Source: Arenicola marina (lineage: Eukaryota; Annelida; Polychaeta; Arenicolidae). From it: DNA of 64,000 nucleotides. The notes below the pieces were generated by a model. That model did no database searches. It saw nothing but the letters and a program-made list of their open reading frames with translations, and was not told where the DNA came from. The stretch lies in contig OZ025255.1 in NCBI GenBank assembly GCA_964019135.1, positions 25,583,708-25,647,707 on the forward strand. The letters run 5' to 3'. Within the stretch, counting starts at the first letter, position 1; every line of letters begins with the position of its first letter. The position numbers were made by a program, and so were the translations under genes. Of this stretch, positions 1 through 64,000 are shown in pieces.

Positions 1-75
1 ATGATGGGTAAGTATATACGTTGTTAGACCAAAGATAACATGATGGATAAGTGTATACGTTGCTAGACCAAGGAT
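1..75 (+). repeat. Edge of the 36-bp minisatellite upstream of gene A
   Basis: Two units are visible, each with ATGATGG(G/A)TAAGT and CGTTG(T/C)TAGACCAA. They are the reverse complement of the large array at 31175-32947. The window therefore opens inside the mirror-image array of the left arm, upstream of gene A and in the same orientation to the gene as the array upstream of gene B. Confidence 0.85.
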
Positions 76-459
76 CTGATTGATTCCATTTGGCACGATG
101 GTTCAGTACGTTGTTTGTCTTGGTTAACCTGATGATAACACAATGAAACTAAATATGTTCATACATATGAGTCATATATGACGCATAGAAACCGAAACAT
201 AAGATGAAATAAGTATATTAGGGGAGTACGGCGGCGTATTGGTATTACCACACTTTCCGAAGTCAAAACTTCGCGTTGGTGAAGTCAAAATTTCGTGATG
301 TGAAGTCGATATTTCGTAACCGAAATTCGAAATTTCGCGTTTGTGAAGGCGAAATGTCGTGACCGGAAGACGAAATTTCGCGTTGGTGAAGTCGAAATTT
401 CGCGTTCGTGAAGTCGAAATTTCGAGTTCACCAAGTTCAAAATTTTGCGTTCATGAAGT

Positions 460-636
460 CCTTGGGATAACCCCCTACTCTTTGCGAACAAGGACATGCG
501 ATCTTTATCCTGCGACAAACAGAGACATGACACAGCAGGGTTCGAACCACCCACCAACGTGCCGCTAGGGTATCAGGTGGCCAGAGCACACAATGCAAGC
601 ACTCTAACCCATTAAGCTATCGGGGCGGCCCTACCA
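460..636 (-). mobile_element. tRNA-derived SINE-like segment, copy 1
   Basis: On the minus strand there is an A-box-like TAGCTTAATGG near 613-623 and a B box GGTTCGAACCC near 539-549. The spacing is longer than in a true tRNA gene. A similar segment at about 39417-39600 shares the tail words for TCCTTGTTC(G/A)CAAAGAGTAG and the CGCAGGATAAA region. This repeated tRNA-headed structure is typical of a SINE. It lies inside the TACGGC transposon, so either it jumped there later or it is part of the element. Confidence 0.6.
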
Positions 637-639
637 AGA

Positions 640-1880
640 TGGACTCTTTGATTTTTCAGAATTTTTTTACTCCGCCCTTTAGGCTTCCAAAAATACGTGA
701 TACATTTTGCAACAGCTTGCCATGGCACTAGCTGAAGCAATTTGTTATTTGCCGTAGTGGGTAAAAAATCCCAACGGATTGGCGACAAAAAAAATATTTC
801 CCGGGGGGGGGGAATGGCCCCTCCGCCCCTCTTGAAAGTTAAATGTTCGGTTTCTAAACCATACTCAGTCTCACGCGCTGGGCCACGTCACTGACTGTTA
901 CTCAGTTCGAAAAATATCAGGGGCGTTACCATGCACAACTTTGTGTTGCACGTGCGCATCAGCAATGACGAAAGTTTACACACTATCATTTTGACCAACA
1001 TATACAACAGCAAGGAACTCGATCGCTAATTTATGAAACGTTATGAAGGCACATATGCTCTATACACAAGTATCATGCCTCAAGATAAATCCCCCCTCAA
1101 CCCGCGTGCCATTTGATCGTCACGATAGGGGTGGACGGCGAGGCGGAGAAGGGATGATACTAGCAGTAGCTGAACCCGAACCCAGGACCACCAAGTCACA
1201 GAAACAAAAACCTTGACAAATTGACGAGAACTAGTAAGGATCTCTTTCGCTTGTCCTTGTTCAGGAACATGACATATCGCTCTTGCACTGTCTTGGTAAG
1301 TATCGACCACGAGAATGAGGCCAACACAGAGCACAGCAATAAATAATCTGAACTACAGATCACGAAAAAAAATGTCACTCAGTGTTCACTGTCAAGGTGC
1401 TACGCCCCCTCACAATTCATATAGCGACTCACATGTCGCCAGCCGGTATCCGAAATGTCCCTGAAGGTACTACAAACTGTTAGAGAAGGAATAATATATC
1501 TTGAGTGATGTTCTATATTTCCAGTTCACGGTGAAATGAAAAACCTGAACTCGAGGAACGGAAATACGCCCCCCCCCCCCACCACCACCTCATATGTTCA
1601 CCAAGATTCTGTTAAGTCCTTAATTTCAACGTATTACTAACTACGAATAATTCTAAGTTCCGATTTCAACCAGCTTTCAACCAATATAAGAGTAGTATGT
1701 GCTTGTCGATCGTGATCAATCGCCCTTGAAAACATGAAAAGTTCTGCAAACATCGCATATAGATCTATCTGAGCATACAATTTCATTGAAGATGCAACCA
1801 TGTTAACGATATATGCGGAGTGACCCCTTGCGTGTGACTCACCCCCCTTATTGACGCATCAAGCGCCTGTGTTAAATACG
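640..1880. other. Interior of TACGGC element copy 1, no gene seen
   Basis: Non-coding sequence with short homopolymer runs (G near 804-811, C near 1567-1579). The only open frames are short, unsupported and without recognisable domains. Confidence 0.6.
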
Positions 1881-2271
1881 AAATACCATTCTATATTTAG
1901 CCTCCCGGTCACGGAATTTCGACTTCTGATCACGAAATTTCATCAACGCCAAATTTCAACTTCACGAACGCCAAATTTTGACTTTACGAACGCGGAGTTT
2001 CGACTTCATGAACGCGAAATTTCGCCTTCACCAACGCGAACTTTCGACTTCATGACTTCACGTGAATTTCGACTTCACGAACGCTGCCGTAGGGGAGCCC
2101 CAATCGCATTGTAAACGCAGATAAGTTAGAAAACTTGAATTATTTGACCAATCATAGGCATTAATAACACGACTTGCGCAGTAAATCTGCTTAACGTAGC
2201 CATGTTAGAACACTCATTCTTCTAAATAAGCGGTAGAACTGAACACTATTTGACAATACTCCCCTTTTTAC

Positions 2272-5200
2272 ATGTCCCGAACAGCCACAGGGAGTGAGTT
2301 ACAGCAACATATTGCGAACGACATGTTGGCAGTGGAGATGCCCCATTTGTCTGTACGGGTGTACCAAGGGGACATCACCAAGCAACACACGGACGTCATC
2401 GTCAGTAGCTGTGGACAAGCCATTGGCTCCCGCACGAGTAAGTCACTTGCCTCAAGCCCTTGGCAACAGTATGACTAAGTTACTTGTCTCAAGCCATGGA
2501 CATCAGTATGATTAAGTCACTTGTCTCAAGCCATTGACACCAGTATGAGCACGGCACTTGCCTCAAGCCATTGACACAAGAATGATTAAGGTACTTGTCT
2601 TAAATCCTTGAAACCAGCAGGATTAAGTCACTTGTCTCAAGCAATTGACCCCAATATAAGTACACCAGAATGAATTTCACTAACTCGCAAATTCACAACA
2701 GCATGTCATCGTCTATCTACCTTCATGCACAGATCCTCAGGGTCAGACCAGCGCCGCCATGAACAAGGCCGGGGGACCCAAATATGTCGCTGAATGCAAT
2801 AAGATTGGTAAGATGTTTAACCTGTCCGTAGAATTCTCTTTTTATCCATTGTCAGTGTCATTAGCATTTAAAATCGTGTATAGAGGAACGACGGAGGGAG
2901 GACATGTATATAATGGCGGCTCCTTGTGAAAGCCGGAAAAAGTAGTGCGACTCACACAATATGCAGGCTGACACGCTTTACGCCAAATGCGGAGCTTTTG
3001 TCTGCCACCAGATCGTGAATGACATCCACTAGAGTATGCTCACTCATTAGGCACATTAGAAACTACGCCGTTCCGCTTTACGGTACCCATTCTTTACCCT
3101 TTATTTACGATAACAAATGCATTCGTCTACTTGGATCCGTTAAATTATATTATGCATACATTATGTTCTTGTGTCCATGCATTACGAATCTGTATGTGTA
3201 TATAACTACTAAGTACTACCTTCCTTTAATATACCCACCACAATCAAGTATAGTCTGACCAAAAATCCGTTTCAGGGACAATTCACAATAATTTGGCGAT
3301 AACTGGGGGAGGAAACATGCGATGCAAGAAGGTTTTTCATCTGGTGATGACCGGGGATACGGCAAGATGGTCTGATCTGATACACCGTACCCTTCGAGAA
3401 GCGGAGACAATGGGGATGACCTCTTTGACCTTCCCAGCTTTTGGAACAGGTGACGACATTCACGTTGTCGGTGTGCTATCGATTGTATATTCAAATATAC
3501 AAGTAGACGAACAGAGAGAACGAACCAGAGGCTTCTTTATATTATTTACACCACTTTCAATTTCTGACACTTGATAAAGCCGAATATATGTATGAGACCT
3601 ATGCTATGCTATGCTATGAGTTCGCCAGAGGAGAGCATTCAATTACCATAATTCGGTATTTAATCTTTATTCAGTTAAATTTTCTTCTTGAACCAGCCAG
3701 TAATCCAATATTGGAGTCAATCTGCTGTCATCAGTATATAAATGCTAGTAGTAACTATATACAACCTTGTTGGACAGGATGCCTTCGTGTGGCGGCTAAA
3801 ACCAGTGCTGGTGCGATGTTCGACGCCATATGCAAGCACGACAACCATGCCAAACCTAGCGTTCTGAAGAACGTATGCATCGTCATTTTCGACGCCCAAA
3901 TGGTTAAACAATTCATAGAAGTGTTCAGAAACAAGGCTCAGGTGGCCAAGTTCCCAGTGCAGAATATCCCAATGCATCCGAAGCCAATGCCTACGACACC
4001 TGATGCTATGGGTTCTGATGGAGCTAAGGCCGACGTGTGGGACAGGCTACGAGGTATGAACGCTACGTGCGACATTGATGATATAGTGTTATCCATTACG
4101 GTTAAGCCAGTGTAATATTGGCGAATTTTAAACCAAAGATTGTAGTCAGAGTTAGTATGTGGTTTCTTGGCCTCACCTCATTCGCCGGTAAAGTCGCTCA
4201 GTTGGTAAGCTGGCTGGACTGCATATCAACAGGTCATGGGTTTGAACCCTGGCAGGGAGCCTCCCTGGCTCACTCACTGTGGTCAGAGTTAGTATATGCT
4301 CCTTGACCTCACCTCATTCGCCGTTGAAATCGCTTGTAATGATTGTATTCTGATTCAAACTGTCACCCTGACAGAACCAACGAGGTGCGTTAGTACTTCC
4401 GTCTCGTAATAACTCGATCCACCCGTATAGCCTCATACACGCACCGGGGCCGTCGTAGCCCAGTTGGTAAGCTGGCTGGACTGCAGGTCAACAGATCATG
4501 GGTTCGAGCCATGGCTCCTGCAACCTGGGGCGAGGAATTGAAAATCAAATAAGTTTCATCACGATGCACGTATCAGTCTGCCGTTAGCAGGAAAGCTTGG
4601 CTGAAAAGATCAGGCCCGGGACATTGAGAAGAAACATATGTGAAGATATAGGGACATCTCCGGTATAATCCACTAACCTACTGATGGCGTGGTTAAGGTG
4701 CCACATCAGCGCATTTAGTTAGAGTATTTAGTTTCGGGCTCAAACTTATGTACCCTTCTTCTGACTGAGCCCCATTCTGCCGGTTGGATTCATCATTCCA
4801 CACGATGCAAATGAAGTTCACAAGACATATACATTCTTTCACGATATGCAAAGCTGGTGGTAAATGTTATACGTACACAAGATGCAAAAGATGTGTTGCT
4901 TATTCGTTCGTGTGCAATTTCCTAAAAAGCCATCACATAAAATGTCCCCTTAAGTTATTCCTTATAATAGATGAACTATATTCATTCTTCCGCAATATGC
5001 AAAAGCGTATTCATATATGCACTCATACTGTACCCATTCCACAATATTCAGGTGCATTGGATCAGATATCAGTGTCACCGGGGGAGACAACAGGGTCTGT
5101 GCGGCGAACCTCCCCTGGTAAGGAGGCGCCGTTCAGGCCGGATACTGTGGAGCTGACTGACCCGATGGCACAGGCCGCTCTCGCTTTCCTGACGGCGGAA

Positions 5201-8200
5201 CACGTGAGTTAATGCTCTCAGCGATTGCTTTTGGGCTGCAAAGTTTTACTTGTGGTGTACGTGCTTTTAGACAGGCGTAAAACACATGACCTTAGAACCA
5301 GTGCGAATCGCCTTGATTGTGGCTACGGCTGCGTGACTCGCACTCGTGGTTGTCAACATTTGAGTGCCGGGTACCGGCTACCTGCGAGGTTTTGCTTGAA
5401 GAATCGAGTGGGTGTGAAAACAATCGTAGACTCGAGGAAGAGTCATTCGCAAGGCAGCGCGTGGCATATGATATTTCAGGTAGTCCGCGCTGTCGATCAG
5501 CTAAACATAGATGCAAGGGGTGACATTGAGAGAGAGAGGAGGGGTCCGTTGGTAATCGGACATCTGCCTTCGCCAGTGATCGCAATGTGCGACGGATTCA
5601 TTCGATTTTGAGTAACTAAAAGCTAGGTTACTCTCGAACTATATTTACGGGTTCAATCGAAGTCAAAGGCATGATGCGTGTTGAGCTTTGACACAGTGTT
5701 ATTTTTTAAATATGTGTCTTCACTTAAATCTTCCATTGTGATTGTACGACAAAAACTGTAAGATTGTAAGCACGCAAAAACATGTATCCCTTGGGCGGGT
5801 GGCATGGCAGAGAATCGCTGGTGGCACCGTTAGCACAGTGGCACCACCGCGGGAATGCACACAATACCAATTCGCGAGTTTCCATTTGTCGTATGCCGGC
5901 GACCCCTTTATTTGTGTTACAAAACATCCGAAGAAGCCGATAACAAGATTCGAATGACACAAGGAATGACATAAACTACACGGCGGTGCTGGCATTCATC
6001 TGGGTAAATAAAGCTTGATCTATCTGTCTTAGCTCTTCAACTTCGTTCGCCTCCAGCCAGGGACTACAAGAAAAATATGAAACAATTGTCTTTCCATACT
6101 GTTTCTCTTTGCCTAACCGTCCGTATATACAATTGAGATAATAACAATGTTATACATATTAAATTCAACGGTTCATTTTGTATCCTGGGACAGTTTTAGA
6201 TTTTACACTTTGTCTGAAGACAGTGAAGGTGAACAGCTATTGAACATTACGCCGATGCGAAAGAGGGTCACCAAAGTATCGACATAGAGCATTAACGAGA
6301 GCGTGTCATTGGTTCTCGATCAGATCCCGTAGTTACCATGCAGGGCTTTAACAATGATTCACGTGATATGTGGATCCGCTACTGCCATGGTGGTCTATGC
6401 CAAGGTCAAACTACAAGGTGACACCAGGTTTTTTTTGCAGTTGAAGGAGCTCAGTAACTTGAATGTGAAGGTGGTAACTGAACAGACCCCTGACGGGAAA
6501 GTGCTGCGGGTATTAGGAGACCCGTTGGAAACCACCACCACCATTGACAAAATCTACGGAATACTTCACAAGGGACACGATGCAGCTCTGAGCGGGGGAC
6601 AGATATGTGAGTGAATAATAAGTATTAATTAACATAGTAAAAAAACATATCGCTTGCAAATTACTTCAAAATTAACAGTAATCCTCTGAATGTCAACTTG
6701 GTTTCGCATTCGTTAATTAATGCATAAGTTAATTAATGAGGTAATTAATATTAGTCCTTTTTATTACCAGATTATTATCGAAGGCAGTTTTTGTCTCTCG
6801 AAAGCCAGTATTCATTACAGTTTGATCGTCAGATACTTTGATGCATATATGCACTATGTATTGCTTTACCTCTTGTTTGTGTTTGAGCCACCGAGATATT
6901 CGCTGCACATGGTTTGGAAAATCGTCTTGAAATCCATGAGATAATCAGGAACGCATTTATCTAGAACGGAAATGTATTGCATAAATAAATACAGCATAAT
7001 CTGCAATCTGCGCCGATACTTAAATATATGCAGGTGGTGCATGTAATTTATCCTCTTGCATGGTGTACAGGGGCGATATGGGCGCTTTATGATTAAAATG
7101 CTTCGCACATTAAATATGCAGGTCTCCGGTTTTAGGTGCAGAATCGGTTGATACAGGTCACGTTTCCCTGCCTTCCAGATATCAAGATGCCTTCCGATTG
7201 GGAAGACATAGCGAGTGGTGAGCCCTGGAGCTCCGTCCCCCTCAAGCCAGCCACTCCAGAATATCAGACGGTGGAACAGAAATTTAAATCCCATGACCTT
7301 TCGGCAGCCACGGTGGTAAACGAACTTTTGAAGTCATGCGACATGCGTTTGTGACATGCGTGGGTATGTGTGCCATGAGTAAATAGATGGCGCCAGACAG
7401 CTTGCCATAGTATAACGAGACGCAACCATATTTAGGCCCACTATGCGAAGTTACATCAGATAGCAAAGCACCACTCTAAAGTAACGGACCAATATTTACA
7501 ACGTTATAGTCCGGGCTATTTTCAACATCACATGCAGATATCAGCGCCCCACTCTGATGTAGCGCACTGAATAATGTACGCCATATATGAAAATGATCTG
7601 TCAAAATAATGAATGACTGACGCTTAAATTTTAGGCACAAATTTGGAGGGTGCAGAATCCTGTATTGTACGAAAAGTTTCAATTCAATAAGATGATAATG
7701 GAGAGACATAACACCGACATCAAAGACAATGAGAGTGTTCTGTACCACGGTACAACACCGGATGCTCTCGAAAACATCAGCTCCCGCGGGTTTAACAGAA
7801 GCTACTGCGGCCAAAATGGTAAATTTAACACACCGGCTTATGCTACACCGGCATTAAACATGCAAAATGTTGTGCTGTTCTAATTAAATAAACTGCATTA
7901 TAAGCATGAAGTGCTGCTATGAACATCTAACATTTGCTTGGGACATTGCAGAATTTGAAGGGGCTATACAAATACATATGTCGGTGAAATAGCATGCCGT
8001 AGGGAGACTAGCGAAGGCGATAAACTTGATATTGACGATGCACAGCGATGCATCGTCCGCCGTTCCGTGATGCCCGATACTTATGACAATGTGCCATTAT
8101 ATTGCAGCCACACAATATGGACGCGGTGTATACTTTGCTGTCAGCGCCCATTACTCAGCCAACCCCAAGTACTCCATGCCCGACGACAATGGCTATCAGT

Positions 8201-8385
8201 ACATGTACCAGTGCCGCGTGCTGACCGGCAGGTACACCAAGGGGCGCCACAGTGACAAGGAGGCCCCCGTGGTGGGCGACGTGACGTATGATTCCGCCGT
8301 GGATGACGTCACAAACCCGCGCATATTTGTGGTCTACATGGACAATCACGCCTACCCGGAGTATCTGATAGCCTTCAAGGTATAA
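2272..8385 (+). CDS. Gene A: macrodomain plus ADP-ribosyltransferase (PARP14/15-like), nine exons, frame broken at exon 4/5
   Basis: Exons, from splice sites and matching phases: 2272-2437, 2733-2807, 3276-3449, 3778 to about 4109, 5052-5203, 6441-6606, 7179-7315, 7635-7818, 8108-8385. Exons 1-4 form one macrodomain (VYQGDIT, AGGPKYVAECNKI, FPAFGTG, IVIFDAQMVKQF) and a Pro/Met hinge. Exons 5 and 6 are a linker and a KH-like segment. Exons 7-9 are the ART domain (PSDWEDI, YHGT, GRGVYFA, AYPEYLIAF). The triad reads His-Tyr-Ile, which by family knowledge means mono-ADP-ribosylation. The exon 4 donor region lacks about 15 nt present in gene B. Splicing there gives phase 0 where exon 5 needs phase 1. 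Read without splicing, exon 4 stops at 4115, giving a macrodomain-only protein of about 250 residues. So gene A is either a pseudogene or a truncated product. The ATG at 2272 is conserved in gene B, but an acceptor CAG lies just after it, so exon 1 could be internal. Confidence 0.8.
2431..2660 (+). repeat. Tandem array repeating the intron 1 splice donor, gene A
   Basis: About six units of roughly 39-40 bp start right at the exon 1 donor. Each unit reads approximately (A/T)AAGT.ACTTG.CTCAAGCC followed by TTGACACCAGTATGA. The first unit contains the used donor CGA/GTAAGT; later units keep weaker versions. The matching array in gene B is at 30440-30580. Confidence 0.75.
4145..4322 (+). repeat. 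tRNA-like insertion bounded by direct repeats, gene A intron 4
   Basis: A 42-bp sequence beginning GTCAGAGTTAGTAT and ending CCTCACCTCATTCGCCG occurs at about 4145-4186 and again at 4279-4322. Between them (4187-4262) is a tRNA-like segment with AGTTGGTAAGCTGG (A-box region) and GGGTTTGAACCC (B box). The mirror site in gene B has one copy of the flank and no tRNA-like segment, so this was gained in the left arm after duplication. Confidence 0.65.
4446..4518 (+). mobile_element. tRNA-Cys-like SINE head, gene A intron 4
   Basis: The 73-nt segment pairs GGGGCCG with TGGCTCC as an acceptor stem using two G-U pairs. It has a perfect T arm (CATGG, loop GTTCGAG, CCATG) and the loop CTGCAGG, which would place anticodon GCA. 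The anticodon stem has two mismatches, and the sequence runs on into a non-tRNA tail. A tRNA-derived SINE or tRNA pseudogene is therefore more likely than a working tRNA-Cys gene. The same insertion is present in gene B (28753-28830), so it predates the palindrome. Confidence 0.6.
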
Positions 8386-8424
8386 AACCCCAAGATATTG
8401 CTTAGCTAGATCTTCTATATCTTC

Positions 8425-8662
8425 AAGCTAGATGTACAACACAATCACGCTTACCCAGATTGTGTTATTTGTTCATTATAACCTTTAAAGCATAAGTACA
8501 ACACAATCACGCTTATCCATAGTGTGTGATTGTTCATTACAACCTTTAAAGTATAAGTACAACACAATCACGCTTACCCAGAGTGTGTTATTTGTTCATT
8601 ATAACCTTTAAGGCATAAGTACAACACAAGCACGCTTATCCAGTGTGTGTTATTGTTCATTA
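8425..8662 (+). repeat. Minisatellite derived from the last ART exon, downstream of gene A (block 1)
   Basis: About four units of roughly 62 bp contain ACACAATCACGCTTACCCA, then ATAACCTTTAAAG.ATAAG. The end of the gene A coding exon reads GACAATCACGCCTACCCGG, then ATAGCCTTCAAGGTATAA, in the same order and at similar spacing. The array therefore looks like an amplified and decayed copy of the last codons plus stop. It continues at 9177-9351 and 9584-9700 after LINE insertions. Confidence 0.8.
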
Positions 8663-8663
8663 C

Positions 8664-9176
8664 AGATAGATAGATAATTTTCGTGTATTATAGTCACTTG
8701 TGAGTTCAATAATACAACATACACGCAACACAAATAACAGAAATATACAGCTCACCCAGCCATCATGGCTTATAAGTGACTTCAAATTGAACAATATAAT
8801 TGAATGGGATCGAACAATATAATCTTCACCATTTGTAATCTCACCCAGTCTAATATTAATATAACATGCAGATAACTATGCTAACAGTGAAAGACAAATG
8901 AAACATATAGAACATATAACTATCACTCAACGATACAACCGATTTTCCTGATATGCCATGCTGCTGATAGGTAAGTTGTCAGAGGCTTCCAACAATATTG
9001 TAACAGATATATAAGTTGATCTTCTTTGTCCAAGAGGTTAGCGGTAGGTTGGACATTTGATGCGTGTTGATACGTTTCTCTGCGTGACCTGTATACATCA
9101 CAAACCCATACAAAATGAACCTCGTTTTCAATTTCTCCCATAGAACAAAAACTACAAATTCGTTCTTCGGGTCGCA
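8664..9176 (-). mobile_element. 5'-truncated LINE 3' end inserted in the minisatellite
   Basis: On the minus strand a frame at about 9180-8923 encodes a C-terminal LINE signature with RICSFCSMGEIENEVHF and a following C...Y..RR, the zinc-knuckle-like region seen at the end of many non-LTR ORF2 proteins. The 3' side (low coordinates) ends in a TATC-type microsatellite (GATA on the plus strand). It interrupts the exon-derived minisatellite. Confidence 0.65.
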
Positions 9177-9351
9177 GTTTAAAGTATAAGTACAAAATCA
9201 CGCTTACCCATAGTGTGTTATTGTTTATTACAATCTTTAAAGTATAAGTACAACACAATCACGCTTATCCAGAGTGTGTTATTGTTCATTACAACCTTTA
9301 AAGTATAAGTACAACACAATCACGCTTACCCAGAGTGTTATTGTTCATTAC
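9177..9351 (+). repeat. Exon-derived minisatellite, block 2
   Basis: Three units with AAGTATAAGTACAACACAATCACGC continue the array of 8425-8662 between two LINE fragments. Confidence 0.75.
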
Positions 9352-9352
<1 letters not shown>

Positions 9353-9404
<52 letters not shown>

Positions 9405-9583
9405 TTTTCATTAATTATAGTCACTTGTGAGTTCAATAATACAACATACACGCAACACAAATAACAGAAATATACAGCTCACCCAGCCATCATGGCTTAT
9501 AAGTGACTTCAAATTGAACAATATAATTGAATGGGATTGAACAATATAATCTTCATCATTTGTAATCTCACTCGGTCTAATAA
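9353..9583 (-). mobile_element. Second copy of the same LINE 3' end with a (GATA)n tail
   Basis: The sequence after the (GATA)13 run at about 9353-9405 is nearly identical to 8690-8860, for example CACCCAGCCATCATGGCTTA in both. It is more strongly 5'-truncated than the copy at 8664. Both ends carry the same tetranucleotide tail, as expected for a LINE family whose 3' end is a microsatellite. Confidence 0.65.
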
Positions 9584-9700
9584 TAATCACGCTTACCCAT
9601 AGTGTTTATTGTTTATTACCTTTAAAGTATAAGTACAACACAATCACGCTTACCACGAATTCATAATTGTTGAGCATAACCTTTAAAGTATAAGTACAGC
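9584..9700 (+). repeat. Exon-derived minisatellite, block 3
   Basis: About two further units of the array seen at 8425-8662, the last ones before unique sequence shared with the right arm. Confidence 0.65.
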
Positions 9701-9871
9701 ACAGTAATAAATATTGACGCCAGATGAACAATTGCTGTTAGACGATGAACTTGTTCGGAAAAGAAAAGAATTAAAGCATGATTTCTACAGGATTATCTTA
9801 CAAGGTGCTCAGGAAAGTTCCCGCCCATAATGGGTAGAGGAAGGAGAAGGAGGCACTTCCTTCTTCACACG

Positions 9872-12800
9872 ACAAAAAAGCAGACATTTTATGGAGAAAA
9901 TATCTGAAAGGACAATTATTTTTTTCGCACGGGACCACTAAACGTTGTGGTGTGGCTATATTTATCCCTGTCAATTATAATATAAAAATGCATAATCAAG
10001 TATGTGACAAAGAAGGACGATATATCATCTTAGATGTAGAGATATGTGGCCGAAGATACACGCTTATGAATGTCTACGCCCCAACAAAAGACTTTCCAAA
10101 AAAACAGATGGCTTTCCTAGAGGAAATATCACAAGCTCTTCAGGAGCATGCAGAAAACTTGATAATTATCGGAGGAGATTTTAATGTTTGTATTAATCCA
10201 GAACTGGACAAAATTGGGGGAAAACAGGAAAAACAGAGCGATTATGCAAAACATATATTAGAATTCATGGAGACGTTTGATCTCCAAGACATCTGGAGAG
10301 TCCGTAACCCTGATACTAGGCGTTTCACGAGTCAAAATACAAAATCTGGCCTTGTACATTCCAGATTAGATTTTTTACTCACCTCAGCGAATCTGGGCTA
10401 TGATATAAGAAAAACTGATATAAACTATGGGCCACGCTGTGACCACTCAATCACTGACATCCAAGTTATAAATAAACACCAGTCCCTAAGGGGAGGGGGG
10501 TTTTGGAAATTTAACTCATCGCTGTTAAAAGACACCGAATATGTGAAAATGATAAAAACGTGCCTGGACGATTCTCTACATAAGTATTCAACGCTCGATG
10601 ATAAAGGGGTGTTGTGGGACCTTATTAAATGCGAAATGAGAGGTCGGAGTATAAGTTACGCTTCATACAAAGCAAAACAACGACGTCAATATGAGCAAGA
10701 GCTGAAAGAAAAACTAGAAACCTTACAAGTTCAAAGTATAACAGATGATGCGATACACGGCGTCTACGAACGTGCCAAAACAGAGTACGATGAAATTCAA
10801 AGCCTGAAGGCTCAAGGTGCACTAGTGAGAGCTAGGTCACTGGAAATTGCTGAAAACGAGAAGAATACTAAATACTTCCTTAGCTTAGAGAAACATAGAA
10901 GCGCAAAAAAAAATATAACAACACTCATAGGTCCTAATGAGAAGCCAATTATCGACCCAACAGAGATTCTATCTGCTGAACAAACCTTCTACTCACAATT
11001 ATACTCGCAAGGGCCCGTAATGGAAGAAAACGATCCGGTAATGGATACATTCCTGGATGAAGCTATTAGTAAATTAGGCCCACAATCGACGCACCTCTGT
11101 GACCAAGAATTAACATTAAAAGAATGTACTCAAGCCCTAGCTCAAATGAAAAACAACAAGGCCCCCGGAAGCGACGGTTTTTCCACCGAATTTTATAAAT
11201 TCTTCTGGCGAGATATTGGACATCTCGTACATAACAGCTTTATATATGCAGCAGAAAATAAGCATCTGAGCATTGAACAAAGGCGCGGTGTCTTAACGCT
11301 TCTCCCGAAAGCTGACAAAGACCTTCGTTATTTGACATCGTGGAGACCGCTAAGCCTACTAAACACTGACTATAAAATTCTAACGAAAGCACTTGCCAAT
11401 AGGATGCAAGATGTCGTCAACGACCTAGTTAATGTAGACCAATGCGGGTACATCAGAGGTCGCTACATCGGCGAAAATGTAAGAACTATCGCAGATATCT
11501 TTGAATACTGTAATATGAACAACACTCAAGGTTACATAGCACTTCTTGATTTCGAAAAAGCGTTTGATACCATTTCTTGGCAGTATTTACACAAGGTACT
11601 AAAACATATGAAATTCGGCCCATATTATTGACAATGGATTGACATAATATATACAGACATCACCAGCTGTTGCATAAATAACGGTCACTCAACCGCATTT
11701 ATCCCTATTACGCGAGGCATCAGACATGGGTGTCCAATAAGCGCCTTACTTTTCGTTCTTGTTGTAGAAACATTTGCAACAAGGATTCGCAGCGACCCCA
11801 ACGTACATGGTATAACAGTGTGTGAAGCAGTGTTTAAAATATCACAACTAGCAGATGATGCCACATTGTTTCTGAAGAATGCAGAATCAATATCTAGGGC
11901 ACTTAATATATTAGAACAGTTCGCGTTATGCTCAGGGCTAAAGCTCAACAAAAACAAAACATTCGTGGTTCCTTTACATCCAAACTGTAGATTAGACACT
12001 ATACACGGCATAGAGGTTAAATCTGGAAGACAGATTATCTAAATTTAAAGCTGTACTCACCACCTGGTCTGCTCGCCGACTATCCCAAAAAGGTAAAATA
12101 ACCATATTAAAAAGTCTGGCACTCCCGCTGTTGACCTATGCTACCGCTGTCATTCACGTTCCCGAGAGCTTTATCAAAAAGGTCAAAAGCGAAATAGCAG
12201 ATTTTGTGTGGAATGGCAAACGCCCCAAAGTGAAATATTCCACAGTGATATCAGACATACCAAATGGGGGTCTGAAAATGCCCTGTTTCAGCTCAATTAT
12301 TGCTAGCCAAAAGGCACTATGGATTAAACGAGTAATATCGGGTAATGAGCTACAAACGAAACAAAGCAAGTTAGCCCTCTGCCTAATTGGTCTTACAACA
12401 CAAGAAATCTCAAGCAAACTCTGCATCACACATATAAAGCCCCCTAAGAGTCTTTTTTATAAACAAGTCATAAACAACTGGTTTGATGTTTTTTCGGTTG
12501 AGCCCGAGGTGGAGAGCGTGAGATATGAAAAACTATGGAATAACAAATACATACTAATTGGAGGAATTCTAAGTAATACCTTTTACCCAACCTACAAGCG
12601 TTGGGCAGATCATGGAATTACACACATACATCAACTGATGGATGAGAACAGGGGCTTTTTAGGAAAAGCTGCTTTAGAAGAAAAATACGGAATTCAAATA
12701 GACGCGCTAAAACTAAACAGCCTCATACACGCTATTCCCAAACAATGGCGTACGTCACTGCGGCGAGAGATACAAACAGCGCACACATACAACAATCAGG

Positions 12801-13656
12801 AACAGCTACAGATAAGAATTAACGGGCAGTACATCAATGTTGATAAAATACAGAATCATCACATATATTGGGAACTTATAACAAAATCACAATCCCCACC
12901 CACTGCTATTGCCACATGGCTGGAAGAGTTCCCATTTCTAACAGAAAACAGTTTCAAAACATACTTTTCAATAGGTAATAGTGCAACACGCAACACTCAG
13001 ATACAAACTTTCCAGTACAAAATCCTCCATAGAATCATACCTTGTAATTACAATCTGGTGAAATGGCACATAAAAGACAATGCAGCCTGCGATGTATGTA
13101 TGGAAACTGACACAATAGAGCACTTTATGTATTACTGCCCCTCTGTCAAAAAGATCTGGCAAAATATTGAACAATGGATTACAACCTTATACAATGTTCA
13201 TGTGAGTCTATCAATAGTAGACGTCTTGTGTGGTATTTCTGGTGATAAAGGATCTATTGTACTGAGTATAAATTTCATTGTGGTAATGGCTAAATGGTAC
13301 ATCTACAAAAGTAGATTATCGGAGAGTAAGCTGTTAAATTTCGAATTATGTAAATATTTCATCAAGAAACAGGTGCAAATGGAGCATCATGCTGACATCC
13401 TTACAGGAAAATCATCCAGATATATTGCATTGTATGAGAAAATATAATCTTGTAATGTAATTATATAATTTTATATAATATTCCGGCACATATTAATACG
13501 ATATTCGCAGACCTTATTTCAACATTGCCATATTTGAATAATCAATAATTGTTTATGTTATCGGCCTCGACCTATAATTGCATTTCCTATATTTATATAT
13601 GTATGTAGCTCTCGTTGCTTAAGAAATAATAAAAAAAAAAAAAAAAAAAAAAAAAA
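9872..13656 (+). mobile_element. L1/Tx1-like LINE, 5' truncated, with poly(A) tail
   Basis: The element starts abruptly after CTTCACACG, inside the endonuclease domain, and ends in a run of A after AATAATA. Right-arm sequence gives the empty site. There the flank continues with about 22 bp (starting GCTGAGCAAACG) that is missing here, so the insertion deleted target sequence instead of duplicating it. It is absent from the right arm and so is younger than the palindrome. Confidence 0.9.
9874..13447 (+). pseudogene. ORF2 of the L1/Tx1-like LINE: endonuclease and reverse transcriptase, two breaks
   Basis: The frame begins in the apurinic-type endonuclease (FFSHGTTKRCGVAIF, IIGGDFNVCINPELD, RCDHSITDIQV). 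It continues through a linker into the reverse transcriptase (NNKAPGSDGFSTEFYKFFW, SWRPLSLLNTDYKILTKALA, IALLDFEKAFDTISW, GIRHGCPISALLF, LADDATLF in place of YxDD) and a C-terminal domain ending near 13447. A TGA at 11629 interrupts the frame before the catalytic LADD box. A +1 shift lies near 12040, before the WSARRLSQKGKITI segment. With the missing N-terminus this copy cannot make a working protein. By family knowledge it would copy its RNA at the chromosomal nick. Confidence 0.85.
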
Positions 13657-14227
13657 CTGACTGAACATGATGGCGTGATACGTTGCACTCATACGTGTAT
13701 TCTTGATCACTGTCTTGAATATAATCATTTATTCTATACTATAACATGCCGGAATCATATAATTGTTTGTTAGTTATATCGAAGAATTAAATTTTGTAAA
13801 CGTATTAAGCGCGAAGTATATTACAGCATGTGACGGATTAATCAATCAACGAATGTGACTCAGCAGTAAAACAGTTGAAATCCGGCAAAACCCCGGGTCA
13901 GGTGGCTAAAATGGAGAAACGTATAACGTATACAATAATCACAGCTGCGATCTACGCGGAGCTTTAACTATATTGGTTTCAAACTCAAACAAAACGTTGA
14001 TATCATCATCATCATATCATGATGATGACGTCATTTTATATTTAACTGATTACCTTATGCGTGTTCAATAACTCGATGTTCTATAGAGCTGAAATTAACT
14101 TCAAGTCAGAGTTTCTACATCGCTATTCGATAGAGTAGTGAAATATATGTGAGGTTTTATTATCTGTTTTATTGCAGTGTCTAAGTGCAATTGCTTTTGA
14201 AAAAAAAAAATGTAAACCAAATACACC

Positions 14228-14335
14228 CAACAATAACACTTCCCCACAGTACAGTAACCTTCGATCCATTAGTACAACACCGTGTTGCTTCATAGCCTTC
14301 ATAGCCTATCATAGCCTTTAAGCTCTAAGTGCAAC
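14228..14335 (+). repeat. Old, diverged units of the exon-derived minisatellite
   Basis: Words such as CATAGCCTTCA, CATAGCCTTTAAGC and TCTAAGTGCAACC resemble decayed units of the array at 8425-9700. The mirror is at about 17650-17760. A LINE inserted in this stretch on the left arm only. Confidence 0.5.
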
Positions 14336-15402
14336 CTACTTGAGAAAAAATATGCATTCCAGCCTGCCTTTATGGATCTGAAGTGTGGCTTAGCCTCCGA
14401 GACAAGCACTTCGTGCAATTAAAAAAGTTACAAAAATATGCCGCCAAATTGATTCAAGGCTTCCACGTTAGAAACCATGATGAAATTGTACGCTCTACAC
14501 TAGGTTGGTTGACGATTAAATCTCGCGTATTTAAGAATAAAATAATGTTTCTGCATAAGTTATACTCTATGCCAAAATCGTGCATAGCTAAGCAATTGTT
14601 TTTGTCAAGGTTAACTGAATTTATACTATGTAAAGAATTCCGCAAGGAAGGTTTTTTGCCCAACGTATGGACAATTTTAAAATGTTTTAGTTCTACGGAT
14701 TTACTCATGAATTACTTCTACGGTATGGAATACCCTACCAAACAAACGCGGCGTAACACTATCTTCAGCTCTATACGTCAAAACGGGAACATGGAGTATA
14801 TATTGCAAGATTGTCGGCAAAAAATGGCACAGCATTATTTCTAAACGTCCAACCTGCCATATATATAAAAAATTGTATCGTGTTTCACAGAACCATCCCT
14901 CTCACCGACAAAACTTTCTCAATTTAGTTCGAATGCTGACAATACCAGTTACAGACCTCCTTGCTTGCCCTTTTTGTTGTGAAACAGTGTGTAACATTCA
15001 GTGCCATTTTATAATTTACTGCCCAGTACTAATGTGTACACGTTCCAAAATGTGGGTGGACATACTTAGAGTAATCTCCGTACCAGAATTTGCCTTATTG
15101 TTGTCATGCGCAGACACTACACTTTGTGCGTTCCTATTGGGAGCACCATCTCAACTTGTTAGCGATCTAGTGCAAGAAAGCATTATACTGTTTGTTTCGG
15201 AACATTTCGGTCCTTTACTAAGAAATATTAGACAAATGGCATATCATCAGTAACTGAAATTTCAATTTCAATACCTTGGTATGTATATATGTGCTCTCTT
15301 GTTCGTTTCGGTTGAAGCTCTTGAGTCTTAATTTATTCAAATGACCTGTTTGTATACTCCTCACTTTGATGGGAAATAAAGATCAAATAAAAAAAAAAAA
15401 AA
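14336..15402 (+). mobile_element. LINE 3' fragment (jockey/CR1-type) with poly(A)
   Basis: The sequence opens in the late reverse transcriptase region (CLYGSEVWLSLRDKHF, then KLQKYAAKLIQGF). It continues to about 14844, changes frame near 14850, and ends with a second open stretch (about 14873-15253) containing CPFCCETVCNIQCHFIIYCP, a zinc-knuckle-like C-terminus. The tail is GGGAAATAAAGATCAAAT followed by A. The right arm lacks it (17640-17700 is continuous), so it inserted after the duplication. The exact clade is not certain. Confidence 0.75.
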
Positions 15403-15560
15403 TAGTGTCGTCCACCAAAGTAGGATCATGGCCTTTAACGTATAGGTACAACACACAATCGCTTACCCATGATACATCAGAGCCTTCAAGCTATTAGTGT
15501 CACTCTATATTGCTCATCCATTAGAATATCATAGCCTTCAAGACAAAAGTAAAACACATA
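15403..15560 (+). repeat. Diverged exon-derived minisatellite units near the palindrome centre
   Basis: Units with ATAGGTACAACACACAATCGCTTACCC and CCTTCAAGCTATTAG keep the ACAATC..GCTTACCC and CCTTCAAG..ATA words of the ART exon tail. The mirror copy is at 17530-17640. Confidence 0.6.
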
Positions 15561-15815
15561 TTGCTCATGTTCGCCATATTGAATCAGCTTTATTTATTTC
15601 AACGGTTTAGCAACAACGTTTGGTGCAAGTAACGCTTATCCTTGCATATGTTGCATATAGATCTAGTCCGGTAACGGAAATCACCCCAAATCGCTTCATG
15701 TTAAGGACACTCAACGGAACACCTTTCGGAGCGATATATTTCCGTGAGGCCCTGATGGGATAACGGAATATTACGTGAAATAGCTTTCAAGGATTTTGAC
15801 AAGATAATATCATAT

Positions 15816-17240
15816 GATAATAACTCATTTTAACATGTCGCCATTACAATATACCATTAGTTTATAAGTAATATATTGGTGTTGTACTGTGCGGACCGGC
15901 CATGTCACCGCTATCCTCGAGGCTAGCTTTCCATAGCACTCATGCACCATCCAGGAATGCCATTGTGACGTAAGCGTAATTATGATAATGTTGCCGTCAC
16001 TATACCGTCACTATAACAACATGCCTTGGGTTGTCACGGTGACTGGCGTTGTACATTACTGCATGGGTCCGGTAATTGTGATGCGGTTAACCGAACCACG
16101 CATCGATAACGTCCGCATGAATGATTAAATACGTCACAGATTGACTAAACAGGCTTCGAATATGCCTACAAAATAGTATAACGATATTATCTAACAACAA
16201 AATGGAAAAGTAGTCGGCGTATGATAGAGATATACGACCACATTTGATGAACTACTTGACGGTATATACTTTTCTCTGCGCTTCTTATTGTTGCGTAATC
16301 CGTAATACGGGATACAGTCGTTGGTTAACCCTCTCACTGACCTATTTGTGCCTGCCAATGTTTCTACAAAAATACAATATAATGCGTTATTTGAAGCGTC
16401 GGTAGGTTACGGAAGTACGGCAGCGTATTAGGGCCATGTCACCGCACTTTCCGAAGTCGAAATTTCGCGTTTGTGAAGGCAAAATTTCGACTTCACCAAC
16501 GCAAAATTTCGACTTCTGGTCACGAAATTTCGACTTCCGGTGACGAAATTTTGACTTCCGGTGACGAAATTTTGACTTCCGGTCACGAAATTTTGACTTC
16601 CGGTCACGAAATTTCGACTTCCGGTCACGAAATTTTGACTTCACTAACGCGAAATTTTGACTTCACCAACGCGAAATTTCGACTTCGTTAACGCGAAATT
16701 TCGACTTCACCAACGCGAAATTTCGACTTCGTTAACGCGAAATTTCGACTTCATGAACGCGAAATTTCGACTTCGCCAACGCAAAATTTCGACTTCCGGT
16801 CACGAAATTTCGACTTCCGGTCACGAAATTTCGACTTCGCGAACGCGAAATTTTGACTTCACAAACGCGAAATTTCGACTTCAGCAACGCAAAATTTCGA
16901 CTTCCGGTCACGAAATTTCGACTTCCCGTCACGAAATGTGAACTTCCGATCACGAAATTTGGCCTTCACAAACGCGAAATTTCGACTTCCGGTCACGAAA
17001 TATGGACTTCCGATCTCGAAATTTCGACTTCACCAACGCGAAATTTCGACTTCGGAAAGTGCGGTGACATGGCCCTAATACGCTGCCGTAGGTTTCCACG
17101 TGGGGTATCTTCGCCACTACAGAAACACGCTTTGTAAGAAATTTGATGCAGCTACTAATGGAAGCAACCATCAACCAACGTCATTCATTATGTCATTTTA
17201 CGTATGAACATTGACATATAATCTACATTTTTACTTGATC
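15816..17240. other. Palindrome spacer
   Basis: This 1.4-kb stretch has no mirror partner in the window. Positions 15816-16415 hold no recognisable gene. Positions 16416-17090 are a TACGGC-ended transposon. Positions 17091-17240 are again unique. It is the loop between the arms. Confidence 0.75.
16416..17090. mobile_element. TACGGC DNA transposon, copy 2 (compact, near-perfect foldback)
   Basis: Both ends start TACGGCAGCGTATTAGGGCC and stay identical for about 55 bp as inverted repeats, up to the first GAAATTTCGCG. The interior is almost wholly arrays of GAAATTTCG alternating with short spacers (GAAGTC; TGACCGG; GTTGGT). No target duplication is visible (CGGAAG on the left, GGTTTC on the right). 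With no coding sequence, it must depend on a transposase made elsewhere. It lies in the palindrome spacer. Confidence 0.85.
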
Positions 17241-17529
17241 TATCAGATGATATTATCTTGTTAAAATCCTTGAAAGCTATTTCACGTAGATATTCCGTCA
17301 TCCGATTAGGGCTCCAGGGAAATGTAGCGCTCCGAAAGGTGTTCCGTTGAGTGTCCTTAACATGAAGTGATTTGGGGGTAATTTCCGTTACCGGATTAGA
17401 TCTATATGCAACATGTGCAAGGAGAAGCGTTACTTGCAAAAAAAGTTGTTGCTAAACTATTGAAGTAAATAAAGCTGATTCAATATGGCGAACATGAGCA
17501 ATATGTTTTTTACTTTTGTCTGTATGATA

Positions 17530-17760
17530 TTCTAATGGGTGAGCAATATAGAGTGATACCAATAGCTTGAAGGCTCTGGTGTATCGTGGGTAAGCGATTG
17601 TGTGTGTTGTACCTATACCTTAAAGGCCATGATCCTACTTTGGTGGACGATATTAGCTTGTACTTAGAGCCTAAAGGCTATGATATGCTAATGGTAAGCA
17701 ACATGGTGTTGTACTAATGGATCAAAGGTTATACTGTATTATGGAGAAGTGTTATTGTTG
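17530..17760 (-). repeat. Diverged exon-derived minisatellite units, right arm
   Basis: These are the mirror of 15403-15560 and 14228-14335, here uninterrupted by the LINE. They give the empty site for the LINE at 14336-15402. Confidence 0.6.
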
Positions 17761-17989
17761 GGTTTCATGTATTTGGTTTACATTTATATAAAGAAAGAAG
17801 CAATTGCATTCAGACACTGCAAAAAACATAGCAAAACCTCATATATTTCTCTACTCTATCGAATAGCAATGTAGAAACTCTCACTCGAAAATTAGTTTCA
17901 GCTCTATAGGACATCGGGTTATTGAACACGCATAAGGTAATCAGCTAAATATAAAATGACGTCATCATCATGAAATCATAACATTGATT

Positions 17990-18935
17990 ATACCGAAGGC
18001 TATTATATTAATAGCTGTTTCAAGTTTATGCCAGATAATCGTTGCTCTTGGGCATTCATATAAGAGATGGATTATATCATGTATACTATGATAAATCGTT
18101 CATTGATCATACTCGCTTTTGTCCTTCATTGTTATTATATTAATACTGTGAACTTCATAGAAGCACGCTTCCATAATGACATTTGTAAACATATCGCATA
18201 GATTGCACCCCGCTACAGCAATCTCACGCCCTTTGTGTACAACACGCCGGCTCAATACCTTACTTTAAAATGGGATCTAACTTCTTAACGGAATCCTCAT
18301 GTACTGATCTATGTGGCATATCATCACTTCAGATCATTCAATACAATAATAGGAAAGAAATAATCATTATTTATTCGCCCTTCATTGCACACCAAATCTT
18401 TTGCAAAGTTATACTATCTTTAACTCTAGTACCTCTTTATTTGTCGGTTTCTTGCTCAAGTTTAAGATGCTGTTATCCATGCATATTTTCCTATAACATT
18501 TTTCAAGTATGTTCTTCTCGTCTATCCATTTCTTCTAAACTGTTCTCTAGCAAGCATACATTTTGCTCCCATAAAGACTTTCATCTACACAGATGCGTCT
18601 TAGTCCCATGACATTAACATTCCCGACCACTGGCCCTTTCTTTCATCTGTCTATTTTGAATTGTTTTATTGGATTTTAATACAATTCATGCAACGTTTGC
18701 CGCAGGTAAAGACCGTCAGGACCTTAAGCATGGAATTCCACTCGACCGTGCCAAATGACTTCCTGAAGCTAACGAAATAATAAGACCAATTTCCCCCTAT
18801 ATCGTTTGGCTTGCTGCAATAGTGCTGGCTAATATTTTATAATTATTTTATTAAATTTATTTTATAATTATAATGTTCCTAATGGTAATAGAAAGTTTGG
18901 TTCTTTCACGGATATATTATATGAGAGGACGTTTT
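17990..18935. other. Right-arm-only insertion of unknown type
   Basis: The left arm runs from AACAAAACGTTGATATCATC straight into ATGACGTCATTTT (13995-14040). The right arm has about 950 extra AT-rich bases at this point. The longest open frame (18270-18611, +) resembles nothing I recognise, and no terminal repeats or tail are clear. Confidence 0.45.
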
Positions 18936-19469
18936 GTTTGAGTTTGAAATCAAGATAGTTAAAGCTCCGCGTAGATCGCAGCTGTGATGATTGTATACTT
19001 TATACGATTCTCCATTTTAGCCATCTGACCCGGGGTTTTGCCGGATTTCAACTGTTTTACTGCTGAGTCACATTCATTGATTGATTAATCCGTCACATGC
19101 TGTGATATCCTTCGCGCTTGATATGTTTGCAAGATTTAATTCTTCGATATAACTAACAACAATTATATGATTCCGGCATGTTATAGTATAGAATGAATTA
19201 TAATATTCAAGACAGTGATCAAGAATACACGTATGTGTGTAACGTATCACGGTATCATGTTCAGTCAGTTGTTGTCTGCACGTTTGCTCAGCCGTGTGAA
19301 GAATGAAGTGCCTCCTTCTCCTTCCTCTACCCATTGTGGACGTGAACCGACCTGAGCACCTTGTGAGATAATCCTTTGGAAATCATGCTTTAATTCTTCT
19401 CTTTTTCGAAGTTTATAGTCCAACAGCCCCACCAATTGTTCATCTGGCGTCGAGATTTTTTATTGTGCT

Positions 19470-19660
19470 GTACTTCTACCTTAAAGGTTATGATCAACAA
19501 TGATGAATTCTGGGTAAGCGTGATTGTGTTGTACTTATACTTTAAAGGTTATAATGAACAATAACACAGTCTGGGTAAGCGTGATTGTGTTGTACTTATA
19601 CCTTAAAGGTTGTAATGAACAATAACACACTCTGGGTAAGCGTGATTGTGTTGTACACCT
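19470..19660 (-). repeat. Exon-derived minisatellite, right arm (gene B side)
   Basis: About three to four units read on the minus strand ACACAATCACGCTTACCCAGA and AACCTTTAAGGTATAAGTAC, the mirror of the arrays at 8425-9700. In this arm a 4.6-kb insertion separates it from the end of gene B. Confidence 0.75.
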
Positions 19661-19689
19661 AGCTTGAAGATCTAGTAGATCAGTTGAGC

Positions 19690-20788
19690 TGCTTACGGTA
19701 ATCAAAGAAGAAATATGTGACAGTATTACTTTGATAATCAATCAGTGCCTGGCGACAGGGATCTTCCCCGGCCGGTTAAAAGTGGCCAAGGTAATTCCAG
19801 TTTTCAAAAAAGAAGATAACTTCCTGTATGATCATTTTCAAAAGCAAAATCTCTTTAATTGTAGCCTGTATGGCTTCAGAAAAACACACCACTGAACGTG
19901 CCACATTAGAACTGATAGAACCATGCAAAAGCTAGCTGAAGGTAAACATTCCTATTTTATATATATCTGGAGCTTATCCAAGGCATTTGATACATTAAAT
20001 CATAACATCCTATTAAACAAGCTTGACCATGGCGTATCCGGAACTGCTCTAAATCTTCTTAAAAGTTATCTGAACAGTCACAAACAGTACGTTATGATTG
20101 ATAACACAAGATCCGAAGTTATGCCTGTCACACACGGGGTTCATACGCGGTTCCATTCTGGGACCGCTTCGCTTTATTATATATACTATAATAAAATAGC
20201 TTGCAATGTCTTTATATTTATAATTTATAGTATACGGTGATAATACTACACTCTTTAGCACACTTAATATATCAATAACCAGCAAAAACCATGAAGCTAA
20301 AAGCATAAATAACGAATTATCTAAGATAAAAAATAGGTTGAAAGTAAATGATCTGTGCCTGATCACAACGAAAATCAAATATATGGTATTTTACAAGCCG
20401 CAGAAAAAAGTAAATCATCCATAGTTATATATTGACAAGAAGAAGCTAGAATGCGTTGACACATTTGATCTGCTTTAACATTAGATCTGCTTCAACATTA
20501 GATAAACATTTAACATGGCACAGTCACACAAACAATCTGGTTGCAAAATTAAGTAAAGTGGTTGGTATTCTGAAAAGGCTAGGATAGTTCCTGCCCCAAA
20601 ACCTACTGTATACCATACATATGGCCTTGTTTCAGAGTCAGCTATACTAGTGTATACTGGCTTGGGGATATCGAGCAGGATTAAGATCATAACAAAAAGC
20701 AATTATATTGCACATACCGATGCGTTATTTAAATATCTTAAAATACTAAAACTAAGCGATAACATACATTACAACAGCTTAAGTTCTT
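19690..20788 (+). mobile_element. LINE reverse-transcriptase fragment (jockey/CR1-like), left part
   Basis: Degraded reverse-transcriptase motifs appear in order: GIFPGRLKVAKVIPVF, YGFRKTHTTERATLELIE, LSKAFDTLNHNILLNKLDHG, LLKSYLNSHKQYV, then KIKYMVFYKP, WHSHTNNLVAKLSKVVGILK and the start of the C-terminal thumb. Many stops and shifts are present, so this is an old dead copy. The reading is interrupted at 20789 by another transposon and resumes at 22824. Confidence 0.75.
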
Positions 20789-22823
20789 CCCAGCAAACAC
20801 GTAACGTTATGCTAACGTTACCGGAAGGGTATCGTTTCGTTATCGTTATAACTTAACCTTCCAAAAACGTTATGGGAACGTTGAATTGTTTCAGGTTATA
20901 ATTTAGCCTTCCAAAAACGTTCTGCGAACGGTGAATAAAGTTCGTGTTGTAATGCATCTTTCGAAAAACGTTCTGGGAACGGGGAATTACTTTAGGGTTA
21001 GAACGGATCCTTCTAGAAACGATTTTAGGACGTTGAATAATTCTAGATTATCATGTAACCTTCGAAAAACGTTCTGGGAACGGTGAATTATTTTAGGGTT
21101 ATAATGGATCCTTCTAGAAACGTTTTTAGACCGTTGAATAATTTTAGGTTATCATGTAACCTTCCAAAAACGTTATGGGAACGTTGAATAATATCAAGTT
21201 ATAAAACAAATTTTTTCAAAAACGTTCTGGGAACGTTTAATAATTGTAGGTTATGTAGCAACCTTCTAAAAACGTTCTGGGAACGGCGAATTATGTTAGG
21301 CTTATAATGGACAACTTTGCAATTTGTCTCGAGTGCGAAGAAGTCTCCAAGAATGAGCCGTTAGGGTGACGGCAGCGTAGCGCCCTCTAGCGAACGGCTG
21401 TGGTTCTCGCCAGAAACTAGATTGTTTGGGTGATGGTTTGAAAATGGGATGGCGTCCGGATCAGGTTAGCCATTAGGTATCTACGAATTTCCGGAACATC
21501 CGCGACCGACAGGCCTGCACACCAATTCCAACACAGAGAAGGGAAAGCCGACGTTACGTAGAGGTATGTATTTTGTGTACAAGATTCCGATTATGTTATA
21601 TTATCAAGTGTGTACAGTTCGGTCTAATCCAGCCAGCTTTGTCACACATGTTTAACGTGTAAAACCGATTTTAACATCTGCCTATATCGTGTGCTGGCAT
21701 TTAGTCCACTGTGGTGTTTGGTACGGGTTTAAATGTACCCCAGCTATAATCATGATATTGTATGTAAAGTCTGACGGTATCAACAGATTTTAGACCGATT
21801 ATTTACGTGGATAACGCGGATGGAGATCGGGCAGTCCTAATACTCTTATCGTTGTGGTTTATCACTGGTTCTGGGCGGGCGGTCCCTGTGTGTACAGCGG
21901 GCTGGACCGGCCTGTCGAACGGGGCCACCAACGGGTCAAATAACCTTAATGTTGTGGTGTATTACTGTGCGCGGTGTTAGAAAGTTTATAAGCTTACCTA
22001 TGCAGAATTTGCATGCTGTATCGTGTTACTAGTTGAGAACGTAAAGACAGCTGTGGTTAAGTACTTAGGGGGGGGGGGGGGAGGGGGGTTAAACGCCAGG
22101 CCCCAGATTATAAATATATTTAAATCATTTGTGTTGATGTTGTGACGCGCAGACGCTACCTTAGTTCATTAATCTAATGTACGCTTAAACGTATTTTGCA
22201 GAAAGCAGCTACGCACACCAGCTTGACTGTCCTCGACTGAGCAGCAGCGATGACCGGAGCGGCCTCCCACCAACTGTGCAGACCGGAGCCGCGGACCCCA
22301 ACTTGGCAGATGCATTGCTAGTATTGCCAGATCTAGGTTTAATAAAGCATCGAAAAGGAAATGATGTGTTTTTGTCTTTTATACGAACTTTAACAAATCG
22401 TCCCGGGAACGTTATCATTCCGGAAACCATAGCAGAACGTTCGGGGAATGTTAGCAGACCGCTCGAGGAACGTTGTCAGACCGCTCGAGAAACGTTAGCA
22501 GACCGTCCGGAGAACGTTAGCAGACCGTCCGGGGCACGTTAGCAGACCGTTTGGGGAACGTTAGCAGACCGTCCGGGGAACGTTAGTAGACCGTTCGGGG
22601 AACGTTAGCAGACCGTCCGGGGAACGTTAACAGACCGTCCGGGGAACGTTAGCAGACCGTTCGGGGAACGTTAGCAGACCGTCCGGGGAACGCTACCCAT
22701 AACGTTATCTGCTAACCTTCGCAGAACGTCAGGAATACTTTTTGGAACGTTATTTAATAACGTTTTCCTAACTCTCGGCTAACGTTCGCCTAACGTTCCG
22801 CGTACGTTATATTGCTAGCTGGG
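20789..22823. mobile_element. AACGTT-array DNA transposon with CCCAGC ends, nested in the LINE
   Basis: The 5' end is CCCAGCAAACACGTAACGTT and the 3' end, inverted, is CCCAGCTAGCAATATAACGT. The left array (about 20810-21300) repeats a unit of roughly 58 bp around AAAAACGTTCTGGGAACG. The right array (about 22395-22690) repeats a 22-bp unit around AACGTTAGCAGACCGTCCGG. The middle, about 1 kb, has no recognisable protein. The LINE reading continues directly on the far side, which fixes both boundaries. The superfamily is not certain. Confidence 0.75.
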
Positions 22824-23160
22824 TACCACCGATTCAATAATAATAACTTACCCACATATTTCGTGGAACACTTGAGATTTCTCAAAATAAATGACTTACA
22901 CAATCATAATACAAAATAAAAAAGGCACACATTCCTTGTACCGAAAACTAAACACGAATTTAGTGAACTAACGTTAAGACACAGTCTCACGTGTAGCGAA
23001 TTTGCATAGGGAAACTGGCGGAATGATAAGAAATAGCACGGCACATGAGAACTAGCGTAATGGTAGGAAGAAGTAGGACGGTAGGGGGCGCGTGGGTGAG
23101 ATTGGGTAGTAAACATCCGCCAGGGGAGGAAGACGAAAGGAAGCCAGAAAGTTAGAGAAT
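22824..23160 (+). mobile_element. LINE reverse-transcriptase fragment, right part
   Basis: The reading LPTYFVEHLRFLKINDLHNH followed by FLVPKTKHEFSELTLRHS is the usual C-terminal end of this LINE class and continues the frame order of 19690-20788. The 3' boundary is not clear. Confidence 0.6.
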
Positions 23161-23639
23161 TGGGAGATCATCCATTTTGTAGTAAGTATCTTTATGAATA
23201 GTTTATGTATCTTTTTATGCAAGTTATTAAGCAAGTTGCCCCATAAGTATGGAGAGTAATGCGCAGTATTTTGGCCCTATTTTTAATAGCACCTCTTTTC
23301 TCTTTATTCCCTGTGCTTCGCCCGCGCATCTCTTTTCTATATACTTTTATAAGAGGGTCTAGGTCAGAAATATATATGTGGAGCTATATTGCGAGGAATC
23401 AGCAATGGTATATGGCGAATTAACTTGGGAAAAGGAGAAACAGTGTGAGAGATAGATCAGGACAGCAATTAGGCAATGGGAGGATAGCTTGAATTAGGGA
23501 GAGAAGATATATACGGCAGTTGCAGTGATATTTGAACTTGGTATTGGTAGCTCCATGTGATATTGTTATCTGTATATTCACTGAGAGGCTGATGGCATAT
23601 ATATATTCAAGTAGCATGAAGAGATTTATCATAAATTTG

Positions 23640-23930
23640 TATGTGGTGGCAGCGATTGATCGAGTTAACCCGAAATAAATCATTTGAACTGTACCTACTT
23701 TAGTATTGCCTTATTGCTGGGTTACTTAATCTGGGTTAAACCGAGAATGCTTAACAATATCGCGGCATAAAATGCCCCCTTCCTGATATTTTACCCAAAC
23801 TATAAAACCGGCACACTACAGTTTTGGTGGCAGCAGTGTGTTATTACAACATACACCCTCAGCAAGCTACAGTTTGGTGGCAGCGGTAGGATTTGACCAC
23901 TTACACCCCTCGGCACGCAACACGTAACAC
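23640..23930 (+). mobile_element. Possible LTR-retrotransposon remnant (gypsy-like primer-site region)
   Basis: The motif TGGTGGCAGCG occurs three times (near 23644, 23829 as a variant, 23876), once after a polyadenylation-like AAATAAAT. Such a TGGTGGCAGCG stretch just past an LTR is typical of primer-binding regions of gypsy-like elements. No internal genes or paired LTR are visible. If correct, this is a broken fossil and it lies only in the right arm. Confidence 0.3.
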
Positions 23931-24274
23931 TTAAATACTACACCCCCGCATATCATTCGCAAAGCAACTACACATTCGCTAGCAAGTTACGCATCTTATA
24001 TCAAAGAACACTTCTTAAATTGTTATCCTGACTACTGTAATGTACGGTATTGTTATGTTTGTAATGTACGTATGCGGTAACTCATCAAACATCATCAGTT
24101 GTGTTTTCTTGGTTCTGTTTTTTGTTCCTGTCCATTCTTACATACCATACTTGCCGTTAACTTTAATATACTACTACCTATCTCATCTCTGATAGTATTA
24201 AAGTCAATACTGTATATGTTAGTGCAACTTGCCTGCTATGAACTGTATTCTAGTCAGGCAATATTTTGTTGTTT

Positions 24275-27200
24275 TTATACCTTGAAGGCTATCAGATACT
24301 CCGGGTAGGCGTGATTGTCCATGTCGACCACAAATATGCGCGGATTTGTGACGTCATCCACGGAGGAATCATACGTCGCCTCGCCCACCACGGGGGCCTC
24401 CTTTTCACTGTGGCGTCCCTTGGTGTACCTGCCGGTCAGCACGCGGCACTGGTACATGTACTGAATACCATTGACGTCGGGCACGGCGTACTTGTGGCTG
24501 GCCGAGTAACGGGCGCTGACAGCAAAGTACACACCATGTCCATATTGTGTGGCTGCAATACAATGGCACATTATCATAAGCATCGGGCATCAGGGAAAGG
24601 CAGACGATGCATCGCTGTGCATCGTCAATATTAAGTGTATCGCATTCGCTAGTTAGTGTCCCTGCAGCATGTTATTTCACCGACACATATACTTGTATAA
24701 ATAGCCACTTCAAATTATCCAATGTCCCAAGCAAAGGTGAGATGTTCATAGCAGTACTTCATGCTTATAATGCAGTTTATTTATTAAGAACAACATAACT
24801 TTGTGCATGTTTAATACCGGTGTAGCATAAGCCGTTGTGTTTACCATTTTGGCCGCAGTAGCTTCTGTTAAACCCTCCAGAGCTGATGCTTTCGAGAGCT
24901 TCTCGTGTTGTACCGTGGTACAGAACACGCTCATTGACTTTGATGTCTGTGTTATGTCTCTCCATTTTCATCTTATTGAATTGAAAGTTTTCGTATAAGA
25001 CAGGATTTTGCACCCTGCAAATTTGTACCTGAAATTTAAGCGTCAGTCTTTCATTACTTTCATACATCATTTTCATATATGGCGTACATTAATTAGTGCG
25101 TTACATCCGAGTGGGGTGCTGATATCTGCCTGTGACGTTGAAAAGAGCCCGGACTATAAAGTTGTAAATATTGGTCCGTTACTTCACAGTGGGGCTTTGC
25201 TATTTTCCGTAACGTTGAAAAGAGCTCATAAATAGGGCTGCGTTACTTTAGAGTGGTGCTTTGCTATCTGATGTAACTTTGAACAGTGGGCATAAATATG
25301 GTTGTGTCGCGTTATACTATGGCAAGCTGTCTGCCGCCATCTATTTACTCATGGCACACCCACCCACGCATGTCACAAAACTTCAAAAGTGTATTTACCA
25401 CCGTGGCCGCCGAAAAGTCATGAGATTTAAAGTTCTGTTCCACCGTCTGATATTCTAGAGTGGCTGGCTTGAGAGGGACGGAGCTCGAGCGCTTACTACT
25501 CGCCACGTCTTCCCAATTGGAAGGAACCTTGATATCTGGAAGGCAGGGAAACGTGACACGTATCAGCCGATTGTGCACCTAAAACCAGAGCTGCATACTT
25601 AATGTGCGAAGCATTTTGATCATAAAGCGCCCATATCGACCATGTACACCACGCAAGAGGGCACCCCTGCATATATATAAGTATCTGTGCAGATTGCAGA
25701 TTGTGTTGTATTCATTGATGCAATACATTTACTTTTTGTAACTTCTAGATAATTGTATGTAATCAGAGCGAGTAGATATCGGGACGTGTGGCATTTCTCT
25801 GAAGTAGCAAGACAGTTACAGGACGGAGAAACGCTGCTTTTGGCTCAACTCCAACTCCATAAGGAGTGTGATGCGCGGTGTAGTGATTGATTAAGGGAGA
25901 ACGCAGATGGTAAAGTCAAGCCGTTTATTACGTTAATGTAATAATTAAATCCACCAGACGAACCAAAATGTGTCTGCAGTTCCCTTGTGCGGATAAAATC
26001 AAAGTAGCCGGATATCAGACTGCCAATTTACCTTCCCTTCCAACCCTAGAACCGGAACTGACAATAGCCTGGCAGTAAACGCGGGCAATAGGTTTCCAGG
26101 TGACTTACGTCAGTTAGTAAGCCAAATAAATGCGTTCCTGATTCTCACTTATTGATTTCAAGACGATTCTCCAAACCATGTGCAGCGAATATCTCGGTGG
26201 CTCAAACACAAACAAGAGGTAAAGCCATACAAAGTGCATGCATCAAAGTATCTGACGATCAAACTGTAATGAACACTGACTTTCGAGAGACAAAGATGCC
26301 TTCGAGAATAACCTGATAATAAAACAAAAGGACTAATATTAAGTAACTTATTAATTAACGGATGTGCAACCAAGTTGACATTCAGAGGATTATTGTTAAT
26401 TTTGAAGTAATTTGCAAGCGATATGTGTTTGTATACTATTCTAATTATTACTTATTATTGACTCACGTATCTGTCCCCCTCTCTCTCTCTGTTCAGTTAC
26501 CACCTTCACATTCAAGTTACCGAGCTCCTTCATCTGCAAAAAACAACATGGTGTCACCTTGTACTGTTTGACCTTGGGGTAGATCACCATGGAGGTAGCG
26601 GATCACGTGATTCACATATCACGTGGATCATTGTTAAAGGGCTGCATGGTAATTACGGGATCTGATCGAGAACCAATGACACGCTCTCGTTAATGCTCTA
26701 TGTCGATACTTTGGTGACCCTCTTTCGCATCGGCGTAATTATTACCATCAAAGTATCTCAATTTAATATACGGACGGTTAGACAAGGAGAAAAAGTATGG
26801 AATGACAATTGTGTCTTATTTTTCTTGTAGTCCCTGGCTGAAGGTGAACGAAGTTGAAGAGCTAAGACAGATAGATCAAGCCTTATTTACTCAGATGAAT
26901 TCCAGCACCGCCATGTAGTTTATGTCGTCCCTTGAGTCATCTTGTTATCGGATGTTTTGTAACTCAAATAAAGGGGTCGCCGGCATGCGACTATTGGGAA
27001 CTCGCGAAAGGGTATTCTATACATTTGCGCGGTGGTGCCACTGTGCTAACGGTGCCACCAGCGATTCTCTGCCATGCCACCCGCCCAAGGGATATATGTT
27101 TTTGCGTGCTTACAACAACTAACATCCATTGATTGTTCCGCATTCCGCATTACCTTTTCGGCATTCATTTCTTTCGGTAGAACTAACTAACGAAGTATTG

Positions 27201-30200
27201 CACATAATGCAGTTCCATTCACTGCAAGCGTCAGTTATCTAAAGGTAACGGAATGAGCGCGCGCTTGTTTGTGGAGTCTCGTCTGTTTTAATTGCGTAAA
27301 ATGGCAACTGGTATTTACTATTGCTATTGCTAAAGAACCGCACATAATGACGATAAGACGAGTCTCGGCAGATGAGTGGGATTTTTTGGGACAAAGTACA
27401 TCTGCAAAAAGGAGACATAAATGGTGAACGACTGTCGTCCCGTCACCCCCCAGCCCCGGGTCGTACCCCACTCTGCCAGCAGCGATAGCTCGTTCCTCAT
27501 ATCACCTCTGCTCCACGCAATCGACATCGACAGTGCAGACTACATTAAATATTTTATGCCACGAGCTACCTTGCGAATGACTCGTTCTCGAGTCTACGAT
27601 TGTGTTCACATCCACTCGATTCCTCAAGCAAAACCTCGCAGGTAGCCGGTGCCCGGCTCTCAAATGTTGACAAACATGAGTGCGCGTCACGCAGCCGTAG
27701 CCACAATCAGGGCGATTGGTACTGGGTCTAAGATCATGTGTCTTTATGTCTGCCTCAAAGCACGTACACCACAAACAAATCTTTGCAGCCCAAAAGCAAT
27801 CGTTGGGAGCATTAAAGCAATATGTTGCTATGTAATTTTTATATTACCTCTCTTTTCCATGTTAAATAGGTATATTCTGTGTTGAATTTAAATCCTGAAA
27901 GCAAGTGAGCTATCCGGAGGAAAGCAATTTGTTCACGCGGCTCGCTAGGATGTCCGCAGGCGATAAACTAGCGCAGTTTCATGTTCAAATTGTCGTTTTA
28001 CAGACGAGATATAAACCATATATGCATCATAATTTTGAGATACTTTTACTCTTGATTCTAAAATTGTAAAAATCTAAGAAGGCGCATGTAAATATGCTGC
28101 TTTAACTCACGTGTTCCGCCGTCAGGAACGCGAGGGAGGCTTGTGCCACCGGGTCAATCAGCTCCCCATCCGGCCTGGACGGAGTCTTCGCAGTTCCCCA
28201 CACAGACCCTGTTGTCTCCCCCGGTGACACTGATATCTGATCCAATGCAACTGAATATTGTGGAAGAATGGGTATCGTGTGAGTGCATAAACGCTTTTGC
28301 ATATTGCAGAGGAGTGAATATAGTTCATCTATATCTTTGGGAAGAAGGGACATTTTATTACATGGCTTTTTAGCAAATTGCACACGAACGAATAAGGAAA
28401 ACATCTTTTGCAGCTTGTGCACGTATAAACATTTACCATCAGCTTTGCATATAATCGTGACAAAATGTTTTATAAACTTCTCTCGCATCTTGTGGAATGA
28501 TGAATCCAAGCGCAAGAAAAGTACATAAGTTCGTACCCGAAACCAAATACTCCAACTAAATGCGCTGACGCAGCACCTTAGCCATGCCATCATTAGGTTA
28601 GTGGGTCACGGCGGAGATTTCCCTATATTTTCAAATATATTTCGTCTCAATGTCCCGGCCTGATCTTTTCGGTCAACCTTTCCTGCTAACGGCAGACTGA
28701 TACGTGCATCGTGATGAAACCTATCTGCGATTTTCAATTCCTTGCCCCAGATGCAGGAACCATGGTTCGAATCCATTATCTATTGACCTACAGTCCAGCC
28801 AGCTTACCAACTGAGCTAGGACGGCGCCCCAGTGCGTGTAAGAGGTTATACGGGTGGATCGACCTTTTTTGCGAGACAGAAGTACTATCGCACCTCTTTG
28901 GTTCTGTCAACATGACAGTTTGTATCAGAACACAATCATTACAAGCGATTTCAACGGCGAATGAGGTACGGTCAAGAAGTATACTAACTGACCACAATGT
29001 TTGGTTTAAAATTCGTATATTACACTATTACAATATTTCACTGGCTCAACTGTAGTGGATAAAACCTTGTCATCAATGTCGCATTCAGCATTCATACCTC
29101 GTAGCGTGTCCAAATTGGGGACCTTAGTTCCAGCAGGGCCTATTGGCTTCGGATGCATCGGGATATTCTGCACTGGGAACTTGGCCACCCGAGCCTTGTT
29201 CCTGAACACTTCCCGGAATTGTTTAACCATTTGGGCGTCAACGATGACGATGTATACGTCCTTCAGGACACGCGGTCTGGTCCGGCTGTTGTACTTGTGT
29301 ATGGCGTCGAACATTGCACCAGCACTGGTTTTAGCAGCCACTCCAAGGCGTCCTGTCCAACATGGTTGTATATAGTTACTAAGGATTCATTTAGCTTTGA
29401 TGACAGCAGATTGATCCAATATGGATTACTGGCTAGTTCAAGAATAAAAACTTAACCAAATGAAGATTAAATCACGAATTATGGTAATTGAATGCTCACC
29501 TCTCACGAACTCACATGTCGCTATCATTATAGCATAAGTGTCATATCTATTCGGTTTTACCAAGTGTTAAAAATTAAAACTGGGGAAAGTACTATGACTC
29601 ATCCTCTGGTTCTCTCTGTTCGTCTACTTGTATATTTGAATATACAATCGATAGCACACCGACCACGTGAAATGACGTCACCTGTTCCAAAAGCTGGGAA
29701 GGTCAAAGAGGTCATCCCCATTGTCTCCGCTTCTCGAAGGGTACGGCCTATTAGACCAGACCATCTTGCCGTATCCCCGGTCATCACCAGATGAAAAACC
29801 TTCTTGCATTGCATGTTTCCTCCCCCAGTTATCGCCAAATCATTGCGAATTGTCCCTGAAAAGGATTTTTGGCCAGACTACTTGATTGTGGACTTGATTG
29901 TGGTGGATATATTAAAAGAAGATAGGACTTACTTAGTAGTTATATACACATACAGATTCGCAATGCATGGACACAAGAGCATAATGTATGCATAACAATT
30001 TAACGAATCCAACTAGACGAATGGCTGAGTTATCGTAAATAAGAATGGGTACCGTAAAGCGGAACGGCGTAGTTCCTAATGTGCCTAATGAGTGAGCATA
30101 CTCTAGTGGATGTCATTCACGATCTGGTGGGAGACAAAGGCTCCGCGTTTGGCGTAAAGCGTGTCAGCCTGCATATTGTGTGAGTCGCACTACTTTATCC

Positions 30201-30741
30201 GGCTTTCACAATGAGCCGCCATTATATACATGTCCTCCCGCCGTCGTTCCTCTATACACGATTTTAAATGCTAATGACGCTGACAATGGATAAACAGAGA
30301 ATTCTACGGACAGGTTAAACATCTTACCAATCTTATTGCATTCGGCGACATATTTGGGTCCCCCGGCCTTGTTCATGGCTGAGCTGGCCTGACCCTGAGG
30401 ATCTGTGCATGAAGTTAGACAGACGATGACATGCTGTTATGAATTGGTTAGTGACTTAATCACACTGGACAGGTGTCAATGGCTAGAAACAAGTGACTTA
30501 CTCACAAAGGTTTCAATGGTTTGAGACAAGTGACTTACTCATACGGTTGTCAAGGGCTTGGGACAATTGACTTACTCCTGAGGGAGCCAATGGCTTGTCC
30601 ACAGCTACTGACGATGACGTCAGTGTGTTGCTTGGTGATGTCTCCTTGGTGAACCCATACAGACAAATGGAGCATGTCCACTGCCAACATATCGTTAGCC
30701 AGATGTTGCTGTAACACACCCCTTGTGGCTGTTCGGGACAT
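24275..30741 (-). CDS. Gene B: macrodomain plus ADP-ribosyltransferase (PARP14/15-like), nine exons, open
   Basis: Exons in transcript order: 30741-30576, 30402-30328, 29855-29682, 29352-29026, 28250-28111, 26533-26467, 25535-25399, 25028-24845, 24552-24275. All phases agree and give 515 residues. Residues 1 to about 215 are a macrodomain (VHQGDIT, AGGPKYVAECNKI, FPAFGTG, IVIVDAQMVKQF). A Pro-rich hinge, a linker (SVSPGETTGS) and a shortened KH-like exon follow. The ART domain starts near 320 (PSNWEDV) with His400 in YHGT, Tyr432 in GHGVYFA and Ile496 in NPRIFVV. By family knowledge such proteins bind and attach single ADP-ribose units and act in innate immunity. The macrodomain has Ser where active hydrolases have Asn (DVIVSS), so binding is more likely than removal. 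Exon 6 lacks 33 codons found in gene A, replaced by a GA run, in frame. The exon 4 donor (AATA/GTGTAAT) is weak. Confidence 0.85.
28753..28830 (-). mobile_element. tRNA-like SINE head, gene B intron 4
   Basis: This is the mirror of 4446-4518. Read on the minus strand it has CTCAGTTGGTAAGCTGG and GGATTCGAACC. The loop reads CTGTAGG instead of CTGCAGG, so the anticodon position differs from the left arm. That argues for a decaying SINE and not a conserved tRNA gene. Confidence 0.55.
30440..30580 (-). repeat. Tandem array repeating the intron 1 splice donor, gene B
   Basis: Three successive minus-strand units of about 40 bp each contain an exact GAGTAAGTCA. The first is the exon 1 donor (CAGGA/GTAAGT). 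All three are equally good donor matches, at spacings of about 40 bp, so exon 1 could end at three places. Confidence 0.75.
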
Positions 30742-31174
30742 GTAAGAAAAGAGGTATTGTCAAATTGTACTCAGTTCTTCCTCTTATTTATAAGAATGAG
30801 CGTTCTAACATGTCTACGTTAAACAGATTTACTGCGCAAGTCGTGTTATTAATGCTCATGATTGTTCAAATAATTCAGTGTTCTAACTTATCTGCGTTTA
30901 CAATGCGATTGGTGCTCCCCTAATATACTTATTTCATCTGTTGTTTCGATTTCTAGGCGTCATATATGGCTCATATGTATGAACATACTTATTTTGGTTA
31001 TGTTATCATCAGATTAATCAAGACAAAGTACGTACTGAACCATCGTGCCAAATGGAACCAATCAGATAATCGTACACGCAAAGCCATCCTGTTATCGTGG
31101 GACCAATCAGGTAAACGTACATACGATTCCTCTGATCGTTGTTCTAGTAATACTCACATACGCCCCGCAACGTA

Positions 31175-32947
31175 TATACTTACCTATCGTGTTATCCTTG
31201 GTCTTCAAACCTATATACTTACCCATCGTCTTATCCTTAATCTAACAACGTATATACTTACCCATCGTGTTATCTTTGGTCTAACAACGTATATACTTAC
31301 CCATCATGCCATCATTGGTCCAACAACGTATATACTTACCCATCATGCCATCATTGGTCTAACAACGTATATACTTACCCATCATGCCATCATTGGTCTA
31401 ACAACGTATATACTTACCCATCGTGTTATCTTTGGTCTAACAACGTATATATTTACCCATCATGCCATCATTGGTCTAACAACATATATACTTACCCATC
31501 GTGTTATCTTTGGTCTAACAACGTATATTCTTACCCATCGTGTTATCCTTGGTCTAACAACGTATATACTTACCCATCGTGTTATCTTTGGTCTAACAAC
31601 GTATATTCTTACCCATCGTGTTATCCTTGGTCTAACAACGTATATACTTACCCATCGTGTTATCTTTGGTCTAACAACGTATATACTTACCCATCATGCC
31701 ATCATTGGTCTAACAACGTATATACTTACGCATCGTGTTATCCTTGGTCTAGCAACGTATATACTTACGCATCGTGTTATCCTCGGTCTAACAACGTATA
31801 TACTTACCCATCGTGTTATCCTTGGTCTAACAACGTATATACTTACGCATCGTGTTATCCTCGGTCTAACAACGTATATACTTACCCATTGTGTTATCTT
31901 TGGTCTAACAACGTATATTCTTACCCATCATGCCATCCTTGGTCTAGCAACGTATATACTTACCCATCATGCCATCATTGGTCTAACAACGTATATACTT
32001 ACCCATCGTGTTATCTTTGGTCTAACAACCTATATACTTACCCATCATGCCATCATTGGTCTAACAACGTATATACTTACCCATCATGCCATCATTGGTC
32101 TAACAACGTATATACTTACCCATCGTGTTATCCTTGGTCTAACAACGTATATACTTACCCATCGTGTTATCCTTGGTCTAACAACGTATATTCTTACCCA
32201 TCATGCCATCATTGGTCTAACAACGTATATACTTACCCATCATGCCATCATTGGTCTAACAACGTATATACTTACCCATCGTGTTATCTTTGGTCTAACA
32301 ACGTATATTCTTACCCATCATGCCATCCTTGGTCTAGCAACGTATATACTTACCCATCATGCCATCATTGGTCTAACAACGTATATACTTACCCATCGTG
32401 TTATCTTTGGTCTAACAACGTATATACTTACCCATCATGCCATCATTGGTCTAACAACGTATATACTTACCCATCATGCCATCATTGGTCTAACAACGTA
32501 TATACTTACCCATCGTGTTATCTTTGGTCTAACAACGTATATACTTACCCATCATGCCATCATTGGTCTAACAACGTATATACTTACCCATCGTGTTATC
32601 CTTGGTCTAACAACGTATATACTTACCCATCGTGTTATCTTTGGTCTAACAACGTATATACTTACCCACCATGCCATCATTGGTCTAACAACGTATATAC
32701 TTACCCATCATGCCATCATTGGTCTAACAACGTACATACTTACCCATCGTGTTATCTTTGGTCTAACAACGCATATGCTTACCCATCATGCCATCATTGG
32801 TCTAACAACGTATATACTTACCCATCATGCCATCATTGGTCTAACAACGTACATACTTACCCATCGTGTTATCTTTGGTCTAACAACGCATATGCTTACC
32901 CATCATGCCATCATTGGTCTAACAACGTATATACTTACCCATCATGC
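31175..32947. repeat. 36-bp minisatellite upstream of gene B (about 49 units)
   Basis: The plus-strand unit runs GGTCTAACAACGTATATAC, TTACCCATC, then either ATGCCATCATT or GTGTTATC(C/T)TT. These types are mixed along the array in longer patterns such as the repeated blocks near 31900-32340. Because 36 is divisible by three and the unit lacks stops in some frames, long open frames cross it, but they are artefacts. On the minus strand, which is the sense of gene B, every unit has ATGGGTAAGTATATACG, an ATG with a donor-like GGTAAGTAT. The array resumes at 37634 after a transposon. Confidence 0.9.
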
Positions 32948-32989
32948 CACCCTGCTAAAAATGTCCTGTAGAGTTTCTAAAGAACTCTA

Positions 32990-33300
32990 TAGAAACTCTA
33001 TAGAGCATCCAGTGTTCTATATATGTCTTTATAGTGTCTCTATAGGACACACATTTTCTATAGACTTTCTATGGAGCATGCAGTGTTCTATAGCGTTTCT
33101 ATAGATGTCTTTATAGTGTCTCTATAGGACACACATATTCTATAAACTTTCTATAGAGTATGCAGTGTTCTATAGCGTTTCTATAGATGTCTTTATAGTG
33201 TCTCTATATGACACAAATATTCTATAGACTTTCTATAGAGCATGCAGTGTTCTATAGATGTCTTTATAGTGTTTCTATAGGACAAATATTCTGTAGAATT
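32990..33300. repeat. CTATAG-rich subterminal array, left
   Basis: Three to four units of about 80-90 bp contain TTCTATAGATGTCTTTATAGT and GTCTCTATAGGACAC. The array lies just inside the left end of the 4.7-kb element. Confidence 0.7.
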
Positions 33301-34973
33301 GCTATGAAACACTGTTCTATATCATTTTTAAGATACGTAAATGGCGTCTCTATAGAACATATTCAATAGAATCTGGTCGATATTGATTCAGACACACTGG
33401 TGAATGAAATCCTAAGTAGAGAGACTTCGTATTGTGGGCAGATGAACAAATTTAAAATGGAAGATATGTCCCCAGTGGGCACACCGCCGTCGTAAACTCG
33501 TCGCTAAACGTCGCTAAACATCGAGAACCCGTCAGATGTTCGTCCATAATCCGTTATCATTAGATCGACGCACCTTGGGTTGATGCCTAATCATACATTT
33601 TTAGTGATTGGATTCAAATAGATGGCGCAGCTATGACAGTTCACTGATTATTAAAGACCTCTAGTCTTTGTCTGATAAGTGTCTATCACCCTATCACGGT
33701 ATCGCGCGACTTCCTGATAACGTAACATGCGAACACACAATAATTAAATATATATTCCTTCAGTTCCATACACTACATATATTGTAACACCAAGTTTCAA
33801 TTACCACCTTTGTGGCAACGTAGCTTTTTTATATGGGTGTTACAGCAAGTCTAAAAGTATAACACTAGTAGGCCTATTCCCACGCATGTCCTGACACAAT
33901 TAAGTAATTCGGTACCCCATGCACCCTCGCATCACTCCATCTGTCCATCCCAGTATAATTCCTTCTAAAACGGACAGCAACGTTGCAACAACAGTGAAAT
34001 TTGTAGTGTGACACAGGCGCTCAGATCAGTTAACACGAAAACTACCTGTGCAGCGTGCCAAAGCGCGCGAAGTACGCGAACCAGAGCATCACCGTGATTG
34101 TGCTGCCACCTTGCGGAGATATTGGTTGCAGATCGTACTGCGCATGCGCCAAGTTTAAAAATATTGCGGAAAGGCAAACCGATTTCAAAGTTACATGTAC
34201 ATATGAGCTACAAATTCACGAATATTTGCTTACATATATAACTGAAAAGTATTTATTTATAAATATCTCATTGTGTAGCACCTGACGAAACCCAGGTTTG
34301 AACGTGACATCATAAATTAAGGCCAGAAGAAGATTTTCTAAATTGTGCTTTGTTGTTTACAAGACTTGCCACTTCACTTTTTGACTTGGCACTTGCTCAT
34401 TCGCTCATCATGATCATGCTCATAGATCTACGCCCTGTACGCATACACTACAGGCTACACCTACTACGCCTAGCCTACTGCCACTGGCTCCCGGCTGGCT
34501 GTAGCCTACGCTATAGGCTACAGTAAGTATATTATTTCTACTGGCGTTTAATGATGCAGACCATGGGACTTCTATTATGAACCAAGCGCCTGTAATGGGC
34601 TGTATGCAGTCGAGAAGTGGAAGTGCCACCACTCATTTCTCCTGACTCTTAATTTGCAGGTAGGTAAAGCAACTACTTTTTTAAGTCAAGCTTGGGCCGG
34701 GGTAGTTGTGATCTCCAGAGTTGAAATTATTCTTATGCTGGAGATCGCAGCTAAGGCCGGGGCTAAAGTCATATTTATACCGTAATTTCTGCTGTATAAG
34801 TCATAGCTTTTTTTCCTCGCTGCCAAGGAGTACAACTTATACACCAGTACATGACAGTGTGTCTGCTGGAGCATTAGCGTGAAGAAATATTGTTTACATT
34901 ATAAAAAACACAGATAAAATGGCAGCACAATCATACGTTTTCATATCATCATAGTCTTATGTCACTCAAAATA

Positions 34974-35214
34974 CATTATAGTTTTACTGAAAACCTATAC
35001 ACGATGGCTAGATACAAGTTATGACTATAATATGACTATTGTTGAGTGATTACAGCAAATATGAGTAGAAACTTCACTCTACAGCATTTCACTCAAAATA
35101 TATTAGTTTTAGTGAAAACCTATACACGAGGGCTAGATACAAGTTATGACTATACTATGACTATTGTTGAGTGATTATAGCAAATATGGGCAGAAAATTT
35201 ACTCTACAGCATTT
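34974..35214. repeat. Tandem duplication of about 120 bp
   Basis: Two adjacent copies each contain GAAAACCTATACACGA.GG and CTAGATACAAGTTATGACTA, then TGACTATTGTTGAGTGATTA. They differ at a few bases. The copies lie in the interior of the 4.7-kb element. Around them, 33300-36000 shows no gene. Confidence 0.75.
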
Positions 35215-36109
35215 ATGAATTTGATTTTGCAATAATTTGGTAATGAGAGTTAAAGGAAAAAAATAGATATCAATTTTCTGTCTACCAAACAACATTCAGT
35301 TATGGAAGAATGTTTACTTGTCAGAGAATTGCTATACCGGGTGATGATATCACATGGACAAGTTTAGCTTTCCTGTGTACTACATCATCAAAATGTGCAC
35401 CTTTCAGTCATTTTTTACCTATAGCATATGCTGTAATTAACTTTTATTTTGAGATAGACAAGGTCAGCAGATAGTGTTCAGATTTTGTGAATACTTTCAC
35501 ATTTCAGTGCATCATAACAAGCATCATGATTCGCAGCTGGCAAGGACGAAACAAGAAGCTACAATAAGGAGACCATCAGAAGCTGCTGCGCATATTAGGG
35601 AATGATCCAGCAGAAGAAAATTGAGGGTGTAATCATAATGTTATGACTAATTAATATGTGTGTAAGCTGTAAGTTGCTGAAGACTGTGAGAGTAATATAA
35701 TTAAGTAAATTGCAGAATCAATGCCACCAGAATTTGCAGTTGGGAACTATATATTTCATTCATTCGAACACATTCCTGGTATTAACTCTGTATGTAAGAA
35801 AGAATGTCTGAGCAATTCCCATGGATTTGTATTTACTGTTTTTTATCTGGTTAATTACTAAAATTCATTGCAGTAAGCTGCATCGGTTAGATACTATTTG
35901 TGGGTATACATAAAGGTATATATGTCAGGAAAATATTGGATTTTCGTTCTGGGATGAATATGTACAGGTACTTTGAATTGTAGTGCACTGAACATGCTGA
36001 ATATTTTATGTTGGGTAGGTCAATATTCCTAGAATGTTGTACAGTTCATATTATTGCATTATGTTATTATTCACATTCTGTACCTTGTTTTTATAATATA
36101 TATTTGGAA

Positions 36110-36292
36110 ATGTGGATAATCTATATTGGATTTCTTATTCTTGTCTTTTTTGTGATTCTTGTCTGCATAGTGGTATACCAACGAAACCGGTCTACTATGC
36201 GGATTACACTTTACGCACATGAAGGACATATTTATGCAGTACCCGGTAATCCATATTTTTCGAGATACTCCGGCATGACCGGTGACCAGTGA
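36110..36292 (+). CDS. Small membrane-like open frame inside the 4.7-kb element, doubtful
   Basis: An ATG at 36110 opens a 60-codon frame with one strongly hydrophobic span (IGFLILVFFVILVCIVVY), then a basic and polar tail. I recognise no family. It may simply be AT-rich sequence read as a hydrophobic peptide. No splice partner or upstream signal is evident. Confidence 0.2.
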   Translation: MWIIYIGFLILVFFVILVCIVVYQRNRSTMRITLYAHEGHIYAVPGNPYFSRYSGMTGDQ

Positions 36293-36439
36293 CAGTGTCA
36301 CACTCACAGGTGACAGCTTAATTAGCCTTGGGTTAGGAAGAGATACCTACACATTTACTGAGGACGTTACGAGAACCTACCTCACCTACAACAGTGGCTT
36401 CACACACAGGATTACCAGATTCTGAGGTTCCCAATGATA

Positions 36440-36720
36440 TAGTAAAAGGTATACCAATGAGACCCTCGGTTTAGTGGCATGCTTTTCACCCTACCATTGA
36501 TGTTTTGAGTGGTATACCTTTCAGTAGCCTATACCATTCAGTCTATTGACAGCCTCAGTGCCAGTGGTATAACCATAGGCCTAGACTTGGCTTTCGGCAT
36601 ACCATTGGGGACCTGAGTGGTGTACCTTTCAGCATACCATCGGTATCGGAGTGGTATACCTGTCAGCATAACATTGGAGACCTCTGAGTCAGAGGTATGT
36701 CTTTAGCTTTATATAGACTT
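36440..36720. repeat. Degenerate tandem repeats around GTGGTATACC
   Basis: Four to five units of about 40-45 bp contain GAGTGGTATACCT.TCAG and ATACCATTGG. They precede the CTATAG array in the 4.7-kb element. Confidence 0.6.
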
Positions 36721-37520
36721 GTTCTAGAGCCTGTTCATAGACTTCTATAGATGTGTACTTTAGCTTGTCTATAGCTTTCTACAGATGTGTCCTTTAGCTT
36801 GTCTATAGCTTTCTATTGACTTGTCTCATATCATGTCTATAGATTTCTATGGCTGTGTCCCATAGCATATCTAGATTTCTATAGCGGTGTCCTATAGCAT
36901 GCATGTCTATAGCATGTCTATAGATGATGTCCTATAGCATGTCTATAGATGGTGTCCTATAGCATGTCTATAGATGGTGTACTATAGCATGTCTATAGAG
37001 TTCTATAGATGGGTCCTATAACATGTCTATAGAGTTCTATAGATGCGTCCTATAGCATGTCTATAGAGTTCTATAGATGCGTCCTATAGCACGTCTATAG
37101 AGTTCTATAGATGCGTCTTATAGCATGTCTATATAGTTCTATAGCATGTCTATAGAGTTCTATAGCATGTCTATAGAGTTCTATAGCATGTCCATAGAGT
37201 TCTATAGATACGTCCTATAGCATGTCTATAGAGTTCCATAGATGCGTCCTATAGCATGTCTATAGAGTTCTATAGATTCGTCTTATAGCATGTCTATATA
37301 GTTCTATAGCATGTCTACAGAGTTCTATAGCATGTCTATAGAGTTCTATAGCATGTCTATAGAGTTCTATAGATACGTCCTATAGCATGTCTATAGAGTT
37401 CCATAGATGCGTCCTATAGCATGTCTATAGAGTTCTATAGATTCGTCCTATAGCATGTCTATAGAGTTCTATAGATGGGTCCTATAGCATGTCTATAGAG
37501 TTCTATAGATGCGTCCTATA
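36720..37520. repeat. CTATAG-rich subterminal array, right
   Basis: About two dozen units of roughly 34 bp around AGAGTTCTATAGATGCGTCC and TATAGCATGTCTAT. The right half contains a duplicated block (about 37120-37260 and 37270-37440). The core words are palindromic, so the single strand could fold heavily. Confidence 0.85.
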
Positions 37521-37633
37521 GGCAGCCTAGAGTTTTGTCCTAAAGTGCTATAGAGCACTTCTTTAGAAATATTCTATAGAAACTCTATAGAATATTTCTT
37601 ATAGAAACTGTATAGAACATTTTTAGCAGGGCA

Positions 37634-37741
37634 TCATTGGTCTAACAACGTATATACTTACCCACCGTGTTATCCTTGGTCTAACAACGTATATACTTAC
37701 CCATCGTGTTATCCTTGGTCTAACAACGTATATACTTACCC
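37634..37741. repeat. Remainder of the 36-bp minisatellite
   Basis: Three units continue the array of 31175-32947 on the far side of the 4.7-kb element. Confidence 0.85.
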
Positions 37742-39219
37742 GATGTTCGTGTGTCTGTCTTCTGAAGTCCACCAGCTCTTGAATAGAACCAGTGAACAAA
37801 TTACGTGTATCGCCTTATTTTACATCCAAATGGCTGAGCAATGCACATGTCAACCCATAGACGTCAGAGAGAAAGTGGAAAGATCGAGGGAGAGAGAGAG
37901 AGAAAGAGATTTTATGGACCACACCGAGGGCTAGGTCCAGGTAGGTCCGCGCTGGGCGATAGACATATACTGTATATCAACTTTATATACACTATGCCGT
38001 ATTCAACACACTTGACTAGATTATTGATTCGCTGTTGACCAAATTCATGTTTCATAGCATTCCGAGCATTATCAATGCGTGGGGTCAAAACATAGTCAGT
38101 GGCGTACCCTGGCATAAGTACTAAAGTTCATGCTTTCATGTCCAACGATAACTATATTATAAAAAGTAGGCCCTCTATATCAAAGAGTGCTTAAGCTGTT
38201 CTCCCTGTCTGGACACGCCCGCCCCTTATAGCATAGCCATGTCTATTGATTGAACAACCTGAGGGGCAGTGCAACGATTTATATCAGTCCGAGGAGGATT
38301 TCTTGTGAGATTATCAATGCTCGTTGATTCATCTGCAATATATTCCATCTGCAAATCCAAAGTAAAGTGCCACTTCAAGGTACATTAAGGAATACTTCAA
38401 ACATCAGCACATATCTCAATCTTTGCTACTATATAGGCAAAATCGAATCTCCAAGGTGAGGACTGTTCAAGACCACGCGCGAAAAAAACGCCTTAATAGC
38501 CATATCGCGTATATCGAGGAATTCACAGACTGCTATGACGGATCGCGGAAAATTGGGAAAGGGTCTTCGCGTTAAACCAGGAATTGTACGAGTAACAATC
38601 CCCAGAAATTGCCAACAACTATTCGTGCATCTCATAGTATTCCTGGATGCCATGTTCCTAGCATGCCATTGCCTAAATACATGTTAAAAATGTAAACAAA
38701 TGAAACGATGCATTAGAAGTCACAATGATCATCAATAATACAATATGTACACTTTGTGAATATAATTTTTATGAGCATGGAGACCTCTATTGCCTCGCAT
38801 TGAACAGGCATAACTGTATTCGCTGTGAGCTTGTTCGAACGTATATATCGTATAGGTACGTGACCACATGCATGATACGACGAAGCAATCTTAAGGCTAA
38901 TGCGCCGCAGAGAGAGAAAAACAACAGGCGCACAACATAAACTACAAAACACTGTCGTACTAAACAGCCGACAAACGTTGTTCCTTGTTTACAACGAATG
39001 AGACGAACAAGTCCTGGCAGGCAACCAGACAGTGGGTGGGTTAGCACACTACAGCAAGATGTGCTGATTAAAACAGGATCTGTTACAGCGGTAAAAAGCT
39101 AATGGCTCTCGTGTTTTTTTTATATATATTAAAAAGCTGAAGGAAGGCCATTGCAATGCGTGTCAACATTGTTATGTATGTCCCATGCACCGTGATGATA
39201 ATATTAATTTTAATCCCCA
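37742..39219. other. No recognisable gene
   Basis: There is a short GA-rich run near 37880-37910. A minus-strand open frame at 38429-38653 (74 codons) has no domain I recognise. Otherwise I see nothing. Confidence 0.5.
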
Positions 39220-39340
39220 GGGCCCGGTTGCATAAGGCAAGATCAGCGTCGATCCGAGCCAAAAATTGAGCCGATCACCGTTGATCGCTTATCGCGTTGC
39301 ACAAACGTGCAATCGGACAGCCCAGTCACCGGCTAACACA
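39220..39340 (+). mobile_element. Harbinger-like element end, possible
   Basis: GGGCCCGGTTGCATAAGGC is typical of the termini of many PIF/Harbinger-type small elements. A matching inverted end and a 3-bp duplication were not found, so this may be a truncated copy cut by the adjacent SINE. Confidence 0.35.
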
Positions 39341-39416
39341 CACGTTGGTTGGTTACATCTTCTGGACGCTTTAACCTCTTTTAGTCACCCGTCAATGGGT
39401 GAAGGAAGGGGAAGTG

Positions 39417-39600
39417 GAGCCATGTCCCCAGGGGTAGCCCACTACTCTTTGTGAACAAGGACATAGGATTTTTATCCTGCGACCACACAGACATGGCCAC
39501 AGTGGGGCGCGAACCACCGATCCTGTGACTTACCCTTAGTCTCTCTGGTGGCCAGAACATTCAAGGCGATCGCTCTAAGTGCTCTGGTGCCTGGCTACAG
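39417..39600 (-). mobile_element. tRNA-derived SINE-like segment, copy 2
   Basis: It shares with 460-636 the words CTACTCTTTG.GAACAAGGACAT and TTTATCCTGCGAC, and a B-box-like GTGGTTCGCGCCCC on the minus strand. The A-box region is more decayed. Confidence 0.55.
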
Positions 39601-39609
39601 CTGTCTGAC

Positions 39610-42600
39610 GTTGCGCGGTTTGTACATGTATGGGTAAGAATCGAGTGGGTGTGAAACTATTGTGCATGCTTTGGTCCAGGCATTCCTAATCATATAACCA
39701 AGTCTTTCCACAGTGCATTGTTGAATAGTGTAGTTCTAACATTTTACCGTAGTTCCAACTCCATTGTGGTTAAAGCGATCCGTTATAACCTATGCAACTA
39801 AATGAATTTAATAATATTACAGGTTAATGTTGTAAACTGACCGATGAATAATCGGGGTAGCTCAGCCTGGCACTTTACAGCTTAACGTTTCCTAACTTGT
39901 ACATTGTGCCTTGTCATTATTTTTACGGTTGACAGCTCGCTTGACACTGACGGCCACTCATGAAACAGTCGCATGCTGATCTATCCACTCTCAGACCGCT
40001 CATATATTACAAAAAAACTACTATCATGCATATCATTTTGACATACGCATTAAAGTCAGTGGTTGGTTTTGCATGTACGGGTAGCTGAAGTGCGTGAAGA
40101 CGATCAACCACCGGATAATACGCAGCTCGAACCATTGCTGAAATAGCGATAATGATCACTGGCTTAGAACTGTAGATGTTCCTTGCTATACACTTTGGAA
40201 GAGTCTTACGGCAATTAGGTGAGATATCGGTGTGACAACAATTTAATCGGAGTGTGAAATAGAACAATGTATATATTTTTCAAATGAAGAATATATTTAA
40301 TGAAATAATGCAAACTAAAATACCCAGACAATTACATGGTTCACCAACTTTCATTCCGTGAGCATGTTAGATATGCCCTTGTTGCTGGCGCCAGCAATAT
40401 TTGTATTTATGACTTTGACTTGCTTACTGGCCTCATAGTTTGCAACAAACATGATATATACAAGTACGTGTGAGGACGTCACAGTTGCCCGGGGGGGGGG
40501 GGGGGGGGTTATCTCAGTTACTGGCTGTATGATTATTGCGTCTACTGCCCTGACCCAGATGGCGTCAATAACAGATTGCGGTAATTGGTTCTTTAACCGG
40601 AGCAGAACAGTCTGCGATAAGTTGTGGATGGCCTCTCGCGACTTGTTGTTGAAACCACTATGTCAAAGACATAGACATACGAGTAAGCTATTAAAACCGG
40701 ACATTTAATTATCCAGTTCAATATGAAGTCAAACTTCGAAAGTAACAAAGCCAATCACCCTGCCCACATCACCTCTGCCCCACGTCACCGCCAACCTCAC
40801 GGTTGACCCCAACGGTCTTGGGGTCACGAATGGTTTTAGAGAATTTTTTTGATTGAATATTGAATTTTCGATGCCAAAATTTGAAAAAATCTGGACATTC
40901 CGTTGTCGAATGATCACAAAGGAAGAGTTAAGAGAAAAATTATTTCAAAATAACATGGGGTCAAAGTTCAAAACGCTTCACGCCTTTGACCATGATCGCA
41001 CTCGGAAATATAGTTCGGAAGTAACATGGCTTCAAATTAATCAAACTCAAATGCATTAGTCAGGTATGGTACCAGTGGCATAGTAAATACTAAACAGAGG
41101 TGTAGGTTAGTCGATGTGTCAAACAATCGACAGATGCGGGAAAGCGGCCAATTAAATTTGATTTAACCCCCCCCCCCCTCCCCTGCCAACTGCCACCGGC
41201 AAGGCGAAGTGGCGCTGTAGATGCTTTTGTAGTCAGATATAGTTTGGGGCTTGGGCACCCCCTGTCGGTGTGACCGGTACATTTACACACGTTTATGACC
41301 ACAGGCACAAGTTTCGATTTTTGTGGAGGAAAATTTCCAGAAGTTGGATTGTTTTGTACATTGACAGATAATTGGCGCGGGATATAGTAGGTGTTTATGT
41401 TCTTTTGTGAACCATAAGGCCTTAGGACTCGCTCGCCATTGGCATATAGAGGTAAAACATGAAGGTAGTCAGACATTTTATATCTCTCAGGTGGAAATAA
41501 ATCATATATTAAGTTCTTTATTGCATAAAGATACAAATAAAGTTCTGGAGTGCAATGTCAACAAACTGGCGACGCTTCTCCGCAATACAAATAAGAAGAA
41601 GATTGGGTTAAAGGCTAAGTTTCAAATAAATCGGACAATGAATCGACTTCCTTTCTTTTGTCATTCTGGATAGTGAACAATGCAGTATGAGGTTTGGTAA
41701 TAAAAATGCGACAACATGAAGATATACATCGCCCAAGCGTAGATTGGATCCAATTTGGATGCCATGCTGATAGATGTACTAATTAATAGCAGGAACAATA
41801 AATTGGACGACCACATCTGACCTAATTTGCAAGCGCGGCAGTTGCAAGTGAGACGCAGTATTACAATGTTACTGACAGAAGTTGAAAATCTGTTGCTATT
41901 ATGTTATAATGGTGTCAACATTGTATGTTTATGTAAAGCAAACGATAAATAGTAATGTAAGTGTGATTGCTGTATATATTGTATCAATTTCCAGAAATTC
42001 CTAGGTATTTCTGTCACCATGCCAAGGTATGAGACACCACCCTTACATATCTTACATCACACCCCCCCCCCCTCCATATTGGCATCTGTAAGCCATAGGT
42101 CAAGGTCACAGCGATTTTTTGGGAAAACGCACTGAATGACCTATGTCAGTTTTCCCCATATTTGACACATTTAAAACCAAGCTATGGTTATAAGTTTCCG
42201 GTACGAGACCAAAATATGACTAGAATGAATCCTATAGAATCTTATGTTGTTCCGATGCGTCACGTCACGTTACCATGACGTCACTTTTGGTACAAACATC
42301 GTGACAAATTAAAAACAAATTAAAAAAATTCCTATGTTGCTTCAGCGTGTAGGCAAAAGAGAGTTATTGCACTACGTTTTCGATTGAACGTATCCCTAGA
42401 CGTAACCCGATGAGAAATTACGTCATCAGAACTCGGGGTGTTTCCTGACCTACATAGATACTTTTGCGGGATTCGTTTGCGGGACAACGTATAAATCGCC
42501 TTTCTAACGTTTTGCCCGTACGTATCACAGTCCAAGGAAATTTCCTTCATATCTTATATTTTTCTGCGAATGCATGTCTCAGTTTTTGCAGTTTTCGGTA

Positions 42601-43115
42601 GAGGATACTTCACGGATGCTTATATATTTCAGTGAATGTCTTTAGACGAGGCAAAGCAAAAGGATTTGTCGAATGTAAGTGGAACATTTTTCGCTCGTCT
42701 GCAGTAGCCGTGGCCAGCGCAGTAGCAAGTTCACCCAGTGCACAATGCCGCACAAACCATTAACACTCGACCACCAGGGTTGTTTGAAACATACATGTGT
42801 GTTTGCATCAGCGAGTAAGACTGACTGCAATGTATAGAAAAAGAGACAATGAACGATAGTGTGTTGCTTATAATTTCCGCCACTCAAGTTTCGTGTAAAC
42901 ATTTTCCTCGCAAAGAAGTATTACCAGTTGCAAAAAATGATTAAACATAACAATACAGTTTTTTGTAGGACTTCCTCTTTAGATGGTCCAATCAAAACTG
43001 CATGTGCTAGACTTTCAGACCCCCCCCCCCCCTCCACATACCCCGAGCCATCCAAATCCAAAATAAATACCAGAAGCCTTTCGAAACTTTGCAAACAGAA
43101 CGGTACATAAATAGC
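39610..43115. other. No recognisable gene; homopolymer runs
   Basis: G and C runs occur near 40491-40508, 41167-41178, 42061-42072 and 43021-43032. Short open frames (for example 41090-41536, -) span such runs and carry no domain that I recognise. Confidence 0.5.
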
Positions 43116-43119
43116 ATTG

Positions 43120-43390
43120 ATGTATTACTTTTATTTATTCAGGTGTAACCGTAATTCACCGCTACATTTAGAAATATTATTGGCCAGGCCAGATCCTGAT
43201 TAGTGGTCAGAACTTACATGCAAAATGATTGTCCAATGAAGATGCAAACTGTTTAGATGGTTTCGCATTTCTTATATAAGTGTGGTTTAAAGTTTCAACT
43301 TTAAATCTGTTTGTTGAGGAACTTGTTTAATGCGAAAAACAACTTTTCGCAGATGTAAATGAAAAGAAGAATGAATTTACTATTTTCAGA
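43120..43390 (+). repeat. Dispersed repeat, inverted relative to 51895-52140
   Basis: TTATTCAGGTGTAACCG, CTACATTTAGAAATATTA, AGATGGTTTC and TGTTTGTTGAGG appear here. They recur in reverse complement and reverse order at 51895-52140. The pair brackets the GT92 gene and the THAP fragment. Confidence 0.7.
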
Positions 43391-43987
43391 ACGTTTTTTT
43401 AGCTGGAAATGGCTACTTCACCATCTGTCTAAATCCAGCACAGAATTAGTCATAAAGATACTGGTCTGTTACAGTTTGTGTTTTTGTTTGATTAGAGTTA
43501 AAATAGCGGAAAAAGTAATATAAATAGACACAACACTAAAACAGATGTTAACACTTTAAACCAGAATCGTATTCAATTCTGCTTCTATTGTGGTTGCCTT
43601 CGTACATTGTGAAGAACGCAAGCCGTCGCTTTACGGTTGTCGACAGAATACCGACTGCAATAACTCGTTTGTGCGCCGCGCGAGAGTGAAAAACCGAAAC
43701 ATTCACAAGTGCCTTCGTCAAAGAGCATCCGCATTTTGTTCTTTGGTTAAACTTGGTACCCAATAGCCACAGTACCATATGTAAATCGAAAAAGAAATGT
43801 CGTCACAGGATTTTTTTGAAATTTGAACAGAGCGAAAGCGGTGGGAAAGTCACAAACGAAAAGAAAAGTCCACGCTCCGAAGTCTTTTTATGCAGCAAAG
43901 ATTTTGCTTAGTGCCCTTTTAATTATCAATCGACTGGTGTACTGTATAATATTCAGGATATCGCAGGATTATTAACTTTGCTCCATC

Positions 43988-43993
43988 TTTATT
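43988..43993 (-). promoter_or_regulatory. Polyadenylation signal of the GT92 gene
   Basis: AATAAA on the minus strand, about 100 bp past the stop codon at 44095. Confidence 0.5.
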
Positions 43994-44094
43994 ATAAGTA
44001 ATATAATTTCCACCGTTCGGTATAAGGAAGTTACATGGCATAGAGCGCAGCCCATTGACGGGGACAAAATATATTACGGCAAATTATGATCCAT

Positions 44095-45630
44095 TTATGG
44101 TTTTCCCAATAGCCCCAGTAATTCCAGCTTTGGAAAGACGGCCTCGATCAGATCGTCTTCATAGCGCAGGATCGAGTCATCGCGGACACTGTCAGCAATA
44201 GGGTATTTATCCCTGCAGGAGCTTTCCCTCTTATTATCGCATAGTGTATTTCTGTAATGTCGAGTATAACCATCATTGGACAACACAAACTTCGTCTTTC
44301 CCTTCACCAATTTTGACACCATACAATAATGGTTGAACGCCACAAGGCATATCATAGGGTTAATGATGGACTTTGTATGCCTGTTATTAATGGGTAGGTG
44401 TTGGCGATGACGTAAGAAGGCCAATTCTCGTGGTTTTGTGACGTCAATTTTAGGTTGCAACTCTTCATCAAACAGAAAGTCAGCGTTCCTGAATGACCAG
44501 GTGGCAATCTCATGTGAGTTTTCACTCCGCAACTTGTCCATCAAGGCTGGCATGTCTCTATGTTTACCCGGGTAGATAAACTCATCAGTGTCACTGACCA
44601 TGATATTGCGGAAGGTATACATGTATCTGTAGAGACAGTCGGTAGTCGTGAGAGCACTCCTGATGCGGATGTCAAACCTTGAGGACGGGTCAATGAGTGA
44701 GTGACACTGACGAAGGTCGACGAAGTCCGTCCGGTCGTAATGGCGGAAGACCTCCGACACCGCGGCGTCCAGACTGTCGTTGTAGATGACAACACCTCCG
44801 ACACCCAAGATCCTCTGCATCTCTAACCACTCCACAGCCCGGGTCGGGTCGATATGCCAGTAGGAGAGAGACGTACACAAGCCAAGCTCCATCGCCTTCT
44901 CTGGTTTCCTTGGAATCTCGACCGGAACAAAACTCGACTCCGGGGTCAGTGACGATGGGGGTCCAATGCTGACCCGGGTTTCTCCAAGACTGCAGAGTGT
45001 GAGGGGACAGGTCGCCACGAACCTGACATACACCTGCCCATCCAAAACAAAGCGACTATTTGGATCTTTGAACGGGATCAGAGTCACGTTTGCCATCGCC
45101 ATTTCAGTCCCATTTTGACACGACACCAGACACTGGAGTTGTGGGTGCTTTTCGAATGACATTCGTTCTGCAATGGTCAGAATCCGCATAACCGGAGCAT
45201 CCATGGGTGAGCCCCTGTCGTCCCAGAACGCGCTGTAGCTGTACAGAAACGGGAACTGATCTGGGAAAGAAGTGAAATTTCCGCTCTCCTTGTCTCGGCC
45301 GCCAAGTTGGATTTTCCACGATCCGTTTCCTCCCAGAGAGTAGCTCTTTTCGTTATGAGATGAAGTCACGCTGCTGGTAGAACGTAATGAGATCTTTCCG
45401 CTGAGTGAAGGAGAAGGTGTCACTCGTCTTGCTGGACTCGACGCCGGCATTCTGCCAAAATGATGTGACGAACTCTTTCTTCTTAGCGGAAGTGTTTGAT
45501 TAGTAGAATGCGAACTTGTGTCCATCGTCTGTCGCGCCACAACGGCTGTCGTCCACCTCATCCAGAGAGGGAAACTGGCCACCATGCAGAGGGTGAACCC
45601 AATCGCTACCCCGACCCGTAATATCCGAAT
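44095..45630 (-). CDS. GT92-family glycosyltransferase (DUF23), last coding exon
   Basis: The frame of about 511 codons matches the GT92 pattern. It has LCTSLSYWHIDPTRAVEWLE, then ILGVGGVVIYNDSL, then NIMVSDTDEFIYPGK with the metal-binding DxD near residue 331 counted from the Met at 45585, and a C-terminal INPMICLVAFNHYCMV. GT92 enzymes transfer galactose to fucose or GlcNAc in the Golgi. Upstream of that Met the frame stays open for 15 codons (IRILRVGVAIGFTLC) to an acceptor TTTTAACAG. Together with MVASFPLWM these codons form a hydrophobic signal anchor. The true start is therefore in an upstream exon that I did not find, and the Met at 45585 is probably internal. A Ser/Thr-rich stem of about 80 residues follows the anchor. 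The frame is unbroken. Confidence 0.85.
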   Translation of the reverse strand: MRILRVGVAIGFTLCMVASFPLWMRWTTAVVARQTMDTSSHSTNQTLPLRRKSSSHHFGRMPASSPARRVTPSPSLSGKISLRSTSSVTSSHNEKSYSLGGNGSWKIQLGGRDKESGNFTSFPDQFPFLYSYSAFWDDRGSPMDAPVMRILTIAERMSFEKHPQLQCLVSCQNGTEMAMANVTLIPFKDPNSRFVLDGQVYVRFVATCPLTLCSLGETRVSIGPPSSLTPESSFVPVEIPRKPEKAMELGLCTSLSYWHIDPTRAVEWLEMQRILGVGGVVIYNDSLDAAVSEVFRHYDRTDFVDLRQCHSLIDPSSRFDIRIRSALTTTDCLYRYMYTFRNIMVSDTDEFIYPGKHRDMPALMDKLRSENSHEIATWSFRNADFLFDEELQPKIDVTKPRELAFLRHRQHLPINNRHTKSIINPMICLVAFNHYCMVSKLVKGKTKFVLSNDGYTRHYRNTLCDNKRESSCRDKYPIADSVRDDSILRYEDDLIEAVFPKLELLGLLGKP

Positions 45631-46286
45631 CTGTTAAAAGAACAAATGCATTCCGATACACGAATTTACAGAGCCGAAATAATATGGTCAGGGATAGAGG
45701 ATAATCTGAACTGTCAATAATGTCATTAGGCTACTGATATACCAGAAATACCGAGTATATGAAATAAGAAGGTGGGTGGCGGCATCTCGGAAGTTGGACG
45801 TTCCCGTATGTGAAGTCGGAAGCGGCATGTCCTTTTCATGCGTTCGTATATTATATATTACAACTGCAACTGTAACGTCATCCCAATCATAAATCGTTCG
45901 ATGTGACTCACATTACGAATCTACCGATAACAGTAGATTCGTAATGAAAATCAGTCCAAGATCTCGCCTGTATATTCTGTGAGTGAAAGAAAAAAGAACG
46001 AAGCCATCGTTGTTGAGTCCTTTCTTCGGCTAACACCCTAGCGTCCTCCAATAATAGAATATACTGACCAGCAGTAATGTATTAGAATGTCGCTTAAGTT
46101 GAAGGGCGATGCAGTTTAAGCGAGAGAAACGGTCCTTGTCATATTTCGTAAGTGCGCCGCTGAGACCCGTTTAACCTGACACGTATTGCATATGGTTGCT
46201 TGACTTACCATGTACCATATTGGTACAATGCCACTTTTTGGAGCTTCATCAATATCGCGAAAAATGTTTCGACAATTCCACTTACC

Positions 46287-46441
46287 ATGTTGTTAAAGTT
46301 GAAACTGCCTTTCCTCGTGTGCACTCTTCTGTTGGTGTTGATACTGGACGGGCTCCTTGCTGTATCTCTGCGATCTCCTTTACGATCAAAAACGTTCCAA
46401 AAATACCCAATTGGATTGGCAAAGAAGCGGCTTAACCATCG
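46287..46441 (+). CDS. Isolated first exon encoding a signal anchor
   Basis: The ATG at 46287 (context TTACCATGT) begins MLLKLKLPFLVCTLLLVLIL, a strong signal peptide or type II anchor. A basic stem containing YPIGLAKKRLNHR follows, and the exon ends at a good donor CG/GTAAAT in phase 2. It lies head to head with the GT92 gene. A Golgi enzyme or secreted protein would fit. No matching downstream exon is visible before 55 kb, so it may be a long-intron gene or an orphan exon. Confidence 0.4.
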
Positions 46442-46769
46442 GTAAATAACATATTATTATTTTTGATCCAACTTGAATGGTAATGAAACTCATCTATGAT
46501 ACGCCTTTCAGCCTAGAATGATGTTTAGACCTTTGTACGTCGATACAATTGATTTCAAAGCGAGAAGCTTACACTCAAGTCATATAACTTCGCACCAATA
46601 GTTAGCCATATGTCTGAAGGCTTGGTTTAAAATAAACGTCCCCGCTGGTCGATACCGTGCAGCTGTTTCCAGAAGACACACCATCATAAATGATAACAAT
46701 GACATGATTGCGGAAGTCCGCTACGCCACACCGCATGATGTATTATGGCTTTAGCACGGACGTTTACCG

Positions 46770-46963
46770 GTTGATTATACAACGATTATGCACATCATAC
46801 CTATGCAATTAATCAGAAAACAAACAGAAAGCCATTGACACATTCGTCCTTTGCATCAATATGGTTTTAAATAGTTGGTACCACGTCAAAACAACTTTAG
46901 CTCATATTAATCTTCTGTGTTTCCACGTTTATATTGTCGAGCTCTTACGCCCCAAGTATTAGG
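46770..46963 (+). repeat. Direct repeat, copy 1
   Basis: It contains GTTGATTATACAACGATTATG and CAACTTTAGCTCATATT.AT, with about nine in ten bases equal to 47381-47573. Confidence 0.8.
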
Positions 46964-47289
46964 TTCTTATTAGTGTGTCTTCCCTAAACAAAATTAACTC
47001 TGAGCTAAGCAAAATCGTGGCACGAAGAATTTAAATGAAACCCATCTCAAGTTCTGTTCTTCTTCCGAACGAATATGTTGAATAATTTGACGATGGAATG
47101 TCAACATGGAGATGGAGTTAAATCAGGAACTGGTCCCAAAACGTGGTAGAGACAAAGAAGTAGACTTTGCTACGAATGGACCCTGGAATCTGTCTTGATC
47201 TACCTACGGGAAAACCATGAACCATGAACCGGGTAACGCATTCGGTGTGACGTGAGAAACTGAACCGAGGGCCCCGCAACAAGTACAAA

Positions 47290-48045
47290 GACGTTATGTT
47301 CTGTGACTCACGTGGGGGAAACTGTAAACGTTATTGAAACAGTCGGAGTAATCGGCCGCAAGTCATTAAGGTAAGTTACAGTTGATTATACAACGATTAT
47401 GCACATCATACGTATGCAATTAATCACAAAACAAACAGGAAGCCATTGACACATTAGTCCTTTGTATCAACATAGTTTTAAATAGTTGGTGCCACGCCAA
47501 AACAACTTTAGCTCATATTGATCTTCTGGGTTTCCACGTTTATATCGTCGAGCTATTACGCCCCAAAGAGGGGATTCTTTTTTCGCGTGTTTTTCGCACA
47601 TGCCGATTTTAATTCTGGGAGCGAGGAAAGTGACGTCAAAGGGGAAGACAGACGCATTTGCTTTTACATTGAGACTCAGATTATCTCTACTCATTGGCTT
47701 GAACTCACTCAACCATGGGAACAATACACGTGTGTGCTGCATGACAGCTTTGCATTCGCAGACCGTATAAACGGCTTTTTATGCCTTGTTGCGCGATAAA
47801 TTCAATAGTTTATATCTGGCAAGCGGCGCGTATTGGTTGTGCGTTACTTTCGCATGAATGGCTAATCATGTCTCGTATGGTCGATGCGATGTATAGATGT
47901 GTCCCATATTGGGACGTATGGGTGACGGCCTCCGCGACTCGTGTATGTATGTTTGTAGTTATGTACTGTGCATGTTTAATCGGCTGCGTCTGGCTGGTCC
48001 ATGTAAGAGCTGAGATCAAGGTCGTGTTGATTTGATATGAACGCT
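47290..48045 (+). repeat. Dispersed duplicated segment, copy 1
   Basis: GTTATTGAAACAGTCGGAGTAAT at the start and ATCGGCTGCGTCTGGCTGGTCCATG at the end also occur at 52590-52985. Copy 1 has about 350 extra bases in the middle that carry a direct repeat. Short open frames here are not conserved between the copies. Confidence 0.75.
47381..47573 (+). repeat. Direct repeat, copy 2
   Basis: Partner of 46770-46963. It lies within a segment (about 47375-47725) that is missing from the otherwise similar copy at 52590-52985. Confidence 0.8.
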
Positions 48046-49315
48046 AACTCCAGTGACACTACCCCCTAAAATAGCCAATGGGCGATAATAAAAGGAACTG
48101 AATCTACGCTTAAAGATATACATACTCATTATTACCCTTGAAACTGCTGGAGAAACTTGGTAAATTATTTATATAAAAATATACGGAAAAACTATTCTTA
48201 ATAGTACTCGCGATAAAATTGCCTCTCTCAAGTCTCTATATTTCTCTTGTTATTTTTTGCTGGCGGCAGTTAACGACCCAACCTTGCCCTGGCGCCCCCT
48301 ACCGAGTAACCGTTTTTTCATAAACGAATCTAATAAAATGTCAGATTATGTCCATCTTGCAAATTTTGGATCTATAACACATACAGTATGCACGGAGCCT
48401 TGTGATTATAACTCTGTTACTGCCAGCCAATTAGCTTGGTTTTCCTTGCTATAGTAGGACTTACTCTGCGGCGAACGGTGTGAGCGCCACCATCCGGAGA
48501 GGTCGTTTTACGTCAAGTGATTTACTATAACACCAGGTATTCTTGATATATATTGGATATACTCCAATAGTCGTTAGCATGCACATGTGCGCACTGAAAG
48601 TATCATTGGTCTTAATCGGTTTTCATCCGAAATCCCAAAAGTTGCGTCTGAAATCAATAGGTCTAGTCTCCCTTTTCTATGGTTCGATATTTACGTGGCT
48701 TTAGATTGCGCTGTTCGGGAGAAGTCCACTCCTTTAACCAATTACGGTTTATCCATTATTGGCGCCATCTGGGTAAAGAAAAACAACGGTTAACTGCATG
48801 ACAACGTTACAGACGCAACCACCACGGGGAGAGGAGGGTGGGGGGGGGGGGGCTTTGACGGCTAGACACGTATTGAGAGTGAGAAAGATTCGTTGTTTTA
48901 TGTGTGTTTTGCTACTATTTCTCATTCAACATTATTATACTACGTTTCCGCGGCACTGATACGCATCCCGATCCGTTAGCGCCGATACGTTTACGTTTCG
49001 GTTTTCACCCTCGCGCGGCGTACACATGAGTTATTACAGTCGGTATTCTGTAGACAACTGCTCAAAAGCGACGGCCGGCGTTCTTCACAATTTAAAAGAA
49101 AATACCGGGCGGCTGCAATGTTATATAAAGGTTAAGCTCTGTTGGCATAAAATCTATTTGCCGTTAATCGTTTTGTTTAAAAAGAAACCATCATGGAACC
49201 TCAACAGTATAAAACACTGACTTTCGCCCATCAGTCGGGTGTTGACATTTTCTGAACACGTGACCAGAGTTAGCCAATCACACGCAACGCGTTGACGTCA
49301 CCGACGAGGACTCTC
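48046..49315. other. No recognisable gene
   Basis: Unique sequence with a G run near 48840-48852. I see no domains, repeats or terminal structures. Confidence 0.5.
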
Positions 49316-49324
49316 CGCTGAACC

Positions 49325-50078
49325 TAGTCTCCTCCACAGCCCCCCGCTGCGTGGCCAGTTCACTCAGATTTGGTCTGTAAACGGCTAAATTCACTGTACG
49401 GAATTCCGCACAGTGACGTCACAAAAATCGACGTATGTGTATTTATGCAAAATTTTGCATAAATTAATCAAAGGCATTTAATTGCAACTGCATACCTAAT
49501 GAAGCTTACTCATAATCATATGTAAAATGAAACCATAAAGAATTAAATATAACTGAAATTTACTTGCAATTTCCAGCATAGATGTTGCTTCTGCCAGCTT
49601 ATTTCTTCGCTGGTGTATAACCGCATTGACAGTGACACCACTGTCATTTCTCTTGGGAGGTCACCGAAGGCATCAGCTGATCAGCCCCCGACCCCACCCC
49701 CGCTGAACTGGAAAGTAAACATTGTCGATTTTCGCGAAACGTCCGCCCGATCGGAGGTTTCTTCCACGTATTTCCGCCTACAATCACATTAATTTGTTCC
49801 TAAATAGCCATGCGTCTGCTTTTCTTTCCTGGTTGTTTCGTTTATATGCGTTAAAACTATTTCAGGAGCAACTTCAAATCTTGTTTCAGCCAAAACTCTT
49901 TCACTTTCTCCAAAACTTTGTCAACGGCGGCCATGATGCACCACACTGAGCTAAAGTTAGCACAGCCAATGAGAATATTCGAAACAGGCAGGGCGCGTTG
50001 ACCAATCCCTGACAACCTTAGATTAGCCGTTTACAGCCTCACATGGAGCGAGCGAAGGTGGGGCTGTGGAAGAGCCTA
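49325..50078. mobile_element. Small DNA transposon with a 9-bp target duplication
   Basis: CGCTGAACC stands on both sides (49316-49324 and 50079-50087). The ends are TAGTCTCCTCCACAGCCCC and, inverted, TAGGCTCTTCCACAGCCCC. The inverted similarity resumes further in at TGTAAACGGCTAA. A 9-bp duplication suits Mutator-like elements; 8 bp would suit hAT or P. No transposase is present. Confidence 0.75.
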
Positions 50079-50196
50079 CGCTGAACCAAAAATGAGTTTA
50101 CATGCGAGAAGCGGTGCTTCTTTCGAACAAGCTGTCAGCTTAACACCTATCATTAATTAATGACAAGCGAATTTGACTTATAAATTTAAATCATCG

Positions 50197-50669
50197 ATGC
50201 ATCGATGCATCGAGAACAAACTGGTGTACTGTTCATCTGTTGGCTGTAACAATTCAAGTGAAGAAAAGGACAGGAAACATATGATATCGTTCTACCGCTA
50301 TCCACTAGGCAACCGGCAGCTGTTTCGACAATGGCTACACAAGAGTGCTCGTGGGAGGTTTAAACCCACCAAACATTCCAGAGTATGTTCATACCACTTC
50401 GAGGAAAATTGCTGCGAGGAAGAGGATCAAACGAACCTATGAAGCTGAAGCTATAGCCTGAAGCTGTTCCAACCATATTTTGCCATCACCATCCCCTGCC
50501 TCCACCCCATGCTACACAGTATGCACATGGCCCGCCAATCGACCCGGCTGCTAGCTTCACGCACCTCTCCTCCCTCCACCCCTCTCCACCACACATATGG
50601 ACCGCCACCCCACCCACCCTAATCCATACGGCCGTTCTGGTAGTACTGTCAGTGAGAGTGAGATTGTAA
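50197..50669 (+). pseudogene. THAP zinc-finger domain gene, frame lost
   Basis: From an ATG at 50197 the frame encodes a C2CH THAP finger. It has CSSVGC, then FYRYPLGNRQLFRQWLHKS with the conserved Trp, then VCSYHFEENC with the final Cys and His. The frame stops at 50442. The usual closing motif AVPTIF is present at 50463-50480 in another frame, which stays open to about 50669 as Pro-rich sequence. One or two small shifts around 50430-50456, or a tiny unrecognised intron, must explain this. THAP domains bind DNA and occur in host regulators and P-type transposases. The neighbouring small transposon could be coincidence. Confidence 0.65.
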
Positions 50670-51365
50670 GACAGTAGCTGTAACAAGTTACACCATCGAC
50701 TGCCGCTTCTCGAACCAAATCAAAATTGGGCACCCCGCCAACGATGACGATGGACCCCTGACTCCACTCCCACCCCCACCTCTCACCGCACCCTTCTAAT
50801 GCAAAACGACTTCACTGACCACGTGATGCGTCAACGACCCTACGGGTTCAAACTGGTACCCGATTACACCATCAGTTGGTGTAAATTCGGTGTTTACTTC
50901 AACGTGTTCGTCCTACTCGCCAGAAGTTCGTTCTTGCGTCACCATATTGTAAACCTTCGGAAGTACCATCCGCGTAAAAACTCTAACGCGATGTAATTAG
51001 GTAATTAAACCGCTTTGATATTATAGCTTCCGGTGGTAGTAATCGTCTAAACCTACTGGTCGCTTCGTCGCCGGTTACGTCATCATCAGCGCGTTCAGGC
51101 GGGTGCCCATGGCAATTTGGGTGGTCGTGCAAAAGTGCTTGGCACTTCACTAATGTATGATTTAAATAATTAAATGTTGTGTAATGTTTAGTTAATTATC
51201 TATAATTTAACTGGAAATGTAAATGATATGTGGCCGGCATTTCCCTTTAAGAAGGCGATCACAATAGAAAAAGAATGGAGTCCAACTAGAAACAAAGTTT
51301 ACACAGTTTTGTTTAAAGTTATTCATATATGTTTTAATGTTATGTATATTTATATTACTTCTTTC
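50670..51365. other. No recognisable gene
   Basis: Unique sequence with no supported frames. Confidence 0.5.
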
Positions 51366-51369
51366 GCTG

Positions 51370-51778
51370 TCTTGAAGTTGCATATCGAGTTCTTTCCCGC
51401 CAAACCTAAGCCAAGGAGACATATATATCACAATTTGCAGAAAACTCGATCGTTTCATTCTATAACTGCAGAAACCTAATAAACATCGCCGTTTAGGCTG
51501 TGATGCGGCAAACGTGTCTATCCCGGGACACCACAGAGCTCTGTCGCGGCACTGCTACTTATAACAAGCATCGCGAAGCACACAAACTGATGACGTTTAC
51601 CACTAAGTTGAAAACCTGTGGTAAATTGATATCGCGGGCAAGGCTGAGATACTTTATTTGACAGTCTAGTATGCGTGGAATATAGACAAAAGTAATTTTG
51701 GATGATTCAATGACTGATTCATATTTGTATAATGACTTCTTTAGTTTTGGCGGGAAGAGCTCGATATGCAACTTTAAT
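51370..51778. repeat. Inverted repeat with a 330-bp loop
   Basis: AAGTTGCATATCGAG.TCTT and CCCGCCAAA at about 51374-51408 recur inverted at about 51740-51776. The arms are about 38 bp. It may be the end pair of a small decayed element. Confidence 0.6.
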
Positions 51779-51894
51779 TACCTTTAATCAAACAAAAGTA
51801 CAAATTGCAACAGAGCAGTTTCTACAGGACTAAATCTGTGGTGGATTAGGAGAGAGGACGAAATAACCATTTCCAGAAAAACACCAATTGAATA

Positions 51895-52140
51895 TGGTTA
51901 TTTCATTCATTTTTTCATTTACATTTATGATAAGTTTTTTTCACGCGTGCCTCAACAAACGGATTTCAAGTTGAAACTTCTTATTGAAACAATACTTATA
52001 TAATAAATGTGAAACCATCTAAACAGTTTACATCGCGTCGTTGAACAATTACTTTTCATATAGGTTCTGCCCACTGATCAGATCTAATATTTCTAAATGT
52101 AGTGAGGAACTGCGGTTACACCTGAATAAATGAAAGTTCA
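51895..52140 (-). repeat. Dispersed repeat, partner of 43120-43390
   Basis: Reverse complement of the segment at 43120-43390 with several indels. Confidence 0.7.
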
Positions 52141-52159
52141 ACACCAATGCTGCAAGGGT

Positions 52160-52460
52160 TAAGATGGTGCTTGCAGGGGTTGAATTGGTGTCTGCAAGGG
52201 TTGAGTTTGGGCCTCCATGGGTTGAGTTGATGTGCTTGCTTCAGCCGGGGCCCTGCAGCAATTACTAACACGTCAGGAGCTGTACTGTGTGCCCTGCAGT
52301 AATTACTAAGACGCGAGTGGCCGAATTGTGGGCCCCGCAGCTAGTACTAATATGTCAGGGGCTGTACTGTGGGCCTTGCAACAAGCACCAAGACGTCAGG
52401 TGCTCTCTGGCTGGCCCTGCAACAAATACAAAGAAGCGAGGAGCTTAGCCTAGGACCTGC
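52160..52460. repeat. Degenerate tandem repeats with GGGCCCTGCAG words
   Basis: First comes a short block of CTGCAAGGGTTGAG units. Then about five units of roughly 45 bp follow the pattern GCCCTGCAGCAATTACTAA, (G/C)ACG(T/C)CAGG, GCTGTACTGTG. A single related unit (CCCCGCAACAAGTACAAAGAC) occurs near 47271, before the other dispersed copy. Confidence 0.65.
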
Positions 52461-52589
52461 AAAATGTTATTTAAGTATATGTTCGATGCTTGAGTATCGG
52501 AACCTGAACATTAACCTGACAGGGAAGAAGACGCACGTTAAGCCGTCAACAGAACGCAGCGCCGCATTTCCTGGTCAGTAGTGAAGATG

Positions 52590-52985
52590 TGTGACGTTCT
52601 GGAAACTGTAAGCGTTATTGAAACAGTCGGAGTAATTGGCCTCAGGTCATTATTCTAAGTTGTAGGATAACCTTTGCGCTGCATGGCCACAGCTTTATAT
52701 TTGCAGACTGCACAGTTTAAGCGGTTTTTGATGCTTTGCTTTATGCGGTAGATGTATTCAATTGTTTACATTTGGCACGCGGCTCCTATTGTGCATTACT
52801 TTGGCATGAATGGCTAAATATCGGTGCGATGTACAGACGTGTCCTATTGGGAAATATGGGTGACTGCCTCCGCGACTTGTGTGTGTATGCTTGTAGTTAC
52901 GCACTGCGGTTAATCGGCTGCGTCTGGCTGGTCCATGAAACAGCTGGGATCAGCAGGTCGTGTTGAGTTGTGAAAAGGACGGGGA
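52590..52985 (+). repeat. Dispersed duplicated segment, copy 2
   Basis: Shorter partner of 47290-48045, without the inserted middle. Confidence 0.75.
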
Positions 52986-52989
52986 CATA

Positions 52990-54550
52990 ACAGCGTCTGA
53001 TGCATGATGCCATGGTTTATTGAGGTATGTGTGCTCTGTGAGAGGAAGTGTTTGAAACCGGACCGCATATGCACACCACTCTCCAAACATTGACGTTTCA
53101 AATGTGATCTTTTACGCCAGTATGTGACAATAAAGCTTTATCGAATCTCATCCTAAAGGAGTGAAATTTCCATTTTTGTTATTCTCCTAAATGCCCTCCA
53201 TCAAACGTCGCATTTCAGTTCGCGAATTCCTCTTGCAATCTGTCTCTGATTGACTCGCGTTTCAGTTACAGTGAGCAAATCCGCTAGCGGGGAGCGTGGT
53301 CCAAACGGAGGAAGCATGACGTTAGTCCACTAGTTATGGTAAAACCCCACATAAACCCGCAGTTGTGTGATTGTAACCGATGTGACGTTTCATTTTCCAC
53401 TCCTAATGTCATGTGCATTGTGGTGACTCATATGTAAATATATATAACACGTGGACAAGTGATTCCTTGGATAAATAGGGAAAGGCCCCATTGCCACAAA
53501 TTTTGCGCAAAGACGTTTCCACCCCGTAATCATGAATCATCATATGTCCTATGTGAGTGCCCAGAGTAACCATTTCACGTCCTTAAAGTCCATCTCCTGG
53601 GTCCAATACGACTTTCAAAATGTTAATCCCAATGTCTATCGCCATTAAAATAGAATACCCGTTATTTTGGAGTAATGTTAGAACTATTGGCCATTATTCC
53701 ACATGACGTATTAAACATCAAGAAATAGTCAGAGGCGATCATTCGACGACGCTTCATGACGTAACGGTAGGTTCCGCCGTGAAGAGCTGGTGTGCTGTAC
53801 GTACAGTCATACTTTGTCGTTTGCCCCTACTAATTACCTCATATCTCAAAAATACCTATAAACATAAAATATATATAACAAATATATAAATATCCGAATA
53901 TATGTATAAACCCTTCACATGTCAATAGCCAGCAATTAAACCGGAACCTGCATCTGCTTTGATCCGGGTTAAAACCCGCGTTTGTACAGATTTGGTGATG
54001 AAGCGGGTCACACTTACAAAATCATGAGCCACACAATGTACACAACCACCCACATTGCTTCAATATTTATTCTTCGGTTGGCATATTAAGTTATTTTGTC
54101 GAATTTGTTCACACAGTACCCAGTTAGGACTTACGGTAGGAGTGCAAAAGGAGGAGACGATAGGAGACTGACGAAACCGATTGTCATAATAAGAATATAC
54201 CGTTGAGTTTCACGGATAAATGATCCTTCACGTCTCTGTGCAGAACCTCGAGCTGCAACAACGCCATATCCACTCTGACTGAGGCCATGTTCCATGTGAA
54301 ATAACGAAATAACGATAGTGATATCCTAATGGGTCGGGTGACTCGTATTTACTTACATTTACTTATTTGCAAAGTGCTTACATAGTTAGCCTAGCTTCAC
54401 ACCATCAACATTTCGATGTGCCTTCATTCATACAGGTATACAGCAATAACTTGCGACCAACTTTCTAGAATGACACGTTTTGAAATTCTAATCAATAAAA
54501 ATACCAGCAATGAGGTAACACAATTCAGAATATTTTGAATAATTCAATAA
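52990..54550. other. No recognisable gene
   Basis: AT-rich unique sequence. I see no domains or repeats. Confidence 0.5.
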
Positions 54551-54559
54551 CAAGACCCA

Positions 54560-55010
54560 TTTGGCATGTCATGAATATACTTCATAATGTCACCGACTGA
54601 GATCTCGCCATTTAGCAGATCTGGTTGATTTTCCACATACATTGGATTATTGGCTTCCTGTGCTCGACAAACCTCTAAGCTGTCTCACAAAACTGATTGC
54701 TACTTTTGTTATCTTCGTTAAGCAAAATACAGCTTCAAATCACCCAATGAAATATTCACAACCGTATTCTTGGCCTGCACCCGTGCTAATGCCTGACAGC
54801 AGGTATTTAATGCAGTTTATATAGTCGCATACTATATCCCCTACTTTATGATCTTGATGTGCCCTTCTCTAGCTGTGTAACGATATCCACATACATGACA
54901 ATGTCAGATACACCAAGAAAATAGTTCGTCACCTTAGCCTTAAACCCTTCAAAGTTAGATGACATGACATTTAACTCCCGAGCAGAGCTTAACTGGTTTG
55001 TCCATGGGCG
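54560..55010 (-). pseudogene. Possible decayed coding stretch of unknown family
   Basis: On the minus strand adjacent open pieces look more protein-like than the surroundings, for example SSARELNVMSSNFEGFKAKV near 54990-54930 and KITKVAISFVRQLRGLSS near 54715-54660. They lie in different frames with stops between. I do not recognise a family. Confidence 0.25.
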
Positions 55011-55089
55011 TCTGCGGGATCACTCGCCAAGACATTTGGCCCCTAGTTGCATTATGCATGCAAATATAACCAGAACGCTATAATGCAGT

Positions 55090-56200
55090 CTTGGTAAGCG
55101 AGATGGTGTTCATAGTTTACAGGTTAGACGGTGGTCTGGTTAGAGTGATTGTGTTGTACTTGTAATTTTAAGGCTATCAAAAGGTCCTCTAATTAAACAG
55201 GATCGACTGTATTGTTCTCATAGCTTGAAGGTTATAAATGTTCCCCGGGTAAGGGTGATTGTGTTGTTGTCATAGCTTGAAGGTTATCAATGTTCCCTAT
55301 ATAAGCGTAATTGCGTTGTTCTCATAGCTTGAAGGTTATAAATATCCCCTAGGTAAGCGTAATTGTGTTGTTCTCATAGCTGGAAGGTTCTAAATGTAAC
55401 ATATGGGAGTGTGATTGTGTTGTTCTCATAGCTTGAAGGTTATAAATGTAACCAATGGGAGTGTGATTGTGTTGTTCTCATAGCTTGAAGGTTATAAATG
55501 TAAACTATAGGAGCGTCATTGTGTTGTTCTCATAGCTTGAAGGTTATGAATGTAACCTATGGGAGTGTCATTGTGTTGTTCTCATAGGTTGAAGGTTATA
55601 AATGTACCCTATGGGAGTGTGATTGTGTTGCGCTCATAGCTTGAAGGTTATAAATGTAATCAATGGGAGTGTGATTGTGTTGTTCTCATAGCTTGAAGGT
55701 TATAAATGTAACCTATGGGAGCGTGATTACGTTGTTCTCATAGCTTGAAGGTTATAAATGTTCTCTTTGTAAGCGTAATTGTGTTGTTCTCATAGCTTGA
55801 AGGTTATAAATGTAACCTATAGAAGTGTGATTGTGTTGTTCTCATAGCTTGAAGGTTATAAATGTAACCTATGGGAGTGTGATTGGGTTGTTCTCATAGG
55901 TTGAAGGTTATAAATGTAACCTATGGGAGTGTGATTGTGTTGTTCTCATAAGTTGAAGGTTATAAATGTAACCTATGGGAGTGTGATTGTGTTGTTCTCA
56001 TAGGTTGAAGGTTATAAATGTAACCTATGGGAGTGTGATTGTGTTGTTCTCATAGCCTGAAGGTTATAAATGTAACCTGGGTAAGCATGATTGTGTTGTT
56101 CTTATGGCTTGAAGGCTATAAATGTACTTTATTTGAGCCTGATTGTGTTGTTGTCATAGCTTGAAGCCTATAAATGTACCATGGGTAACCGTAATTGTGG
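55090..56200 (-). repeat. Exon-derived minisatellite downstream of gene C (about 20 units)
   Basis: The unit is about 52-55 bp. On the minus strand it reads AACAACACAATCAC.C, a middle with GGTTACATTTATAACC, then TTCAAGCTATGA. This follows the end of the gene C coding exon (GACAATCACGCCTACCC, ACATTATAGCCTTCAAGG, TATAA). The units nearest the gene are closest to the exon, for example GCATGATTGTG and CTTGAAGGCTATAAATGTAC near 56080-56130. Confidence 0.85.
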
Positions 56201-56205
56201 CGTTT

Positions 56206-59200
56206 TTATACCTTGAAGGCTATAATGTATTCCGGGTAGGCGTGATTGTCCATGTAGACCACAAACATGCGCGGGTTTGTAACGTCATCCACGGAGGAAT
56301 CATACGTCACGTCGCCCACCACGGGGGCCTCCTTGTCACTGTGGCGTCCCTTGGTGTACCTGCCGGTCAGCACGCGGCACTGGAACATGAACCGAAGCCC
56401 ATCCTCGTTGGGCTCGGCGTACTTGGGGCAGGCTGAGTAACGGGCGCTGACAGCAAAGTACACACCGCGTCCATGTTGTGTGGCTGCAATACAATGGCAC
56501 ATTAGCATAAGCATCGGGCACCAACTGTGGTCCACGATGTTGAAGCTGTAAATGATCAACGTTGTCAGCTTTACCGGTTTTTCATTCTGCGGTTTCTATA
56601 CAGCATCCTGTGCGAGCGGACCATTACCTACATTTGCATACTCTCTTGCCTTAAGTTTGTTAGTTCCGCGGATGGTACCTTTTATGCCAGCCGATATCAA
56701 CTTGAACAGTGATTTCCAAACGATATTGAGGCTTCGTGCGAACTCCCCCCTGTGAACGCCTTTGTCGCAAATCCCCGTTGTGTTTACCATTTGCACCGCA
56801 GTAGCTCCTGTTGAACCCACGTGGTGGGATTTTGTCGACATTCTCCGGGCTTGTACCATGGTACAATATCCTTTCATTGTCTTTGCGGTTATTTCTGTCC
56901 ATTACCGTTTTATGGTATTGGTACTTTTCGTATAAGACAGGATTCTGCACTCTCATAATGTACAGCTGAAATTAAGTTTTACAAAAGTCACTTGTTGGTC
57001 GCTTTTCAGTTCCGTTCTTAATTCGCCTCAAGCTTATAATGACTTTCAGCAAACCACGAATGTACACAATATAAGCATTATTCAGTGCGAATGGTGCGTT
57101 CTGATTTATATCCGCTGGAACGTTGAAATGAGTGTCATATATAGAGAGACGGTTGTGCCCCGTAGAATATAAAGCCGTCGGCGGCCGTCCAGATATTTGT
57201 AGCACGTCACAAAATACTAAGTTAAATTTACCACCGTGGCCTCGGGAAGTTCACTTGATTTGAATCTCTTCTCCACTGTCTCATATTCCCCACCAGTTGA
57301 GTTCAACTGAACGGTTTTACATGGCTCGCTACTCCCCATTTCCTCCCAGTCTGAAGGCATCTGGATATCTGGAAGAACGTAAGTGTAAGACGTATCAGCC
57401 GATGCCGGAACTATATGCTCACATCTGGACATGTATTTAGGGATACACGTTGATCATAATGTGCCCAAATCGTCAATGTGTGCCCAGAACAAAGATAAAC
57501 TGTTCACCTCCCTCTATTATGCCTTGTTCACACGATGCTATACGTTGTAAAGTTCATTGCAGCAAATCAGCTGGTCAACAGTTCACACGGTCAAACTGCG
57601 TACCAACCGACTCGGCAATTATCACCACCGCCGCCTAGCGAACATACCACTACAATATCATTTATAACGTCATGCATACAAGCCATAGATATATTCATAA
57701 CTGTCGTAACGCAAAGAATATCAACGTGGTCTCAAACGTTGATTGGCTAAAATGTTCCACCGCGATTGGTTGACAATTCTTAAAACGTGAAGTTGATCGA
57801 AACTTTAGAACTTGTGCTAAACTTACAATGCGTGGAAAACCGGCCCTCTAATTGCGCTGTTGGTCGAGAAGCTGACTTGTTGCAATGAACTTTGCAACGT
57901 ATTGCATCATGTGAACAGGGTATATTACATCGTGTGAACAGGGTATAAAGGTGTGAACAGGGTATATTACATCGTGTGAACAGGGTATAAAGGGGTGAAC
58001 AGGGTATATTACATCGTGTGAACAGGGTATATTACATCATGTGAACAGGGTATATTATATCGTGTGGACAGGGTATAAAGGAGTGAACAGAGTATATTGC
58101 ATCGTGTGAACAGCTATAAGTAAGGAAGGTTGCAAAATAAGATTTTCTCCCTTTTGTGGTGTGTGTATGTGTCTGTGTGTGTGGCAGCGGGGGGTGGGGG
58201 GTGTCAGACGTATGTTGATCCAGTTATTGAACGATACGTGCTTGCGCTTACTACATTACTCAATACTTATTATTTACTCACTTAGTTGTCCTTGGCTCAG
58301 AGCTGTATTATGTGCCTGGTGAAGTATTTCGTAGAATTTGCCAATGGCGACGGCGGCTTCCAGGGGTTCGCCTAGCACCCGTACCCTAAGGATCTTCCCT
58401 TTAGGGGACTTATCAATCTCCACCTTCACGTTCAAGTTACGCAATTCATTGAGCTGCAATAGAACAACAACAGTTTGTCACCCGCTACTGTTTGACCTGG
58501 ATATTACATCATATTATGGCACTGGCGAATCACGTCATCTGCATACAGAGCATGTTGTCAAAGTTTTTAGACGGTTGTTTACGTTGAATGTTATATTTTC
58601 GACTTGATATGCGACAGTAATTTTTAACTGGGCAGTGCACTCGCTCCTTGCTTGGCGATTCAGAAAGTAGTCACGATTTAGGACGCGGAAATAGGCAAAC
58701 AACGGTGCCCGTTGCGAGAAAAAGATGGTAACTGGCGTGGTTTGACAGATCGATGTCTCTTGTCTAAAGTTGGTAGTTGATAAAATCATATCACATATTT
58801 GTTAGCATCATACTACTGATACATATGGGGGTTTTTATACCAAATATTACTTAGTATAACCACTTAAGATCAATAATTCTTGATGTTTAACGGCGACTGA
58901 TTTTACAGTTTGGTCCAAACCAACCCAGTCACCAAGGTCTTAAAAACATTATAACCATTATAAACTTTAACGAAGCTTTATTTAAATAAAACTTTGAATA
59001 AGAAGAACATTTATAAAAAAAATTGTATTAGCTTAAATATACTAATATATACTATATGTTTTTATGAATGATTAACACTTTTTCCACTTGTCAAGTTTGC
59101 TTTTTTTCATTATATTGGAATGGAGTTCCCTGCAAGTAAACAGTAAATGAACATATCAATAAGCTATTGCAAAGTACGTAAATATGAAATAGACACCAGC

Positions 59201-62200
59201 AAGTACGTAGCTGGAAAAATCAACAAAGTCTATGAAGAAATCAACAAGTTAATAGGCGGCACATGTAAAACCGCCTAAAAGGAACATTATTTGAATAAAA
59301 TTGTATAAATTTGCAAATGCCATGCATAATGTTTTTCTTAATGTAGTGGTAAGTTGACGATTATGATAGCTTATTAAACCTATTGTCAAACTTTATTTGA
59401 AATGTCAGAAACTGAACTTTTCTTAAATTAGAACAATGAAATGCATTCTAATAAGCTATAAAAACTGCACAGAAGTTTGAAAATATTATCATACGACACC
59501 ATATTATTTATTAGGGCACACAGGATTCATTAACAACGGGACAGGTCTTGGTGCCCTTTACGCAAATGTAATTAAATGCAGGAGAAGTTTCGGACTAACA
59601 ATGACAACATGAACCATACATATTGATGATCAGTATAATCGTATTGTTATTTGTGATGTTTATGCTGCTTAAATATAAACCTGTCACAAGTTTCAAGTCT
59701 TACTGGATTCTTTATGTGCTACTAGTTATTGATATTGTTACGACCGTAACTTGCCATTACATTTAATAGTGTATATTGTAATTATCTTGTTTCATTATTA
59801 TGTACCTTCTATGTATATTATATATATACTATGTATATTATATATATTCTATGTATATTATATGCATTACATTATATGTATGTACAATTTTCTAATAATA
59901 CTGGTTTCCTTGTGTGTTTATGTCGCATTTCTAGGCATCACGACAAAAGTAGCAGAAAGATGCGTAATTTCAATAATCAGACTTAAAAAGAAATATTACA
60001 ATTAAAGATGTTAAAACTGTCAGTATGCTGAACCTAGACACATCAGCTAGAAAAAATATTATTATTTGTTATCAATACAAGTTTCCGGTTAGAAAACTGC
60101 ACGTTTTGTTTTTTATATAAAGCTAGGCGGATGGTTACAATTCTGATATGCACAGAACTTCGGTGGTTAGTTGTGCATCCAATGAAAGTTTTAGACGAAT
60201 TTGTGTGTGTGAAGCGAGTGAAGGCAAACAGCCGGAAGGTAGGCACATACAGACCGTTGATGCTATGCATTGACGTAATGCATAAGTACCCCTGTCTCGT
60301 GTGGCCTCGATAAGATCCCGTAGTAACCCAGCTAGCAATGCATTATCGGTCCTACGTTGGCGTATGGTTGGCAGACATACCGTGCGTGCGCCAACGTCGA
60401 AACAATGTAACGCCAACTAGTACACGCGCTCTGTATCCAACCGTTGGTGCGAACACATTGGATTATAGTTGTTTCGTGGTCCGCATGCGCTACTGCGCAC
60501 GATCCTGCCGTGCCACACACAGCGCCATCTAGTGAGTGGATCGAACACGTGAGTTGTCCGGCAGCCATTTTTAGAAAACAACGCTTGTCTGTTTGAAATT
60601 ATCGAGATGATTTATGCACGATGAGCAGAATGATGTTGGCCCTATGTCGGTGGCCAATGATGGGCCAACATTGCTGAACATGTTGGATCATGGTTGGCAA
60701 ATGGTTACCTTGCTATCTGGGTAACTGTACAGCCCTATTGGGGAATCTGGCAGCTGTTTACTGAGCGTGACCAGTATTATTGACACTATAACCACGGGCA
60801 TGTGCAGGAATTCTTGAAGGGGTGGGGGGCACGATAAATTGATCAGCGTGTAAAAGCCAGGGACATCGATGAGTGTGGTGCAAATTACGTACTGTTTGCA
60901 CACTTTATAATTTTTGATAAAGTAAAGAATGAACACATCAATCCCGTATCTTCTAGAATACCTAGATACCAATCGCGGTGATCAGAAAAGGTACACCCCC
61001 CCACCCCTTCAATAAAGTCATGATAGTATAATAACGGGTGTCTGTACCATAGAACAAAACATACGTTCACAGCCACATAGAACTGCATGTATAACCATCT
61101 ATATAGTAGTGATGGCATTAACTCACGTGATCCACTGTGAGGTATGGGACAGCGGCTTGAACAAAGGGGTCTGTCAGCGTCACGGTCTTCGTGGACGGCG
61201 CCTCTCCACCTGGGGACGTTTGCCGGGCAGCCACTGTTGTCTGCCCCGGAGACACCGACATCCCCTCCAAGGCATCTACATTTTGCAGAAGAATTGACAG
61301 TGGCGGATCGGAGAGGGGAGGGGGGGGGGGGGGTACTGTGCCACTTCATCCCATGGTCAAGCTGCAGACGCCCACGCCCCCTAAGGCAGGTTTAGCCCCG
61401 GAGAATTACGTTTCATTGGCAATAACCCTACATAATCCTGCAATAAATTTACGTTGCTGAAAGTGATGGGGCATGGCAGACGATGTTAATGCTTGGTTTG
61501 GAACGAGGGTAAAACCCCTAACCCCCACCCTAGATCCGCCCCTGATTGTATTATGGTTACCTTTATCATATGTCACAATAATTACTACTTGTCAATATAC
61601 TTATTAGTATAATGACCATTATCATTTGTCATTATAATTATCATTAAAATGGCAATAGTAGTTTTTGTCATTATACTTTGTAATAATTATCATTGTAATT
61701 TGCCGTTATAACTATCATTATAAATATTATCGTCAATGGTAATTACTTTGTTATCATTGAATCACCCCCTAAAGTCTGAACCCGGCCCTGATTGTTGCAG
61801 TAAACCCATGTTTGTTTCTCTTCTGTATGTTGGCTAAGCGGGAATATATAACCGTGCTTATAATGTTGTAGAAAAGTGAATATATCAAACTTCTCTGGCA
61901 TCTGGTGGAAGAATGGACATATTAAGTTTTTCGGCCCACTGCACAACAATAAACGGACCAAATATGCTCTGCAGTGAACAAATCAGAATTTTAAATCGGT
62001 TTTGCATATTAGTCGACTGTTTTGTACGTAATGGAATTAAGACGGTAATAACTGCGGGATTTTTGTTAGACATTCAGATTCTACATCCAATTTTACTCTA
62101 GAATGGAAGGGGGTGACCAGCTGACTGTGCCGTTGTGGAATGAATATATTAAGCCTCTTTTACATATTGTGGAATAATGAACTCGAAGAGATGCACTGTG

Positions 62201-64000
62201 GACTAGAGGGGGATTACCCTTCACATCTACTTATATTGCTATCAATACTGTAACTGGATCTTGTCAATCCACCATTTGTCTGCGCGCGGTATCTATGGTT
62301 ATGTGCTCTTCATATGTACTGACCAGGCGAGGGAAATGTGTTTGTCGCAGAAATGTAAACATCGATCATTTGACTCAAAATACAACGCATCCAACAGTCT
62401 TATTGAACGGACCACATGCATCATGGATAGACCAATGATTCATCCTAACTTTAATACTTGCAAAGGCATTACGATGGGACATAGTTTCGGATATCAAAGG
62501 TGACAAATGGAGGTTATCCCAGACCTCATTCATGCAATACGTCGTAATTAGACCTTCACCGCTTCATGTGTTGGTACTGTAATATTATCATATTAGATTA
62601 TGATAGTGGGGACATCACCGCATGGGGGCGATCTCGCATACCGCATCGGCCGGGGTGAAAACATTAATCGAAACAGCCCTATAGTCAATGTCCGTGAAGC
62701 GTTCATACCTAGTAGTTTCGCCCACATGTCGACCTTATTTCCAGCTGGACCCTTGGCTTTAGGTGTCTTGGGCATCGGCATAGGAGGCATCGGAGGCCTC
62801 GGTATCGGCATAGGAGGCATCGGAGGCATCGGGTTATACTGTACTGGGAACTCGGCCATCCGAGCCTTGTAGCTGAACGCTTCCCGGAATTCGTTAACCA
62901 TTTGGGCGTTGAAGACAACGATGTATAAGTTCTTCAGGACACGCGGTCTGGCCCGGCTGTCGTACTTGTGTATGGCGTCGAACATAAAACCAGCGCTGGT
63001 CTTAGCATCGATGCTCAGGCGTCCTGTCCATCAAGCGTGTGTATTAGTTACTGACTATGCGTTTAGATTTGATGGCAGCAAAATGACAGAAACAGTTGTA
63101 TTCTTTTACTAGCTGGTTGAAGAACGCCTTCGAAACCTCCCTAAAGCTTAAGCGAAGGACATTTATTTTACGAATTATGGTAATTCAATGCTTCTCTCAC
63201 ACACCGCAACAAAAGAGATCAAGTTTGAATACACTTTGCATTATGTATATATATATATATATATGTCGGTGTTATCAACATATCAAATTGAAATGGAGAA
63301 AGCGATAACACTTAAAGTCTCGCTCTTTCTGTTCGACCAGTTCTGTATCCAAATATACAACTCATTGAACACCGATGAGGTGAACAGTAGTTACCCGTTC
63401 CAAGAGCTGGAAAGGTCAATGTGGCCAGCCCCTGTGTTTCCGCCTCGTTAAGAGCACGATGCACTAGAACAGGCCATCTTGCCATATCCGGCGTCATCAC
63501 AAGATGAAAAACCATTTTGCACGGCAAATTGCCTCCTGTAGTTATCGCCAAGTCATTGCAAATTGTCCCTGCAAATGGCATATTTAGATTGGTTTTGATT
63601 GTAATAGAGAATATTTAAAAGTAATACTTAGCAGATGGATATAGTGCATAATGTGCGCATATATAATAACTGATCAAGCAATAGGTATGTTGTATTGCAA
63701 GTGCACCGAAGACCGTGCATCTTTAATGTAGAATGGCATAATTCCTAAGGTGCATTTACTCTGCGTAATCTGGTAGGCTAACACACAGTGCAAATTAGCG
63801 TAGATCGTGTTACCAAGTTAGTCGCACTACATTATCCTGGTTTTCGCACGTGGTCGAGCCATTACTTAGAGGAATTATCCGCCGTTAATCTTTTATTTTA
63901 AATGTTATAACGATGGCATCGGAAAACCACGCAACGGATTGTTAAACATCTTACCGATCTTATTGCATTCTGCGACATATTTTGGTCCACCGGCTTTGCT
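56206..64000 (-). CDS. Gene C: macrodomain plus ADP-ribosyltransferase paralogue, partial at window end
   Basis: Exons in transcript order: 64000-63955 (exon 2, cut), 63568-63395, 63023 to about 62619, 61275-61127, 58453-58282, 57368-57232, 56965-56788, 56483-56206. All phases agree. The macrodomain part has AGGPKYVAEC (exon 2), ITTGGNLPC, FPALGTG and IVVFNAQMV. The ART part has PSDWEEM, LYHGTSPENV, GRGVYFA and NPRMFVVYMDNHAYPEYIIAF. The third triad position is Met, where A and B have Ile. The hinge after the macrodomain is expanded with PMPPMPPMPIPRPPMPPMP. Near 62700 one base is missing compared with A, shifting the last 30 codons of exon 4, but a donor TGCG/GTGATG still gives the right phase. 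Sequence is clearly more diverged than A versus B. Confidence 0.8.
57905..58115 (-). repeat. Minisatellite in gene C intron 6
   Basis: Units built from TGTGAACAGGGTATA followed by TTACATCG or AAGG, about 19-24 bp each, roughly nine in all. It is not derived from an exon as far as I can see. Confidence 0.8.
58800..60320. other. AT-rich part of gene C intron 5, no gene seen
   Basis: Contains a TATATTA/TATGTATATTATATATA microsatellite near 59810-59880. No supported frames. Confidence 0.5.
60327..60721. mobile_element. Small DNA transposon with CCCAGCTAGCAA ends
   Basis: The ends are CCCAGCTAGCAATG and, inverted, CCCAGATAGCAAGG. TAA flanks both sides, a probable 3-bp target duplication. The interior repeats words such as GGCCAA and CCAACGTTGG-like palindromes. 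Its terminal words resemble the right end of the larger element at 20789-22823, which suggests a shared transposase type. It lies in gene C intron 5. Confidence 0.7.
61550..61745. repeat. ATTATCATT-type simple repeat
   Basis: Degenerate repeats of ATTATCATT, GTCATTATA and GTAATAATTATCATT in gene C intron 4. Confidence 0.6.

Follow-up and report, generated by a model that had tools for sequence, protein, structure and literature searches.

The window analysed here is a stretch of 64,000 nucleotides (on contig C8, a label of this analysis; the searched genome comprises 867 Mb) and carries three related genes, A, B and C. The last coding exon of gene A (8107..8385, + strand) encodes the C-terminus of a PARP catalytic domain, as judged from Pfam and from matches to PARP15 and PARP14, and ends in ...NHAYPEYLIAFKV followed by the stop codon. 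The last coding exons of gene B (24275..24553) and gene C (56206..56484) lie on the - strand. With the last exon alone as query in the domain and structure comparisons, gene A matched PF00644 with an E value of 1.5e-9 (38.1 bits, compared to a cut-off of 26.7), and the best matches among solved structures were PARP15 (9e-23) and PARP14 (4e-22). The host gene is, by these matches, a PARP14/15-like mono-ADP-ribosyltransferase with a PARP catalytic domain and a predicted activity. Over the last exon its closest relatives in the genome are B (86% identical) and C (84% identical). The gene A C-terminus reads NHAYPEYLI where PARP15 has NQAYPEYLI, and similar C-terminal ends are present in paralogues on other chromosomes. 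PARP14/15-like last exons are abundant in the genome, with 59 matches at E up to 0.001 that cluster on a few chromosomes (C1, C18, C19 and others). The mitochondrial contig of this genome (C762, locus L050) uses ATA for Met and AGA for Ser at sites judged to be conserved and has the order nad2, cox1, Asn, cox2, Asp, Tyr, Gly, nad2 and cox2 having been named by inspection; code and gene order both point to an annelid.

Each of the three genes is associated with a tandem array, and the relation of array to exon is plainest in gene C, where the array runs on straight from the coding exon. The exon ends in ACAATCACGCCTACCCGGAATACATTATAGCCTTCAAGGTATAA and AAACGCC, followed by 19 units of 52 bp (the last is 51) that are in phase with the exon and have identical start and end points (55212..56198, - strand). 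The exon tail itself (56249-56202) is copy one of the 52-bp repeat. Consistent with this, the span reported by TRF (52-bp x 19.7, 55208-56229) takes in the exon end.

The array beside gene A is more broken. The exon tail that is homologous to the array unit (8342..8385, + strand, matched by the unit profiles described below) is followed by a decayed first unit (8386..8440, +), which has CTTCAAG in common with the exon at a spacing of 48 and in which the unit model matches 8419-8440 only (E 0.13). Block one (8441..8664, +) contains three full units of 61-62 bp and one truncated unit, block two (9178..9352, +) two full units and partial units, and the array closes with a final two units (9583..9700, +), the outermost of which pairs with the outermost unit of B. 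The original prediction had treated 8425-9700 as one run; this did not hold, as the run is broken at two places. The first insert (8665..9177, - strand) contains a (GATA)n run and the 3' end of a 5'-truncated LINE-like element, identified by its translation, and is dispersed in the genome. The second (9353..9582, -) contains (GATA)n and another, shorter copy of the LINE-like tail, 96% identical to the first over 184 nt. In total the A array comprises 7 full units, 57-62 bp in length, as well as truncated units; TRF reported 61-62-bp x 3.8 and x 3.0. The motif order that had been predicted, ACAATCACGC.TACCC ... CCTT.AA.G.ATAA, was recovered, apart from minor deviations, in the full units of all three parts (8441-8664, 9178-9352 and 9583-9700). 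Across the window ACAATCACGCYTACCC occurred 23 times at up to 3 mismatches, the three exons counted (0.71 expected), and CCTTYAARGTATAA 31 times at up to 2 mismatches (2.29 expected), one of these (10728) inside a LINE.

The B array (19467..19670, - strand) consists of three full units of 61 bp and one partial unit (TRF, 61-bp x 3.2). The similar arrays predicted to follow B and C were thus present in both cases, directly adjoining the exon in C, but in B about 4.6 kb away from it, and the intervening stretch (19682..24248) has no counterpart in arm A of the inverted duplication described below. The tail of exon B that resembles a unit (24318-24268) includes the first nucleotides of the 3' UTR. 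AAACAAC follows the stop codon of gene B, and because its ACAAC also closes most units, the unit comprises the exon tail plus the first 3' UTR nucleotides. Full units of A and B are 61-62 bp long (one is 57) and contain 9-10 extra bases in mid-unit. In A, B and C alike the stop codon lies ahead of the array, and neither 52 nor 61 bp is a multiple of 3. By TRF the three arrays consist of head-to-tail units longer than about 6-10 bp, the lower bound for minisatellites, which may have up to ~100 copies and for which there is no agreed definition, as described in PMC6947457.

Gene A and its array lie in one arm (1..16490) of a large inverted duplication, the partner of which is at about 16953-31067. 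Pieces of the two arms (about 1-16490 against 31067-16953) are about 80-97% identical. A LINE at about 9872-13656 is present in arm A only; arm B passes from 19293 to 19270 at the corresponding place. This LINE has endonuclease, RVT_1 and zf-RVT matches, a run of 26 A and broken frames. The centre of the duplication (about 16449-17057) is a 22-bp array with the self-complementary core GAAATTTC, which is also found at 259-460 and 1945-2084. Decayed units were recognised by the unit model in arm A (14230..14335 and 15426..15554, + strand), in arm B (17562..17758, -) and at the outer end of the C array (55077..55180, -), the weakest of these matches having E values up to 0.2.

Unit profiles were built without any exon, from the A/B units (10), the C units (19) or all units (29), and searched against the array-masked window with 60 shuffled windows as a control. 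All three profiles placed the three exon tails on top. The A/B-unit profile scored them at 21.5, 20.8 and 19.9 bits (next match 3.9, best shuffled window 11.4), the C-unit profile at 23.1, 20.7 and 15.3 bits (next match 8.1, best shuffled window 10.6) and the all-unit profile at 29.2, 29.0 and 24.4 bits (next match 6.0, best shuffled window 12.0). With a second exon-free model the exon tails of A, B and C scored 27.9-34.8 bits. The predicted likeness of the units to the exon ends also stood up unit by unit: for 28 of the 29 units none of 500 shuffles of the same unit scored as well. The units, which are short and rich in A+T, have 55-80% identity to the exons, and one of the 29 (Cu16) was equalled by 2 of 500 shuffles, but the exon-free models put exactly the three exon tails first, above the best of the 60 shuffled windows, and the C array is in phase with its exon, so that chance or convergent low-complexity sequence has practically no standing as an explanation. 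At the level of sequence these comparisons confirm homology between the array unit and the end of a PARP14/15-like gene, from its C-terminal codons through the stop and about 7 nt into the 3' UTR.

The direction of copying can be read from genes that have no array. Since NQAYPEYLI occurs in PARP15 and similar ends occur in the paralogues, the coding end predates the array. That the peptide is conserved in PARP15/14 and in array-free paralogues, and that three paralogues on C18 (L012-L014) read AAACAA directly after the stop, argues for copying from gene to array; no exon-like array was found at these three. The central claim of the original prediction, that a coding end with its stop had been copied in tandem past the stop codon, is therefore supported by the exon-free profiles, the per-unit shuffles and the conservation of the peptide in array-free paralogues and in PARP14/15.

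Genome searches with the unit bear on the opposite order of events, in which a mobile or dispersed repeat came first and gave rise to the gene end. A 20-nt unit pattern at 2 mismatches gave 13 matches, all at the locus (reversed-pattern controls 0 and 1), and a C-type pattern at 3 mismatches gave 5, again all at the locus (controls 0 and 0), the best candidates being scored in both. Two further searches with unit DNA each listed 10 matches, all of them at the locus. Unit DNA was found only here in the searches run, in which the best candidates only were scored and distant copies could be missed. Used as a query for contrast, the LINE-like tail yielded 115 candidates; 40 of these were scored matches, the query copy itself among them. 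Another minisatellite of the window, with a 39-bp unit, does recur at several places, as a mobile repeat might; against a mobile origin stand the four unit searches without copies outside the locus, where the LINE-like tail gave 40 of 115, and the conservation of the peptide in PARPs that have no arrays. The unit does not resemble dispersed elements as the unit of a transposon-derived repeat would, its patterns matching the locus only among the best candidates scored. We consider a mobile origin extremely unlikely.

In a survey of the paralogues, 30 of the 59 exon matches had loci in which the exon tail could be compared with the 1.2 kb downstream of it. Three of the 30 loci exceeded z = 6, namely A, C and L016. 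In L016 the match is a single gapped stretch of 57 nt at a distance of over 1 kb, and no array is present. Downstream of B the test gave z -0.8, because the 4.6 kb stretch parts the exon from its array. The exon end of L015 was not recognisable, and in L022, L031, L034-L036 and L038 the frame continues beyond the end of the PARP part, which means that a non-homologous tail was compared there. Within these limits no such array was seen in the 27 other loci (of 30 loci, from 59 matches). The idea that such arrays are a general habit of the gene family was dropped, as only A, C and L016 reached z > 6 among the 30 loci. L012 and L013 have a 31-bp array about 300 bp past the stop, for which no significant match to their own exon ends was scored.

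An array at the end of a gene might be kept for a role in the 3' UTR, in polyadenylation or RNA stability. In gene C an AATAAA lies 73 nt past the stop, within unit 2, and the first AATAAA/ATTAAA of gene A is at +1321, past the array, so the A array could be transcribed. A role of the C array in 3' end formation is thus possible, though putative. Set against this, both the A and the B array have suffered interruption and decay, units of 52 and 61 bp do not preserve the frame, and the B array is about 4.6 kb distant from a gene that has an ATTAAA at +108. Maintenance of the arrays for such a role would appear very unlikely, and we see no sign of a function; the array probably has none.

To place the units relative to the exons, a tree was built from 61 alignment columns, in which 17 of the 28 inner branches were open. 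It contained three clades: the exons (support 97/92), the A/B units (96/88) and the C units (92/83, not starred). The outermost A unit and the outermost B unit were sisters (98/92), and the remaining A and B units were not separated. The A and B arrays are therefore orthologous, and this pairing and mixing makes the A/B array older than the inverted duplication. Units nearest the gene had been expected to group with their own exon if amplification was local and ongoing. No such grouping was seen in the tree, and because the nearest units do not join their own exon, ongoing local amplification from each exon is unsupported. Forcing the C exon end (exC) together with the C units cost 4.5 log units (p-AU 0.10), and forcing exA and exB together with the A/B units cost 6.0 log units (p-AU 0.25). 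In five columns, of which four are substitutions and one is an inserted T, the majority state is common to the A/B and the C units and unlike all three exons.

The original prediction had left it between a process that happened repeatedly and one inherited from the ancestor. Inheritance is favoured by the mixed A and B units, their outermost pair (98/92) and the lack of own-exon grouping; for C against A/B, independence still fits the data (p-AU 0.10 and 0.25). Arrays might then have arisen at least twice, beside C and beside the ancestor of A and B, from similar exon ends. The different unit lengths (52 against 61-62) would be explained in this way, each array forms its own clade, and neither forced tree was rejected. 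On the other hand, the A/B and C units agree in these five columns, in where the unit begins and ends, and in closing with ACAAC. In the best tree, moreover, the exons stay together as a clade of their own (97/92), which exchange between the exons could also produce. Independent origins seem unlikely to us on this balance, and a single origin of the A/B and C arrays appears the better reading.

It does not follow that the founder was the exon now seen in gene A, as had been supposed. When the 44 nt to the stop were scored, 25 of the 29 units were closer to the exon end of C than to that of A (19 of 19 C units and 6 of 10 A/B units), with ties for Au3 and Au4 and lower scores with C for Au2 and Au6. 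The exon end as source of the array is upheld, but the exon that gene A carries today was probably not the founder, since 25 of 29 units score higher with the C exon end. A codon for isoleucine in C is one for leucine in A and B. At this codon the C-type first base is present in all 19 C units and in the outermost A and B units; the remaining 8 A/B units have G in 7 cases and a gap in one. Leucine at this position is found in A, in B and in 21 of the 27 other paralogue tails, those with a visible codon. These two or three positions, which are close to an indel, give hints of a C-type founder. One could picture an array born once beside a C-type gene and carried to the ancestor of A and B by gene exchange, together with part of the last exon. 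This is a possibility that we entertain with considerable doubt. If true, the non-coding units would be a fossil of an exon end now absent from A and B.

Divergence of the exons themselves is also relevant to exchange between the genes. Synonymous divergence between A and C was 0.11 in the last exon (putatively exon 9), compared to 0.50, 0.93 and 0.76 in three other exons. Exon 9 looks to have been homogenised among A, B and C, which alone could make the exon clade of the tree, and the shared array may reflect transfer between genes and not plain descent. As a control, 29 paralogues were compared in 406 pairs, of which 90 had exon 9 pS < 0.2. Among those 90, 38 had pS > 0.35 in the preceding exon, two of them being A-C and B-C; 23 of the 38 pairs involve L020 or L031 and hence are not independent. 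The contrast points to gene conversion within clusters, or to a last exon that changes more slowly there. Array-driven exchange as the cause of the low A-C divergence in exon 9 was dropped, as pairs of array-free paralogues show a like contrast. Exon GC3 gave no clue.

Taken together, we hold it highly probable that a partial tandem duplication of an ancestral exon end founded a local minisatellite, which was then homogenised, interrupted and left to decay. In the ancestor of A, B and C a segment of about 51 bp where the last exon ends (the final 44 nt, stop included, with some 7 nt of 3' UTR) would have been duplicated in tandem past the stop, the left end of the duplication lying within the last exon and the right end a few nucleotides beyond the stop; this seems the likeliest mechanism. 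Because the original stop stayed in place, the protein would have been unchanged and the extra copies would have been non-coding and free to drift. Unequal exchange or slippage would then have expanded them into a minisatellite, the middle of the C array being homogenised with older variants left near the ends. An insertion of 9-10 bp would have given the 61-62 bp variant before the inverted duplication parted A and B. The broken arrays of A and B would be the later outcome of LINE insertions in arm A, of point mutation and, in arm B, of the 4.6 kb stretch. Drift is seen in the units, as the G of the exon CCGG is A in 9 of 10 A/B units and 16 of 19 C units. In the C array, Cu1-3 differ from exC at 13, 14 and 12 positions, Cu17 at 14, Cu18 at 17 and Cu19 at 11, compared to 15-18 for Cu4-Cu16 except Cu9 (13). 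The tendency of the end units to be more exon-like fits a homogenised middle. Distance between C units also grows with their spacing (rho 0.30; 9 of 2000 permutations were as high). We infer that unequal exchange drove both expansion and homogenisation.

Arrays at the ends of genes have been described before. According to PMC1831492, the last exon of the primate SPANX-N genes carries a 39-bp minisatellite at its 3' end in several paralogues and species; the repeats lie past the stop in human N1 and N5 and are in frame and coding in N2 and N3. The present locus is like SPANX-N, as described there, in that several paralogues have an array where the last exon ends, directly in C, beside the exon in A and after about 4.6 kb in B. 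Unlike the in-frame repeats of N2 and N3, here every copy but the first comes after a stop in A, B and C, and the unit length and the gene are different. As an array shared between genes at the end of the last exon is already known from SPANX-N, we would regard the locus as a clean example and not as a new principle. Among the best matches listed in searches of open-licence papers (for example the best 15 of 47,297) no title concerned this array or a minisatellite derived from an exon of a PARP gene.

How minisatellites originate is considered hard to study (PMC3389668). Their birth from unique sequence by slippage or unequal exchange is recounted, after Haber and Louis 1998 and Taylor and Breden 2000, in PMC6947457 and PMC3389668. 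The history proposed here resembles that model, as presented in these sources, in that a short unique stretch was duplicated in tandem and later expanded; it differs in that the source is identifiable as a coding end with its stop. The flanking direct repeats of 5-10 bp that belong to the model were looked for at the locus and were not found as such; by eye, a short ACAA is present at both ends of the copied stretch in exon B. Some minisatellites derive from transposable elements (PMC6947457, PMC3389668). The arrays here are like these, so far as those sources describe them, in being local with a source that can be named, but the source is an exon of the host gene and the LINE merely interrupts the array. 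The founding unit is still in place as the end of an exon, so that phase, homogenisation and decay can be read at three paralogues, and the array is a marker for exchange between duplicated genes. The 39-bp minisatellite unit that recurs in the window is found at 1-75, 31168-32943 and 37633-37741, with up to 45 copies.
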